From positions 1,054,001-1,118,000 of the forward strand of contig JARGXX010000071.1 in assembly GCA_030374765.1 (NCBI GenBank): DNA of 64,000 nucleotides, written 5' to 3'. The first letter of the stretch is position 1. Each line of letters opens with the position of its first letter. Of this stretch, positions 1 to 64,000 are shown piece by piece. A program made the translations under genes and the position numbers. Source of the DNA: Agarophyton chilense (taxonomy: Eukaryota > Rhodophyta > Florideophyceae > Gracilariales > Gracilariaceae). Below the pieces are notes generated by a model. It was not told the DNA's origin, did not search any database, and saw only the letters and a list, made by a program, of their open reading frames with translations.

Positions 1-499
1 CCCATGCGTCGCTATGGATATCACGAACAGCGTCTTGTGGCGATGGCGTGAGATCTGGGGTCGATATGTTTGATTGGGGTGTGAGGTTCCGAGCCGGAGA
101 GGATTCGGATTCGGATGATAATGCCGCGGCATTTTGAATAGTCTTATTGGCTTGGTGTGCTTCCCTGTTTTGGAATTCCGCAAGGTAATCTGCGAAGGAC
201 GTTTTTGGACGATGGCGATAGAGAGGTTTTCCTGCATTCTGCAGCCTATTTCGATGCGGAGACAAAGATCTCCTGTGCAAGGTTGGATGTAATGAAGGGT
301 TTTTGTTCAGGGAACAGAAGAATGCTCGAGTCTCGTCATCACTATCGTATACGGATTCTCGTAACGGTGGATTGTCATCTCCGAGGGTACATGGATATGA
401 CACGGCTGCTTCGAAGTCGAAGAACGTTGGACATCGTATGTTCTCGAGCCATTCTTCTTCGGAAGTAGAAGTTGGTTGGGTCCTAGTTGTGTACGACAT
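1..499 (-). CDS. Unknown protein, N-terminal part; runs off left edge
   Basis: A minus-strand frame stays open from an ATG at 499 to the left edge of the window (166 codons) with no stop. An in-frame stop lies upstream near 648. The translation has protein-like composition: a short N-terminal segment, an acidic/aromatic patch (EEEWLENIRCPTFFDFE), an acidic DSDDE patch, and a Ser/Thr/Pro-rich region with several TP pairs. I do not recognise the family. The aromatic 'PTFFDFE' patch recalls the short N-terminal motifs of TPX2-like spindle proteins, but that is a guess from a few residues. The plus-strand frames over the same bases (157-468, 303-629) look like shadows. The C-terminus is outside the window, and introns further left cannot be excluded. 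Confidence 0.55.
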   Translation of the reverse strand, partial: MSYTTRTQPTSTSEEEWLENIRCPTFFDFEAAVSYPCTLGDDNPPLRESVYDSDDETRAFFCSLNKNPSLHPTLHRRSLSPHRNRLQNAGKPLYRHRPKTSFADYLAEFQNREAHQANKTIQNAAALSSESESSPARNLTPQSNISTPDLTPSPQDAVRDIHSDAW

Positions 500-615
500 C
501 GCTTTTGACGATGTCGCTCGTTGTGCTATATCAAGAAAGAAATTCGAGTTTAGCGAAGCAGAAGTTTGGGGAAGTAGAGCTCCTTCCGGAGACAGGTCAT
601 GGTCGCGTCTTGCTC

Positions 616-789
616 CTAATCTTGCTTGACTTGTCGAACAAAATCGAACCACTCATTGTCTGAGGGGTCAAGCAGCAAAGGAGAGATACGTGCTGGCAAC
701 CCGAGCGCTTTGGCGCCAGGCTTGCACTTCGTGCGGGCGGCATGGTTTGTGTTGAGCACAAATTCAAAATCTTCCCATAACGGTTGAAT
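616..789 (-). CDS. Possible terminal exon of a minus-strand gene
   Basis: A minus-strand frame of about 57 codons, open from a stop at 790-792 to a TAG at 616-618, reads like a protein C-terminus (segment GLPARISPLLLDPSDNEWF, ending FVRQVKQD). It has no ATG. If real it is a 3' exon joined by an intron to exons further right, possibly the hydrophobic ORF at 1140-1346. I could not place convincing splice sites in between, so the link is conjecture. Confidence 0.3.
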   Translation of the reverse strand: MQPLWEDFEFVLNTNHAARTKCKPGAKALGLPARISPLLLDPSDNEWFDFVRQVKQD

Positions 790-1139
790 TCAAAGCAGCC
801 AATGGCATATCATCATTTAAAATTAGGCGCGTCAAATTACTCCAACTGTTATTTACACTCTACAATTGTAATTACCGTGAAATGCTACTTTTGAGGTTAA
901 GTCTATACAGAAATGCATTCATTCAACCTCGCCCCCGCTCCAGGAATTTCACACTGTGGTCCACAGGAGCATTGTCGATCTCAGGTGTGGCGGAAAATTT
1001 CAGATTCATCATTCACTGCTGTTCGAGAATGAGCGTTAGTTACCCCTCGACCACACCACCTAATGAGCAGACTTTGAGCGGAGCCGAGAAGTTTGTGTTT
1101 CGCGTTCCAAGGATTGCTGACTTTTCCGCCAATGAACAC

Positions 1140-1346
1140 TTAGATGGGTGCACTACCCTGTTGTTGTGTGTCAACAAGTACTAAGAAACGCAACCGCAAA
1201 AGTGAATTCAGGCCGAAGAGGATCACAATAGCTTGTCCAAAGATTATGAAGCACCGTGTTTTTGAAGGATATCGCTCGTAACTCTTATCCTTAACCCTTA
1301 TCATATCACCAATCGTTACGTGTAGTGGTACCAAACCCGCAAACAC
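1140..1346 (-). CDS. Small hydrophobic ORF, possible first exon
   Basis: Minus-strand ORF of 68 codons with an ATG at 1346, about 100 bp from the divergent start of the 5-oxoprolinase gene. The first 30 residues are hydrophilic. They are followed by one strongly hydrophobic stretch (CFIIFGQAIVILFGLNSLL) that could be a membrane segment or signal anchor. It could be exon 1 of a spliced minus-strand gene whose later exons lie between 1140 and 616; a minus-strand segment near 930-1010 (around NLKFSATPEIDNAP) also looks coding. No known family was recognised, and a chance ORF remains possible. Confidence 0.3.
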   Translation of the reverse strand: MFAGLVPLHVTIGDMIRVKDKSYERYPSKTRCFIIFGQAIVILFGLNSLLRLRFLVLVDTQQQGSAPI

Positions 1347-1446
1347 CCACCTAGAAGAGCGCGAAAACGAAACTCTTGGAAAGAGGAATCTATCTTTCGC
1401 AAAACTTTAGACAACTCCGTACAATTCACATTCTTAGCATTCAGCT

Positions 1447-4400
1447 ATGAATTCTGTCTTTCCTAGAATCCGTATTGCGATAGACCGCGGGGGAACTTTT
1501 ACTGATGTTTATGCTGAGATAGACCGTCAAGATGGACAGAATGTCCACATTATTGCGACTGAGAAGCACGTACTGAAGCTACTTTCGGAAGACCCACATA
1601 ATTACCTCGATGCCCCTACAGAAGCAATTCGACGAATCTTGCAGATTGCCTTCGGAACAGAACAACCGCGGGGACAGCCGCTTGATACTACCCACATCCA
1701 ATCTATTCGAATGGGGACAACGATTGCAACTAACGCTCTCTTAGAAAGAAAGGGCAAGCCATGCGCCTTGATTGTCACGGAAGGACTTGGTGATATTCTT
1801 TCCATAGGTACTCAGGCCAGACCGAATCTGTTTGATCTAGAAGTTAAGAAGATGCCCCCTCTATGTTGCGCCTCTGTTGAGGCTGCTGAACGTGTCATTA
1901 TAGACAAACAAGAAAACATTTACCATCGTCACTCCGATCATCTTCAACTACCGGTGAAGGTTCGCCTAAAACTCGACGAAGAGGCCCTATCTTTGAAACT
2001 TAAGGACTTGCGGAAGGCAGGATTGCAATCCCTGGCAGTAGCGCTCATGCATTCATATGTCTTCAAAGAACATGAGCGTCGGATCCGAGACTTAGCCCTT
2101 CAATATAATTTCAAACATATTTCATTGTCTTCGGATCTTACCCCCATGGTTAAGATTGTGCCACGCGCATTCACAGCGACAGTTGACGCATATCTAACGC
2201 CTCTCATCAGGAATTACATTAATAACTTCAGAGCCGGATTTGTTGGTGGCCTTAGAAATGTAGATGTTCAGTTCATGCAAAGCGACGGGGGTCTTTGCGA
2301 TATCGATCAGTTTAGTGGATATTTGGCTATACTGTCCGGTCCTGCTGGAGGGGTTGTCGGTTATGCAAAGTCGTTTTACGGTATTGAGGAGAGCGTTCAC
2401 AGGCCTGATTCGAGCAAGATCATTCGACCTTTAATCGGTTTTGATATGGGTGGAACTTCCACCGACGTCTCTCGATATTGTGGGCGTTTGGAGCACATCT
2501 TTGAGACTGAAACTGCTGGCGTGACTGTCCAAGCTCCTCAACTGGATATAAACACCGTAGCTGCGGGCGGCGGATCAAGGTTGTTCTACCGAAATGGTTT
2601 GTTCTATGTCGGCCCTGAATCAGCGGGCGCTCACCCTGGACCTGTGTGTTATAGGAAGGGAGGATACCTTACTGTTACGGATGCAAATCTACTGTTGGGC
2701 AGAATTGAGCCATCTCTATTTCCCCATATATTCGGTGAGAACGCCGATCAACCCCTCGATTTGGATTCCACTCAAAAAGCTTTTGAACAATTGACTTCAG
2801 TCATCAACGACGACCTTCGTTCAATGAATGAGCGCGAAATGACAAAGGAGCAAATAGCTGAGGGGTTCATTAGAGTTGCTAATGAAGCCATGTGTCGCCC
2901 AATCCGCCAATTAACAGAAGCTAAAGGACATGATGTTCGAACTCATTCTCTTGCGTGCTTCGGAGGTGCAGGTGGACAACATGCATGTTCCGTTGCTCGA
3001 GCACTTGGAATTCAAACCGTTTACGTGCATAAATATTCTGGTGTTCTGTCTGCACACGGTATTGCTTTAGCAGATAGTGTCGTTGAAGTACAGGAACCCA
3101 TTGAAGTTTCATACGCGGATGAAGTATCAAGAAGGGAAGCATTAGAGTTGCTTGTTCGTCTCAAGCATACGGCACAACTCATTTTACGAAAACGGGGCTT
3201 CAGTGACAATGACATACGTTTTGAACTTTACCTCGACCTTAGGTACAAAGGAACGGACTTCGGAATTATGGTTCAGTGTCCGGCAGAACAGGAAGCTTGC
3301 CCTGAAAACGTGAACTTTGAGGACATTTTTCTTGAAATGTACTCAATAGAGCATGGGTTTAGTATACCGAATCGACTGCTTCTGATTGACAACGTGCGAG
3401 TTCGTGGTCTTGGAAACATGACTGGGATACAAGACATGAAAAGCAATTCACCCATGGCTACGTATGGCAGAGAGACAGACCAAGACTCCTTGGAAGGAGA
3501 AAAATCAGTTGGGAGCGCTATCCCTGTTCTTACGAAAAGTTGTTACTTCTCAGATGCTGGTGGTTGGACAAACATTGAAGTTTGGCGCATGGCAGATCTC
3601 CCGGCGGGAAACGCAATTCTTCCAGGGCCGTGTTTAATAGTGGATATGGACGCAGGAAATACTATTGTGATAGAACCGAATTCGGTAGCCTACGTGGCTT
3701 CAGACGGTAACTTGGTTATCAAAGACAAGTCTCAAAAATATTTGGCTGCAGCCGTGCCCAAATCAATAGACACTGACACCAGCGAAGTGGATCACGTGAA
3801 GCTGTCAATTTACGCGCATCGATTTATGAGCATCGCAGAGCAAATGGGTCGAACTTTGCAAAGAACGTCTATTTCAACCAACATAAAAGAGCGTCTTGAT
3901 TTCTCATGCGCTTTGTTTGATGAAACCGGGGGTCTTGTCGCAAACGCACCCCATGTCCCTGTGCATCTCGGATCCATGCAAGATACAGTTCGCCAGCAGA
4001 TTGCTACATTAGGAGAGTCGTGGGTTGATGGTGAAGTGGTCTTGACGAATCACCCATGTGCAGGCGGTTCGCATCTGCCGGACATTACTATCATCACACC
4101 TGTGTACTATAGGGAAAAGCCGGTATTCTACGTTGCATCAAGAGGACATCACGCAGACATTGGCGGAACCACGCCGGGTTCAATGCCTCCGTTTAGCAAG
4201 ACTCTTGCAGATGAAGGGCTTGCAGTTCGATCCATGAGAATTGTCAAGGACGGTTTGTTTCAGGAGAATGAGATATCTTTTCTTCTAGAACAAGCTGGTT
4301 GCAGGTGTCTTGAGGATGTCATTTCAGATGTGCGGGCACAGATAGCAGCAAACAAGAAAGGTATAACGCTGATCAAAGACTTGATCGAATCTCAAGGACT

Positions 4401-5343
4401 GGAAACTGTTGAATCGTACATGCATCACATTCAAACGACTGCGAAACATGCTGTTCAGGCATTGTTGAGGAAGGTTGCCGAAAACCTAAAGCTGGGAGAC
4501 AGGCCATTGATTTCATTCACAGATTATATGGACGACGGAACGCCAATCAAATTAACTATTCGAATAGATCGAAGGCAGGGTACCGCCTGTTTCGATTTTT
4601 CAGGGACTGGTCCAGAAACGAGTAGAAACACGAATGCCCCCGAAGCTGTCACAAGGTCTGCCGTTATTTATGCCCTTCGGTGTCTAGTGGATGAAGATAT
4701 TCCCCTAAATCAAGGATGCTTGGATCCCATTAGCTTGATAATACCGAAGAATTCAATTCTATCACCGAGGGAAAATGCTGCCGTTGTTGGCGGAAACGTT
4801 CTTACATCCCAGAGAGTGACTGATGTCATTTTAGGAGCGTTCGGAGCATGTGCTGCTTCCCAAGGATGTATGAACAATATCACTTTTGGAGACGAAACAA
4901 TGGGATACTATGAAACAATTGGTGGGGGTTCTGGTGCCGGCCCGGGATGGGACGGAGCATCAGGTGTGCAGACGCACATGACAAACACTCGCATTACAGA
5001 TCCGGAAATAATTGAACGGCGCTATCCCGTGATTGTTCGTGAGTTCTCCTTGAGGAAGCAATCGGGTGGCACTGGCAGGTGGACTGGCGGGGATGGTCTC
5101 GTGAGGGCTCTGGAATTTACAAAGACAATGACTGTTTGCGTTCTCTCAGAAAGGCGGAAGTATAGGCCCTGGGGACGTCAGGGAGGCAGTGATGCATGCT
5201 GTGGAAAGAATGATGTACTCCGTGCGGATGGCTCAATCATTGACCTTGGAGGAAAAAATTCTGTCGAAGTTCAACCCGGTGACGTTATACGCATTCAAAC
5301 CCCGGGAGGCGGCGGCTTTGGAAACGCCTCACCAAAAGCTTGA
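1447..5343 (+). CDS. OPLAH: 5-oxoprolinase (ATP-hydrolysing), intronless
   Basis: Cytosolic 5-oxoprolinase of the gamma-glutamyl (glutathione) cycle: 5-oxo-L-proline + ATP + 2 H2O gives L-glutamate + ADP + Pi. The single 1298-codon ORF matches the roughly 1290-residue length of animal and yeast enzymes. The N-terminal hydantoinase A-type half carries DRGGTFTDV (about residues 13-21), MGTTIATNALLERKG (about 89-103), SGPAGGVVGYAKS (near 297) and GFDMGGTSTDVS (near 331), the glycine-rich nucleotide loops of the family. The hydantoinase B-type half starts near residue 780 (KLSIYAHRFMSIAEQMG). The protein ends with the usual glycine-rich tail (DVIRIQTPGGGGFG). No frameshift or internal stop was seen, and the ATG follows an AT-rich leader. 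It appears to be a functional host gene. Confidence 0.96.
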   Translation: MNSVFPRIRIAIDRGGTFTDVYAEIDRQDGQNVHIIATEKHVLKLLSEDPHNYLDAPTEAIRRILQIAFGTEQPRGQPLDTTHIQSIRMGTTIATNALLERKGKPCALIVTEGLGDILSIGTQARPNLFDLEVKKMPPLCCASVEAAERVIIDKQENIYHRHSDHLQLPVKVRLKLDEEALSLKLKDLRKAGLQSLAVALMHSYVFKEHERRIRDLALQYNFKHISLSSDLTPMVKIVPRAFTATVDAYLTPLIRNYINNFRAGFVGGLRNVDVQFMQSDGGLCDIDQFSGYLAILSGPAGGVVGYAKSFYGIEESVHRPDSSKIIRPLIGFDMGGTSTDVSRYCGRLEHIFETETAGVTVQAPQLDINTVAAGGGSRLFYRNGLFYVGPESAGAHPGPVCYRKGGYLTVTDANLLLGRIEPSLFPHIFGENADQPLDLDSTQKAFEQLTSVINDDLRSMNEREMTKEQIAEGFIRVANEAMCRPIRQLTEAKGHDVRTHSLACFGGAGGQHACSVARALGIQTVYVHKYSGVLSAHGIALADSVVEVQEPIEVSYADEVSRREALELLVRLKHTAQLILRKRGFSDNDIRFELYLDLRYKGTDFGIMVQCPAEQEACPENVNFEDIFLEMYSIEHGFSIPNRLLLIDNVRVRGLGNMTGIQDMKSNSPMATYGRETDQDSLEGEKSVGSAIPVLTKSCYFSDAGGWTNIEVWRMADLPAGNAILPGPCLIVDMDAGNTIVIEPNSVAYVASDGNLVIKDKSQKYLAAAVPKSIDTDTSEVDHVKLSIYAHRFMSIAEQMGRTLQRTSISTNIKERLDFSCALFDETGGLVANAPHVPVHLGSMQDTVRQQIATLGESWVDGEVVLTNHPCAGGSHLPDITIITPVYYREKPVFYVASRGHHADIGGTTPGSMPPFSKTLADEGLAVRSMRIVKDGLFQENEISFLLEQAGCRCLEDVISDVRAQIAANKKGITLIKDLIESQGLETVESYMHHIQTTAKHAVQALLRKVAENLKLGDRPLISFTDYMDDGTPIKLTIRIDRRQGTACFDFSGTGPETSRNTNAPEAVTRSAVIYALRCLVDEDIPLNQGCLDPISLIIPKNSILSPRENAAVVGGNVLTSQRVTDVILGAFGACAASQGCMNNITFGDETMGYYETIGGGSGAGPGWDGASGVQTHMTNTRITDPEIIERRYPVIVREFSLRKQSGGTGRWTGGDGLVRALEFTKTMTVCVLSERRKYRPWGRQGGSDACCGKNDVLRADGSIIDLGGKNSVEVQPGDVIRIQTPGGGGFGNASPKA

Positions 5344-5627
5344 ATGTAAACTTTCAATGGGTACATAGATGAGTTGCTGAATACAAAGACAATTTATTGA
5401 TTTGATTGGAGACTTTAGTAAGAACGCACCACAGGATTTCTCCGCCGAGTTGTTGGAAGTCTAAGCTTTTCACGTTCCTCAAAGCAAGGTTGGCGAGAAA
5501 TATCTGAGCGCGGATGTAAATGGTTGGAGAGTTAGAAGATGAGCATATTCATATTGCAATAATTTACTGAACTTCTGAGGTGAACGCAGGAAAGAACGAT
5601 CGATTTCACGAAAAAGAAGAGCTCCTT
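5344..5627. other. Intergenic, convergent 3' ends
   Basis: About 280 bp between the convergent 5-oxoprolinase gene and the secreted-protein gene. No ORF, repeat or clear terminator was recognised. Confidence 0.6.
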
Positions 5628-6647
5628 CTACAGCTGAACGCGGAAGTAGAAATTGCCGCGCTCGTGGTCCCGCGTCCCGTCAGGTAATTGCCAGTAATCT
5701 GTCCCGGGCACTATCGGATTACCGTTTGAAAATAGCTGCGTTCGAAGTGGAACGAAATCGGCCGGCCCAGCGATCTCTTCGCTCTGACCGACTGCTGGAG
5801 CAAATGACGGCGCAAACCAGTTTTCAGTGTGTTGCCTAGCGAACATGATAGAAACTGAGCTATCTGTCAAAGTCAAGTCTTGACCGTTCACTCGAATTGT
5901 GGAAGTTCTGGTGAAGCAATAGTAGCTGGCGTTTCGAAGCCGAAAAGCGAGTAAGTCCCCACGTCTGAGCTCTAACGCTGTATGCATTCCTCTTATCTGC
6001 ATTTCTCGAGCAACATTAGCGGCTGTAATAGCGGGGGAGTCCCCGTACTCTCCAACCAGCTCGCCATTATGCCACCACTTGAGGTCCTTGCATTCATTTT
6101 CGAGCAGTCCCCTTCTTGACAGTCCTATAGACCAGGATCCCAACTCAATTATAGGACGTGCGGCTGCCTTATCGATCTCGTCACGGCAATATGTTGTAGT
6201 ACCCTGCAAGCCGATTAGTGTGCTTCTAGTGATAGTCTTCATTGGGCACAGATGGGATCTTTCCAAACAAGCGCAAGTCCAGCCAGACTTGCAATATCGC
6301 TCGCGACATACCCCAGACGATGGCGTTCCGTCTATGCGATCCCAGCAAGTTCCTTGCGATGCCGACCCAAGCTTACAACTGCCTGTTTAGGAGACATTGA
6401 AAACAGTAAAAACAAATACAACAGTTAGCACCTCTCCTAAGAAAATCATCTTTTGAACTGAACAATCCATGGACAAGTTATAGTCGACTATGGTGGAAAA
6501 CGCTTCTTTAAAACATAATAAGGGCCCATGAAACTTACAAAAATTTGTGTCAAATCTACAAGGCCCAGCTTCACCCCGCACAAGAACGAAGTGGATAGAA
6601 AGAAAAAGGCATAAAAACAAAACCGTTTGTGAAAACATTGCAAGCAA
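5628..6647 (-). CDS. Secreted cysteine-rich protein, two exons
   Basis: Two exons on the minus strand. Exon 1 (6539-6647, ATG at 6647) encodes a signal peptide: MLAMF, then a hydrophobic core VLFLCLFLSIHFVLV, with likely cleavage near GEA. It ends at donor T|GTAAGT. The intron (6383-6538, 156 bp) ends in a pyrimidine-rich tract and CCTAAACAG. Splicing in phase 1 makes a Cys codon and joins exon 2 (5628-6382), giving 287 residues. After cleavage there is a Cys-rich module of about 60 residues with many closely spaced cysteines (SSGVCRERYCKSGWTCAC). A roughly 200-residue domain without transmembrane segments follows. Function unknown; an extracellular or cell-wall role is inferred from the signal peptide and cysteines. 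The exact phase match and canonical splice sites make the model strong. Confidence 0.8.
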
Positions 6648-7918
6648 CCTTTTTCCGAACTGCAGCCTAAGTTAGAAGAGTTCCTGCCTCTTTCAATTGT
6701 TTGTCCGGCGGAAAAAAGAAAAGTACATCTGCTTTTATACGCACACCAAAAGGCGCTGTGCTAACAAGTTAAGTTCTCGACACTCTTTCAAATAGTGTAC
6801 GATATATCTCGCAATCAAGACGTCTATTACTACAAATGGGTTGGATTACGTGCGAATAGAGTTGGCCGTTTGAATAATGAACCTCGTTGATCGAAGTTTG
6901 AATAATCTTCTTCGCTGGAAAAGCAAAATGCTTTCTCATCTCAGTGCAACCGCTTATACATCGGCGGGATATTTACAAGACAACGTCAAGTACACCTCTG
7001 ATCTAAAATGTACTTAATTTCTCACTATTCAAGATGTCATTCGCGGAAGACCGCTGAAGTCATGAGAGTTTGACATTCTGCTATCGAGAATTCAACTGCA
7101 AATATGTAGAATTGCATCGTTCAGCTTTGTGAAGATGTAGGCCCTGATAAAAACGCAAGCGGCCTTGCGCCAAACAGTAACGTGTATTCGAATTCGAATC
7201 ATCTCACGGGTTGGTGGGTTACAGATGCCATCATCAAAACAGGACTAGATCAAATTTAAACTTAAAAAAGTCATCCAGCGCAAATGCAAGTACTGCTCCA
7301 ACTCCTTTAGCCAACTAGCTAGAGGGCGGTCAGCTTCTCCGAGTGACCAAAACAAACCCGTTCTTCTCCAGGAGCGATAAATTGAAAACTGATGTTTATT
7401 GCAGTAGACTCTGTCCTCCAAGCAAAACACAGAGGCCGGTGAGGTGAGGGGTACGAAAAATCGAAGGGATTAAAAAAAACCTCTCTATCAGTACGAACGT
7501 TTTCGCACATTTGAGCCTTCACAGATACCAGATAGATTTCACTCCAGCAGTTCACTACGGAGGTCGTCATAAAAGCTGAGGAAACATGGTAATAACTAGA
7601 TTTACGCATAAACAAGGAGAGTATGAAGCGCTGTTTGCAAGGATAGCATAGCGTCGAAAAGTCATGACTACAGTAGCCGAAATTAGAATAGCACACCCCC
7701 GTTCTTTTCCTTTTTCTCGGTCTGTTTGTGACATCAGCCAGTCAAACATTGCCATGAGCTACTGTACCGTGGCCTAAATAAACGATCAGAAAGAGAAAAC
7801 AAATGACTTGTTCTTTACAAAACTAAACGGAAAACGGTTACCTACACCACGAAATTAGAACAGAACAGAACCTTTTAATGACGGTTGTAGCCAAACATAC
7901 CATCATAAATACACAACA
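6648..7918. other. AT-rich stretch, no confident gene
   Basis: No conserved coding pattern was found. One minus-strand ORF at 7245-7430 ends with a protein-like segment (SLGEADRPLASWLKELEQYL) and might be a terminal exon, but it lacks a convincing start or acceptor. The other ORFs here look random. Confidence 0.4.
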
Positions 7919-8191
7919 ATGCCGGAAAATAGCACAACGTTGATGCTCGACAAAAAGACACAGGTCTATAAGCTGTTCGCAGGAACAGTGAGTGAAGAGA
8001 AACGACGCATGCACTCCGACGTAAGTCGTTACTGCAGTGTAAGTACTGTTGCGAGACAACGCTTTCTAGCCAGATGATCGAAAATTTTTTCTTCATTCCA
8101 GCAGACATATAAAAGTACTTCTGCCCAGATATCGGTTGTCGATATAAATACATATGTATGTATATATCTATGTACTCTATCTATTTTTTGA
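7919..8191 (+). CDS. Possible small two-exon gene
   Basis: An ATG at 7919 opens 34 codons (MPENSTTLMLDKKTQVYKLF...) that run into a perfect donor, GAC|GTAAGT, at 8021. A good acceptor (TTTTTTCTTCATTCCAG) ends at 8101. Splicing keeps phase 0 and adds 29 codons to a TGA at 8189-8191, giving 63 residues. The second exon runs into a simple ATGT-like repeat, which weakens the case. A second GTAAGT lies at 8039. Treat as a candidate only. Confidence 0.2.
8149..8186. repeat. Short degenerate ATRY microsatellite
   Basis: A run of imperfect four-base ATAC/TATG/TATC units, visible by eye. Confidence 0.55.
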
Positions 8192-8428
8192 AAGACGCAC
8201 TCTATCAAACATATCTACTATGATTGTAACGTTTACAATAGATCCCCCATGCATAAACAGTGTAGATACTCCAAATTCACATATGTGCACATCATTACAT
8301 CTTTTGCTCAATAGATGAACAACAAAACAATACATTTAATTTGGATAAATATAAACTAACAAGGCAAAAACACGGATGTAACGCAAATGCAGTGCATTTG
8401 CAAGGAGATCAACATTTTGCGCAACAAC

Positions 8429-9180
8429 TCACATATTATGCGGGTTGATAGTCTCGTCATCCGAACCAATTTGCCTGAAGGTAGATTCGGCGCGGCGATT
8501 TTTCTTCCCCTTATACTTCTGCTGAATGAGTTTGGGCTTAGTACTATTACTTTTCTTAATCGTAAGCACCCTGTTCTTCACACACACATAGAACGCTCCA
8601 TTAGCTGCTCGCAACGGATGACGTAAAACGTGTGCATTTGTTAACACACTCAAAACATAAAAATCTCGTCAGAAAACTTTTCCCCCAAGTAATATTTTGA
8701 ACAAATCACTCCGTATAACAGTGTCAATCTTGCAAAGAGAAGTTTCACAATTAAGCGGTCACTCAAAAGTTTTTTATTGTTTTCTTCTTCTATTAAACAA
8801 AGACACCCATTTTTAGGTTTTTTCGTTGGGTGAATACCCCGCACATGTTCTCGAGCTCCTCAATATCTTTTATCCAATAAAAGACCCCATTGATTCGGAT
8901 ATTTTTGTAATAAATCGCCAGAGTCCAAAACAAAAATAGAACCATCATTTTCTAGTTTATGTAAAACTGTTGTGTGCTTATTATTATTCGAATAGAAAAC
9001 ATCTACATCAGCTTTAATATCTGGTGCATGATTAGTAAAATAGTATTAAGACAATTTGGAAGCACAGGAACCTCAGTGATGAACCCATATAGTTAGCGCT
9101 TCTCTCTAAAACATTTCTTACCCTCCACCATACTAACAGATGGTAGATATGACTGTTGAAAAATTACGTCTGTAGAGTAT
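8429..9180 (-). pseudogene. Decayed host gene, 3' part (split by element G)
   Basis: Minus-strand coding remains in AT-rich host DNA. An exon from 9180 to 9122 ends at donor GAG G|GTAAGA. The next exon starts at 9020 after CACCAG. The phase-1 join reads VED then IKADVDVFYSNNNKHTT and continues as ENDGSIFVLDSGDLLQKYP. An in-frame TGA lies at 8860-8862, but the same frame stays protein-like to 8650. After a frameshift the protein ends with a very basic tail (KPKLIQQKYKGKKNRR) at a TGA (8429-8431). The frame is cut at 9180 by an LTR. The presumed 5' part, same strand and composition, is at 23387-25187. Family not recognised. Confidence 0.5.
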
Positions 9181-9832
9181 TGTAGTATTCGTTCTAACGC
9201 AGAGAGCAGACACATACGACAGTGTCCGGGACTGTCGATTTGGTTCTTGCGGCTCAGGGGAAGGTATGGTAGAACACCTCACTAGCGAGAAAGAATGGGG
9301 GTTGTAAGGCCCCACTCGCCAATGAGGGTGTTTGGTACTATGTAACGCACAACTACTTGTTGTAGCTCGCCCGGATCTCCGGTTTAAAAATCCTGAACAA
9401 GAAAAAAAGGAGTTGTGAACCCGTTGTTATCCTTTTTACTTTGGAGTCGGCGCTTCCCTCTGTGCCTTATGTACTGTGCACAGCGGTAAGCGCTGCACAT
9501 AATAATATCTAGATATAAACTTTGATAGCTAATTAACCCCTCTACTGTATGGGATAACTAGCTCTAAATGGGCGTCCGCCTACGAAGGGTAGCCCTGGTT
9601 TCCACGTGGCAACCCACTATATTCGCCGTTGCCAGTCCGGTATTTCCCTACAAAGGGTCGAATCGGATGCGCCGTTGCAGACCGAGATCCCACGTGTAAC
9701 ATACCACCTCACTGGCTATCAGCAGGATGTCGCTGCATAACTTCATCACAGCCGTTGCACTCACTTATGAGTATCATCATACTAAGACAAAACATGTTCC
9801 CATCTCCATTCCGACAGTTGTAGAATACTACA
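9181..9832 (-). repeat. Element G left LTR
   Basis: 652 bp. Starts TGTAGTATTC, ends GAATACTACA, and aligns along its length with the LTR of E (reverse orientation) and with D-type LTRs. A second TGTAGAGTAT just before it (9171-9180) leaves the exact start uncertain by 10 bp. Confidence 0.8.
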
Positions 9833-10091
9833 CATTCCTCCTGTTCAGCACGAAGCACGGGCGACGAAAGACGTCTTTATACACCCAAGCATGCTTAGGC
9901 ATTCCGAAATCTCCTCGTCTCCTCGAAAGTACACCAACTTCTGCTTAACGTCAGACGATTCACAGTATTCTGTTTTGACTTGATCAGCGATGAATTATTA
10001 CGCGCCGCAAAACTCGAACAACGGAGACGTACCCTCACAGGGTCCTTACGCGAGCAGTGGCTTTAATTCGCAAGTTGCAGCGCCTTCGGCT
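9833..10091 (+). pseudogene. Element G internal remnant: start of antisense gene
   Basis: Directly inside the LTR is a pyrimidine-rich stretch, then an ATG at 9991 (MNYYAPQNSNNGDVPSQG...). This matches the position and Ser/Gln/Asn/Pro-rich character of the antisense ORF start in element D. The frame passes into the next LTR and stops there. The rest of the internal region is deleted. Confidence 0.5.
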
Positions 10092-10325
10092 CTAACATCC
10101 GCTCTGCGGAGACAGCAGACACCTGCGACAAGGTTCGGGACTGCCGAATAGGTGCTTGCGGCTCAGGAGAAGGTGTGGTAGAGCATAAAACTAGCGAGAT
10201 AGAATGGGGGTTGTAAGTCCCCACTCACCAATGAGGGTGTTTGGTCCTATTGAACGGACAACTACTTGTTGTAGCTTGTCCGGATCTCCGATTAAGGAAT
10301 CCTGAACAAGGAACAAGGGAGTTGT
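10092..10325 (-). repeat. Element G right LTR, piece 1
   Basis: Begins near CTAACATCCGCTCTGCGG and matches the first third of the E-type LTR. It is cut at 10325 by solo LTR F; the sequence resumes at 11217 after the target duplication. Confidence 0.75.
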
Positions 10326-11211
10326 TGTAGGACAACGCTTGTAGCGGAGACACCACGAAGATGTTCGGGATCTTCCTCTCTTGAGAGACACGCCTCAGGC
10401 GGAGGAGACGCGTCCCGGCGGAGCACAGGAACAGAGCCATTCTGGAAAGGCACGACGGAGTCGGGTGTAAGACCGAGGCCAGTCCGGCGGGATATACCTA
10501 GAGTCTTTAGGTGAGCACGGCACAGTCCGGGTGTGACCAATCCTAGGCGGAGCGGTACCACGGCGATTGTCGGAAAAGGAGCGAGGAAACTCTCTTATGA
10601 GGTGGTCGAGCGGGGTGAGTGGGGCGGCCACTCACGAAAGCCAAAAAGGAGAACAAGAGGAAACGGGGGCGAAATCCTATACAGGGGCGAGACTACGACA
10701 AGTGTCGGCGGTTAAATATGAACCCACGGTGAAGGTAGCACTCTGGTCGACAGAGGGGTGTATAAACTATCGTGCGACGGGCGCTCACGCAGTATACGGT
10801 GAAGATGTGCCGAAGGCGAAGAGTTCACAGCCAAGACTCCCTCCTCGGAATCTCTCAAGAGGGTGTTTACTGGGGAGCCGTGCTCAACCTCCTAAGTAGC
10901 GTGGCGCGCGGCCTCTGACAGTGGGCACGCGCCCGAAAAATAGACACTACATAGCGATAGCGCAGCTAAATAAATACTAAAAAATACTAAATAATACTAA
11001 CCATTAAGCAGAATCCGGGCCACATGTGGCACGCCTCGCACTCGAGCGTCGGCATCCGTACAGTCCACGTGTTCCACCCGTGTGCACCTCCGGTCCTAAC
11101 CGGCCGTCGGCACGCAATAGCGGTATAGCTTGTCATAGACCAAGCTAGTCCTCAAGCGAGCGAAATCTCTAAGTCCTGGGAAGAAACCCCCTTGAAGGGC
11201 ATTGTCCTTCA
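10326..11211. mobile_element. Solo LTR F
   Basis: 886 bp bounded by TGTAGGACAA ... TTGTCCTTCA, an inverted-repeat terminus of TG...CA type. It is flanked by GTTGT (10321-10325) and GATGT (11212-11216), a 5-bp target duplication with one substitution. The empty site is visible in the sister LTR near 9405. Its sequence is distantly similar to the LTR of A (start and CACGAAGATG region), so it is another A-like family. No internal region is left, as after LTR-LTR recombination. Confidence 0.8.
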
Positions 11212-11324
11212 GATGTAAACCCGTTTGTTGTCTCCTTTACTTTGGAGGCGGCGCTTTCCTCATTGCCTTATGTAAAGTGCACAGGGGTGCGCGCCGCACA
11301 TAATTATATCTAGATAGAAACTTG
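11212..11324 (-). repeat. Element G right LTR, piece 2
   Basis: Middle part of the G LTR between solo LTR F and element A. It ends with ACTTG (11320-11324), the left copy of the target duplication of A. Confidence 0.8.
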
Positions 11325-12120
11325 TGTAGTGCAACGCCAAGGGCGGCGGAAACACACGAAGATGTCCGAGTCTTCCTCCAAGGAGGTTAGCACGGCGACG
11401 GAGCCTCTCCGGAGTGAACACGACTAAGTCGGGGTGTAAGGCCGAGGTTCACCGGCACGCCAAGCGGGGAGAGTGCGGGATGCTAGAAGGGAGCAGACCA
11501 GGTATGAGCTGTATTCCACGGGAGTGGGCAAGTGATAAAGGGGGGACCACCCAGTGGGGGGCGATCGGGGGCATGGGCCACGAGAGCCAAAATAAATATG
11601 TAGCAAACCCAATACTGGGGCGAGAACACGGCAGTGGTATGAAAGATATACACGCTAACAGCGGTGAGTCTCCTGTTGACGCAGGGTGGATAAGTCTACC
11701 GTTAGTAACGCGGCTTCACCTCCATAGAGTGTGGAAGACTCGCGAAAGCGGAAAAAGACTTAGAGCCAAGAACCCTGGTTGGGGAGGTTTACTGAGTGTC
11801 AGGGCGAGATCGCCCTGGCACTATATAGTGTAGAATACTGTAGAGAGCTCCCTAGCCTAGTGTAATAAAGCTAAATAAATAGAGAAATATTCAGCTATGC
11901 TGTGCCAACCTGTCCTGGGCCACCCGTGGTACACGTGGGTAAGTCACACCCGAATCGGGGCCACGGCGCACGGCCGCCGGTGCACTTCGCGTACAACGCG
12001 TATATACCTGGCTACGCCAGCCCGCTAGTAGCGGTATTACTCATAGATCTCACAAGTATCGCCCGAGGCGGAAAAACAACCAAGTCCTGGAAAACGGCCC
12101 CTCACGAGGGTTGCACTTCA
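11325..12120 (-). repeat. Element A left (3') LTR
   Basis: Starts TGTAGTGCAACG and ends TTGCACTTCA (inverted termini). It contains two perfect palindromic stretches: an 8-bp inverted repeat at 11800-11817 (CAGGGCGA/TCGCCCTG) and, next to it, CACTATATAGTG at 11819-11830. ORFs reported inside it (11414-11833, 11902-12393) recur only with the LTR and are not taken as genes. Confidence 0.95.
11819..11830. promoter_or_regulatory. Palindromic TATA-like core in LTR A
   Basis: CACTATATAGTG is perfectly self-complementary, so it reads as a TATA box on both strands. The copy in the right LTR is at 22800-22811. Promoter function is inferred. Confidence 0.35.
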
Positions 12121-12133
12121 TATCCCCCTCCTG
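12121..12133 (-). other. Polypurine tract, element A
   Basis: Abutting the 3' LTR, the plus strand reads TATCCCCCTCCTG, i.e. CAGGAGGGGGATA in element sense: the plus-strand primer site expected for reverse transcription. B (29168-29178), C (27453-27462) and D (53711-53719) have matching tracts at the same place. Confidence 0.75.
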
Positions 12134-12155
12134 AGGCGCGAGTACGACATCCGCG

Positions 12156-14093
12156 ATGGTGGGCGACGCGCCGAGACGAATGCATAAGAGTGCAACCAGC
12201 TCGCTGGGGTCCACTTCATCCGATGCCAACAAACGCAGTGCGGCAAAACTCCAGTCTCCTGGCAACAACCGTTCTCAACGTTCCATCTCAACCGAATCCG
12301 CATCCTTGCCTGCCAGTCCTCCGATTCCTCGGCATCGTCTTTCGCTTCGCCGGTCTCCTCTTCCGGTCATCCGGCCTCTTCGATCACCGATGAGCAACCA
12401 AAACAATCAACCCAACCGTCTCCCTGCGGGGTACTTATCCGGCTTCCGGTCTGTTCCGCTTCCGCAAAGCGCTTCATCGGCTGCGCCGCAGATTCCTATC
12501 GCGAACGCGGCTGCTGCTCCGTACGGAATGTTCCCCCCGAGAGGGTGGCCGCCATACGACATGCTTGTCGGGCGCCATCCTGGGCATCAAGCGTCCGTTC
12601 TCCGGCTTGCGCGGTGGTTCCACCCGATTGCGGTGTTAAAAGAAGCGCTTATAGCGATGCACACCGATGGAAACGGGATGCTTCGGGGCGATATTCCGGC
12701 CGTGGCGGCAACTTCGTTGGATTGGCGACGCCGCGTAGCGGTTCCGGTCCACGCTGTGGCGCGCCGGGGTAGTGAAACCTCGGCTTCCGCTCATGCGGCC
12801 TTCGTCCTTCTTGGCCATCAACGGCTTCGCCGGGCTCCCTTCGAATATCCCATCCCCGATGGTCTCGGCACCGACATTCGGCTTTACCGCACTCAAGGTG
12901 AGATTGGTTACGTCGACCGCCTGGCGGGTTTGGAAACACTCTCGTGGAGGGGCATCCCGATAGCACGGCAAGAGGCCATGTGCTGGACGCGACCGATTAT
13001 CCGGGCAGAATTCCGCTACATGCGTCGACTTGCGCGGGCTAACTTCCTCGCCCTGATCCGCTTCGAGCGTCGAGCACGATCCCGATTCGGGTATTTGGTC
13101 CCGTATCAGAACGTGGAGATCGAACGCCTTCGCGTGGCCGACCGATGGGGTCGCTATGTCCTCCTTCCACCGTGGTGGTCGAACCTCGAGGCCTGCCGGG
13201 GCTGTTACATCGAGCTGCCACCATTCATCACGTATTACGGTTCGTACCTCATCGAGGATCCCGAGTCCAGACTGTGGTCCGTGGTGATTACCGAATGGGC
13301 AGTCCGCGCGGCGGTGTTCCTCCTCTGGGAGGTGTATGACCAGTACAGACTGTGGTTCCTCCCGTTCCGGTTGAGGTCCGCGATTCGCAGCCTGGACCTG
13401 AGCATCCCACTTGGTGGAGTAACCAACGCCGGGGAAGTGGCGGGTCTTCTCGATTACATCGACCAGTTGGACTGGACCGCCGTTCCGATTGAACAAAGCG
13501 GGCGCACCGTGGGTAGCCGGGGTCAGGACCTGTCACCAGGAAGGCGTACTCCCTTGGGAGGTGATTTCGTATACTTTGACCCCTGGGAAGGGCACGAAAT
13601 CTCCGCGGAGGAAGCGAACGAACTCCGGTTTGCACCACGCCATATCCCCGAGGGGCATCCGATCGGTTTCGTGGACGCGGATGAGTATTACCACGTCTAC
13701 GACGGCGACGATCCAATGGTGGACAACGAACCCGACGACGAGGAAGCGTACGCCGAGGCGGAGGTCGAGGGATCCGAAGCGGAAGGTCCCTCTAACGCGG
13801 GGACGCCAGCCACGCCTTACGCGGATTTGGATAACCCCGCGGGGGCTGGGTCGGAGTACGCGGTAGCTGGACCACCTCCGGTTCCACCGGTGAATCTCCC
13901 AAGTGGTGGGGCGTCCGCCCCAGGCGATGCGAGCTCCGCTCCGGCGGGTCAAGCGGCCGTGATCTCCCAGTTCCTGCGACAGGTGGGGCTGGGGACCAAC
14001 GCAGCGAGTGGCGATGTTGCAGCGATGCGCGAGGCCTTGATCACCCGCCTCCAAGGTGGTAACCAACCCGGGGGCGGTGAGCCGAACCCGTGA
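12156..14093 (+). CDS. Antisense ORF protein (aORF) of element A, intact
   Basis: 645 codons, uninterrupted, on the strand opposite gag-pol, starting 36 bp inside the LTR and ending 180 bp from the convergent pol stop. About 125 N-terminal residues are Ser/Pro/Asn-rich and probably disordered. A globular core of about 350 residues follows, with blocks shared by the aORFs of B, C and D: RPIIRAEFRYMRR, then FERRARSRFGYLVPY, LPPWW, ELPPFITYYGSYL, EWAVRAAVFLLWE and a D-x-I-D-x-x-D-W block. The C-terminal part is acidic, then Gly/Pro-rich. No signal peptide, membrane segment, zinc knuckle or protease motif is seen, so it does not look like an envelope protein. The Arg-rich FERRxRSRFG block may bind nucleic acid (inference). 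Function unknown; not recognised as a known family. Confidence 0.85.
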   Translation: MVGDAPRRMHKSATSSLGSTSSDANKRSAAKLQSPGNNRSQRSISTESASLPASPPIPRHRLSLRRSPLPVIRPLRSPMSNQNNQPNRLPAGYLSGFRSVPLPQSASSAAPQIPIANAAAAPYGMFPPRGWPPYDMLVGRHPGHQASVLRLARWFHPIAVLKEALIAMHTDGNGMLRGDIPAVAATSLDWRRRVAVPVHAVARRGSETSASAHAAFVLLGHQRLRRAPFEYPIPDGLGTDIRLYRTQGEIGYVDRLAGLETLSWRGIPIARQEAMCWTRPIIRAEFRYMRRLARANFLALIRFERRARSRFGYLVPYQNVEIERLRVADRWGRYVLLPPWWSNLEACRGCYIELPPFITYYGSYLIEDPESRLWSVVITEWAVRAAVFLLWEVYDQYRLWFLPFRLRSAIRSLDLSIPLGGVTNAGEVAGLLDYIDQLDWTAVPIEQSGRTVGSRGQDLSPGRRTPLGGDFVYFDPWEGHEISAEEANELRFAPRHIPEGHPIGFVDADEYYHVYDGDDPMVDNEPDDEEAYAEAEVEGSEAEGPSNAGTPATPYADLDNPAGAGSEYAVAGPPPVPPVNLPSGGASAPGDASSAPAGQAAVISQFLRQVGLGTNAASGDVAAMREALITRLQGGNQPGGGEPNP

Positions 14094-14212
14094 CGGGGCA
14101 CGCGATCCCGATGGGAAGTTTTCCCTTGTGACTTAGAGTAGTATCCCGAGTGATCGGTATTCCATCGATAGCTTCGAATAAAAACCAAGTGACTTGTGTA
14201 ACCCAAAACCTT

Positions 14213-14262
14213 CCTTCACTAGCCTGTTCTCAAGCAAACCTACTTCTCTTTTCTCTCCCACC
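14213..14262. other. Pyrimidine-rich junction between convergent genes (A)
   Basis: A CT-rich stretch on the plus strand (purine-rich in gag-pol sense) lies between the aORF stop and the pol stop. Equivalent stretches occur in B, C and D. It could be a shared 3'-end signal or a second purine tract. Confidence 0.4.
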
Positions 14263-14272
14263 GAGGTGGGTG

Positions 14273-17200
14273 TTATCTCACCTGGGCTTTAACAACCGAT
14301 GCCGGGATTCCCGTCCGCGTTCTGCGGTGATATGACACCACCTTCGAACGTGGGAGATGTTCCATCGGCTCATCCGAATCCCATTCGGGCCCTAAACCGT
14401 ACCAACGGACGAGGTATTGAATATAACCATCCGGATGGTATAAGTGCTCCACTATGTGGTCGACCACGAACTCCTTTTCGTAGACTTCCCGCCCTTGTGG
14501 TGTACGCGTCACCGGACCAAACCGGTGTACTTCGGCAGGTGCGTGTGGGCTACTGTGCCCTTCCCCCGAGGGGTTCATGGGTTGGCGTTGCCTTTCCATG
14601 ACCTGGGTAGGGGAATGAACCGGGTTCCGGGTTGCCTTGGCCGCTTGGCGAGTTGCTTCCGCCAAGGCGTCATGACGAAGAGCGCCGGTTCGACGGCTTC
14701 GGTCGGAGGCCTTCCCGTGGGGCAATTCTCCCAGTTTTTGGATCGGAATGCTTTCCGAGAGCTCTCGTGCAGAGGCCACCCTTCGGGGGAACGCGGACTC
14801 ATCCCAAGGCTTGGTTTCGCGGTCGCGTTCCGCGAGTCGTCGGGGTGAAATCCGTCGCGACGGTCCTGGACTTGACGCGGGAGGCGGTTTCATCACGGGG
14901 CGTCGTGCCTTGCCGGGTGAGCCGCCTTAGGCGTTGATTGGCGTATCTCCCAAGCCGGGTGTCGTCTGGTCACGTGAAACGTCCGGCTGATGGCTGGGAG
15001 TACTCCGCGCCGTGCTGCGTTCTGCCTCCTCACGTGAGGGCGTGTGCAACGGCGCTGCCGGTATGTCTGCTCGCTTGGGCGACAAAGTACCGCGACGGGC
15101 GTGCAACTCCGGGTCAACCGTGCCTTTCTCACCAATGGGCGGCGAAGTGCGCGGCGAGGAACCCCTGCGGGGAGCGAGTTCGTCCTCAACTATCCCTTTC
15201 GAGGGTTCAACTTCACTCGACGACGAGTTGCTTCCGTCCTTGACGGGCACATTCTCCGGGGTGACCGGTGCGCCTTCGACAACGCTGTCGGGGTCAACCG
15301 AGACACTTGGAGTGCGTCCGCCACTGCGCGCGGGTTCCGAACCAGCATCAAGCGTGCTGGGTGTGAATCTCCCGTCTGCTACGGTGTGCTTGCCCGGCTT
15401 AGCCGGTGTGTCCTGCCGTACAGTACGAGGGACCACTTCCGATCGATTCGGCCTAGAGGGGCCTGCGAGGGCGTGCTCTAAGTTTTCCAGCGTAGCTGGT
15501 GTCAACGAACCGTGACCCACGGGCTGCGGGTCAACGCTCGACGGCATAGCCGGTCCAGTATCGCAAGGGCGAACAGCATCCTGCGACGATTTCGGTTTCG
15601 CTTTGGCGAGAGGGTTTCCACTACGTGGTGCGTCCTGTCGAGTAGAGTCCCCGTGGGGAGTGCGATCAGACGCAGATGCGGTGGCGCTTCCCATAGAGGG
15701 TTCAGCAACGGCTGTAGCGCGCAAATGCGGAGATGGTACGTCGGTAGACGGGACGTCCGGATCACCGTTGTTCTTGCTGGTGTGTCCAGGAGTCCGTGCA
15801 CCACGGTTGTCATAACGCGACGAAGCGGTTTCCGTCTCTCGACGAGAGTTATGAGCCTCCTCCCCCTCCTGAGACGGAGCGGCATGGGGAGTGGTTGAAA
15901 CGCCCAACGGGCGAAGGTAGACACCGCGCCGTGGCGTGAGAGAAGAAAGACCATTCTGGCCTTGGTCCGATAAGATCGGCAAGTCAGAGAGTCTCCGGGT
16001 AGGGTGTGGTAACGCAGAAGGTCTGGAAACCACGGCAGTGGGCTGAGCCACTGTTGTGTGCCGAGCACCATCATCCTCAGAGAGGGATTGTTGACCCATT
16101 TCGGTTACTTCCAACGTCGGTGGCGGGGCGAGTACAACGCGGTCGCGGGAGATCCGCTCATGAGCGTCGACAATTTCCACCACGATGGTGTCGTCTTTCA
16201 CCGAAATGACCTTGTAAGGACCGTCCGCGACGGAAGAAAACTAGTGCTTCTTTTCCTTTTCAGGGTTCCAGTACTCCTTACGGACGAAGACGAAGTCACC
16301 GGCTTTGATTGGCGGGGCCTTACCGCGTACGCGAGAGTCGAAATCACGCTTGTAAGCGGCTTGGGCACGAGCCATCGAGCTTCGGGCGACCGGGATCAGC
16401 TTCGTAAGCCACTCTTTCCACCTGTGGCGATAATCCTTCACGGAAGGGAACGCATCCAGCGTGGGCTGGGGTTCTAACGCGACAGCGGGCGGAGGGCGGG
16501 ACAAGACCAGTTCGAATGGAGTCAAGCCCGTAGTACGGTGTACCTGCGTATTGTACGCGAACGTCAAGGCGTTGGTATATAAATCCCATGTCTATGGGTG
16601 GTCGGCCCCGTAAGAACAGAGAGACGCTAATAGCGTTCGGTTAAACCGCTCCACTTGCCCATTACACTGGTGGTGATAGGTCGTTGTGAACAGGTTCTTG
16701 ATGTCAAGAATCCTGCACACGTCCTCGAAGAATCGCGATGCGAACTGTTTTCCTTCATCGGATAGAAGATTAACAGGCGGGCCGTAGACGAATACCCAAT
16801 GGGTTACAAATGCTTGTGCAACCGTGAAAGCGGATATCTTCCGTAGAGGTACGGTCCGAACCAGTTTTGAGAAACGATCCGTGATAACGAGTAAAAACTT
16901 ATGTCCACGTCGTGTGGTGAGGAGCTTACCGAGGATGTCAATGGCGACAAACTCGAGAGGAGCCCGTGCCGGGAATAGTTTCAACTTCGTTGAGTACTTG
17001 CGAAGTTTCACCCGATTCTTAGCATATTCGGTACAAAACCGCACCGTTGCGTAGCAATCCACCGCCATGGCGGGCCAGTAGAAATTCCTTCGCAAAGTGA
17101 GGTAGAGCTTCCGTCCACCGGCGTGTCCACCAAGTTTCGCATAGTGCGATAGATGCAAAACTCTAGACTGTAGAGTATGCGGCACCACGACTTGTGGGGA

Positions 17201-19978
17201 TGACTGAACCGTCCTGACGAGGTATCCAAGATCGTTCATCTCGAAAGGGAGTTGTGCACCGCCATTAAGCCAGGCGCGAATCTTCGTACAGAAGGGGTCA
17301 CCCTGCTGTTCTCTGACCATCTCCTCCGGGGGTATCGGCACAAAATTACCCGGCGGGGGTTTCTCTGAATCGTCTGAGACGAGCAATGCGTCAATATCAT
17401 CATCCGATTCCGGGCTTTCGTTCCATTTATCGTGTAAAAAATCCGGGTCCCCCGGTGTTCCATCGTCTACAACGAAGCAAGGTATATCTTCGTCATCGAC
17501 GGCTAGAGCTTCCCCATTCGTGGGTAAACGCGAGAGCGCGTCCGCTTGCGCGTTCTGAGTGCCCTTCTTGTAGATCACTTCAAAGTCATATTCCGCGAGG
17601 CGGAGTCTCCAACGCATTAAGCGGCCTGACGGCTCCGAGATGGTCATGAGCCATCGTAGGGACGAGTGATCCGTGTAAACGGTAAAGTGCACACCCATGA
17701 GGTAGGGGCGGAGTGTAGAGAGGGCCCACACAACTGCGAGGCACTCCTTCTCCGACACGGAGTAGTTCCGCTCGTGGACATTGAGCGAGCGTGACCAGTA
17801 CCCAATGGGTTTGCGTTCTCCTTCGGGAGTAGTTTGAAAGAGCGCACAGCCTACCTGGTACTCGCTAGAGTCCGTGTCCACGGAAAACGGTAGTTCGGGT
17901 TTCGGTAACGATAGAATCGGTGCTGATGTGACAGCCTCCCTAAGGGAGTTAAAAGCATCCGTCTGGGCGGACTTAAAGGGGTCCAGTTTAGGTGGTTGAC
18001 CTTTCCGCAGAAGCGCGTTCAAGGGGGCCGCGATGTCAGCAAAGTTAGGGATAAACCGTCGGTAGACGTTCACCAATCTTAGAAAGGAGCGCAGTTCCGT
18101 CTGGGTAGCGGGTTCTTTCGCCTTGCGAAGGGACTTCACTCGAGCTTCCTCGATCATTACACGTCCAGGACGGATAATGTGCCCGAGATACTTCACAGTA
18201 TCGGTAAAGAACTCAAATTTTCTCAGTTTGAGGGTTATTCCAGCATCACGTAGCGTGGTCATTATGTCCCTGACATGGGTGAGATGGTCATCCAGATTGT
18301 CTGAGAATACAATGATATCGTCCAAATAGACGAGGCCAGTACGCCACTTAAAGCGGGCCAACAAAATGTCGATAGCACGCTGAAAGGTAGCGGGAGCATT
18401 GGTTAGACCAAAAGGCATCCGTTTGAAACGGTAGAGTCCCGAGTGACAGACAAACGCAGTCTTATCTTGGTCCTCCTCCCTAACGGGAACCTGCCAATAT
18501 CCCCAATTGGCGTCCAAAGCCGTGAACACGGTAACAGTGCCGAGAGAGTCGATGTACTCATCCATTCGTGGGATCGGATACACGTCCTTGACGGTAACAT
18601 CATTCAAGCGACGGTAGTCGATGCAAAAGCGCCAGGACCCATCGGGTTTCGGGGCCAGTACCACTGGGGATGCCCACGGCGACTGAGCCGGTTCGATCAC
18701 TCCAGCTCGGAGCATTTTGTCCACTTGGAACTGTTCCTCTTCTCGAGCCTTGGGGCCTGCCCTGTAAGGGTGTTGAGCCACCGGTCGGGTGTTCGGCAAT
18801 AAATCTATCCGGTGTTCCGTTGTATTTATCTCTCCAAGAGAGCCATCCCACATTGTGGTAAACTCCCGTAACATCTCACGCAGACTTTCACGTTGTGACT
18901 CCGGTACATGACCGAGGTCGAGTTCCTCAAGTTCTTTCACGGGGTCTACCCGGTCGTAACTCGTCGGAACGGGCTTCTTTTCTGTTTCGGCAGGTTGAGA
19001 TTCCGAATCATTCGGTGATTGGACGGCAGCTTCCTCCCCCTCTTTAGAGTGAACGAGACCGAGGACTTCGGCAGCGGTCAGCCTAGTGGGGACCATCGCG
19101 GCGGGGTGAGGCATTACCGATCCAATAACTTGGTTTTTCACCAGTGACTGGGGGGTGGAGCCCAGATTGGCAACGAGCACGGTGAACGGCTTGTCTGGGA
19201 CAATCTGCGCGACTCCATTCGCCACGGCGAGTTGATATCCATCGTACAGAGATGAGAGAGGCTGAATGACTCGTAAACCGTGTTGACGGGAAGTGACACG
19301 CACCCATACTTGGGACTCTGGCGGGATTCGGACGGACGCAGCCACGCGGAGCTTGGTAGACTCCCGAGAAGCGGGTGGAGGTTCCTGCGCGGCAGGGAGC
19401 GGTATGTGCTTCTTGGAGGCACGCCGCAGCGGACGACGGACGATCGGGACCGACGAGCCGTCTTCCATCTCAACACGCTTTAAGCGGAGCCTTATGGCGT
19501 CAACGAATCTGTCACAGAAGTCACATCCCAAGATGATGGGGGCAGCCAATTTCCGGCATACAATAAAGTCGAGTTTCACCACGAGGGAGCCCAAGCGAAC
19601 GACGAGAGGGACAGTTCCAACCGTTGACAACGGGTTGTTATTCGCGTCCGCGACGTCGGGCGCCACGCCAAGGCGGATCTGAGACCGCAAGGGCGGGGGC
19701 AGCAGCGACTCCACGATGAAATTCGGACCAGCGCCTGTGTCCAAAACAGTAAGGACTCGAACCATAAACTGGGTAGAAAGGCCAAGGTCGGCATACACCT
19801 TGTAATTGCGCTTGGCAATTACTAAGACTCTATCCGGGAACCGGCGGTTACGAACACGTTTCCACGGTCGACGTAGAACACCAAAGTGTTCAGAGTCCAC
19901 GTCTGAGACGGCCTGTTTCCTCGTGAGGATTGTGACCGGGGAGCGAGGCGGAGACGCCTCGGGCGTCGTCAACCTCAC
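14273..19978 (-). pseudogene. pol: pol of element A (PR-RT-RH-IN-chromodomain), three in-frame stops
   Basis: One reading frame of about 1900 codons broken only by stops at 16592-16594 (TAG), 16241-16243 (TAG) and 14927-14929 (TAA). Counting from 19978: protease VLDTGAGPNF (DTGA 80-83), reverse transcriptase with VYLDDIIVF near 549, RNase H VDTDSSEYQVG near 699 and TDHSSLRWL, and integrase zinc region HLSHYAKLGGH near 940. In FCTEYAK (near 981) the last zinc Cys is Tyr; element D has LCTTCSK. Integrase core Asp/Asp/Glu sit in AIDILG, LLSDEGKQF and GQVERFN. A long Ser/Thr/Pro-rich linker follows, then a chromodomain at about 14300-14430 (FVVDHIVEH, YLVRWYGLGP, EPMEHLP). It lies in the -1 frame relative to gag. 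The chromodomain probably guides integration to modified chromatin. Confidence 0.9.
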
Positions 19979-19991
19979 TGTTGGGGACGCC

Positions 19992-20026
19992 TCTCCCGAA
20001 GGGGAGACTCCCGAAATCAGTTTTCC
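19992..20026 (-). promoter_or_regulatory. Candidate gag-pol -1 frameshift signal, element A
   Basis: In gag sense: GGAAAAC (20026-20020), gag stop TGA (20019-20017), then after about 9 nt a 6-bp hairpin TCTCCC-CTTC-GGGAGA (20007-19992). Pol is open in the -1 frame across this point. B has the same arrangement (GAAAAAC, TAA, hairpin CTCCC-CTGC-GGGAG at 35411-35398). Confidence 0.45.
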
Positions 20027-22146
20027 TGAGTCCCATCCGCCTGGGGCGGGGCCTCAGAATCCTGAACCACTAGCAATGGGGCGCCAGCGGCGGGGTTTAA
20101 AGGAACGGGGCGGTGGTCGGGAGCCTGCTCGGCAGGGTAAAGCAACGCATTGCGCGGTTTCGCCTCCGGAATACTCCGTGGAAAATCGATCTTCTCTCAA
20201 AGATAAGACGTCATCGGAACAATCCGCTTTTCCACTGGGGTCAACGCCTCATAATTACCGATTCCTCGGGCTACTTCCCTCATGGTGAGGATACAGTCCG
20301 GTGAAATGTGACCGTGTTCGTAGCATATGTGGCATATGAGTCCCTGGCGTGAGGGCTGCAAACCGGAGCGAGCATCCGTGAACTTCACCGCTTGGCGGGT
20401 ATCCTTCCATCCAGGGCGACTCTGTCGGAGCACACCGTTTGAATACGGGATGCGAGGTCCGTGAACACGGGGAGAGTCTGCGTACAGCAGGGGTCCATCC
20501 TGGGCCGTGTCATATGAGTCGTCCGTCGTAGACGGTAGTTCGGTTGTCGGGACCGAATGGATATCGCTTCGGGCGAAGTGTACAGTGTCGTACTCCTGTT
20601 GGGGGCGCTCACTCGCAATCAGCGATAGGGATGGCGACTTCGTTTCCATCACCAACGCATTGGCGGTTCGCGACCTGTGTCCGGGGGCACGAGCTCTTAA
20701 AGCGTCACCTTCCGCTTGCGCGTGTTGGACCAACTCCAGATACGTGGTCTTCCTTCGGTCTTCCCGGTAACGGGCCACGAGTGTTCGGATAGCGGGGTCC
20801 AGTCCATCGATGAACATGGTGCAGCGCTCTCCGGCGGAGTGTACGTTCCCACTACGGTGGAAAGCCTTGTTCAGGCGCACCGAGAATTCGGTTTCCGTTT
20901 CTCCAGACTTCTGGCGCGTATCGCGAAGAGCGAGAATGGCCGACTGAATCGCGTGATTAGTGGCGTAGGACCTCAAGAGGTATTGTACTGCTTCTGGCCA
21001 GCAGGTTACCCCTCCTTCGGAGGCTCTAGACGAACCTCTTACAGAGTTGTATTGATCCTCGGCGAGGCCTTTCATAAAGTACGGGAGTGCAATAAACGCC
21101 TGTCCTTCGGTCATACCGAGAATATCCGCTTCGGCGACGAACCTCGCAAGGAAATCCAGCACCAAAACGCGGTCTTCTCCAGAAAAGTTCTGGTTCCTGA
21201 GGGACAGTTGCATACGATTTATGCAATCCTTCACTCTACCCGTGCCACGGGGCGTGCGATCCAAAGAAAAGTTCTCTAGCCGATAGTATCGGTAAGAAAC
21301 CAACTTCTTGTACAGGGGGTTGATGCATTGCAGCTCCTTCAACCCGGAGTGTTTCCTTCCCTTCTCACGGGCGCGGATCACACCTTGGGTGGCAGACGAC
21401 CGTTTAGAACGGGATGAACGCCTGCGATGGCCATCGTCAGAAGACGAATCTGACGAGTCCGACCCATTTGAATGGTGAGAGCCACGCGACGACCGTGAAG
21501 AGTTCGACGAGTCCGAGTCATCGCTGTCACGCTTTCCACGCTGACGGCGGGTATCGTCCCTTTTCCTCTCGTGTTTCGCTTGGTGCGACACAGCAACCGG
21601 CTTCTCCGAGACGTCTTCCATCAAGATGGTTTGCTCTAACGTCTGGAGACGGGCGCTAACACGATTGAATCGGGTCTCGACACCTTCCACGTAAGCGGCG
21701 GGACCACCAAAACATTCCAACAGGGTGTTGACGTCCGCCCGCAACACGCGGAGGTCGTCAACCACTTCCTTCATAGAAGAGCCATCACACCTGGAACGCA
21801 GGGCTTCGAACTCTTCCACGAAGGCATTGTGCGCTTCCCGCATTACGCGGATCTGCTGCCTCACACTTGAGTTGGTGTCGATGTGGAACTCGTTTTTCTG
21901 GGCCTTTTCGTCGGCAGGAGCCGGGTAATCCACGGCAGGGGCCGGTCCAGCACCAGAATTGGGTCCGTTCTTCGACGCCTTAGGCGGTAGCTTGTTGTTC
22001 TTGGAGGAGTTCGACCCCTTACTCTTCCCTTTCGGAGCGGCTTGAGGTAACGGCGGGGGAACCCTTCCAGGGTCCGCAGGCACCACGTCATTGACGGAAC
22101 GGCTCCGCGTGATCGCGGGTTCCGCTTCCGTCGGTAGTCGTGACAT
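20017..22146 (-). pseudogene. gag: gag of element A, one premature stop
   Basis: Likely start ATG at 22146 (MSRLPTEAEPA); 710 codons to the TGA at 20017-20019, with an internal TGA at 20197-20199 where B reads through. Structure: a charged N-terminal region with coiled-coil-like stretches, a Ser/Asp/Lys/Arg-rich segment, and the capsid-like core found in all gags here (NPLYKKLVSYRYYRL; FLARFVAEADILGM). A CCHC knuckle follows (CHICYEHGHISPDC, about 20295-20340). Gag forms the particle and binds RNA. Confidence 0.88.
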
Positions 22147-22284
22147 GGTTGTAGCGTTGACCACTTGAATAGGACAACAAAAGCTTCCACCAAGTGGGTC
22201 CAAACCAAGAAATTGGAAAGCAGATCTCGACGAGAGAAGACAGCACAGCAATGTGAAAAACAACCAAACCAGGTTCCCCTAGCC

Positions 22285-22302
22285 TTCTAAGTCGGGAGAC
22301 CA
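22285..22302 (-). other. Primer binding site, element A
   Basis: TTCTAAGTCGGGAGACCA on the plus strand, 3 nt from the 5' LTR. The element RNA would pair with a tRNA 3' end of exactly this sequence. The same 18 bases occur in B, C and D. Confidence 0.85.
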
Positions 22303-22305
22303 GTT

Positions 22306-23101
22306 TGTAGTGCAACGCCAAGGGCGGCGGAAACACACGAAGATGTCCGAGTCTTCCTCCAAGGAGGGTAGCACGGCGACGGAGCCTCTCCGGAGTGAAC
22401 ACGACTAAGTCGGGGTGTAAGGCCGAGGTTCACCGGCACGCCAAGCGGGGAGAGTGCGGGATGCTAGAAGGGAGCAGACCAGGTATGAGCTGTATTCCAC
22501 GGGAGTGGGCAAGTGATAAAGGGGGGACCACCCAGTGGGGGGCGATCGGGGGCATGGGCCACGAGAGCCAAAAGAAATATGTAGCAAACCCAATACTGGG
22601 GCGAGAACACGGCAGTGGTATGAAAGATATACACGCTAACAGCGGTGAGTCTCCTGTTGACGCAGGGTGGATAAGTCTACCGTTAGTAACGCGGCTTCAC
22701 CTCCGTAGAGTGTGGAAGACTCGCGAAAGCGGAAAAAGACTTAGAGCCAAGAACCCTGGTTGGGGAGGTTTACTGAGTGTCAGGGCGAGATCGCCCTGGC
22801 ACTATATAGTGTAGAATACTGTAGAGAGCTCCCTAACCTAGTGTAATAAAGCTAAATAAATAGAGAAATATCCAGCTATGCTGTGCCAACCTGTCCTGGG
22901 CCACCCGTGGTACACGTGGGTAAGTCACACCCGAATCGGGGCCACGGCGCACGGCCGCCGGTGTACTTCGCGTACAACGCGTATATACCTGGCTACGCCA
23001 GCCCGCTAGTAGCGGTATTACTCATAGATCTCACAAGTATCGCCCGAGGCGGAAAAACAACCAAGTCCTGGAAAACGGCCCCTCACGAGGGTTGCACTTC
23101 A
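22306..23101 (-). repeat. Element A right (5') LTR
   Basis: 796 bp, about 99% identical to 11325-12120. Followed by the ACTTG duplication and the rest of the G LTR. Confidence 0.95.
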
Positions 23102-23381
23102 ACTTGGTTAGCCAATGAACTCCTTTACAGTACGGGATAATGCTTGCCCCGTGGCTACTCACTACAGTATAAGCGCCGTTTCCATTCCGGTGTTTCCCTA
23201 CAAAGGGTCGATTCAGATGCGCAATGCCAGACCGAGATCCCACGTGTAACATACCACCTCACGGACCATCTGCGGGGTGTCGCTTCATAACTTCATCCTA
23301 GCCGTTGCACTCACTTATGAATATCATTATACTTACCCACAAAAATCTTCCATCGGCATTCCGACAATGCAGAATTCTACA
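23102..23381 (-). repeat. Element G right LTR, piece 3
   Basis: Continues the LTR interrupted at 11324 (shared motifs TAGCCAATGAACTCC..., CTACAAAGGGTCGATTC) and ends AGAATTCTACA. Aligns with the end of the E LTR. Confidence 0.8.
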
Positions 23382-23386
23382 TGACG

Positions 23387-25187
23387 CTATGGAGGCTGTT
23401 CTTCGCTGATCCACTTACGCTCCTGTTGAAGGGACCGTATGGCCCAGAAAACCTGTGCTGCTTCGAAGAACTTTAGGAGAAGAGGCTTTCTTCTTTGACA
23501 GTTGCTATTACGAATATATCTTTCTAGAGCAAGTGTAGCAAAGTCTATACAAGCAATGGTCTCGTAACTAGTCCCCAAAGTACTTTTTAAAGCTTTATCA
23601 ATCCGCTCATCCTGGCTTGCACTGCGAGTAATCGACGATAGTCCGAACACCTCTAAAAGCGTCGATGCTGTAACAACATTCAGAAAGCCCTTCGATGTTA
23701 AATAGCAATCGTAGCATTCGGGTACAGGCGCGACTGCTCTCTAGAAAAAACTTTGCGGATATGTTTAGAAGCACCTATGACTGCACTCACTTGTTTGGAA
23801 GCCGCCCGACTGTTCTCAGATGACGGAACACACCACAGAGCGGGAAAAGTACCAACAGTACCTGGGGCGATTTCCTTGTAGAACTCCACCGGAAAGGGAA
23901 TACCCTTATCAACGATTCACTTCCGTGTCTTTTCCCGTGCATTCCGTATAGAAGATGCTGCCGCAAAACTTATTTGAAGAAATTTCCTGCTTTTTCAGGC
24001 TGTGAAGGTTATTAGCATCTGCAGTGGAATATATATCGAAGTCGACCGCAATATGTGCATACATTGCTGAAGAAGATAATAAATGTATGAGTGGAGCCAA
24101 TGACACATTAAAGCTATCTATGGTTCCACTACTCACGGATTCTTTGCCTCTGATGGAGCTAAACAAATCAAAACCTGCAGAGAATGGATTCTCCTATTTA
24201 CGCTCATTTGTGCATTGAAAGGAACTCCTTGTAGCTATATCTGATATGTGATCTAGATATATGATAAAACCATCAATGAATGAGGACACAGAATAAAAAA
24301 CGGCTTCCGTCTTCCAATAACTATCGCCAGTATTCAAAATTTCAGAGGAGGTAGATAGTAGGGAACTAAGAAAATGTCGCAGCGCTTTGAGTGTTGGTAA
24401 TATATTCGCTTCTGAAAGCCTTGGAGTTGGTTCTTGCTGAGCAATCCAATTCTTGTAAATTAAGTCATGTACTGTATATATAATGATTTTGCAAGACCAT
24501 CTCGTAAAACACTAATCCTTGCATCACATTTGCCATCACCTCCACAAACGTAACATATATTTCTGGTACTGAGACTAGATTCGTAGCAAAACTAGCTTCA
24601 GATGACCCTATCATGCTTAGGTCAAAGGCGTTATGAGTGATGTGTCGCTGTTCATTTGTCGAAATATTTGCAGAAGTACTACCAATTTTTAGATGTTTTT
24701 AATTCGGAATGGAAAGATATGTCGATTTATCTAGTTCTTCAATATCAGTACTCGATTGTTGATGTCAGATGACGATAAATTTGAATGCAGTGTAGGGTTG
24801 CACACCTCAAAAGTCGCTCAGAGCAATAGATTGAAGATCTACGCCAGACAAAATGACTTTTGAAACTTTAGCACTCGATAGATATGCGTCAGAAATAGAG
24901 TTGTATTCACCAAGAGATTCGTGTTTTGTTTGTAATGTGGCTTAAATCACTGGCAAAGTCATTGACTTAGATACTTTTAGAAAGTTGCTACTCGCTATTG
25001 TAAGAGATTTGTAAGGATCAGATCGTAGTATATCTGCAAAACAGATGATCAGAGTCTCCATGGTGGTAGAGGGAATTTTGGTGTGGCAGTCAGAGAAGGC
25101 GATGAGAGAGTATCCTAGTATAAAGACGTCCCAGCATGCTGCTCTATGAAAAGCCCGTATTGCTGACAGTGTAATGTTGGTACACAC
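23387..25187 (-). pseudogene. Decayed host gene, 5'/middle part (large helical protein)
   Basis: About 1.8 kb of minus-strand coding remains, AT-rich. One frame runs from 25187 to 24465 through stops at 24942-24944 (TAA), 24807-24809 (TGA), 24765-24767 (TGA) and 24699-24701 (TAA). It shifts near a TA-rich run (~24470-24500), continues to 23909 with a TAG at 24194-24196, and shifts again. It then crosses a likely 50-bp intron (23741-23790: GTGAGT ... TTTTTTCTAG, phase 0) to a TAG at 23387-23389. Segments such as PEIYVTFVEVMANVMQGLVF and KALRHFLSSLLSTSSEIL suggest an all-helical, possibly HEAT-like protein. Homology not recognised. The stops are point changes within otherwise protein-like text, so this is a pseudogene, probably one gene with 8429-9180. 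Confidence 0.55.
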
Positions 25188-25799
25188 CGCTCATATTAGG
25201 TATGATGTGGAGGTATAAAAATGGCAACTAAAGCTTTTTTTAATAGAAATAATAATGGGTTCTGTGGAGAAAAAGACATTTTGATGCCTAAAAATGGTTC
25301 GGTCGATTACGTAAACCAACACATCAAGTTGTGGTCCCCTTAGTTTTTTACTAATTGGAATTGTTTCAAACGTTTACAGAACCTTTAAAAGTTCTATAAC
25401 TACGAAAAAGAATGACCTGTAGCGCAATGGATGTAGTGTTGTGTACGTGGTAAACCAGTGAGTGCCTTTTTTTGAAATCGTTCTTATATTTTTGCGCTGC
25501 TGCCGGAACAGTGCTTTTAAAACTGTTACGAATATATATGTTTTGAGCCTAAATTGAATAAATTGTGTTTATTGATGACATGTCAGCTTGCTGTCCTCTT
25601 AATCTTTTCTTAATCTGGCTCTAAGAAGCTCCACTTTGTTCAATAAAGTTTATTAAACAAATAAGGGCTCCTGAGAGCTACGGGTGAATACAGTGGTTTG
25701 CAAAAATATAAGAACGGTGTGTATATTGAATAAACACTGGAATTTCCAGGAACACAGAAAACGATTTATTTGAAGACTGTAAAAGCAGCGGTGGTCGGT
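25188..25799. other. AT-rich stretch, no gene seen
   Basis: No protein-like frame on either strand and no repeat recognised. It may include the 5' region of the decayed minus-strand gene and the left end of the recombinase element. Confidence 0.4.
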
Positions 25800-26035
25800 C
25801 GATTGCCGGCGACGGTGTGCTCTTTTCATCCTTAAGCACTGGGGCTTTGGACGCCTTCCTGCACCGTCGCCACCAGCGAGCGGCAACCACCGTCTAGCTC
25901 TCACTCTTGCAGCTTTGCTGTCTTCTTTTTTGCTTTGCCTTTGCTTGCTTGCCTCTGCATCTCGATTGCCGGCGACGGTGCGCTACTGATCGTGAACAAG
26001 CGCGTTTTGGCGGCCCCCCCAGCACCGTCGCCATC
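25800..26035. repeat. Two tandem ~163-bp units, each with a 10-bp inverted repeat
   Basis: CGATTGCCGGCGACGGTG occurs at 25800-25817 and again ending at 25980. Each copy is followed 42-44 bp later by CACCGTCGCC (25862-25871; 26023-26032). GGCGACGGTG and CACCGTCGCC are exact reverse complements, so each unit can form a 10-bp stem with a loop of about 43 nt. They lie upstream of the recombinase ORF and may be subterminal repeats or an excision/regulatory site of that element. Confidence 0.7.
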
Positions 26036-26286
26036 AGCAGGCCGTAAGACAGACCCGCCCCATTACCCTTGCACCTTCGCTGTGCTTGCTTGTTTGCTTG
26101 CTGCACTTCTCTGCCCTTAAAGCTCCGCAGCAGCCACAGTTCAACTCCTGCCTACACGTATACGTCCCACATCTGGTGAACAAATCTGCCACACGAACCA
26201 GCACGTAAGCAGAAAACGCGCGTCCAACCCTGATTCCAAGCCACAAAGCTCCGCCCGTCACAAACGAACCGCAATCGAAAGAATCA

Positions 26287-26843
26287 ATGACGTGCACTGC
26301 GATCACAAAGCCATCTCAGCTCAGCCCTGCTGGACTCCTTATAAGAAAAAAGTACGGCAAACGCGCTCACCGCACTCATGGTGATCAAATGCATTCCAGA
26401 GCAGAACAATCCTCATTTGTCCTACACTCCCCCACGTTCAAAGAAATTGAGCAGCACATAGAACGCTCCAACACCCTTCATTGCACTCAATTACAACCGA
26501 ATGAAAACAACTCTACACAAGAGGGCGGATATCCGTACCACACTCTTCGCCAACTCAGCAACACCCCCTTTAAACTGAGCCAATCAAGCAGCACTGGTTT
26601 CTTGGTCTTCGGAGGAGGGTTCTTCGAAGAAAACCCACTACTTGCAGCCTCTGTAAACGAAAGCACACAAAACAAGTACATCTCGGCACTGGAGAACTTC
26701 CCCCATTCCAGCATCGCCAATAGCTCAAAACTTTTCACTCTGGACAAAAAACTCTCCATGTACATCCAAGAGCGCTTCTTACAGAATCCTCGCGCTGGAC
26801 AAAAGCAAGAAATGTCGAATCTGGTATGCATGCTGCTCATTAT
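26287..26843 (+). pseudogene. Tyrosine recombinase, N-terminal part (split by element C)
   Basis: Frame open from an ATG at 26287 to the insertion of element C at 26843. The first ~110 residues are Ser/Thr/His-rich. The part before the break (SVNESTQNKYISALENF, LFTLDKKLSMYIQERFL) looks like the SAM-like core-binding domain of tyrosine recombinases. It continues at 48923 after the ATTAT duplication. Such recombinases occur in DIRS/Ngaro retroelements and in Crypton DNA transposons. No reverse transcriptase of DIRS type was seen next to it, which leans towards a Crypton-like element, but the class is not settled. Confidence 0.65.
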
Positions 26844-27452
26844 TGTCGTACAATCACCTCTGGGGTATGCTACTGTCTTGTCTCGGGAGCGTGGTGACGC
26901 TCAACCTGAGAAGGTAGATATAGTAAACCTCGATGGTAACAGGGCACCGTGAAAACCCGCAGGGGCAAACGGCGGGGCGACTAGCGTATACCGTGTAGGA
27001 AAACGATGGTAGGCGTCGACGCGCGGGAAAGCCTGTGTGGTAGTTGAGAAACAATGAACCAAAAGGTATATTCGTGACCCAAGTGGTGCCTTTCTTTATC
27101 AGATTAGGATGGGGGAGATGCAGTTCCCTATATGCAGTGGACTGCACTCTCCAGATCACCCGGGAGGTGCCAGCAAGGCACGGTCTCTGACCTAGTGTCA
27201 GAGACCTGGCCAGCACTGGCTACAGTGCCAGGTGGCCACTCCACTACTGTACTAAAATAAATATAATTACAATTACAATCACTAACAATTACTCAACCAG
27301 AAGGTACATGTCAACACTACACGTGGCTGACAACACCTAGATGGGAGCTCGCCCGAAGCTGCATGGCCGATGATCCCTCGCATCCATCACCTGCAAGATC
27401 AGTGTAGTGTATCGACAACCTCAAAGGTCAGCCTTTCTGCCACTATACGACA
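26844..27452 (-). repeat. Element C left (3') LTR
   Basis: 609 bp, TGTCGTACAA ... TATACGACA. Contains stacked inverted repeats: GGTCTCTGAC/GTCAGAGACC (27182-27206, loop 5) and GCACTG/CAGTGC within CCTGG/CCAGG (27205-27232). The right copy has a small duplication near its start and is 634 bp. Confidence 0.93.
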
Positions 27453-27998
27453 TACCCCCTTCCTACCCGTGAGACACGCCCCGTGTCTCCTCCCATCAAA
27501 CCATAGAGTTGTAGCGAGCGACAGCGGCGCGGGCATCGCAGTGGTGTCTGTTGGCGGTTGCTCACCGTGTGCGACACGTGATCCCTTGAAGTTCAGAACT
27601 AGGCACCAGTGTCGGTTAGGGAGGGCGAGCGACGACGGCGGCGCACGAATTGAGCGATAACCATTCAGGTAGAGACTATCATTAGGGCGATGCAGTGTCA
27701 ATAGCGCGCTCGTGGACACCTTTTCGGTAGTGGTCCTGCTTGCTTGCGATTCTGCTTCCGCATAGCCCACTGTTTAACCAAGTTGGTATCGCACCTTTCC
27801 CAGTTGCTCAAACTTCATTTCCCTCCTAGGTCCCTGCGCGCGCCGTCCCGCCTGGTAGTTCCCACGGCTAGACAACCCTTCAGGTATTGCTGCCCTTAAT
27901 TAGCGACGTTGCGACCGTAATCGTGCTGTCCGGCTTTCCCTAAATGTTTCCTGTCTTCTCGACCTTTCAGGTTTCGTCTACCTTTTAAGGATTGACTT

Positions 27999-28250
27999 GT
28001 GGCGCCTGTGGGGCCTGAGCCTGCGTCGATACAACCATTGAGGTGTTGGTCTGAGTCCGTGGTGAAAGCTTCCGGTTGTGATACCTTATTGGTGTTGAGC
28101 GGCCCCGTCGGTAATTGCGCGACCTTTTTCCAGTTTTGCATTCCGGTTTACCCTCAAGGCGATGACAGGATCGCGCCACCTCCACGCACGCGTTTGAACC
28201 CATTCGGTGCCACGTCGATGCACCTGGATACGTTGGCTGTCTCCTCAGAA
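27999..28250 (+). pseudogene. aORF of element C, N-terminal part (split by B)
   Basis: Plus-strand frame running in phase from about 27999 to the insertion point of B (...LDTLAVSSE) and continuing in the same phase at 38601. It corresponds to the start of the antisense gene of A. No clear ATG was found; the frame opens just after a TGA, so the true start may be lost. Confidence 0.5.
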
Positions 28251-29167
28251 TGTGGAGCAAAACCCGGCGACGGGAAGTGCTCTCAAGGTGTTCGAAGCCT
28301 TGCTCCCTGGGGGAGGCAGACTTGGAGACAGAGCCCTCCGTTCCACCCGTAGTGTGGGGTGTAACTCCCACGGGGGATTCTGGCAGTACCGACGGAGGTG
28401 AGGGGTAGAAACCGTTGGATCGGGAATGGGTGTGGGTATCCCAAAGAATGGGGGAAAATCCGGCGAAGAGGAAAAACGGGGCGAGGGTCGGGCACTAACA
28501 GGCACCGGACCCGAGAACCAGAAAAGGGGCGAAACAACAAAAGAAACCCAATACAGGGGCGAAAACCTGTCCTCGAAAGGAAACACAAAAAGCACGCAAC
28601 AAGTAAGCAGAACCCCCACGGGGTATCGTGCACGCAGGTCGTCTGAGCGGTCTCAAGGGGGTGGTTGCACGGAACCCAAACGTGGGCACTCTCCAAGTGG
28701 AGTCGTGTCCCTACGCAGGCGTTTCTAACCAGAGCCCGTTCCGGGTTGTAAGGCCGAAACGATGGCGACGAAGAACCTCTAAAGGTATCGAAGACCAACC
28801 TTGGTTACCATTTACTTTGAGCCTCGGACTGTCAGATCTCGTCTCCCTAAGTAGGGCCCACTAACTAAACTCTACAGTAGTGCACACCTGCTCAGGGACA
28901 TACACGTGGAGATCCCATTGTCAGGGCCAAAAAATCCAACGTTCTAACAAATATCCGAAAAATCGGTGCCAAAATTAAGCCACGTGTATCACGGGGCCAA
29001 TCCAACCATGGGCCATCCGAATTTTCACTTCATAGGCGAACTCTAACCAGAAAACAGTGCCATCTCAGCACACCTTAGAGGGGATCATAGTCATAACCCT
29101 CGGAGGGTTCAATCCTCATTCTATGAGTTGCATCTTCAAGTATCCCCTAACTGGGCGTTGCTCTACA
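28251..29167 (-). repeat. Element B left (3') LTR
   Basis: TGTGGAGCAAAACCC ... GCGTTGCTCTACA. Followed by the purine-tract complement TCTCCCCCTCC at 29168. Confidence 0.93.
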
Positions 29168-29377
29168 TCTCCCCCTCCTTAAGACCAGGAAGAACATTCC
29201 GAGCCGCGGGTGTCTCGCTTTCCGGTCACTATACATACTTCTCTCCCAATAGGGTCCTTCACCACTTCTGAGGATCGCCACAAAACCGGCACATCGGTAC
29301 AACTTTCTTCTACTCCTCCGACTTTCGGCGATAAGCAACTTCTCGCAACAGCAGTCTCAACCAGCCCTCTGAAGGGA

Positions 29378-31105
29378 ATGAACCCATACATCCTCAACCC
29401 ACTCTCGGGGCCATCGGCCTCCGCGCTGGTGGACAACGAAGCTCCCCAGCAGGGTGGATATTTCTCCGGTTTGGATGCGGCTCCGTCAGGTACCGAACCT
29501 TCCGCCTCGGCGAGCAACCGACATCCTCAGGAGGATTTGGACATTAACGCAGTGGCGTGGAACTCCGCTCATGCGATTCCCTTGGTAGCAAACTCCAGAG
29601 GTTGGATCTCAAACGAATTCTTTCGAAGGTGGAGTCCCCTTACCGATCCGGTGATATATTCCCGGGCTCCGTGGTTCCACCCGACAGCGGTTCGCGACAA
29701 TGAGCTCATCGACTCCTACGTGGAGGACGCCTTATTGCCGGGTGGCCTACCTGTTGAGGTTGTACGTTCTCCCGATTGGAGGGCACGGGTAGCCATAGAG
29801 CCTCAGTATCTATACCGCAGTCGCGGGGAGTCCCTGGACAAGGCGCGCGCAGCGATGGCGGCTCTGGCCTACCAGTGATTGGAGAGGTCACGCTTTGACC
29901 ATCTGGTTCCCCCGGAGTACGGGTTCGATGTCGCCTATTACCGCACGTACGGTGAGGTCTCCTACGGGGATAACCTGGCAGCCTTTCCCGAAGCCGAGTT
30001 CCGCGGAGCGGGTCTTCCTCTCCGAGAAGATATGCTCCAATGGAGTCGTCCCATCCTTCGGGCTGAATTCAGGTACCTTCAACGGCAGTTTACCCAGTAT
30101 GGGTTCGATCGACGCGTGCGCTTCGAGCGCCGCTCGCGCTCCCGTTTCGGGTTCCTTGTCCCGTATCCTCACGTGGAACTGGAGCGTATCCGTTAAACGG
30201 CGAAGGTTGGGCGAGTCGTGCCCCTTCCAGCTTGGTGGAGTAAGGTCGAGGTCCCCCGAGGGTGCTTTGCTGAACTGCCCCCGTGCATCTACTATATCGG
30301 GTCTCGTTTGATGCACGACCCGAACTCGGGATACTGGGCCCTCGTTGCAGCCGAGTGGGAACCCCGCGTAGCGGCGCATCTCCTCTGGGATGCTCATGAC
30401 CATTTCCGTATCTGGTATATTTCTCCGATGCTACGGACCATCATGCGTCAGATCGACCTTGTCCCAGCGTTGGGTTCGGTCAGCAACGTGCAGGACCTGT
30501 ATCCAATCTTGGACGTGATCGACAACACCCAATGGGATCGAGTTCCAGTGGACAATCAGCCCGCAGGGGAAGGATCCGTGCGAGACAATTCTCCTGGCCG
30601 GTACGATCCGGGCTCCGGTAACTGGGTCTATTACAATCCCTTCGAAGGGGTTTGCATCAGCGCGGCGCAAGCACGGGCGCTGATTGACTCGCCTCGACCG
30701 ATGCCGGTGGGACACCAGACGGCGGTCATTTATACCGACGATTACGAGTACGAGCCTCCAGTAGACCTGGACGATCCAGCGTTGGATAACGACATGCCAG
30801 CTCCTAGTGGAGTAACCCCTGTGGAGCCATCTGCACCCTTCCAACCAGTGGGAACGACCTCAGCTGCGGCGGCGAATGCATCGGGTGGCGGTCCATCTGC
30901 TCCCCCCGGGTGGGGTGTGAACACCCTTGCGCAGGCGCCGTTTGCCACTCCGCAAGCGGATAGTGTGCGACAAGGCCTCGTGAACGCGGGCATTCCGATT
31001 CCCCCGGGTATGACGGATGTTAGCCAGATGTTGGCTTTCGCCTCGGCGTACCATCAGGGTCAGAATCCCAACGGTGGGGCGGGTCCCTCCTCGGGCTTTC
31101 CATAG
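29378..31105 (+). pseudogene. aORF of element B, two in-frame stops
   Basis: Plus-strand homologue of the A antisense protein; first ATG at 29378 (MNPYILNPLSG), with the frame open upstream to 29210. One uninterrupted phase to 31105 with only TGA (29876-29878) and TAA (30194-30196). Shared blocks include SRPILRAEFRYLQR, FERRSRSRFGFLVPYPHVELER, LPAWW and ELPPCIYYIGSRL, then an aromatic/acidic region and a Gly/Pro/Ala-rich tail. The stops fall where A has Arg (QRLRR) and just after ERLR. No frameshift over about 575 codons. Confidence 0.8.
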
Positions 31106-31164
31106 TTCCGCCTTCGGGCAATTGTAGAGTCCATAGCTTGGCGACAATAGTAAACTTCTGATAT

Positions 31165-31335
31165 TTGCATAACTTCTTTTCTTCTTCCTTCCTAGGATCT
31201 TAACTTCTACTTCTTTTCTTCTTCCTTCTTAGGATCTTCTTCATCTTCGTCTTCATCTTCTTCCCTTCCTAGGGTCCAATCTTCTTCTTAATCTTCTTCT
31301 CCACTTCGAGGGTCTTCTTTTTCCTTTTTTTCATC
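31165..31335. repeat. CT-rich tract between convergent genes (B)
   Basis: About 170 bp of TCTTC/CTTCC-type sequence with recurrent CCTAGGATCTT-like units. It sits between the aORF stop and the chromodomain ORF; similar but shorter tracts occur at the same place in A, C and D. Confidence 0.65.
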
Positions 31336-31507
31336 ATAAACTGTCCCGATAACCGGTGCTGTGTTCCCCGGTTAACGGCGCTAGGCCGAGGGCCAGTAGA
31401 CATTCCCTCTCAATACGTGTTCTTCGGGATAATCTCCTCAATTCCTCTTCAGAGGTCCAACATCTTCCTCACTTCGAGGTCCCATCCACACCAGTTCCCG
31501 TGGTGGC

Positions 31508-31798
31508 TTACGCGACTTGGGCACGATCCAGACTTGGAGGCAAGGTTACCCGAGCGCGTCGGTGATAGGATAAAACCTTAGACCTCGGAAGGTGCTCAAT
31601 GGGTTCCACTGTATCCTCATCACGCGAGAATCCGTACCATCGGACTTGGTAGCGGACTTCTCCCTCGGGGGTGTAGATGTGACGCACGATGCGATCGATG
31701 ACGAATTCCTGCGGGTACACTTTTCCCTGTTCGGGCTTCTCTTCCATCTTGGAACGCTCTAGTTCCCTTGAGGGTGTCAACGTAGGGTTTAGACACAC
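31508..31798 (-). pseudogene. Chromodomain remnant of pol, element B
   Basis: 96-codon minus ORF containing a chromodomain: QEFVIDRIVRHIYTPEG, YQVRWYGF, EPIEHLPRSK, very similar to the A and D pol C-termini. It is separated from the rest of pol (ending at 32348) by about 550 bp of non-coding, partly duplicated sequence. Confidence 0.75.
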
Positions 31799-32082
31799 CC
31801 CGGTGGGTTCTTTTCCGTGTTGCGAGCGGGTCTCAGCACTTCGTCCAAACGGCTCCGAGTGGCCTGTGGGCTACGTTGTAACTTCCGTCTACGGAGTCAA
31901 AACGGCCCAGTTTTGGGTTCTTCTTAAAGCTGAGATCTTCCCGATAACAACGGTTTTCTTAGATTCCGTGACGGTTGAGAAACCGCGACGCGGTAGCGTC
32001 TCCAATCTCAGGGGGGTAAGACTTCAACGTCAACCCGAGCTACGGGGACGAAGGTTGCTCCCGTGCAACGCGCCGTGCGACG

Positions 32083-32182
32083 GAGGCGGTTTGCGCGACG
32101 GTTGGTCGTCAGAGCCTTTTGATTGGCTCGGTGAGGCGGTTTGCGCGACGGTTGGTCGTCAGAGCTTTTTGATTGGCTCGGT
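32083..32182. repeat. 50-bp tandem duplication in element B
   Basis: GAGGCGGTTTGCGCGACGGT... at 32083-32132 is repeated at 32133-32182 with about one mismatch. Just after it, at 32215-32241, a stretch (TTGCCACTCCGCAAGCGGAT) repeats part of the aORF at 30939-30963. Both sit where integrase sequence is missing. Confidence 0.75.
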
Positions 32183-32347
32183 GCCATTTGACGTGTGCCA
32201 CATAACTGCACGGGCGCCGGTTGCCACTCCGCAAGCGGATATGAGGTGGCGCTTTCGACACGCGCTAGCACTCTCCTGAGCTGTCCCCGACGGGTCTCAC
32301 TCATTTCCTTCCCATTCCTGAGGGTTCCAGTGTCTCCATAGGAGTTT

Positions 32348-35300
32348 CTATTCCCATTCCATAACGGAGAGCCAAATTTGGTCAACCTCGTCGTCGAGAT
32401 CTTCCCCGTGCGGGTCCGCTGACACATCTCGTTCCCGAGAAAGCGGGGTTTGAGTGTGCGGCACCTCAGTGTCTCGTCCGCGGCGGTGGGTGATCGTCGG
32501 CTTTGTAGGCGTTCCGGGTGCGGAGTTTTCCACACGACTCTCCCTAGGCGGGTTTTCGTCATCTTTTCTGACGTCGTGCTCGGCTGGGTCGGCGGTGATG
32601 TCGCTACCCATACGCTGGGGTTGTGACTTCTCTGTCGCCGGCTCGGTTGGGCTCGCCGTCTCACTATGACAACTATATTCCCTGTTAGGGCGACTGGCTG
32701 ACGCCGAAACATCGTCCTGCGAAGGAACTAAGTCCTCCTCCCCCTCCTTAGGCGGAGAGCCAGGAGGCTTGATTACCTCCGGTGGGGGAGTAACTCTGTA
32801 AGAGTTCGTTGACTGGGCCCTTGAGGGAGCGGGCCCAGGTTCGGAAGTATCCATAAAACATGGGATGTCATCGTCCTCGTAGGGTTCCGTTTCCGCTGTG
32901 GTTCCCAAGCGGGATAGTGCATCAGCCTGAGTGTTCAGCTTCCCTTTCTTGTACAGGATCTCAAAGTTGAATTCCGACAGTCGGAGACGCCAGCGCATAA
33001 GGCGGCCCGAGGGTTCGGAGATCTCCAGGAGCCAACGCAAACATGCGTGGTCCGTATGGACTTTGAAACGAGTACCCATCAGATAGGGGCGAAGTGTAGC
33101 TAAGGCCCACACAACGGCTAAACATTCTTTCTCGGAGACCGAGTAGTTCCTTTCATGGACATTCAGGGAACGTGACCAGTACCCAATAGGGTGACTTTCA
33201 CCATCCTCAGAGGATTGGAACAGTGCACACCCTACTTGGTTTGCACTATCATCGGTGTCCACTTCGTAAGGGAGCCCAGGATTGGGTAGAGCCAAGATTG
33301 GCGGTGATGTTACGGCATTCACCAGTGCCGTGAAGGCAGACGCTTCCGCGTCGCCAAAAGGTTCCAGTTCAACTGGTGGTCCCTTCGTCAGGAGCCTGTT
33401 GAGGGAGGTGGCAATATCCGCAAAGTTCGGGACGAATCGGCGATACACGTTACACAGACCTAAGAAGGATCGCAACTCCGTTTGAGTTTTCGGGTGTTTT
33501 GCTTCCTTCAAGGATTTCACTCGTACTTCATCGATTGAAAGCTGTCCGGGACGGATGATATGACCCAGATACTTAACCGAATCTGTGAAAAACTCGCACT
33601 TCTTGAGTTTCAAGGTGATTTCCGCGTCGCGGAGTATCTTCATTACGTCCATGACGTGTTCGAGGTGGTCATCCAGGTTGTTGGAGAAGACAATAATGTC
33701 GTCTAAATACACTAGACACGTCCTCCACTTGAAGGGAGCCAACAGAATGTCTATCGCCCGTTGAAACGTTGCGGGGGCATTTGTCAACCCAAAAGGCATC
33801 CTCCGGAATCGGAAAAGTCCTTGATGACACACGAAAGCCGTTTTGTCTCGATCTTCCCCCCTAATAGGGACTTGACAGTAGCCCGAATTGGCGTCGAGGG
33901 TAGAGAAAACAGTAGCGCTCCCAAGGGAGTCGATGTATTCGTCCATCCGAGGGATCGGGTACACATCCTTAATGGTTACCTCGTTCAGCCGTCTGTAATC
34001 GATGCAGAAACGCCACGATCCATCCGGTTTCGGAACTAACACCACTGGTGAGGCCCAAGCGGACTGGGCAGGTTCAATTACGCCCGCTTTAAGCATCTTC
34101 TCCACCTGAGATTTCTCCTCTGCCCGAGCTTTCGGTCCAGCCCTGTAAGGGTGTTGGGCAATAGGCCGAGTGTTCGATAACAAGTCAATGCGGTGTTCTG
34201 TAATCCCAATAGTTCCAGGGGAACCATCCCACATGGGGGTAGATTCACAAAGCATGTGCCTCAGCTTCTCCCGATGAGATGCGGGTACATGGTTGAGATC
34301 CCATTTTCCCAATTCCTGAACAGGATCCGTCTGGTCTGCTCCTGTGATAGGGGCCGTAACCTCCTGAGGTTTAAAGTGTTCAGCGTGTGGAGCTGCAGTC
34401 GTATGCTCACCGTCTTCCGCGATTTCGGCAGTGTCCTCCCCCTCCTTAGGGTCCGCCACACCAAGGACATCTGCGATAGAGATCTTTGTAGGTACGACCG
34501 CATGCGGGTGTGGAAGAACAGAACCCAGGATCTGGTGTTTGACCAAATGCTGCGTTGTCTTCCCAAAGTTGGCTACCAAAACCTTGAAAGCTTTATCCGG
34601 TTCCACGGAGACAACCCCATTCGCAAGGGCGAGTTGACGCCGCGTATACAGAGCCGGGTTCGGTTGTACAACATGCACACCAATTTGCTTGGTAACAACT
34701 GTGACCCAAACCTGGGTTTCTGGCGGGATAGCCACTGACTTCGCAACCTTTACCCGTGTAGACACCGGATCCTTCTTCACAGATTCCTGCGCGACAGGGA
34801 GAGGAACGCGTGTTCGCGATGCTCCCTGTAAGGGTTTATGAACGATTGGGATCGTAGACCCGTCTTCGAGTTCCACAGTTCTATTCCGAGGACGGATGGC
34901 TTCCACGAAGCGGTCGCAAAAGTCACAACCCAGTATGACTGGTGCTGCAAGTGACTTGCATACAATAAACTCTGGTTGAACGAGATAGGAGCCTAACCTC
35001 ACCATGAGGGAAATTGTACCCAGTGTCCGTAGCGGGTTGTTGTTCGCATCGGCGATATCCAAACGTGGACCGGTACGAACTTGGACCCGGAGCAGCGGGG
35101 GTAACAATTCCACATGAATTAAGTTAGGAGCGGCTCCTGTATCCAGGACAGATATTTGACGAACCATTAACTGGTTGGACAGGCCGAAGTCGGCGAATAC
35201 TTTATAATTCCGCTTGGCCATTACCATAACTCGATCCGGAATACGGAGATTACGGGACCGTATCCACGGGCGACGGAGGACACTAAAGCATCCCGAGTTA

Positions 35301-35419
35301 ACGTCGGTGTCAGCCGTTCTCCTTGAAAGGATAGTCACAGCTGGGGAGCGAAGCTGGGGCGCCTCGGGCGTCTTCAACTCCGGCTTAGAAGACGCCCCTC
35401 CCGCAGGGGAGACTCCCAA
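32348..35419 (-). CDS. pol: pol of element B, PR-RT-RH without integrase
   Basis: 1023 open codons in the -1 frame relative to gag. Protease VLDTGAAPNLI, reverse transcriptase CLVYLDDIIVFS (about 33690-33725) with the usual PIPRMDEYIDSLG, FRRMPFGLTNAP and KYLGHIIRPG blocks, and RNase H YEVDTDDSANQVGCALF and TDHACLRWL. After the RNase H end (TQADALSRLG) the protein turns into a Ser/Pro/Glu-rich linker and stops at 32348. The integrase HHCC and DDE regions present in A, C and D are absent. No internal stop was seen, so a truncated enzyme could be made. Confidence 0.88.
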   Translation of the reverse strand: MGVSPAGGASSKPELKTPEAPQLRSPAVTILSRRTADTDVNSGCFSVLRRPWIRSRNLRIPDRVMVMAKRNYKVFADFGLSNQLMVRQISVLDTGAAPNLIHVELLPPLLRVQVRTGPRLDIADANNNPLRTLGTISLMVRLGSYLVQPEFIVCKSLAAPVILGCDFCDRFVEAIRPRNRTVELEDGSTIPIVHKPLQGASRTRVPLPVAQESVKKDPVSTRVKVAKSVAIPPETQVWVTVVTKQIGVHVVQPNPALYTRRQLALANGVVSVEPDKAFKVLVANFGKTTQHLVKHQILGSVLPHPHAVVPTKISIADVLGVADPKEGEDTAEIAEDGEHTTAAPHAEHFKPQEVTAPITGADQTDPVQELGKWDLNHVPASHREKLRHMLCESTPMWDGSPGTIGITEHRIDLLSNTRPIAQHPYRAGPKARAEEKSQVEKMLKAGVIEPAQSAWASPVVLVPKPDGSWRFCIDYRRLNEVTIKDVYPIPRMDEYIDSLGSATVFSTLDANSGYCQVPIRGEDRDKTAFVCHQGLFRFRRMPFGLTNAPATFQRAIDILLAPFKWRTCLVYLDDIIVFSNNLDDHLEHVMDVMKILRDAEITLKLKKCEFFTDSVKYLGHIIRPGQLSIDEVRVKSLKEAKHPKTQTELRSFLGLCNVYRRFVPNFADIATSLNRLLTKGPPVELEPFGDAEASAFTALVNAVTSPPILALPNPGLPYEVDTDDSANQVGCALFQSSEDGESHPIGYWSRSLNVHERNYSVSEKECLAVVWALATLRPYLMGTRFKVHTDHACLRWLLEISEPSGRLMRWRLRLSEFNFEILYKKGKLNTQADALSRLGTTAETEPYEDDDIPCFMDTSEPGPAPSRAQSTNSYRVTPPPEVIKPPGSPPKEGEEDLVPSQDDVSASASRPNREYSCHSETASPTEPATEKSQPQRMGSDITADPAEHDVRKDDENPPRESRVENSAPGTPTKPTITHRRGRDTEVPHTQTPLSRERDVSADPHGEDLDDEVDQIWLSVMEWE

Positions 35420-35421
35420 GT

Positions 35422-37452
35422 TTAGTTTTTCGAAGCGGACCCCACCGAATTCGGTTCAGCTGCCTCGAAAGGGACCCGTTGTTCCCCGTTCGCGGGTACA
35501 AGTTCTGTATCCTTGTCAGCAAGGTGAGCTCGGAGTATCCTTTGTTCCTCATAGGACCTACTCGGGACTCGAGCTTTCTCCTCAGGGGTCAGAGCCTCGT
35601 ACTGAGCGATAATTCGTGAACCCTCCCGCAGGGGAAATGTGCAGTCTGGTGCTTTGTGACCACGGAGGTAACAAAAATAGCAAATCAGCTCTGCCGGGTT
35701 CGGTTGTGGACGTGAATCCACGCGACGTGGTGCTGTATCCCTCCATCCGGGGCGAGAGAACCGAGTAGCGGTATTCGCAAAAGGTAGCGATGCGGCTGGC
35801 ACCCTCCGTCCTCGGGTATAGAGCGCAGGGTCTTCATCCGTAGTCGGAGCGGATGTCGACGGCAACTCAGATGTACCCATAGATTCGGGGTTACTTCCCA
35901 TGAAGTGAATGTTATCATTGACCCCCACAGGGGCAGGGCCTCCTTCGAGTGACAAAGACGAGTTACCTCCATCGGCTAGGAGTGCACGTGTCGGCCGACT
36001 CTTTCGGTTCTGCCGGGCACGGAGAGTATCCCCCTCAGCCTGAGCGTACTGAACCAGTTCCAAGTAAATCAGCTTGCGCTTCTCTTCCCGATGTCGGGCA
36101 ACCAATGCCCTTATCGAGGGGTCCAAACCATCCACAAACATGGTGCATCTCTCGTAGGCGGGGAATACATTCCCGCATCGGTGAAACGCTTTATTCAAGC
36201 GAGTTGAATACACCGTTTCGGTTTCCATCAGCTTCTGCCGCGTATCCCTTAATGCAAGGATTGTTTCCTGAATCGCATTTCCAGTAGCGTACGACCTCAA
36301 GAGGTACTGCACCGCTTCGGGCCAGCACGTGACTCCCCCTTCCGAGGCTCGGGATGATCCACGGACGGAGTTGAACTGGTCTTCAGCCATCCCCTTTAAG
36401 AAATAGGGTAATGCAAGATACGCTTGCGCTTCACTCATACCGAGGATGTCAGCCTCCTGGACGAACCTCGCAAGGAAATCGAGCACCAGAATTGGGTCTG
36501 TTCCTGTGAACTCCCTCTTCTGTATGGTGATGCTCAGCCTTTTGATGTAGTCCTTGACCTTACCCGTTCCGCGGGATGTTCGATCTCCCGAAGGGTTATC
36601 CAACCGGTAATAGCGGTACGATAGCAGCTTTCGATAGAGAGGATTCGTCGGCTTCAGCTCCCTTAATCCAAGGTGTTTCCTACCCTTCTTCCGGGTACGG
36701 ATTGCCCCTTGAGAGGTGTAAGTAGCCTTCGACCGAGTAGCCCGGGATGACCGGCGTTCATCTTCACTATCCGAAGATTCGGAGGACGAACTCGATGACG
36801 AGCGATTGGGATCGGAATCCGATAAATCCTCTTGGAGGTGAACCCTCTTCCTGGACTTGCGGCGGTCCCATTTAGCGGAGCGGTGTTCTTCGTCTTCCGA
36901 AACGTTGGGTTTATCCTTAGAGGCTTCTGTGTCTCCGTCCATACGGATAATGGCCTCGAGGGTGTCCAGCCGAGCTCGAAAGCGTTCCGCTTGCACGCGG
37001 TGTTCCTCCAAGAGGCTCCGGTACTCCTGGATAAACACCCCAGGGATACCAAGGCTTTCCAAAAGGGAGTTCACATCCCTCCTCAGGGTAGGAAGGTCAT
37101 CGGCGACTCCCCGCACCGGGGCGTCCTCCACCTTGAGGCGGACGGTAGTAACCTCCTGAAGGAGCTCGACGTGAGCCGCGTTGGCGATATAGATTCGAGT
37201 CTCCAGGCGCTGTAATTCAGGGTCGGTCCGACTTCGGGGTGCTGCTGAGGGGGTCTCCACCACTGGAGCTGGGCCCACAGCCACGACCTCTCGAGGACCT
37301 GAAACCACTGAGGGTGCTCTCCGAGTGTCCGGATCGATACCGGAATCGTTCCGATCTTCGGGAATTGAGCTCCTCGACCTAGGCGTGGCCGGGGGCGCTG
37401 AGTCCACTTGACGGTTCGATCCAGTCCTGGAACCACGGGTAGGCGGCGACAT
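35422..37452 (-). CDS. gag: gag of element B
   Basis: 676 open codons from an ATG at 37452 (MSPPTRGSRTG) to a TAA (35422-35424). Charged, Ser/Lys/Arg-rich first third, then the shared core (NPLYRKLLSYRYYRL; LDFLARFVQEADILGM; GGVTCWPEAVQYLLRSYAT), and a CCHC knuckle CYFCYLRGHKAPDC near 35650-35690. It has no premature stop, making it the best-preserved gag in the window. The stop follows GAAAAAC and precedes a hairpin, as in A. Confidence 0.9.
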   Translation of the reverse strand: MSPPTRGSRTGSNRQVDSAPPATPRSRSSIPEDRNDSGIDPDTRRAPSVVSGPREVVAVGPAPVVETPSAAPRSRTDPELQRLETRIYIANAAHVELLQEVTTVRLKVEDAPVRGVADDLPTLRRDVNSLLESLGIPGVFIQEYRSLLEEHRVQAERFRARLDTLEAIIRMDGDTEASKDKPNVSEDEEHRSAKWDRRKSRKRVHLQEDLSDSDPNRSSSSSSSESSDSEDERRSSRATRSKATYTSQGAIRTRKKGRKHLGLRELKPTNPLYRKLLSYRYYRLDNPSGDRTSRGTGKVKDYIKRLSITIQKREFTGTDPILVLDFLARFVQEADILGMSEAQAYLALPYFLKGMAEDQFNSVRGSSRASEGGVTCWPEAVQYLLRSYATGNAIQETILALRDTRQKLMETETVYSTRLNKAFHRCGNVFPAYERCTMFVDGLDPSIRALVARHREEKRKLIYLELVQYAQAEGDTLRARQNRKSRPTRALLADGGNSSLSLEGGPAPVGVNDNIHFMGSNPESMGTSELPSTSAPTTDEDPALYTRGRRVPAASLPFANTATRFSRPGWRDTAPRRVDSRPQPNPAELICYFCYLRGHKAPDCTFPLREGSRIIAQYEALTPEEKARVPSRSYEEQRILRAHLADKDTELVPANGEQRVPFEAAEPNSVGSASKN

Positions 37453-37659
37453 GCTGCAGACACGACACCGACGATTCGGGGTAACGATGAAATTCGATCA
37501 CCAGATTCCCGGAGAACGGATGACGTAACACAAAACAAAAATAAAAACCAATTCCACCCTTTCCAAACGGAACCACTACAACAAATCTTCACGACGGTGC
37601 TTCCTCTTCCAAGAGATATTCCAACACGTGGATAACCAACCCAAAAGTCCGAGAACGGA

Positions 37660-37677
37660 TTCTAAGTCGGGAGACCA
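37660..37677 (-). other. Primer binding site, element B
   Basis: The same 18 bases as in A, 2 nt from the 5' LTR. Confidence 0.85.
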
Positions 37678-37679
37678 CT

Positions 37680-38595
37680 TGTAGAGCAAAACGCGGCGAC
37701 GGGAAGTGCTCTCAAGGTGTTCGAAGCCTTGCTCCTTGGGGGAGGCAGACTCGGAGACAGAGCCCTCCGTTCCACCCGTAGTGTGGGGTGTAACTCCCAC
37801 GGGGGATTCCGGCAGTACCGACGGAGGTGAGGGGTAGAAACCGTTGGATCGGGAATGGGTATGGGTATCCCAAAGAATGGGGGAAAATCCGGCGAAGAGG
37901 AAAAACGGGGCGAGGGTCGGGCACTAACAGGCACCGGACCCGAGAACCAGAAAAGGGGCGAAACAACAAAAGAAACCCAATACAGGGGCGAAAACCTGTC
38001 CTCGAAAGGAAACACAAAAAGCACGCAACAAGTAAGCAGAACCCCCACGGGGTATCGTGCACGCAGGTCGTCTGAGCGGTCCCAAGGGGGTGGTTGCACG
38101 GAACCCAAACGTGGGCACTCTCCAAGTGGAGTCGTGTCCCTACGCAGGCGTTGCTAACCAGAGCCCGTTCCGGGTTGTAAGGCCGAAACGATGGCGACGA
38201 AGAACCTCTAAAGGTATCGAAGACCAACCTTGGTTACCATTTACTTTGAGCCTCGGACTGTCAGATCTCGTCTCCCTAAGTAGGGCCCACTAACTAAACT
38301 CTACAGTAGTGCACACCTGCTCAGGGACATACACGTGGAGATCCCATTGTCAGGGCCCAAAAATCCAACGTTCTAACAAATATCCGAAAAATCGGTGCCA
38401 AATTAAGCCACGTGTATCACGGGGCCAATCCAACCATGGGCCATCCGAATTTTCACTTCATAGGCGAACTCTAACTGGAAAACAGTGCCACCTCAGCACA
38501 CCTTAGAGGGGATCATAGTCATAACCCTCGGAGGGTTCAATCCTCATTCTATGAGTTGCATCTTCAAGTATCCCCTAACTGGGCGTTGCTCTACA
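37680..38595 (-). repeat. Element B right (5') LTR
   Basis: 916 bp, starts TGTAGAGCAAAACGC, ends TTGCTCTACA. About a dozen differences from the left LTR. Followed by CAGAA. Confidence 0.93.
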
Positions 38596-38600
38596 CAGAA

Positions 38601-40730
38601 CGGACCGAGGAGGCGTTACTTCAGAAGGATGAATACCCGCTGGTGTTTACCGCGGCGGTGGAGGTCGAGTCATCACCTCGTTCGTCGGGTCGAGCTACGG
38701 CCTTCCCATGCATGTCAGGTAGCGGCCCGTCGCGTGGCCGTGGACGCGGTGGTATTACCAAAAGGTTGACTCGTTCGACTTCTCGGACGCCTACCAAGAT
38801 TGTTTTTCCCAGCGTACCTGTCTCTGTGACACAGCTCTCCCCTGGGACTCCGGCTGATTCATACCAACGCAGTGGTGGACTTCCTCCAACGACACAAACC
38901 AATCGGGTTCACAATCTCGCGTTTTGTGCGGGGAACCGGACGACGAGTCAGTATGGACCTTTTCGTATTACCTTCGACCAGGTGACGCACAGTGACCTGT
39001 TGAAGCACGATTGGCCTGTGGCGGTGGGGAATTCATCATTGCCGGCAGCTCTCACTAGACCACAATTGGATACCTACTTGGGTTTGTCCCGTTGGGACTG
39101 CGAGCGCCTTCGCTCCGTTCCATTGCTCTTGAAGAAAAGGGACCAAGAGTCTCAACCTCGTCAGGGTCGAATGGAATGTTACCAGAGTCGGCAGCGCCAT
39201 ATACCTTTGAGGTATTTCATCCTGCAGATGTATCCGAACGACTTTCCGTATGTGCGCATCGAACCGGAGCTGGATTATTACCATCGATTCGTGGTGCAAG
39301 TGTGCCAGTACCCGTCTATTCCGGAAACTTACCTTCCGGTTTCCCCTGATTTGGTTTCCCTGAATCGGCCTTTCACCACTATCTATTGGGCTGACTGTAG
39401 TAGGTCGGGCGAGGATGCAGCGACGGAGAGTCGCGTTCGCACTCGCAACTCTTACACTCGCTTTATGCATATGTTTCATGACGTCTAGTCCTTCTTACAA
39501 CCTACGAAGGGTAGACGCAATTGGTACGTGCTTCAACCAGAGTGGTAGGAGTCCTATGAGGTTCCGTTATCGATGAGCGTGCCCACTCCGCCGGTTTTGG
39601 CGTACTTGGGGAGTCAGATTTCCCGGAACCTAGAGCGGTATTACCTCATTTGGTCGATTGCCCTTTCGGAGTGGACCGTGTTGGTTGCCATCCTGGCTTT
39701 GAAGGCCGCCCTTTACGGTATCGCTTGGGATTGTCGCAATCACGAGTCTGACATTTACCGAGATGGTGTTCAACCTGTAGGTCGCATCTTCTTCATACCT
39801 CCGAGGGTTGCCCAGGATATTTCCCGATTTGGTTACGAGAACATCGTTGAGGGAACCGATTATACCGTGAAGGATTTGGACTCGTATCTCGAGCAGAGCA
39901 AGAATTACCATTGAGATTCCCATCAAGGTTGGGACGCTTTCGATCCCGCAACTTGGGAGATTGTGCCTCGCCACGCCCAATATTATCTCGGGGAGCCTCC
40001 TGTTTATGGAGCTCCCGCGAGCCCCGAACCTTATCACGGTACTGTGGAGACACCAGTTGGTAGTTGTGCTGGTCCCTTCCCGTCCGAGCCGTTACCTCAA
40101 GGTCGTAGGTCTCCTATCTCTACGGGCGTGACTCCTACTCAACCGAGCTCCTCGCGGGTTGCTGGTCCGGTTCGACCTCTGTTGGCGGATATTGCTCGTC
40201 CTCCGCCTCAACCTATGATGTATTCTCCGGCCGTGGTCGGTTTGCTGGCTCGAATTCGCCAGTCTTGCGTCACCATCTTTCAGAGGGCTGGGCCTACCTC
40301 CGTGGTTTCTGCATTAACGTTCCTTGAAAGTTTGCCGCCGCGTCATGCGCAATACATGAAGGCGCTGAACCAATTTGGTGAGTTCCGGAATCAGTTCTAG
40401 TTGGACATGTAACAACTGGCCACCTGTCAGGTTGCCAATCTGGCAAGCGTCTCTGCTGCTGCGCCATTTGATCCTTTTACGGATTCCCTTCTAGGTGGTA
40501 ACTTGAACCCTGCGGTTTTGCATCCCGCTCCGGCTGTTCCTTTCGTTCATTCTCTTTTGGTTTCCACTCCTCTCCCCAGTGGCGGGGCTACCGCTCCTTC
40601 GCGACCTCCTAGGTCGATGGCTCCTAGCATTTATGCAAGTTTTCCTCCGTGGGTAGTCAGTAACACGGGTCCTCCTGATCACATTGCTCCTAAACTGACA
40701 GGTCCTTGTACTTCCGGATTCGGGAGATAG
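38601..40730 (+). pseudogene. aORF of element C, main part, five in-frame stops
   Basis: Continues in phase from 28250 across element B. About 710 codons in one phase with stops only at 39486 (TAG), 39546 (TAG), 39912 (TGA), 40398 (TAG) and 40410 (TAA), and no frameshift. Divergent homologue of the A protein: the YVLQPEW, VPTPPVLAYLGSQI and YLIWSIALSEWTVLVAILAL blocks align with LPPWW, ELPPFITYYGSYL and the EW-x-LLW helix of A. The tail is Pro-rich. Stop codons without indels suggest either recent loss or long constraint on the frame. Confidence 0.7.
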
Positions 40731-40779
40731 ACTTTCTGTCGCTTCACCTTTGAGGTTCTTGTGGCGGCCGCCTGCCACT

Positions 40780-40880
40780 TGACTTCCTTAGTGTTTCCTT
40801 CTCAAAGTAAATTGTTGTCTCTTGTTGTCTCTTTTACTGTTACATTCGGTTGTTCTCTCGTGTCCTCTCTTGTAGGTAAT
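40780..40880. other. Pyrimidine-rich junction between convergent genes (C)
   Basis: TTCCTTCTC / TGTCTCTTG-type sequence between the aORF end and the pol chromodomain, at the position of the CT tracts in B and D. Confidence 0.4.
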
Positions 40881-40965
40881 CTGACAGGCATATGCGTCCA
40901 CCTTCTGCGGAAAACGACGTCTTTTCTCCCCCTTCCTTAGGCCTGAGTACCACTAAGGTCTGAGG

Positions 40966-43900
40966 TTAGCCGTCTGCACTCATCGGCTCCTTGCGACGGC
41001 GCCAATATCTGATACGGAAGTGTGGGAGTATTACGGCTGGGGGTTCGACGGTGTCCCCTTCTGGCCCCCAGTCGTACCACCTTACGGTGTACTTCAGACC
41101 ATTGTAGGTTCGCGTGTGGCCTACCAGACGGTCCACGGGAAATTCTTCTGAGGTTTGGTCCTGATCTTTCGGGGAAGCGCTACCTCGAGGGTTGATATGT
41201 TCCGAGTTGGGAGCTTCGGGTGTGGGAGGCGAGTCGGGAGCTCCCGCTGTTACCGTTTGAGGTTCAATTTCCGTCCCTGTTGGAGGGATGTAATACGGAT
41301 CATCACGGTGAAGGTCATCGTTCACCTCAATTGGGGTAGGGTCCCCCGAGGGTCGAATGCGCAGGGCTACAGCTCTGGGCTCTCGGGCTTAGGTGCCTGT
41401 CTCAATGCGATGTGGAACCGTTTCAGGTGCTACCATGATATGGTCAATTGATATTGTATTCGGTATTCCATCTTGTTCAACCGTAACGGTGTGGTCTGAT
41501 GCGTTCAATACCTTATAAGGTCCCACTGATTTGGGTAGAAGCTTCGAATTGATATCTCTATCAATGGCTTCATCATCCGCTTTATCACCCGGTCGTGGTC
41601 TTTTACTTGAAGGTGGGTTGTCTATGTAGACATATTGTCCCGAAGATAGAGAGACCACTTTGGTTACCCTACGGTCGTAGTCGCCCTTGTACCGCTTCTG
41701 GGCTGCGGTTAGGCGGCTCTCTGCATGTTTGAGAGCCCTCCTCAACCTCACAAGGGTATTTCGCTTGACTTGGGCAAGGGTCAGTGCGCCAGCTGCAGTG
41801 CTGGTGGTATGCTCTCCCTGCACTACAATACCTGGGGGGTGTCGCGAAAGTACCAAATCAAAGGGAGTGGTCTGCGTCGAACGGCGTAACTGAAGGTATA
41901 GGAGTAGGTGAGCGGTTGCACCGGCTCATCCCACCCAGTTTGGTGCTCTTCCGTATAGTGTCGTAGCCTTGATACCAATGTGTGGTTAAAGCGCTCGACC
42001 TGTCCGTTCGTCTGCGGCTGGTAGGCAGTAGTGAAGTAGTGCTTGATACCCAAGAGGTTACAGACTGCTTCGAAGAACTTCGATGCCAGGTTTGAATCAT
42101 CATCGGTAAGTAGGTACAGTGGTGCGCCATACGGGTAGACCCAATTGTTGAGGAACGCGATCGCCAGCGTAGGTGACTTCGTTTCCTTTAAAGGTATCGC
42201 TCTCGTGAGCTTCGAGAACCTGTCGGTGATAACTAGAATGTGCTGATACCCATTCGTGGTTTTGGGAAGTGGTCCTAGAAGGTCTATCGCAACGAACTCC
42301 AGCCGACCCGCTGCTAGAAACAGCTTGAGATACTTTCGATGCTTTCGAATACCACCGCCGGTACGAACACAGGATTAGCATTAACCTACAAAGGTATAGA
42401 TATCATGGGCCATTTGAGGCCAATACAACTGTTTCCTCAAGGTGTAATACATCCTGGTGGCACCGGGGTGTCCCGATAGTCGCGGGTAGGGCGCGAGATA
42501 CAAGACTCTCGGGCGCAGCGCCTTCGGAACCACCTTTTGAAGGCTACCATCCAAAGTTGACCTTCTCACGATGTACTTATTGTGGTACACATCGAATGGT
42601 GATCCTTTGAAACCAATTTGGTCAGCCAAGGTTCTGCAGTACGCATCCTGGGCCTGTTCCCGTAGAAACTCTTCTCGGGTTACGGGCATGACGTTCGTTT
42701 CCTCTAGGGTCAGTATCTGCGTGGCCATGTCGGTGTTCCGCAAAGCACCTTCTCCAGGTAAGTCCCAACATCCTTCTAGGTGTTCGCCGGTACCTTTTTG
42801 GTTTTGATGACACCAAAAAGCAAGGGATATCATCGTCAACCAGTTCTGTCTCTAACCCTGGGGTGTTTAAGCGGGACATAGCGTCAGCTATGTTGTGCTT
42901 GATACCTGGACGGTACTGTACGTCGTATTCAAACTCCGACTGTCTCAACCTTCAACGGGCAAGTCTACCAGACGCACCTGTGACTCCGAGGATTCACCTT
43001 AAGGCGTCGTGGCCCGTGCGCAACGTAGAGCGCTCACCATACAGGTATGGACAGAGCATCAACAGGCTCTACGCTACTGCTAGACATTCTTTCTCGGTTA
43101 CCGGGTAGTTCTGCTCGGCCTCATTCATAGCGCGGCTCCAGTATCCTATAGGTAATTTGTCTCCGTTGTGCTGCTCCTGCATGAGACAACAACCAATTTG
43201 GGCATGGGATGTATCTATATCCAGCGTGTACGGTAGACCAGTTTTCGGTAACGCTAAGATTGGTGGCGACAACAGCGCTCGTTTCAATTCTTCAAAGGTA
43301 TCCATTTCGTCGTTTGATAGATTCTCAAACCGTTCAGGTTCACCTTTCCGGAGCTTCTTGTTGAGGGGAGCCGCTATTTTCGCGAATCCCTTCACGAAGC
43401 GACGATAGACGTTGCATAAACCTATAAAGGATCGTACGTCTGTCTGGGATCTTGGCCATTTGACCACCTGTACGGCTCTAATGTTGCTCAGCGCAACCTC
43501 TAGGGTACCAGGGCCTATGATGTGGCCCAGGTATTCAACCGTTCTGGTAAAGAAGACGCATTTGAGTAGCTTCGGCGTCCCTCCCGCCTCAGCTAGGAGG
43601 GCTAGTACGGTGCGTACGTGAGCAAATTGCTCTTGTACCGATCTGGAGTAGATGATTACATCATCGATGTATACCAAGGCGGTTGTCCATTTAATCTTCG
43701 AAAGGATGATGTTCAGCGCCCTTTGAAAGGTGACTGGAGCATTGCGCAATCCGAATGGCATCCGCATGAAGCGAAAAAAACCTGCATGGCACGTGAAGGT
43801 CGATTTATATCGATCTTTTTCACCTACAGGTACCTGCCAATAACCACAATTGGCATCCAACGTGATAAATATCTGCGTATCTCCCAAAGAGTCGATGCAC

Positions 43901-45256
43901 TCATCCATTCTAGGTATCGGGTAGGAATCCCTGACGGTCACGCTATTGAGCCTCCTCTAGTCCACACAGAACCTCATACGGTTATCTCCTTTCTTCTGAA
44001 CCATAACCACGGGACTAGCCCAATCTGAGTTGGCTGGTTCAATTACACCTTCTTGGAGCATTCGCTCTACTTCTTTGAGTTCTACTTCTCTCGCCTTCGG
44101 AGTTGCACGGTATGGTTGCTGATAAATCGGCTTCGAGTCAGGGAGGAGCTCGATGCGATGCAGTGTGGCTTCAATTTGGCCCAGATGGCCTGACCACATT
44201 GTTTCGAACTCCTCCAGAAGGTCGAGAATACGGCCCCGCAGTCCGCCGTTACCTTCACCGATCTAGACTGTATCTTTCCATTTTCTCTCAGGGTCAGGTT
44301 CCTTTTCTTTGTCTACCGATGCCTTATCGGTTAGCTTTGATTCCAAGGTGGTATTTATCGATACCTTTGTGGTTGTGGACGCATTTGCGCACCCTCCTTC
44401 CTTATCGAAGGCAAACTCGCCGAGATCAGCGTGAACTACGGTGAAGACCCCTTGTGGTGCCGGTAGTGCGATGCCAACATCGGTATTTTTCGGCAACTTC
44501 ACGTCGTGACTGCTGAAGTTACTGAGACACACCTTGAAGGGTTGATTTGGGATGTTGTCGACAATCCCGTTGGCCATCAAGGTGAGGTGTCGATGTGCTA
44601 ACCTCGGATGGTTTTGTAATATGACCAGCCCAGGGGTCGCACACGACACCAGTACCAATATTTGGTGCATTGGCGGGATAACAACCTGTTGGGTAATGCG
44701 CAATATGTTGCAGACCGTTTCGGTGGATATTGTCTTCTTCGGTTTGACGAACCATCCCGGTTTGGTTTCCGTATTACCAAAAATGGAAATTCGTACCCCG
44801 TGACGTAGGGCAACGGTATGGGAACCAGGTAGGATTTCTTTGACATGTCTCTCGATGAAATTCTTACCTAGTAGGCAGTCTATCGGTAAACGGTCGACAA
44901 CAAAGAATCGCAGTCTTACCTTGAGGTGTCCGGGCTGCACTACAGTGGTGAGCATACCTCGAAGGTTTAATGGGCGCTCATTTGCATCCACCAGCGGGGT
45001 TGTTGTCGGGAGGTCGGCTCAAGTTCCAAAGTACTGCCTCAGGTATGACGCGGGAGTTCAGCACGTTTGGGCCGGCCCCCGTATCCAACACGCAGGTGAC
45101 CGGAACCGCAAGGCGATCGGAGAAACACATTGAAGCACGTACTTTATAGTTGTTGTACTTCATATGACAAACCAGAATTGGTTGTGACGTGTTCTCTTCC
45201 ACCTTCAAGGTTCTGGGTATCGATTGGCCTTCCGATTGCACGTTGGGTTCGGCCAT
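40966..45256 (-). pseudogene. pol: pol of element C, many stops and frameshifts
   Basis: Its ATG (45256) overlaps the gag stop as TAATG, again in the -1 frame. Protease VTCVLDTGAGPNVLN lies near 45070-45110. After a frameshift near 44990 comes the protease/RT spacer. The RT starts near 44199, has an in-frame TAG at 43957-43959, and carries ALVYIDDVIIYS (~43650-43685). RNase H follows (LDIDTSHAQIGCCLM). Integrase is in several frames: zinc region RLSGHPGATRMYYTLR with the first His apparently lost, and YQPQTNGQVERFNHTL near 42000. The chromodomain (EEFPVDRLVGH, YTVRWYDWGPEGDTVEPP) ends at 40966. Not expressible as one protein. Confidence 0.82.
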
Positions 45257-47980
45257 TACGCCAACCGCTCGGTGTTTTCCTCCTGTACGGGAGGGGTTGA
45301 GTCCAAGTTTGGTGTTTCCTCGATGGTACTGACCTGTACCGGTGTACGGGGTTGGAACCGATTTGGTGCTTGCGTTGAAGACCTATAGAGGCGTTGGTGA
45401 TTCTTCATGCGAGCCTGAATCAACTGGTCTATCATCCCTGGAGGTAAGTTAACGCAATTGTTTGCCAAATGGTCTGTCGCGAGACAAAACCAGCAAACGA
45501 GGCCTCCAGTTTGAGGGTCTCGCCTTACCATTGAGTGGGGCTTCGAAACGTGGTTGGTAGGAGCAGTGGCGTTGGATGTGGGTGGCGAGTAATGGGAGCT
45601 CGCTCCTGGCATTCTATGCGAGCTCACCGAACTTGCCGGTGATTGTACCGAGTTTGGTGTACGCGTTGACGACCAATTTCCTACCGTCGACGGTTTCGAG
45701 AACCGATGTAGTATCTGCTCTAACAGAGAGAGCAGACACCTGCGACAGCGTTCGGACTGCCGATGGGTCGCTTGCGGCGAAGGAAAAGGGGTGGTAGAGC
45801 TACAACACCAGCGAGCTGGAAGTGGGGTGTAAGGCCACTACTCGCCAGCGAGGGTGAACAGTGCCACTGTAAAACGTTGATGGAACGTAGGTACGAGACG
45901 GCTCGTGAAGTGGTTGGGGGCTGACTATCTATTACAGCTCGTCCGGATCTCCGGTTAAGGAATCCTAAGCGAGGAACAGAATAGTCATTGTGTCCATGTT
46001 GTCTCCTTTACTTGGAGTCGGCGCTCACCTCTGGTACACTATATACTGTGTACCAGGGTGAATGCCCAAATAAATATATAAATAATACCCAGTGGTCAGC
46101 CACTTAGCCAAACCACTGTATGGGTATGGTGCCTAATGGACTTACATCTACAAAGGGTAGTAAAACCAGCCACGTGGATCGCCACTACATGCGCCGTTCC
46201 AAGCCACTCCACTCGTGATACCACGTGTTCCAACAATGTACCCTGCCTCCTGGCATTGTACGCGGTGTGTCGCTTTTTATCCTAGCACTGACCAGGCCAC
46301 TCAGTAATGAGTTCCAAACGCGACTTTGCGACAAAGAAACCATCGGAACGCCGAAGCAGTAGAATACTACAACCGCACCTGGGTCGCTACCAAGTGGATA
46401 GTGGTTCCTGTAGGTACTTCGATGTGCGAGCTACCCTCTGAGGTTTTTGTGTCTTCAATTTCCAAGACTGACCTTTTCGGGTTATCCTTCGAGGTTGGAG
46501 GCATGGCTGGTCTGCTTCCCAGACGAAGGGTATCTCCAAGCCCCTGGGAGTATCGAGCCAGCCCATTGTAGTCTACCTTTCGGTTAGTGGCCAGGTAATT
46601 GCGTACCCGGGAACGGATCGCCTTGTCGACATTGTCGGCAAATAGCGACTTTAACCTCGAGGTAGTGAACACATTAACACAACGGGTTGCCAGATTCCAC
46701 AGCGCGAGCGAAAACTCCGTTTCGGTTTGCCCAGACCTTTGATGGTAAGCGAGGACTTCCGAGTAAGCCTCTTGGATAACCTCATCGGTGGCCTATGTTT
46801 CCAAAAAGAAATTGACCACTTCTGGGTATGACTCCAACCTCTCCGTGCCATCCTCATCCATCGCTAAGGTGTTTCCGCGGAGCCTACCCTGCAGCAAGTA
46901 GTATGCTTGTCCTTTCAGGTAAAACTGAAATAGCCACATAGCAGCGCCCTCGGAAAACCCATTTTGGTCACATGCAAGCTTGAACTTCTGTAGAAACTCA
47001 ATTATCGCAATAGGATCCGTACCTGTGAAGGTTGTGTCACCCATTTGGAAGCTGAGCTGCTTGTGGTGCTTAGTTATCTTTTGAGACACCCCTTGGGTGT
47101 ATTCAGAAGACCTGTTGATCAACCGATAAGTCTTGTTGTCAACCGCTTTGGTGAACATATCGTTCAAGGGTTGGTGCACCTCCAGGTCTATTTCGGTGTC
47201 CGACTCAGAGTCGGGGCGACTCATTATATCGCTTTTTACCCTTTCGGTTCTTTTTCGACGACTTCTTCGTCGACCTGTTCGTTTTCTTCTTCTTCTTACC
47301 TTTACGGTCATCATCCGACGATGAACTCGGATCGGAACTGGAGTCTGACGAGTCGGGGTTTGAATCATCCTCTCGATTCTTTCCCCTCTTCGTCCTCCGC
47401 TTCTTCCCTTTTCGGTTTCTTCGTCGCTCATCCGACGAGTCAGACGAATCGTCCTTGGGACCACCTCCATGGGTATCCTTTTGAACGAGACCTGTAATTG
47501 GTGGCAGGTAAATGTCTTGAGGATCTACCTTCCCCGGGACCTCTTGACTCTGCCTTGGACCTTGTAGGTACTCACTATCAGTAGGTATGTGTTTGGAATG
47601 GGTGGAATGACCCATTTGGAACCCTTGTAGTATGCGCTTTGCGATGTTCACCTGTGTAGGTCGGGATTCTGCGAATCCCTCGGAACCCAAAGGTCCTGCA
47701 CAGCGCGCTAAACATGCTCCCTAGCATCTGTAAAGAGATACAGTTTCACCATTTCAGGTATCCTTTCCGATAGCTCTTGAGCTGCTCGGTCAACCACAAT
47801 ACGCGTAAATGCATCGACGTCCATTGAGGGCGGAACCATCGGGGTATCCGACTTCTTTTTTATGGTTAATGCATCCTCGACCGCGAGGGTGACGAGCGCT
47901 TTCGCTCGCTCTTCGAGCTGAGGCCATAGCTCCTCCGCTGCAACCTCAATTGGTAATTCCCTTTGAGGTTCCGTTGCCAT
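45256..47980 (-). pseudogene. gag: gag of element C, frameshifted and split by a solo LTR
   Basis: Start ATG at 47980 (MATEPQREL). It then passes through at least three frames (47708-47980, 47205-47690, 46793-47470, 46367-46672), is interrupted by the LTR at 45707-46371, and ends with a CCHC knuckle CWFCLATDHLANNC (about 45470-45510) before the stop at 45256. It has the acidic/Lys-Arg-rich block and a divergent core (NDMFTKAVDNKTYRL; IIEFLQKFKLACDQNG). Confidence 0.78.
45707..46371 (-). mobile_element. Solo LTR of D type inside gag of C
   Basis: 665 bp, TGTAGTATCT ... GAATACTACA. Flanked by ACCGA (45702-45706) and ACCGC (46372-46376), a near-perfect 5-bp duplication. It contains the 9-bp inverted repeat CTGGTACAC/GTGTACCAG around TATATACT at 46031-46056. 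Same family as the LTRs of D. Confidence 0.88.
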
Positions 47981-48262
47981 AGGCGGCGGACCATGTACCT
48001 TTCTGGTTTTGTCTCAAGGGTGCCGGAGCAGTTCCTCGGGGTTTTCCAGAATCGGTTGAGACGATGGGGCTCCTTTAAGACCTTTATGGCTTGGCGGGGC
48101 GCTCGTACCACGCGTATTCCTTTTAGGTCGTTCCATTTGTGACCAAGAGTGGTATCCTGTTTTGCTTTGCGGCATTTCCTGAAACCAAATTGGTGTACGA
48201 GCGTCCAATACTTCTCAGAATCTCGTGTGAACCGTGAAGGTACGACAAAACCTAAAAATACT

Positions 48263-48280
48263 TTCTAAGTCGGGAGACCA
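48263..48280 (-). other. Primer binding site, element C
   Basis: TTCTAAGTCGGGAGACCA, 3 nt from the 5' LTR; identical to A, B and D. Confidence 0.85.
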
Positions 48281-48283
48281 AAA

Positions 48284-48917
48284 TGTCGTACAATCACCTC
48301 TGGGGTATGGTACTGTCTTGTCTCGGGAGCGTATTGACGCTCAACCGTAGGGAGCGTGTTGACGCTCAACCTTAGAAGGTAGACGTAGTAAACCTCGATG
48401 GTAACAGGGCACCGTGAAAACCCGCAGGGGCAAACGGCTGGGCGACTAGCCTATACCGTGTAGGTAAACGATGGTAGGCGTCGACGTGCGGGAAAGCCTG
48501 TGTGGTAGTTGAGAAACAATGAACCAAAAGGTATATTCGTGACCCAAGTGGTGCCTTTCTTTATCAGATTAGGATGGGGGAGATGTAGTTTCCTATATGC
48601 AGTGGACTGCACTCTCCAGATCACCCGGGAGGTGCCAGCAAGGCAGGGTCTCTGACCTAGTGTCAGAGACCTGGCCAGCACTGGCTACAGTGCCAGGTGG
48701 CCACTCCACTACTGTACTAAAATAAATATAATTACAATTACAATCACTAACAATTACTCAACCAGAAGGTACATGTCAACACTACACGTGGCTGGCAACA
48801 CCTAGATGGTAGCTCGCCCGAAGCTGCACGGCCGATGATCCCTCGCATCCACCACCTGCAAGGTCAGTGTAGTGTATCGACAACCTCAAAGGTCAGCCTT
48901 TCTGCCACTATACGACA
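48284..48917 (-). repeat. Element C right (5') LTR
   Basis: 634 bp, TGTCGTACAA ... TATACGACA, followed by ATTAT. An extra ~27-bp repeat of GGGAGCGT-TGACGCTCAACC near its start explains most of the length difference from the left copy. Confidence 0.93.
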
Positions 48918-48922
48918 ATTAT

Positions 48923-49541
48923 GTATCCCAGACTTCGAAATGAATTTGGCATGTCCCGACGCTGTCTACATGGGTAGAAACATCTTAAACCATGCCAGTC
49001 ATTTGTCCCCCTTACGAAACTAATCGCGTATGCATTTGCATGGAATCTAGCCCAAGAGGACCACGTTCACGCCACGGCCGTCTTGTTGCTAAGATTTGGG
49101 GCATGTCTTCGAGTATCCGAAGCACTAAAACTCTCCTGGGGCGGTGTGGTTTTCCCCAGTGACATCCGACTTATTTCGTACGGACCGGGCACTGCTGGAA
49201 TCAACATTTCAGACGCCAAAATGTCTCGAAAGAGAGGGAAACTGCAATTTGTCCCTCTCCAAAACCCGGAATTCATCTTTTTTCTCAAGACGCTTCAGCA
49301 GGCACGTCCAAATGACCAAATGATGTCTGGAAACCAGAAGTACCAACCTTACGTGAAAGTCATCAATTTCACTGCCCAAAAATACAGGCTTACTAACGAA
49401 AAGTTCACAATCCACTCGGCGCGTATCGGGAAAGCCCTTGAGGACTACCTTAAAGGCACCACAGTTGAACAAATAGCCATAAACAGTAGATGGAAACCTC
49501 TCAACTCTCTGAGGTACTATCTCGACAACGGTCGTGCCTGA
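48923..49541 (+). pseudogene. Tyrosine recombinase, catalytic part, in-frame stop
   Basis: Continues the frame cut at 26843. A TAG at 48975-48977 (CLHG*KHLKP) interrupts it, then the catalytic domain is open to a TGA. Catalytic residues are visible: Arg I in ACLRVSEALKLSW, His-x-x-Arg in FTIHSARIGKALEDYL, Trp in INSRWKP and the nucleophile region SLRYYLDNG. All of R-H-R-W-Y are present, so the domain was functional before the stop and the insertion of C. Family: DIRS/Crypton-type tyrosine recombinases. Confidence 0.82.
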
Positions 49542-49550
49542 ATTCTCAAT

Positions 49551-49733
49551 ATGAACGTCCACCGAAGTTCCCAAGCGCAAATTCAAGCCGACGAACAATC
49601 TTTTCTCAACGCTCTCAAGCAACAGGATAAAGTATCCCTTCGACACGGCCATGGTATCTTTTCGGCCCCCCGTTTAGCAAAGAAAATTGATCGGGCATGT
49701 AACGGCTCTTTAACGCGCCAAATATCAAACTGA
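49551..49733 (+). pseudogene. Short ORF after the recombinase
   Basis: 60 codons starting 10 bp after the recombinase stop (MNVHRSSQAQIQADEQSFLN...). The composition is protein-like, and the frame continues past its TGA for about 100 more plausible codons. It may be part of the recombinase element. No family recognised. Confidence 0.35.
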
Positions 49734-49968
49734 TCGCAGCTGTTCCACTCCACCTTCAGGACTCTGATCCCACCCGCTCGACAAGCCTTAAATCCCGTCT
49801 CCGCAACCCTCCATCGTTCCCTTCTGAAGCAGTCCACCACACAGTCTCCACCCACTCGAAGCATCAAACCCCCACCCATATCTCGTCGGCATGCCTTCCT
49901 CAGCGGTTGTGTAAAACTCCCAAGCGCCAACGTACGGCTCGCTGGCGTCCAAGGACCATCTCTACTTC

Positions 49969-50431
49969 ATGCAATCTCTTTCGCAGTCTCAGCTTCTTTC
50001 AATCTCACAGACAGCGCCTCCTTCCATTCGAGGAATCCTGAGTACCTCCACAACTAAGGAAGAGCTCTTAGCAGATGTTTTCCGCCTCCATGACCTCGAA
50101 ATCGCGTCCAAACAAGCTTCGCCACATTTCAGTGCCGCCGAAAGTTTGAAGATCCTCATGGACATGTCGAACGCTGACGTTCTCAACATGTCACGCGAGA
50201 AGCCAGGCCATTATTTGGAACTCATGAATACTGCACTCCCAGCGGATCCAGACCTCTCTTCCAGAACTGTCCCAACTGAAAATCTCTCTGAGGTTGCCGC
50301 CATGGCAATTGGGTTGTAGTTTGATCCCTCTCGACAGAACCACCCCATGCTTCAAGTATCAGCAACGCACATACCTGATATATCTCGGCCTGCACTCGAT
50401 ACAGCCCAATTACCCGAAGCTCCAACCCCGC
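49969..50431 (+). pseudogene. Unknown ORF of the recombinase element, cut by LTR E
   Basis: 116 codons (49969-50319) with helical, protein-like text (TTKEELLADVFRLHDLEIAS; ESLKILMDMSNADVL). After an in-frame TAG the same frame continues to 50431, where the E LTR begins. No family recognised. Its place downstream of the recombinase suggests a second gene of the same mobile element. Confidence 0.45.
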
Positions 50432-51049
50432 TGTAGTAATCTGCACTGTCGGAATGCCGATGGAAGATTTTTTTGGCTAAGTATAATGATGCTCATAAGT
50501 GAGTGCAACGGCTAGGATGAAGTTATGAAGCGGCACCCCGCAAATGGTCCGTGAGGTGGTATATTACACGTGGGACATCGGTCTGCCACGTCGCATCTGA
50601 ATCGACCCTTTGTAGGGAAATACCGGATTGGCAACGGCGCATATACAGTAGTGAGTAGCCACGTGGCAAGCATTATCCCGTACTTTAGAGGGGTTAATCG
50701 GCTAACCAAGTTTATATCTAGATGTTATTATGTGCGGCGCTCACCCCTATGCACCGTACTTAAGGCACAGAGGGGAGCGCCGACTCCAAAGTAAACGAGA
50801 CAACAAACGGGTTCACAACTCACTTTTTCCTTGTTCAGGATTCCTTAACAGGAGATCCGGACAATCTACAACAAGTAGTTGTCCGTTCAATAGGACCGAC
50901 CACCCTCATTGGTGAGTGGGGACTTACAACCCCCATTCTAGCTCGTTAGTGTTGTGCTCTACCACACCTACCCCTTAGCCGCAAGCACCTATTCGGCAGT
51001 CCCGAACACTGTCGCAGGTGTCTGCTCTCCCCACAGAGCGGTTACTACA
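50432..51049 (+). repeat. Element E 5' LTR
   Basis: 618 bp, TGTAGTAATC ... GTTACTACA, the reverse complement of the D/G LTR type, so element E lies on the plus strand. Followed at 51052 by TGGTCTCCCGCCTTAGGA, the primer site with a few changes. Confidence 0.85.
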
Positions 51050-51264
51050 AGTGGTCTCCCGCCTTAGGAACACTGTGGTTGGCTACTCCAAATATTTCGC
51101 ACCTGCAACGTGGAATCGATACCGATCTTTAATTCGAATGGAATACGAATTCGGGAGCGGTTTACGAACACGTCCAGCTATCACGGAGTTCCGTAGTGAA
51201 CTACGCTGTCGAATTCAATTGAAGACCTCAATTTTTTCGTCGCCGAACATTGGAATTGTTCGGA

Positions 51265-52687
51265 ATGCCGAAAAAGAAGACCCAGTCTAGTACTGGTGCC
51301 CCGGATCCTTCAGACCCACGCCCACGATCGAGGCTCGCCTGATCTACAGAAGCCGGAGAGCGACTATATCGTCAGGTGGTGACGCGCTCTCGTTCGGTAA
51401 CAGATAGACGAGATCTCTCGGATGTACCCATGTCCGTGGAGTTGGCTATTGAACCAACCACGGAGGCCGAAGGTTCCCATAATGAATCTAGAAACCAACA
51501 GGTCGTAATCCTTGTCGGAGAAAATGATTTACGCGCTCAGGGGCTTAGTCTTAAATTTGAGTCAAACGCCTATCGTGAGCGAATCATTGGATTGGAATCG
51601 CAGATGGCGATAATTACCGAGGACGTCGACCGCTTGCGCCGAGAACAAGGCGTACTCGCTCGTCGAGAAGATAGGGACCCGATGCCCGCGGTTGTGAGAA
51701 CTCTGCGAGAGGATTTGAACCAAGTAATGGAAAGGCATGGTAATGCTGCGGAGGCCTTACTGGGCCTGACCGTTGACGTGGAGGAAATCCTCCCTCGGGG
51801 TAATCCTCGTCTGGAACGCCTGGTGGTAGTGGTGAATGCGTAGACCAGAAACCTGGTGAGGGAGAAGCAGAGTACAGCTCGAGGCTTCACCGAATGGCCA
51901 CGCGATATGGAAACGTTCACCCAACGGCGGACAAGATTACCTTGTTCATTGATGGACTCGATCCCAACATCAAATCTCCGGTGGTTCGGTTTCGAGAAAA
52001 GCATGTAAGAACCCCATTTCTGGAGTTAGTTCAGTTCGCGCAAGCTCAACGTGACGCGGTAAGAGCTCGCGGAGTACGCGGAACACTAGAACGCTTGGTG
52101 CATCCAAAGCAGAGCAAAGACACAAACAAGCCGCGAAGTCCACTCGAATGTTGTTCCACCTGGAATCTCCAGTTGACTCTCGAGAGTCGTCGTTCGCTAG
52201 ACACGATAACCAATCCCAACACGATACTATTCACCTTATGGTTTATTGGCTCTCATCGGTGCCCACAGAGGATCTACCTCACTCAGAATCCCAAGAGGAA
52301 GAAGCTCTAATGGCTATGGAGGGCAGACGCCCAGTACCCCGTGCACACATGAAACCCCCGAAAGGAGGATTCAAGAAGGAAAAACCTGGATGGGTGGACC
52401 AGCGAATAGCGTCTCGATCACAGCCGAGGTCGGCAGCCCGCCGTGAAGCGTTGATATGCTATCTGTGCTATGGCCGTCATCATCTCTCTTCATAATGTAC
52501 CCTTCTTGCAAAGGATTTAGTTCGCGTCCTCACGAATCACGAGACTCTTTCAGAGGAGGAAGGAACCCGAGTGCCGGCTGGTACCTACTGGAAGGTCAAA
52601 GGATGGCTTAGCTACCATCCTGGACGTCAATCTGGAGCTCCAGTGATTCAGAACACTGAAGCACCACAGACTAATTCGCAAGTTTAA
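51265..52687 (+). pseudogene. gag: gag of element E, internally deleted
   Basis: Starts MPKKKTQSSTG (ATG 51265), matching the D start MPKTRSQSSTG. It has an in-frame TGA at about 51340 and continues as TRSRSVTDRRDLSDVP. The N-terminal coiled-coil region (51376-51843) ends abruptly. The core is deleted, and the text resumes in TADKITLFIDGLDPNIKSPVVRF (about 51925-51995) and the knuckle region CYLCYGRHHLSS, where a TAA replaces the residue before the last Cys. Confidence 0.8.
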
Positions 52688-52994
52688 AGCAACGCCCCAA
52701 GGGCGAACGACCCGCCTCAGTCGGGAAACTAAGTGAGGAACCCCTAGCGGGTCGGCCCTATTCCATCGCGTAGAGCCGAGCATGGAGTACTCGCCTCTTT
52801 GTTCCCGCGCTTGGAAACCTAAGGTCTTGATGAGGACTCATCATATTCCGTCGAGCGGATTGGATCCGTTCCATGGAAAGCGAGTACAGTTTGATGTTGA
52901 ACTCAAACGTCCTTGGAGACTTTATACTTGTCCGTCGAAACGGGAAAACTTTATTATGATAATGCAGAATACTACACCCGCAACCAAGAGAAAC
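52688..52994 (+). pseudogene. gag-pol junction and pol start of element E
   Basis: Aligns with 60430-60660 of D in reverse complement: the stretch after the gag stop, a potential 11-bp hairpin (GGTCGGCCCTA...TAGAGCCGAGC), and the open frame PSKRENFIMIM that matches the D protease start. Cut after AGAGAAAC by the D LTR. Confidence 0.7.
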
Positions 52995-53710
52995 TGTAGT
53001 ATCCGCTCTAACGGAGAGAGCAGACACCTGCGACAGCATTCGGACTGCCGATGGGTCGCTTGCGGCGAAGGAAAAGGGGTGGTAGAGCTACAACACCAGC
53101 GAGCTGGAAGTGGGGTGTAAGGCCACTACTCGCCAGCGAGGGTGAACAGTGCCACTGTAAAACGTTGATGGAACGTAGGTACGAGACGGCTCGTGAAGTG
53201 GTTGGGGGCTGACTATCTATTATAGCTCGTCCGGATCTCCGGTTAAGGAATCCTAAGCGAAGAACAGAATAGTCATGATGCCCATGTTTTCTCCTTTACT
53301 TGGAGTCGGCGCTCACCTCTGGTACACTATATACTGTGTACCAGGGTGAGTGCCCAAATAAATATATAAATAATACCCAGTGGTCAGCCACTTAACCAAA
53401 CCACTGTATGGGTATGGTCCCTAATGGACATCTAGCTACAAAAGGTAGTAAAGCCCTCCACGTGGATCACCACTACATGCGCCGTTTCCAATATGGAATT
53501 CCCCTAGGAAGGGTCGCAACTATGCGCGCGCCGTGGTAAGCCACTCGACCCATGACGCCACGTGTTCCACTAAGACATTCTGCCTCTAGGCATCCTATGC
53601 GGGATTCCGCTTCATATCACAATGCTAATGATAACACTCACTCATGAGTTCCAACCACGACTTCGCGAAAAACCAATCTATCGTATTCCCCGACATAATA
53701 GAATACTACA
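52995..53710 (-). repeat. Element D left (3') LTR
   Basis: TGTAGTATCC ... GAATACTACA. About 50 bp longer than the right copy through an insertion near 53490-53540. Contains the inverted repeat CTGGTACAC-TATATACT-GTGTACCAG at 53319-53344. Confidence 0.92.
53319..53344. promoter_or_regulatory. TATA-centred palindrome in D-type LTR
   Basis: 9-bp perfect inverted repeat around TATATACT; also at 46031-46056 and (one mismatch) 63329-63354. It could be a two-way core promoter or an RNA hairpin. Function inferred. Confidence 0.4.
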
Positions 53711-53734
53711 TACCCCCCTCGTTAAGCGCGAACC

Positions 53735-55560
53735 ATGGGGGACGCAAGAAGCGTTTATACGCAGTCGGACTGGTGTTACGGGTACTCATCTTCATCCCGA
53801 ATACCTCGCCGCCCGACCAACTCTTACAGTTCTCAACAGCATTCTGTTCCTCACCGCTCTTCAGCTCGATCTCTCGCGACGGATCCGAACGCCGGGTCCA
53901 ACCCGTTCCAGCCCTCCTCTGAGGATGTGCCTTCTGGGGCTCCGTCCAACACTGCTGGTTATGCGTCGCAGCCTACTGCTCAACTCGGTCCATACCGTTC
54001 GTTCTCCACAACGTACACCTGATTCCGGTCGGTACCATTACCTCAGCAAACCGTGGCTCCGATGCCAAACGCGGCTTACGTCGCCTCTGCAGGTGTGATT
54101 CGAGCTCCTCCTCGTCGTGCTCAGCGGAGCTACCCGCACCCTGCGGATTTCTATGGACGAGATCCTCTCGACAACGTTGAACTTTTCGCGCAAGCCCCCT
54201 GGTTTGATCCAGTTGCTATCCGCGATGACGCGTTGATAGAACAGTATGTACACGGTGGGTACTTCCTTGACGGTATTCCGGAACACGCGATTTATAGCGA
54301 CGACTGGGCGAGCCATATTGGTTTGCCAGACAACGCGATTGCGCGATATTCAACGGAAACCTTGTCCGAAGCCCGTACGCGGTTCACCCAGCTGATTTAC
54401 CAGCGTTCTCACCGATTCATCAGTACGGTTCTCCTCCCGCAGGACTGGGAACTAGATACCTGGAAAGCCCGTTCGACGGTGAAGGTTACTCGTATATCGA
54501 GACACTCGTTGAAGTCGATGTTAGCGGTTGGCGCCGTGTGCGTGGTGTGCGTGATGCAGCTCTCTGCTCTCAGCAACCTCTTCTCCGTGCGGAGTTCCGC
54601 TTCCTTCGAAAGCGTGACATTCCCTATTGGGATTATCCCCGTTAGGAACGTCGTACTCGATCACGTTTAGGCTATTTGGTGCCGTATCAAATGATCGAGA
54701 TAGACCGCATCCGGCGGAACGCGCGCTTCTGGCACTACATTGGTATTCTGGAGCATTGGGCGGCGATCGAGAGTCCTCGTGGTTGCCCTGTGGAGCTCCC
54801 ACCGGCGATCTCCTACACCGGGTCCGCGTTGGTTAACGGCCCGTTCTCGGGATATTGGACGGTGGTTTATACCGAGTTTATCGCCAAGATGTCCGTCTTC
54901 TTCCGGTGGGATGCTTATGATACCTTTAGAGTTTGGTACATATCGCCCACAGCGCGAAAGTATGCAAGAGAACTCGATCTTTCCCTTGTCCTGGGATCCC
55001 GTGCGAACCATTCCGACTTCCTCAATCTTTTGGATTTAATCGACAGTTTCGACTGGTCTGGAGTGCCAGCTGATCAATCCGCTCGCGGAACCCGTGCAAG
55101 ACACCACGACCATTCTACTGGACGAACAGCAAGTGTTGGAGATTTCGTTCGGTACGACCCCTGGACGCGCCAGTTGATCACCTCCGAGCAGGCTCGCTTT
55201 CTTCGGGAGAACCCGCGTGACATGCCACCGAACCAGCTTACTAGATACGTATACGATTCTACTCCATCCGAGAACGGAAAGGAACCGTATGAAGAAGCGC
55301 CGGGGATTGAGGCTGAACTTGGTTACGAGGACGAGCCAGAGCTGGCAGGCGTAGAGACTTCCGTCGATCAATCCGCAGCGGCGGGAGTTGCTGAAGAGAA
55401 CTTTCATGGGTTTACCCAACAACCGAGTGCAGTGCCGGTCGAAGATCCAGGCTTGGATCCGCTGAGACAGTTCCTCTTAGATGCGGGCTTTCCCGTGGAC
55501 CAAGTTGAGGGTGATCGCGCACAGCTTCTTGTGAACCTGCGTGCTCGCACGTCTCTTTGA
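53735..55560 (+). pseudogene. aORF of element D, two stops and one frameshift
   Basis: Starts 25 bp inside the LTR (MGDARSVYTQSDW, ATG 53735). TGA at 54020-54022 in phase with the next segment (54053-). A frameshift occurs between about 54480 and 54560, TAG at 54643-54645, then the frame is open to 55560. Blocks shared with A: LLRAEFRFLRK, ERRTRSRLGYLVPYQMIEIDRIRR, VELPPAISYTGSALV, WTVVYTEFIAKMSVFFRWDAYD and a D-x-I-D-x-x-D-W block. The C-terminal part is acidic. Clearly the same protein family as A. Confidence 0.78.
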
Positions 55561-55635
55561 TGATCCTAGAAAAGACTCCTAGTCAACACCCTTGCGGTGG
55601 TATCTTGGCACCAATAAAACTCCTGTGACTTCGTG

Positions 55636-55815
55636 TCTTGACGTTCCCTTCTTATCTTCTAGTCTTCATCTCTTCTCGCTTGTCGAGTTCTTCAATCCTT
55701 CTTCTCGCTTCTCGAGTTTGTCATAGGTGATAATCAGTAAATGTCCTTTGCTTGCGTGTCTTCACGTTTCCTCTTCATGATTTCTTGTTTTCTTTTCGCC
55801 TTTCGAGTTTTTACT
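55636..55815. other. CT-rich junction between convergent genes (D)
   Basis: Repeated CTTCTCGCTT / TCTTC motifs between the aORF stop and the pol end, in the same place as the tracts of A, B and C. Confidence 0.5.
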
Positions 55816-55832
55816 ACCTTTGTAGCCCACAC

Positions 55833-58800
55833 TTAGAAATGGGATATGCCCATGAGCCCGACTATCGAGGAGTCGATCTCCCTAGGGAGTGGTAATCGCA
55901 TGCGTCGGTAATATCGCACGAGCTGCGAACGAGGGATATGAGCTATAGGTTCCCACGTATCCGCTTCCGGAGGAAAACTGTTCCAACGGACTCGATACAG
56001 TAATTCTCTATTTTCTTCATGCTCGCCATGTTCACATATGCGATCCATAACATATTCCTGGGCGTTTCTTATTGCTTTCGCTGTTCGCACGAGACTCCTG
56101 TCAACAGGTTTGAAATGCCTTAGGGCTGACACAAGCGTCTCTGTGTTAGCAGTCTCAGCGTCGCTAAGCGTTCGCTCGTCGACTAACTGTCGTTCTGCCC
56201 GCAGGGGCAGTGTACTCATTTCTTGAGAACCTTTCTCAGATAAAAAGCCATCCTGTTTTCCAGGTTCCATAGAAGCGTAGTTCTTGCTACTTCTCAATTC
56301 CATTCGTGGATGAACTTCCTTCGGTTATCCGATTCTGACCGCTGTTCGGTGGACGATGATGCTTGAACCACGACAGGAGGCTATACCTCTTCTTCTTCCT
56401 GCCCACGAGGGGTGAGAGCCGATATCGGCGGAACAGCGAGTGGCGCTTCACCTGACGGTTCAGCCTGAAGCGGCAACGGCGCGTTTTCGCGTGCACTCGT
56501 TTCCAAGTCCTTGAGGCCAAAGTCCAAAACATCTTTCCTGCTTTCAGGTTCCATTTCTGTACTCACTGGTGTGCGCGTGCCACGGGGCATATCCAGATAC
56601 TTCGGAAGCTGTCCGTGATGGGCGTACGAAACCGCCGGCAGTGGGAGATCAGGAGCTTTCTCCTCCGCTCGAGCCATTGGTGGCGGTTCACTCTCCCCAG
56701 AGTCACTTGTGCTTTTGCCTTGACGTTCCGTTGCACATGCCTCCTTAGTTCTACCAGATACCTGGACTTCCACTTGCGGGTCAGGTGCGACTTCAACGCG
56801 ATCGCGCGATACACGTTCAACTTCCTCACCTGTCTTGATGACCACTGTGTCTTCATTAAGGTCCACCACTTTGAAGGGTCCAGCCGCTATCGGCAACAAC
56901 TTATGACGAGATTCTTCCTGTTTGTCAGGTCTTTCGACTCGCACGAAGACGTGACCTCCTACTCGAATTGCCGGATTTCCTCTTCGCCTTCTGGCGTCAT
57001 AGTTTCGCTTATAGCGAGCTTGCTTCTTTGATAACTCCTTAGCGGCTTCTTCCGATCTGGCCTTCATGTCATTCCTCCATTTCAGATGGTACTTAGCCGG
57101 GGTCGGCTCGTCCAATTCTGTCTCGTCGTCGAGCGCAACCGGTAAAGCCGGAGGGTTACGTGAGAGCACGAGGTCTAACGGTGCCGTCTTTGTAGAGGTA
57201 TGCACTTGCGTATTGTACGCGTAGCACAGAGTATCTGTAAACATGTCCCATTCTTTCGGGTGGTCCGCGATGTAGTGTCGTAATGCTGCTATCAGCGTGC
57301 GGTTGAAACGCTCCACCTGACCGTTGCATTGCGGATGATAGGTCGTGGTAAACACGTTTCGAATGCCCATAATGCGGCAAACATTCTGAAGGAACTTCGC
57401 AACAAATTGCTTCCCATTATCTGATAACAGAACTTGTGGTGGTCCGTATATAAATACCCAATGTTTGATAAACGCCTGTGCGATTACGGTTGCGGTTATC
57501 CTCTTCAGCGGCAAAGTCCGCACTAGCTCCGAGAAGCGGTCGGTGACTAACAATAGGTAGCGATAACCTCGCCTTGAGCGAATCAATTCCCCTAGGATGT
57601 CGATACTGACGTATTGTAAAGGCGCTTTCGCCTGGAATAACGTCATCGGTTTCCGCTTCCTGTAAAGCTTCACGCGATTCTTCGAACATGTTGTGCACAA
57701 CCTCACTGTAGCATGGCAGTCCATTGCCAAATTAGGCCAGTAAAAATCTCTTCTTAGAGTCATGAACAACTTCGTTCCTCCTGGATGACCAGACAGCCTG
57801 TTGTAGTGTGCCGGATGGAGTACTCGACTCTTCAAGACGTGTGGAATCACGATTTGATCATGCTTTTCGACATGTCTTAACAGTATTCCTCGTGAATCGA
57901 GTGAAAAAAGGAGCTCCTCCCCCCCGTTAAGACGAGAGCGTATCGACACACAAAACGTATCGGCGCGGCGTGTTGCTCATTGAAGAGTTCAGTGCACGAG
58001 ATTCGCTCGAGTTGAACTGAAGGGTCAGTGTCTGCTAATGCAAGGAACAGGTCTGCATCCGAATAATCATCAAAGGTCTCTTGTTCCTCTTCTTCAAAAG
58101 ATGGTGAACGGGTCTCCATGTAGAAGCAAGGTATCTCTTCATATATTTCGCCTTGGGTTTTGCCCAGTGTTTTGAGTCGCGATAGCGCGTCAGCTTGGAC
58201 ATTGGCCAATCCCTTCTTATACTTCACTTCGAAATCGAATTCAGAAAGGCGTAAGCGCCATCGTGTGAGACGACCAGACGGGTCTGTAATGGACAGTAAC
58301 CATCGTAGAGACGAATGATCCGTGTTGACGGTAAAACGTTCTCCTTGTAGATACGGTCGCAAGGTGGTTAGGGCCCAAACGACTGCAAGGCATGTCTTTT
58401 CTGAAACTGAATACTTCTTCTCAGCTGCATTCAGTGATCTTGACCAGTAACCAATGGGTTTGCGTTCACCATCAGGGTGTGTTTGAAAAAGGGCACACCC
58501 TACTTGGTACTCGCTAGAGTCGGTATCCACTGAGTATGGCCGGTTGGGGATGGGCAGCGCCAAGACTGGGGCTGTAATAATCTTTAGTCTTCAGCGTGTC
58601 GCACGCTTCCGCTTCAGCTTGTCAGAATTGTTCCAGCTGTACTGGTTGTCCTTTACGCAGCTTTGCGTTGAGCGGTGCCGCTATATGCGAGTATCGCGGC
58701 ACGAATCGTCGGTAGATGTTGCACAAGCCGAGGAAAGAACGCAATTGCTTCTGTGTCGACGGAGGTTGTACTTCGCGGAGAGCCGCTGTTTGTGCATCTT

Positions 58801-60433
58801 GAATGGCAAGCTGTCCTGGCTTGATCAGATGTCCTAAGTACCGGACGGGGCCAGCGAACCATTCGCATTTCTTGAACTTGAAGGTGATACCTGCGCTCTG
58901 TAGTGTTTTGAGGATCTCCTCGACATGCCGTAAATGGCTTTCCACATCCTGGGAAAAGATGATCACATCGTCCAAATAGACTAAACAAGTCTTCCACTTG
59001 TATCTTGAAAGCAAGATGTCCAGAGTACGCTGGAAAGTAGCCGGTGCATTCGTTAATCCAAAGGGCATCCTTTTGAAACGGTAGAGACCAGCGTGACATG
59101 CAAATGTCGTTTTATCTTGGTCTTCTTCCGCTACAGGCACCTGCCAATAGCCAGAGTTGGTGTCCAACGTGGTGAACACGTTCGCTTCTCCTAAGCTGTC
59201 AATACATTCGTCCATTCGAGGCAACGGGTATGTATCTCGAACTGTAACTGCGTTCAGTTTTCGATAATCGATACAGAATCGTAAAGAACCATCATGTTTT
59301 GGAACCAGCACCACTGGTGAGGCCCAAGCAGATTGAGCTGCTTCGATTACTCCTTCTTCTAGCATTTTTCTGACATTCTCTTCCTCGATTTTGGTAGATC
59401 GCGGTTCCGCTCTGTAGGGTGGTTGGGAGATGGGTCGTGACCCTGGGACGAAATCAATGTGGTGTTACGTAGCGGAGATCTCTCCTAGTTTTCCACTCCA
59501 CATGGATGTATACTTCTTCAGCATAGACCTGATCTTCGTTCTGTAGTGTTCCGACACATGTGCTAAGTCTAGCTCATCGACCAGGCTCTCTGGATCCTTT
59601 GCCGTTTGCAATTGATCTCCAGACGGAGTTTGCAGTTCTTCGTCTGTGTCACCGACATGGGTTAATCCCAATACTTCTGCAGTAGAAATATGAGTAGGGA
59701 CCACCACTGTGGGATGAGCCAAAGCTGTTGCACCAACCTGATTCTTCGGTATCTGATAATCGTTATCGTTGAAGTTACTCACTAGTATCCAAAAGGGGCT
59801 ACCAGGATCAACCTGAACAATGCAGTTAGCGACTAGCAATCCACGGGATTCGTACATCCGAGTATTCGGTTGAATTACCACGAGTCCGTGTCGTTCTGTT
59901 CTTACTTGATCTCAAGTTTGGGTTTGCGCCTTCAGCATGGCACTCTTCGCTACTCGAATCCTCGGCGAGACAAGTCCTCGGGATTTCCCGTATTCCATAG
60001 ATAATGGAAGTGGAGGTGCTTCGGGGCAACGACGCATTGGCTTGCGAACAATTGGTACCATTGATCCATAATCTAGTTCCACTACTTTTCTTCGCGGGCG
60101 AATGGCTTCGACAAACTTGTCGCAATAATCACATCCCAGTACCACTGGTGCAGCTAACGTCTTACAGACGATGAAGTCGACTAGGACTACAAAGCGTCCC
60201 AAACGCACCACGAGTCGAATTGTTCCCAGTGTCTTCACAGCATTTTTGTTGGCATCCCGGATGTCCGGTAAAAGACCGTATCGAATACGTTCTAAGTCAG
60301 CAGGAGCGAGCTCCGATTCCCGTATAAAGTTCGGACCAGCACCTGTGTCCAGGATAGTCAATCGACGAGATAACAGATTCCTGTCAGAGCCGATGTCGTT
60401 ATAGACCTTATAGTTTCTTTTAGACACTACCAT
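55833..60433 (-). pseudogene. pol: pol of element D (PR-RT-RH-IN-chromodomain), disrupted
   Basis: Start near MVVSKRNYKVYND (60433). Protease ILDTGAGPNFI (~60330-60365), in-frame TGA after TQT (59912), in-frame TAA at 59465, RT with CLVYLDDVIIFS (~58960-58995), TGA at 58622, and a frameshift before RNase H (VDTDSSEYQVGCALF). The integrase ORF 56381-57949 has a complete zinc motif (HPAHYNRLSGHPGG ... LCTTCSKNR) and core Asp/Asp/Glu in SIDILGEL, LLSDNGKQF and GQVERFNRTL. After a last frameshift comes the chromodomain (QEYVMDRICEH, YRVRWNSFPPEADTWEP, 55833-56303). The integrase is the best-preserved in the window. Confidence 0.85.
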
Positions 60434-60657
60434 GAGGTAACTTTCCCGTTTTGACGGGCAAGTATAACGTCTTCAAGGACGATGTAACTCACAGTCAAAC
60501 TGTACTCGCTTTCCGTTCGGCGGATTGATTCCGTACGGCGGAAATTTGGGAGGCCTCAAGTGAATCTTGGGCTTCCAAGCGCGGGAGCAGGGAGGCGAGC
60601 TCTCCCTGGTCAGCACTACGGGATCGACTAGTGCCGACCCCCTAGGGGCTCCCTCAC

Positions 60658-62789
60658 TTATTTTTCCGGTTGCACTGGCTTATTCGCCTCAAAGGCGCCT
60701 CTTCCTACCGGGGTTCCGGGTTGTAACACTTCAGCATTCTGAGCAACCGGCTTGTCCGTCCGGCGCATTGGTGTATGAGAAAACCAACTTTTGGCATTCG
60801 AATACATGCCCGCCGGTACGCGGCTCCTTTCCTCTTCTGAGAGTGCTTCGTAATTCGTCATGATACGACTCAGATCCTTTGCAGGAAGCATGCATTCTGC
60901 ACTCAAATGGTGTTTTCCATAACATGAATAACATATCAAACCGACACGGCGGTTGGTCAACATAGGTTGTGAACGGTATGCCGTGCGAGTATCCACCCAT
61001 ACGGGTTTCCCGTTCTTAAAACCTCCTTGTGGTGGCACCGTGTAGGGACGGTACATAGTGCGACGGCCCTCCAAAGCCATCAGGGCTTCCTCACCCGGAG
61101 ACTCCGAGTGTGGGAGATCCACTGTAGGTACAGAAGAGTCCGTATATTCCATTAAATGGACCGCCTCCTCATGCGAGTCACTCCCTTTGGGTGCCAACGA
61201 CGAATCTCGCCAGTCAACTGGAGATTCCAGATGTAGCAGTTTTCTGCGCTGATTAACTCTGGCGGAGATCTTCTCCTTACCCATTGAGGTTCCAAAAGCC
61301 ACTGAACGACGGGGGCTACCACGCGCTCTGGCCGCGTCTCCTTCAGCTTCCGCAAACTGAACTAACTCCAAAAAGGAGACTCTTCCATGCTTCTATCGAT
61401 ATCGAGCTACCAACGACTTGATGCTCGGGTCCAGCCCGTCGATGTACAAGGTAATCTTGTCCTCCGTCGAGTGGACGTTTCCACAGCGGACTGAAGCTTT
61501 GTTAAGCCTTGAGCTGTACTCAGCTGTCACATCCCTTAGGTCCAGGATCGCCTGACGTATCGCGTTTGAAGTCGCGTAACTGCGCAGCAAATACTGCACC
61601 GCCTCTGGCCATGAGGTAACGCCGCCTTCATCGGCTGTCAATGATCGGCATACGGAACGATATTGCTCTAAAGCAAAACCCTTCAGGAAGTGTGGTAAAG
61701 ACACAAATTCCTGTGGTTCACTCATCTCTAGAGTGTCTGCTTCGGCAACAAATCGAGTGAGAAACTCGATAACGAGAATGGGGGTTTTCCCATCAAATGT
61801 TAAATCATTAAGGCCGATCTTCAATCGTTTGATGTGATCCTTCACCTTCGCGGTTTCGCGTCTTGAGCGCTTATTACTCCTCACCTTCAGACGGTAGTAC
61901 CTGTAATTCAGGACCTTCCGATAAAGCGGATTCGTGCACGGGAGCACCTTCAATCCTCTGTAAGGTGAGCCTTTTTTCTCATTAACCACGAAGACCTGTT
62001 CTTCTTCCGAGATCGGGACCTTCGATGACCATCATCACTGTCGTCGTCATCTGACGTATCTGAATCATAAGAATGATCAGTACTGGAACTGAAGCCCTCC
62101 GTACTTGACGATTCGTCACTCGAATCACGTGCGGACTTCCGCTTCTTACGTCGTGACTTCGACTTCTTCGAACGAGCTTCCTCCAAAGGGGCTCCTTCCT
62201 CTTCCAGCACGACTGATCTAGTAGCAGTCTGCGCATGAACTGCCGCCTCCAGGCGTTCAAAACGAGGGTTAACTCGAGTGAGGACTTCCTCTACATCCAC
62301 GGTTAAACCGGGTAGCGCATCGGGCGTATTCCCGTACCTCTCCAGTAGATGGTTCAAATCCTCACGTAGTGTTTTCACTGATGCAGAGACCTGCTTCCCA
62401 TCGTCTTGACGAACGAGTGCTTCATGCGCACTGCGTAATTGTTCGACATCAGCGATAAGAGCAGCGATCTGCGATTCCAACGCAACCATGCGCACACGCG
62501 AAGCGCTTGAATCAGACTTGAGACGACGCACTTCCCTGCGCAAATCATCCTCTTCTTGAGGTCCGACGACCTCAAGGTCAAATACGGCTTGTGTGGTGGG
62601 CGCAACTGCCGCTGCCATAGGGGCCGGTACATCCGAGAGATCTCGTTCATCATTCACCGAGCGTGAGCGCGACATCGCTTGACGATACAGCCGCTCTCCG
62701 GCTTCAAAATATGAGGCGAGCCTCGGTTTTGGGGGTGGTCCCGCAGGACCGGGGCGACCAGTACTCGACTGGCTTCGGGTCTTCGGCAT
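60658..62789 (-). pseudogene. gag: gag of element D, one frameshift and one stop
   Basis: Start ATG at 62789 (MPKTRSQSSTGRPG). A frameshift at an A-run (GAGAAAAAAGGC, near 61975) and a TAG at 61393-61395 interrupt the frame. Charged N-terminus with coiled-coil-like heptads, Ser/Asp/Lys-rich middle, core NPLYRKVLNYRYYRL and VIEFLTRFVAEADTLEM, and knuckle CYSCYGKHHLSAEC near 60895-60940. Ends at a TAA (60658-60660) preceded by GGAAAAA. Confidence 0.83.
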
Positions 62790-62984
62790 CCTAGAACAAA
62801 CCTGAGTCCAGGTGCGAACCAAATGGTGTCTTCGACTTCTCGACCACGTGTTCAACCACGATGAATTCTGCAATTGCCGGAGGTGGTTTGATAAACAATA
62901 ACTGTAGTGATTCCACTTCTTCCAAGTATCGATATCGATTCCACGTTCCAGGAACGAATTGTTCAGTGCAGCTGACCACAGTGG

Positions 62985-63002
62985 TTCTAAGTCGGGAGAC
63001 CA
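62985..63002 (-). other. Primer binding site, element D
   Basis: Same 18 bases as in A, B and C, 2 nt from the 5' LTR. Confidence 0.85.
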
Positions 63003-63004
63003 CT

Positions 63005-63671
63005 TGTAGTATCCGCTCTAACGGAGAGAGCAGACACCTGCGACAGCGTTCGGACTGCCGATGGGTCGCTTGCGGCGAAGGAAAAGGGGTGGTAGAGCTA
63101 AAACACCAGCGAGATGGAAGTGGGATGTAAGGCCACTACTCCCCAGCGAGGGTGAACAGTGCAACTGTAAAACGTTGATGGAACGTAGGTATGAGACGGC
63201 TCGTGAAGTGGTTGGGGGCTGACTATCTATTATAGCTCGTCCGGATCTCCGGTTAAGGAATCCTAAGCGAGGAACAGAATAGTCAGGATGCCCATGTTGT
63301 CTCCTTTACTTGGAGTCTGCGCTCACCTCTGGTACACTATATACTGTGTGCCAGGGTGAGTGCCCAAATAAATATATAAATAATACACAGTGGTCAGCCA
63401 CTTAGCCAAACCACTGTATGGGTATGGTCCCTAATAGACGTCTAGCTACAAGGGGTAGTAAAACCTGCCACGTGGATCGCCACTACATGCGCCGTTGCAA
63501 GCCAGTCCTCTCGTGATACCACGTGTTCCACTAATGTACCCTGCCTCCTGGCATCCTACGCGGTGTGCCGTTTCATATCACAAGTTTTATGACATCACTC
63601 ACTTATGAGTTCCAACCGCGACTTCGCGAAAAACCAGCCCATCGGATTCGCCGACATAGTAGAATACTACA
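63005..63671 (-). repeat. Element D right (5') LTR
   Basis: 667 bp, TGTAGTATCC ... GAATACTACA. Palindrome at 63329-63354 with one mismatch. Confidence 0.92.
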
Positions 63672-64000
63672 GTCCCTACTCCGCTGGTAAGATGACAAGA
63701 AGCAACCGTAGGAGAAAGAAGAACAGAAGAAGCAAGAGAGGAGACCATTCGGACACGAGTGATTCCGAGTCGGCCTAGACCGAAACAACAGACTCGGAAG
63801 TGGATGAGGCTGCCGTTCGAGGCCTCAGACCACTGACAACCACCAACAAACTTTTCCTAAAGGTTCTAGACTACCGGAATTTTCGGCTGGCCGACTGGTC
63901 CGCGAAATATTCTGGTTTGGTGGCTCACAGAGTCGCCGAATGGGCCCAACGAATGCAACTAACCATTACGGACAAGTTCTCGGGTTCCGATCACATCGTT
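63672..64000 (+). pseudogene. gag: gag of a fifth element family (H), runs off right edge
   Basis: Plus-strand frame open from the D LTR to the right edge except for a TAG at 63776-63778. A Lys/Arg-rich then Ser/Asp-rich segment (MTRSNRRRKKNRRSKRG) leads into a gag core (RGLRPLTTTNKLFLKVLDYR NFRL pattern, then QRMQLTITDKFSG). It matches the A-D gag core in layout but differs from each, so it is a separate family. Confidence 0.65.

Follow-up and report, generated by a model that had tools for sequence, protein, structure and literature searches.

Element A and its antisense gene

The window analyzed here is a 64,000-nucleotide stretch of the Agarophyton chilense genome that carries the Ty3/gypsy elements A, B, C, and D. 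Element A runs from a left LTR (11325 to 12120), which has TG...CA ends and is the 3' LTR relative to gag-pol, to a right, or 5', LTR (22306 to 23101) with 99.2% identity to the left one, and a 5-bp target duplication, read from the sequence, flanks the element. The minus strand carries gag (20197 to 22263) and the pol frame (14273 to 20053), which encodes RT, RNase H, integrase, and a weak chromodomain. On the plus strand, the antisense gene of A (12156 to 14093) is an intact ORF from ATG to stop that encodes 645 amino acids, and homologs of its product were found by protein searches. The ATG lies 35 nt inside the left LTR edge, with the polypurine tract (12121 to 12132, minus strand; pyrimidines on the plus strand) between the LTR and the start codon. 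The antisense gene converges on pol, as the first-pass annotation had stated: the two are arranged tail to tail, with 180 nt between their ends, and an AATAAA, a possible poly(A) signal, follows the antisense stop by 84 nt (14177 to 14182, plus strand). In the window copy, pol has three in-frame stops (14927 to 16591, minus strand) and the antisense gene is open; the pol stop nearest the end is the same stop as in another copy, locus L006. Left of the element lie D-type-LTR-related fragments (9181 to 10325, repeated at 9198 to 9416 and 10107 to 10325) and a host gene (1447 to 5343), which is a 5-oxoprolinase-like, uninterrupted frame of 1,298 codons with Hydantoinase A and B domains.

Elements B, C, and D

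The first-pass annotation had assigned a large antisense gene to each of A, B, C, and D. This was borne out for B and D by tblastn and for C by profile comparison, with the qualifications that the C gene is distant and that the B, C, and D copies are dead, so that A holds the only intact copy in the window. The antisense gene of B (29183 to 31105, plus strand) carries two in-frame stops and lacks a start codon at the position where its relatives start; the LTRs of B (28251 to 29167 and 37680 to 38595) are 98.6% identical. Element B (28251 to 38595) is nested within element C (26844 to 48917), with its insertion point in the antisense gene of C, and the LTRs of C, which are 93% identical, are 21 kb apart. 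The part of the C antisense gene to the right of the B insertion (38598 to 39710, plus strand) is a distant homolog with in-frame stops. A D-type solo LTR also lies inside element C (45707 to 46371). The antisense gene of D (53735 to 55560, plus strand) has a frameshift and a stop, and the LTRs of D (52995 to 53710 and 63005 to 63671) are 85% identical. To the left of D, a gag relic on the plus strand (51846 to 52591), matching A gag in two pieces at 54% and 32%, represents the remains of another element.

All four elements had been called chromoviruses. Against the Pfam cutoff of 25.1 bits, a chromodomain at the C terminus of integrase was found in B (32.1 bits) and weakly in A (22.3 bits, below the cutoff); Pfam detected none in the frames scanned for C and D. 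The chromodomain Gypsy lineages of Ectocarpus are described as not being chromoviruses (PMC12477816), and the present elements, with a chromodomain in A and B, are candidate chromoviruses in the strict sense.

Copy number and linkage to pol

A search of the genome (79.8 Mb in 135 contigs), in which match counts are lower bounds, returned at least 68 antisense genes of type A, at least 130 of type B, and at least 133 each of types C and D. For 55 of the 68 listed A genes, the other strand carries an A-type RT no more than 8 kb away, most often at 3.4 kb; the remaining 13 had no A-type RT among the matches listed. Conversely, 19 RT places had no listed A gene. Five of these were opened, and the gene was present in all five, three times in damaged form and twice as a member of one of two further families, E and F. 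The antisense gene is thus present in most copies of family A. An opposite-strand pol C terminus or chromodomain was found at all 30 fetched A loci (68 listed) and all 30 fetched B loci (130 listed). In-frame stops were absent from 25 of the 68 listed antisense rows and from 35 of the 74 listed RT rows. At one place (G000:C22:1515573-1534731), three same-orientation A-type RT copies lie within 20 kb, possibly as a tandem array joined by shared LTRs.

The antisense gene of E has one in-frame stop, and that of F has an open frame of 651 codons, of which 569 follow the first ATG used. The antisense start lies 35 nt from the LTR in A, 81 nt in B, 24 nt in D, 47 nt in F, and about 95 nt in E, the LTR edges of E and F being set by analogy. 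The earlier description of the gene as starting just inside the 3' LTR holds for A, B, and D, and with these edges also for E and F; in C, the start is further in, at an uncertain exact place. An AATAAA occurs within 400 nt past the antisense stop in A, D, and F and is missing there in B, C, and E, and a TATA-like LTR motif is present in A and D and absent in B and C; as clues to expression, these motifs are suggestions only. A palindromic TATA in the LTR was considered as a bidirectional promoter, but it is not relied on because, present in A and less exact in D, it is missing in B and C.

Homology, divergence, and selection

The A protein matched B with 38% identity (E value of 1.7e-79) and D with 36% identity (E value of 8e-59) in tblastn searches. 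The C protein was recovered by hhalign with a profile of A, B, D, and their relatives (96.6% probability; E value of 6e-10; 208 columns; 27% identity). The antisense proteins of A, B, D, E, and F align over most of their length with 32 to 55% identity, and the ordered blocks reported earlier for all four window families are shared by A, B, and D and only partially by C. Protein searches, which each scored the 8,000 candidates with the most shared words, yielded 12 distinct homologs. All six that carry a species name are from Gracilariaceae, namely, Gracilariopsis chorda, Gracilaria domingensis, and Agarophyton chilense.

Identities between the antisense proteins are 52% for A and E, 49% for A and F, and 55% for E and F, versus 81, 80, and 81% for RT. 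The antisense, gag, and pol identities are 37, 51, and 67% between A and B, 35, 42, and 52% between A and D, and 22 (27 by hhalign), 31, and 43 to 46% between A and C; only the ranks count in these comparisons because alignment lengths and programs differ. By these ranks, the antisense gene is the fastest changing of the three genes compared. The order of divergence is the same for the antisense gene and pol (A-E/F, A-B, A-D, and A-C), as expected if the antisense gene traveled with its element. The gene has probably been inherited with the element since before the split of families A to F.

Purifying selection, which the first-pass annotation had proposed to look for by dN/dS between copies, was found between the five families A, B, D, E, and F. 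The Nei-Gojobori dN/dS ratios of their 10 pairs (C was not included) are 0.20 to 0.40, compared with 0.05 to 0.08 for RT in the three pairs of A, E, and F, and the between-family ratios are rough because dS is near saturation (pS of 0.62 to 0.74). Mismatches between families amount to 0.33 to 0.54, 0.28 to 0.51, and 0.57 to 0.72 at codon positions 1, 2, and 3, respectively. Together, the ratios and the position-3 peak uphold the view that the gene is old and kept, and a chance ORF is ruled out, since the reading frame persists from family to family and mismatches are most frequent at position 3. The first-pass annotation had seen no overlapping gene on the minus strand. An ORF of 286 amino acids (12636 to 13496) does overlap there, but constraint on it fails to explain the frame: inside its span, the A-E mismatches are 0.31, 0.22, and 0.57, still highest at position 3 of the plus-strand codons, which coincides with position 1 in the overlapping minus frame.

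Within families, the selection signal on the antisense gene is weak. For family A, after three of 30 loci were dropped for length, dN/dS is 0.70 among 27 gapless copies and 0.75 among the 15 without stops, with values of 0.79 to 1.00 in the other frames. Variants found in at least two copies show synonymous-to-nonsynonymous counts of 39:67 in A (P = 0.007) and 44:69 in B (P = 0.0006), and the A pol C terminus gives 34:74 (P = 0.11). Singleton variants of the antisense gene also show a synonymous excess (187:398 in A and 163:322 in B), which is favored by the picking of loci as best protein matches. With constraint between families and a weak signal within them, the gene is thus maintained along the lineages that give rise to families, whereas individual insertions decay almost without restraint. 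These sequence comparisons show it to be a genuine protein-coding accessory gene of a Ty3/gypsy lineage, antisense and under selection.

Predicted protein features and searches for relatives

The N terminus of the antisense protein is rich in Ser and Pro, and the net charge of the first 100 residues is +13 (basic) in A and -6 in B. A motif near the N terminus, GFRSVPLP, occurs in variant forms in A, D, F, C, and the homologs. It is followed by a conserved central domain at about residues 130 to 500 of A. The C-terminal 150 residues are acidic (-22 in A, with a negative charge also in each of seven further sequences), and most of the proteins have a terminal motif, QFLRxxGL...GD..AMR. The disordered N terminus and the C-terminal helix are inferred from composition.

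As had been noted before, the protein lacks envelope features. No transmembrane-like stretch was detected, the best 19-residue hydropathy being 1.51 in A, with lower values in seven further sequences, and an envelope protein is ruled out on this ground. In the profile and database searches suggested at the outset, none of Pfam, NCBIfam, PDB, the phage collection, and IMG/VR yielded a relative. For the A protein and nine aligned members, Pfam recognized no DNA-binding or other domain and returned no bZIP match, which rules out an HBZ-like bZIP protein. Transposase_28 (PF04195; TRP28) had no Pfam match in the A protein or the nine members at an E value of ≤1, so that a TRP28 protein is likewise ruled out, and a TRP28 search of the genome gave one subthreshold match (E value of 0.05) at none of the listed antisense genes. 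The PDB search gave no match at an E value of ≤1 for the A protein or ≤10 for the family alignment; another family alignment gave two nonsignificant matches (E value of 5), both to the portion of E2 enzymes that binds E3. A weak likeness to E3_binding at the C terminus was also seen in Pfam in two of the nine members (E value of 0.24, not significant). In PHROGs, one of 11 members weakly matched a phage virion protein family (E value of 0.064), which was counted as chance. A viral or phage relative is ruled out, since tblastn of the A protein against the phage collection gave no match and none of the 23 pattern matches in an IMG/VR scan was confirmed. A relationship to the Gag of the element was rejected as well (hhalign probability of 0.1%; E value of 0.53). 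In the libraries searched, the antisense protein thus appears to resemble nothing described.

Comparison with known antisense genes

In plant Ty3/gypsy elements, antisense ORFs that lie between pol and the 3' LTR have been described as a class (aORF-3R), with examples including GENE23 of Grande, RIRE2, the Retand ORF, and PvRetro13; they are described as conserved over species, of unknown function, and suspected to be nuclear regulators (PMC7264820, PMC11963269). The algal gene shares this layout, being a long ORF that runs opposite to gag-pol in the interval from pol to the 3' LTR. The earlier picture of an isolated gene, with antisense genes known in a few plant lineages, stands for the protein, which has no relatives in the family libraries searched; the layout is less isolated, since it belongs to this described class. 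Retand is reported as a non-chromovirus lineage of flowering plants in which 97% of the clusters encode TRP28, whereas the algal elements have a red-algal host, a chromodomain (A and B), and an unrelated protein without TRP28. The envelope-like ORFs of plant LTR elements are likewise extra ORFs between pol and the 3' LTR, but they have sense orientation, and the algal gene is antisense and without a transmembrane-like stretch. Outside plants, antisense genes expressed from the 3' LTR are described for HTLV-1, whose product is HBZ, and for HTLV-2 to HTLV-4, whose products are the APH proteins; these proteins are nuclear and hold LTR activity in check (PMC10186651). HBZ belongs to the bZIP proteins and its RNA starts in R and U5, whereas no bZIP or other domain is recognized in the algal protein; HBZ offers a functional model for an antisense regulator driven from a 3' LTR (PMC10186651). 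Searches of an open-access literature library returned no description of an antisense gene in the LTR elements of red algae. Relative to plant aORF-3R, the host group, the element lineage, and the protein differ, and the layout is shared.

Possible function of the antisense gene

The antisense protein probably serves the element in controlling its own activity or in dealing with its host. The antisense mRNA would start in U3 of the 3' LTR and end near pol. The transcription start is most likely in the LTR because the ATG lies 24 to 95 nt from it in five of the six families, which leaves little promoter room elsewhere; in A, the left LTR is predicted to be where the start site must lie or which it must adjoin. 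Translation would yield a soluble protein with a disordered basic N terminus, a central folded domain, an acidic linker, and, at the C terminus, a conserved helix motif. Its likeliest job is to regulate the element itself, probably as a nuclear factor that adjusts LTR transcription or weakens silencing by the host. HBZ of HTLV-1 and GENE23 of maize Grande, which is nuclear, are the analogies from which the nuclear role is proposed. We hold with roughly even confidence that the gene encodes a regulatory accessory protein, probably nuclear, whose antisense mRNA begins in the 3' LTR.

It is unlikely that the protein is instead a structural or particle accessory that travels with Gag and aids assembly, nuclear entry, or cell-to-cell spread. 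Its large size and conserved central domain would suit such a role, and disordered flanks are frequent among structural proteins, but neither a relation to Gag nor a transmembrane-like stretch was found, and an antisense transcript, we infer, could not yield the protein together with Gag-Pol from one RNA. That the antisense gene changes faster than gag and pol might reflect an arms race, with the protein acting as an anti-silencing or antidefense factor against a host protein; relaxed constraint would give an equal pattern, however, and positive selection is an assumption of this reading, which we regard as decidedly improbable. The antisense RNA itself might be what matters, with convergent transcription limiting gag-pol or giving small RNAs and the protein being secondary. 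The tail-to-tail layout, 180 nt apart, fits this idea, which is discussed for plant antisense ORFs (PMC7264820), yet an RNA role needs no 600-codon frame, and mismatches of 0.57 to 0.72 at position 3 against 0.28 to 0.51 at position 2 make it very unlikely. A passenger, whether a captured host or viral gene useless to the element or a chance frame, is favored by a decay within families that resembles that of pol (25/68 stop-free antisense rows and 35/74 stop-free RT rows listed), but with the gene kept by six families, between-family dN/dS of 0.20 to 0.40, and homologs in three named genera, this is extremely improbable.

Returning to the nuclear regulator, we consider it possible, as a tentative extension, that red-algal Ty3/gypsy elements gained their antisense gene independently of the Tat elements of flowering plants, that its product has a new fold and is a fast-evolving counter-silencing or self-regulating factor, and that accessory genes driven in antisense from the 3' LTR arose at least three times, in deltaretroviruses, plant Tat elements, and red-algal elements. 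If so, an antisense accessory gene just inside the 3' LTR would be a recurrent solution of LTR elements rather than a quirk of flowering plants and HTLV. Because a single genome holds many copies of the family, in several divergent lineages, the questions of promoter, partner, and selection are testable. Public gene sets already list antisense genes of this kind under the label "hypothetical protein," and annotators should therefore treat them as transposon genes.
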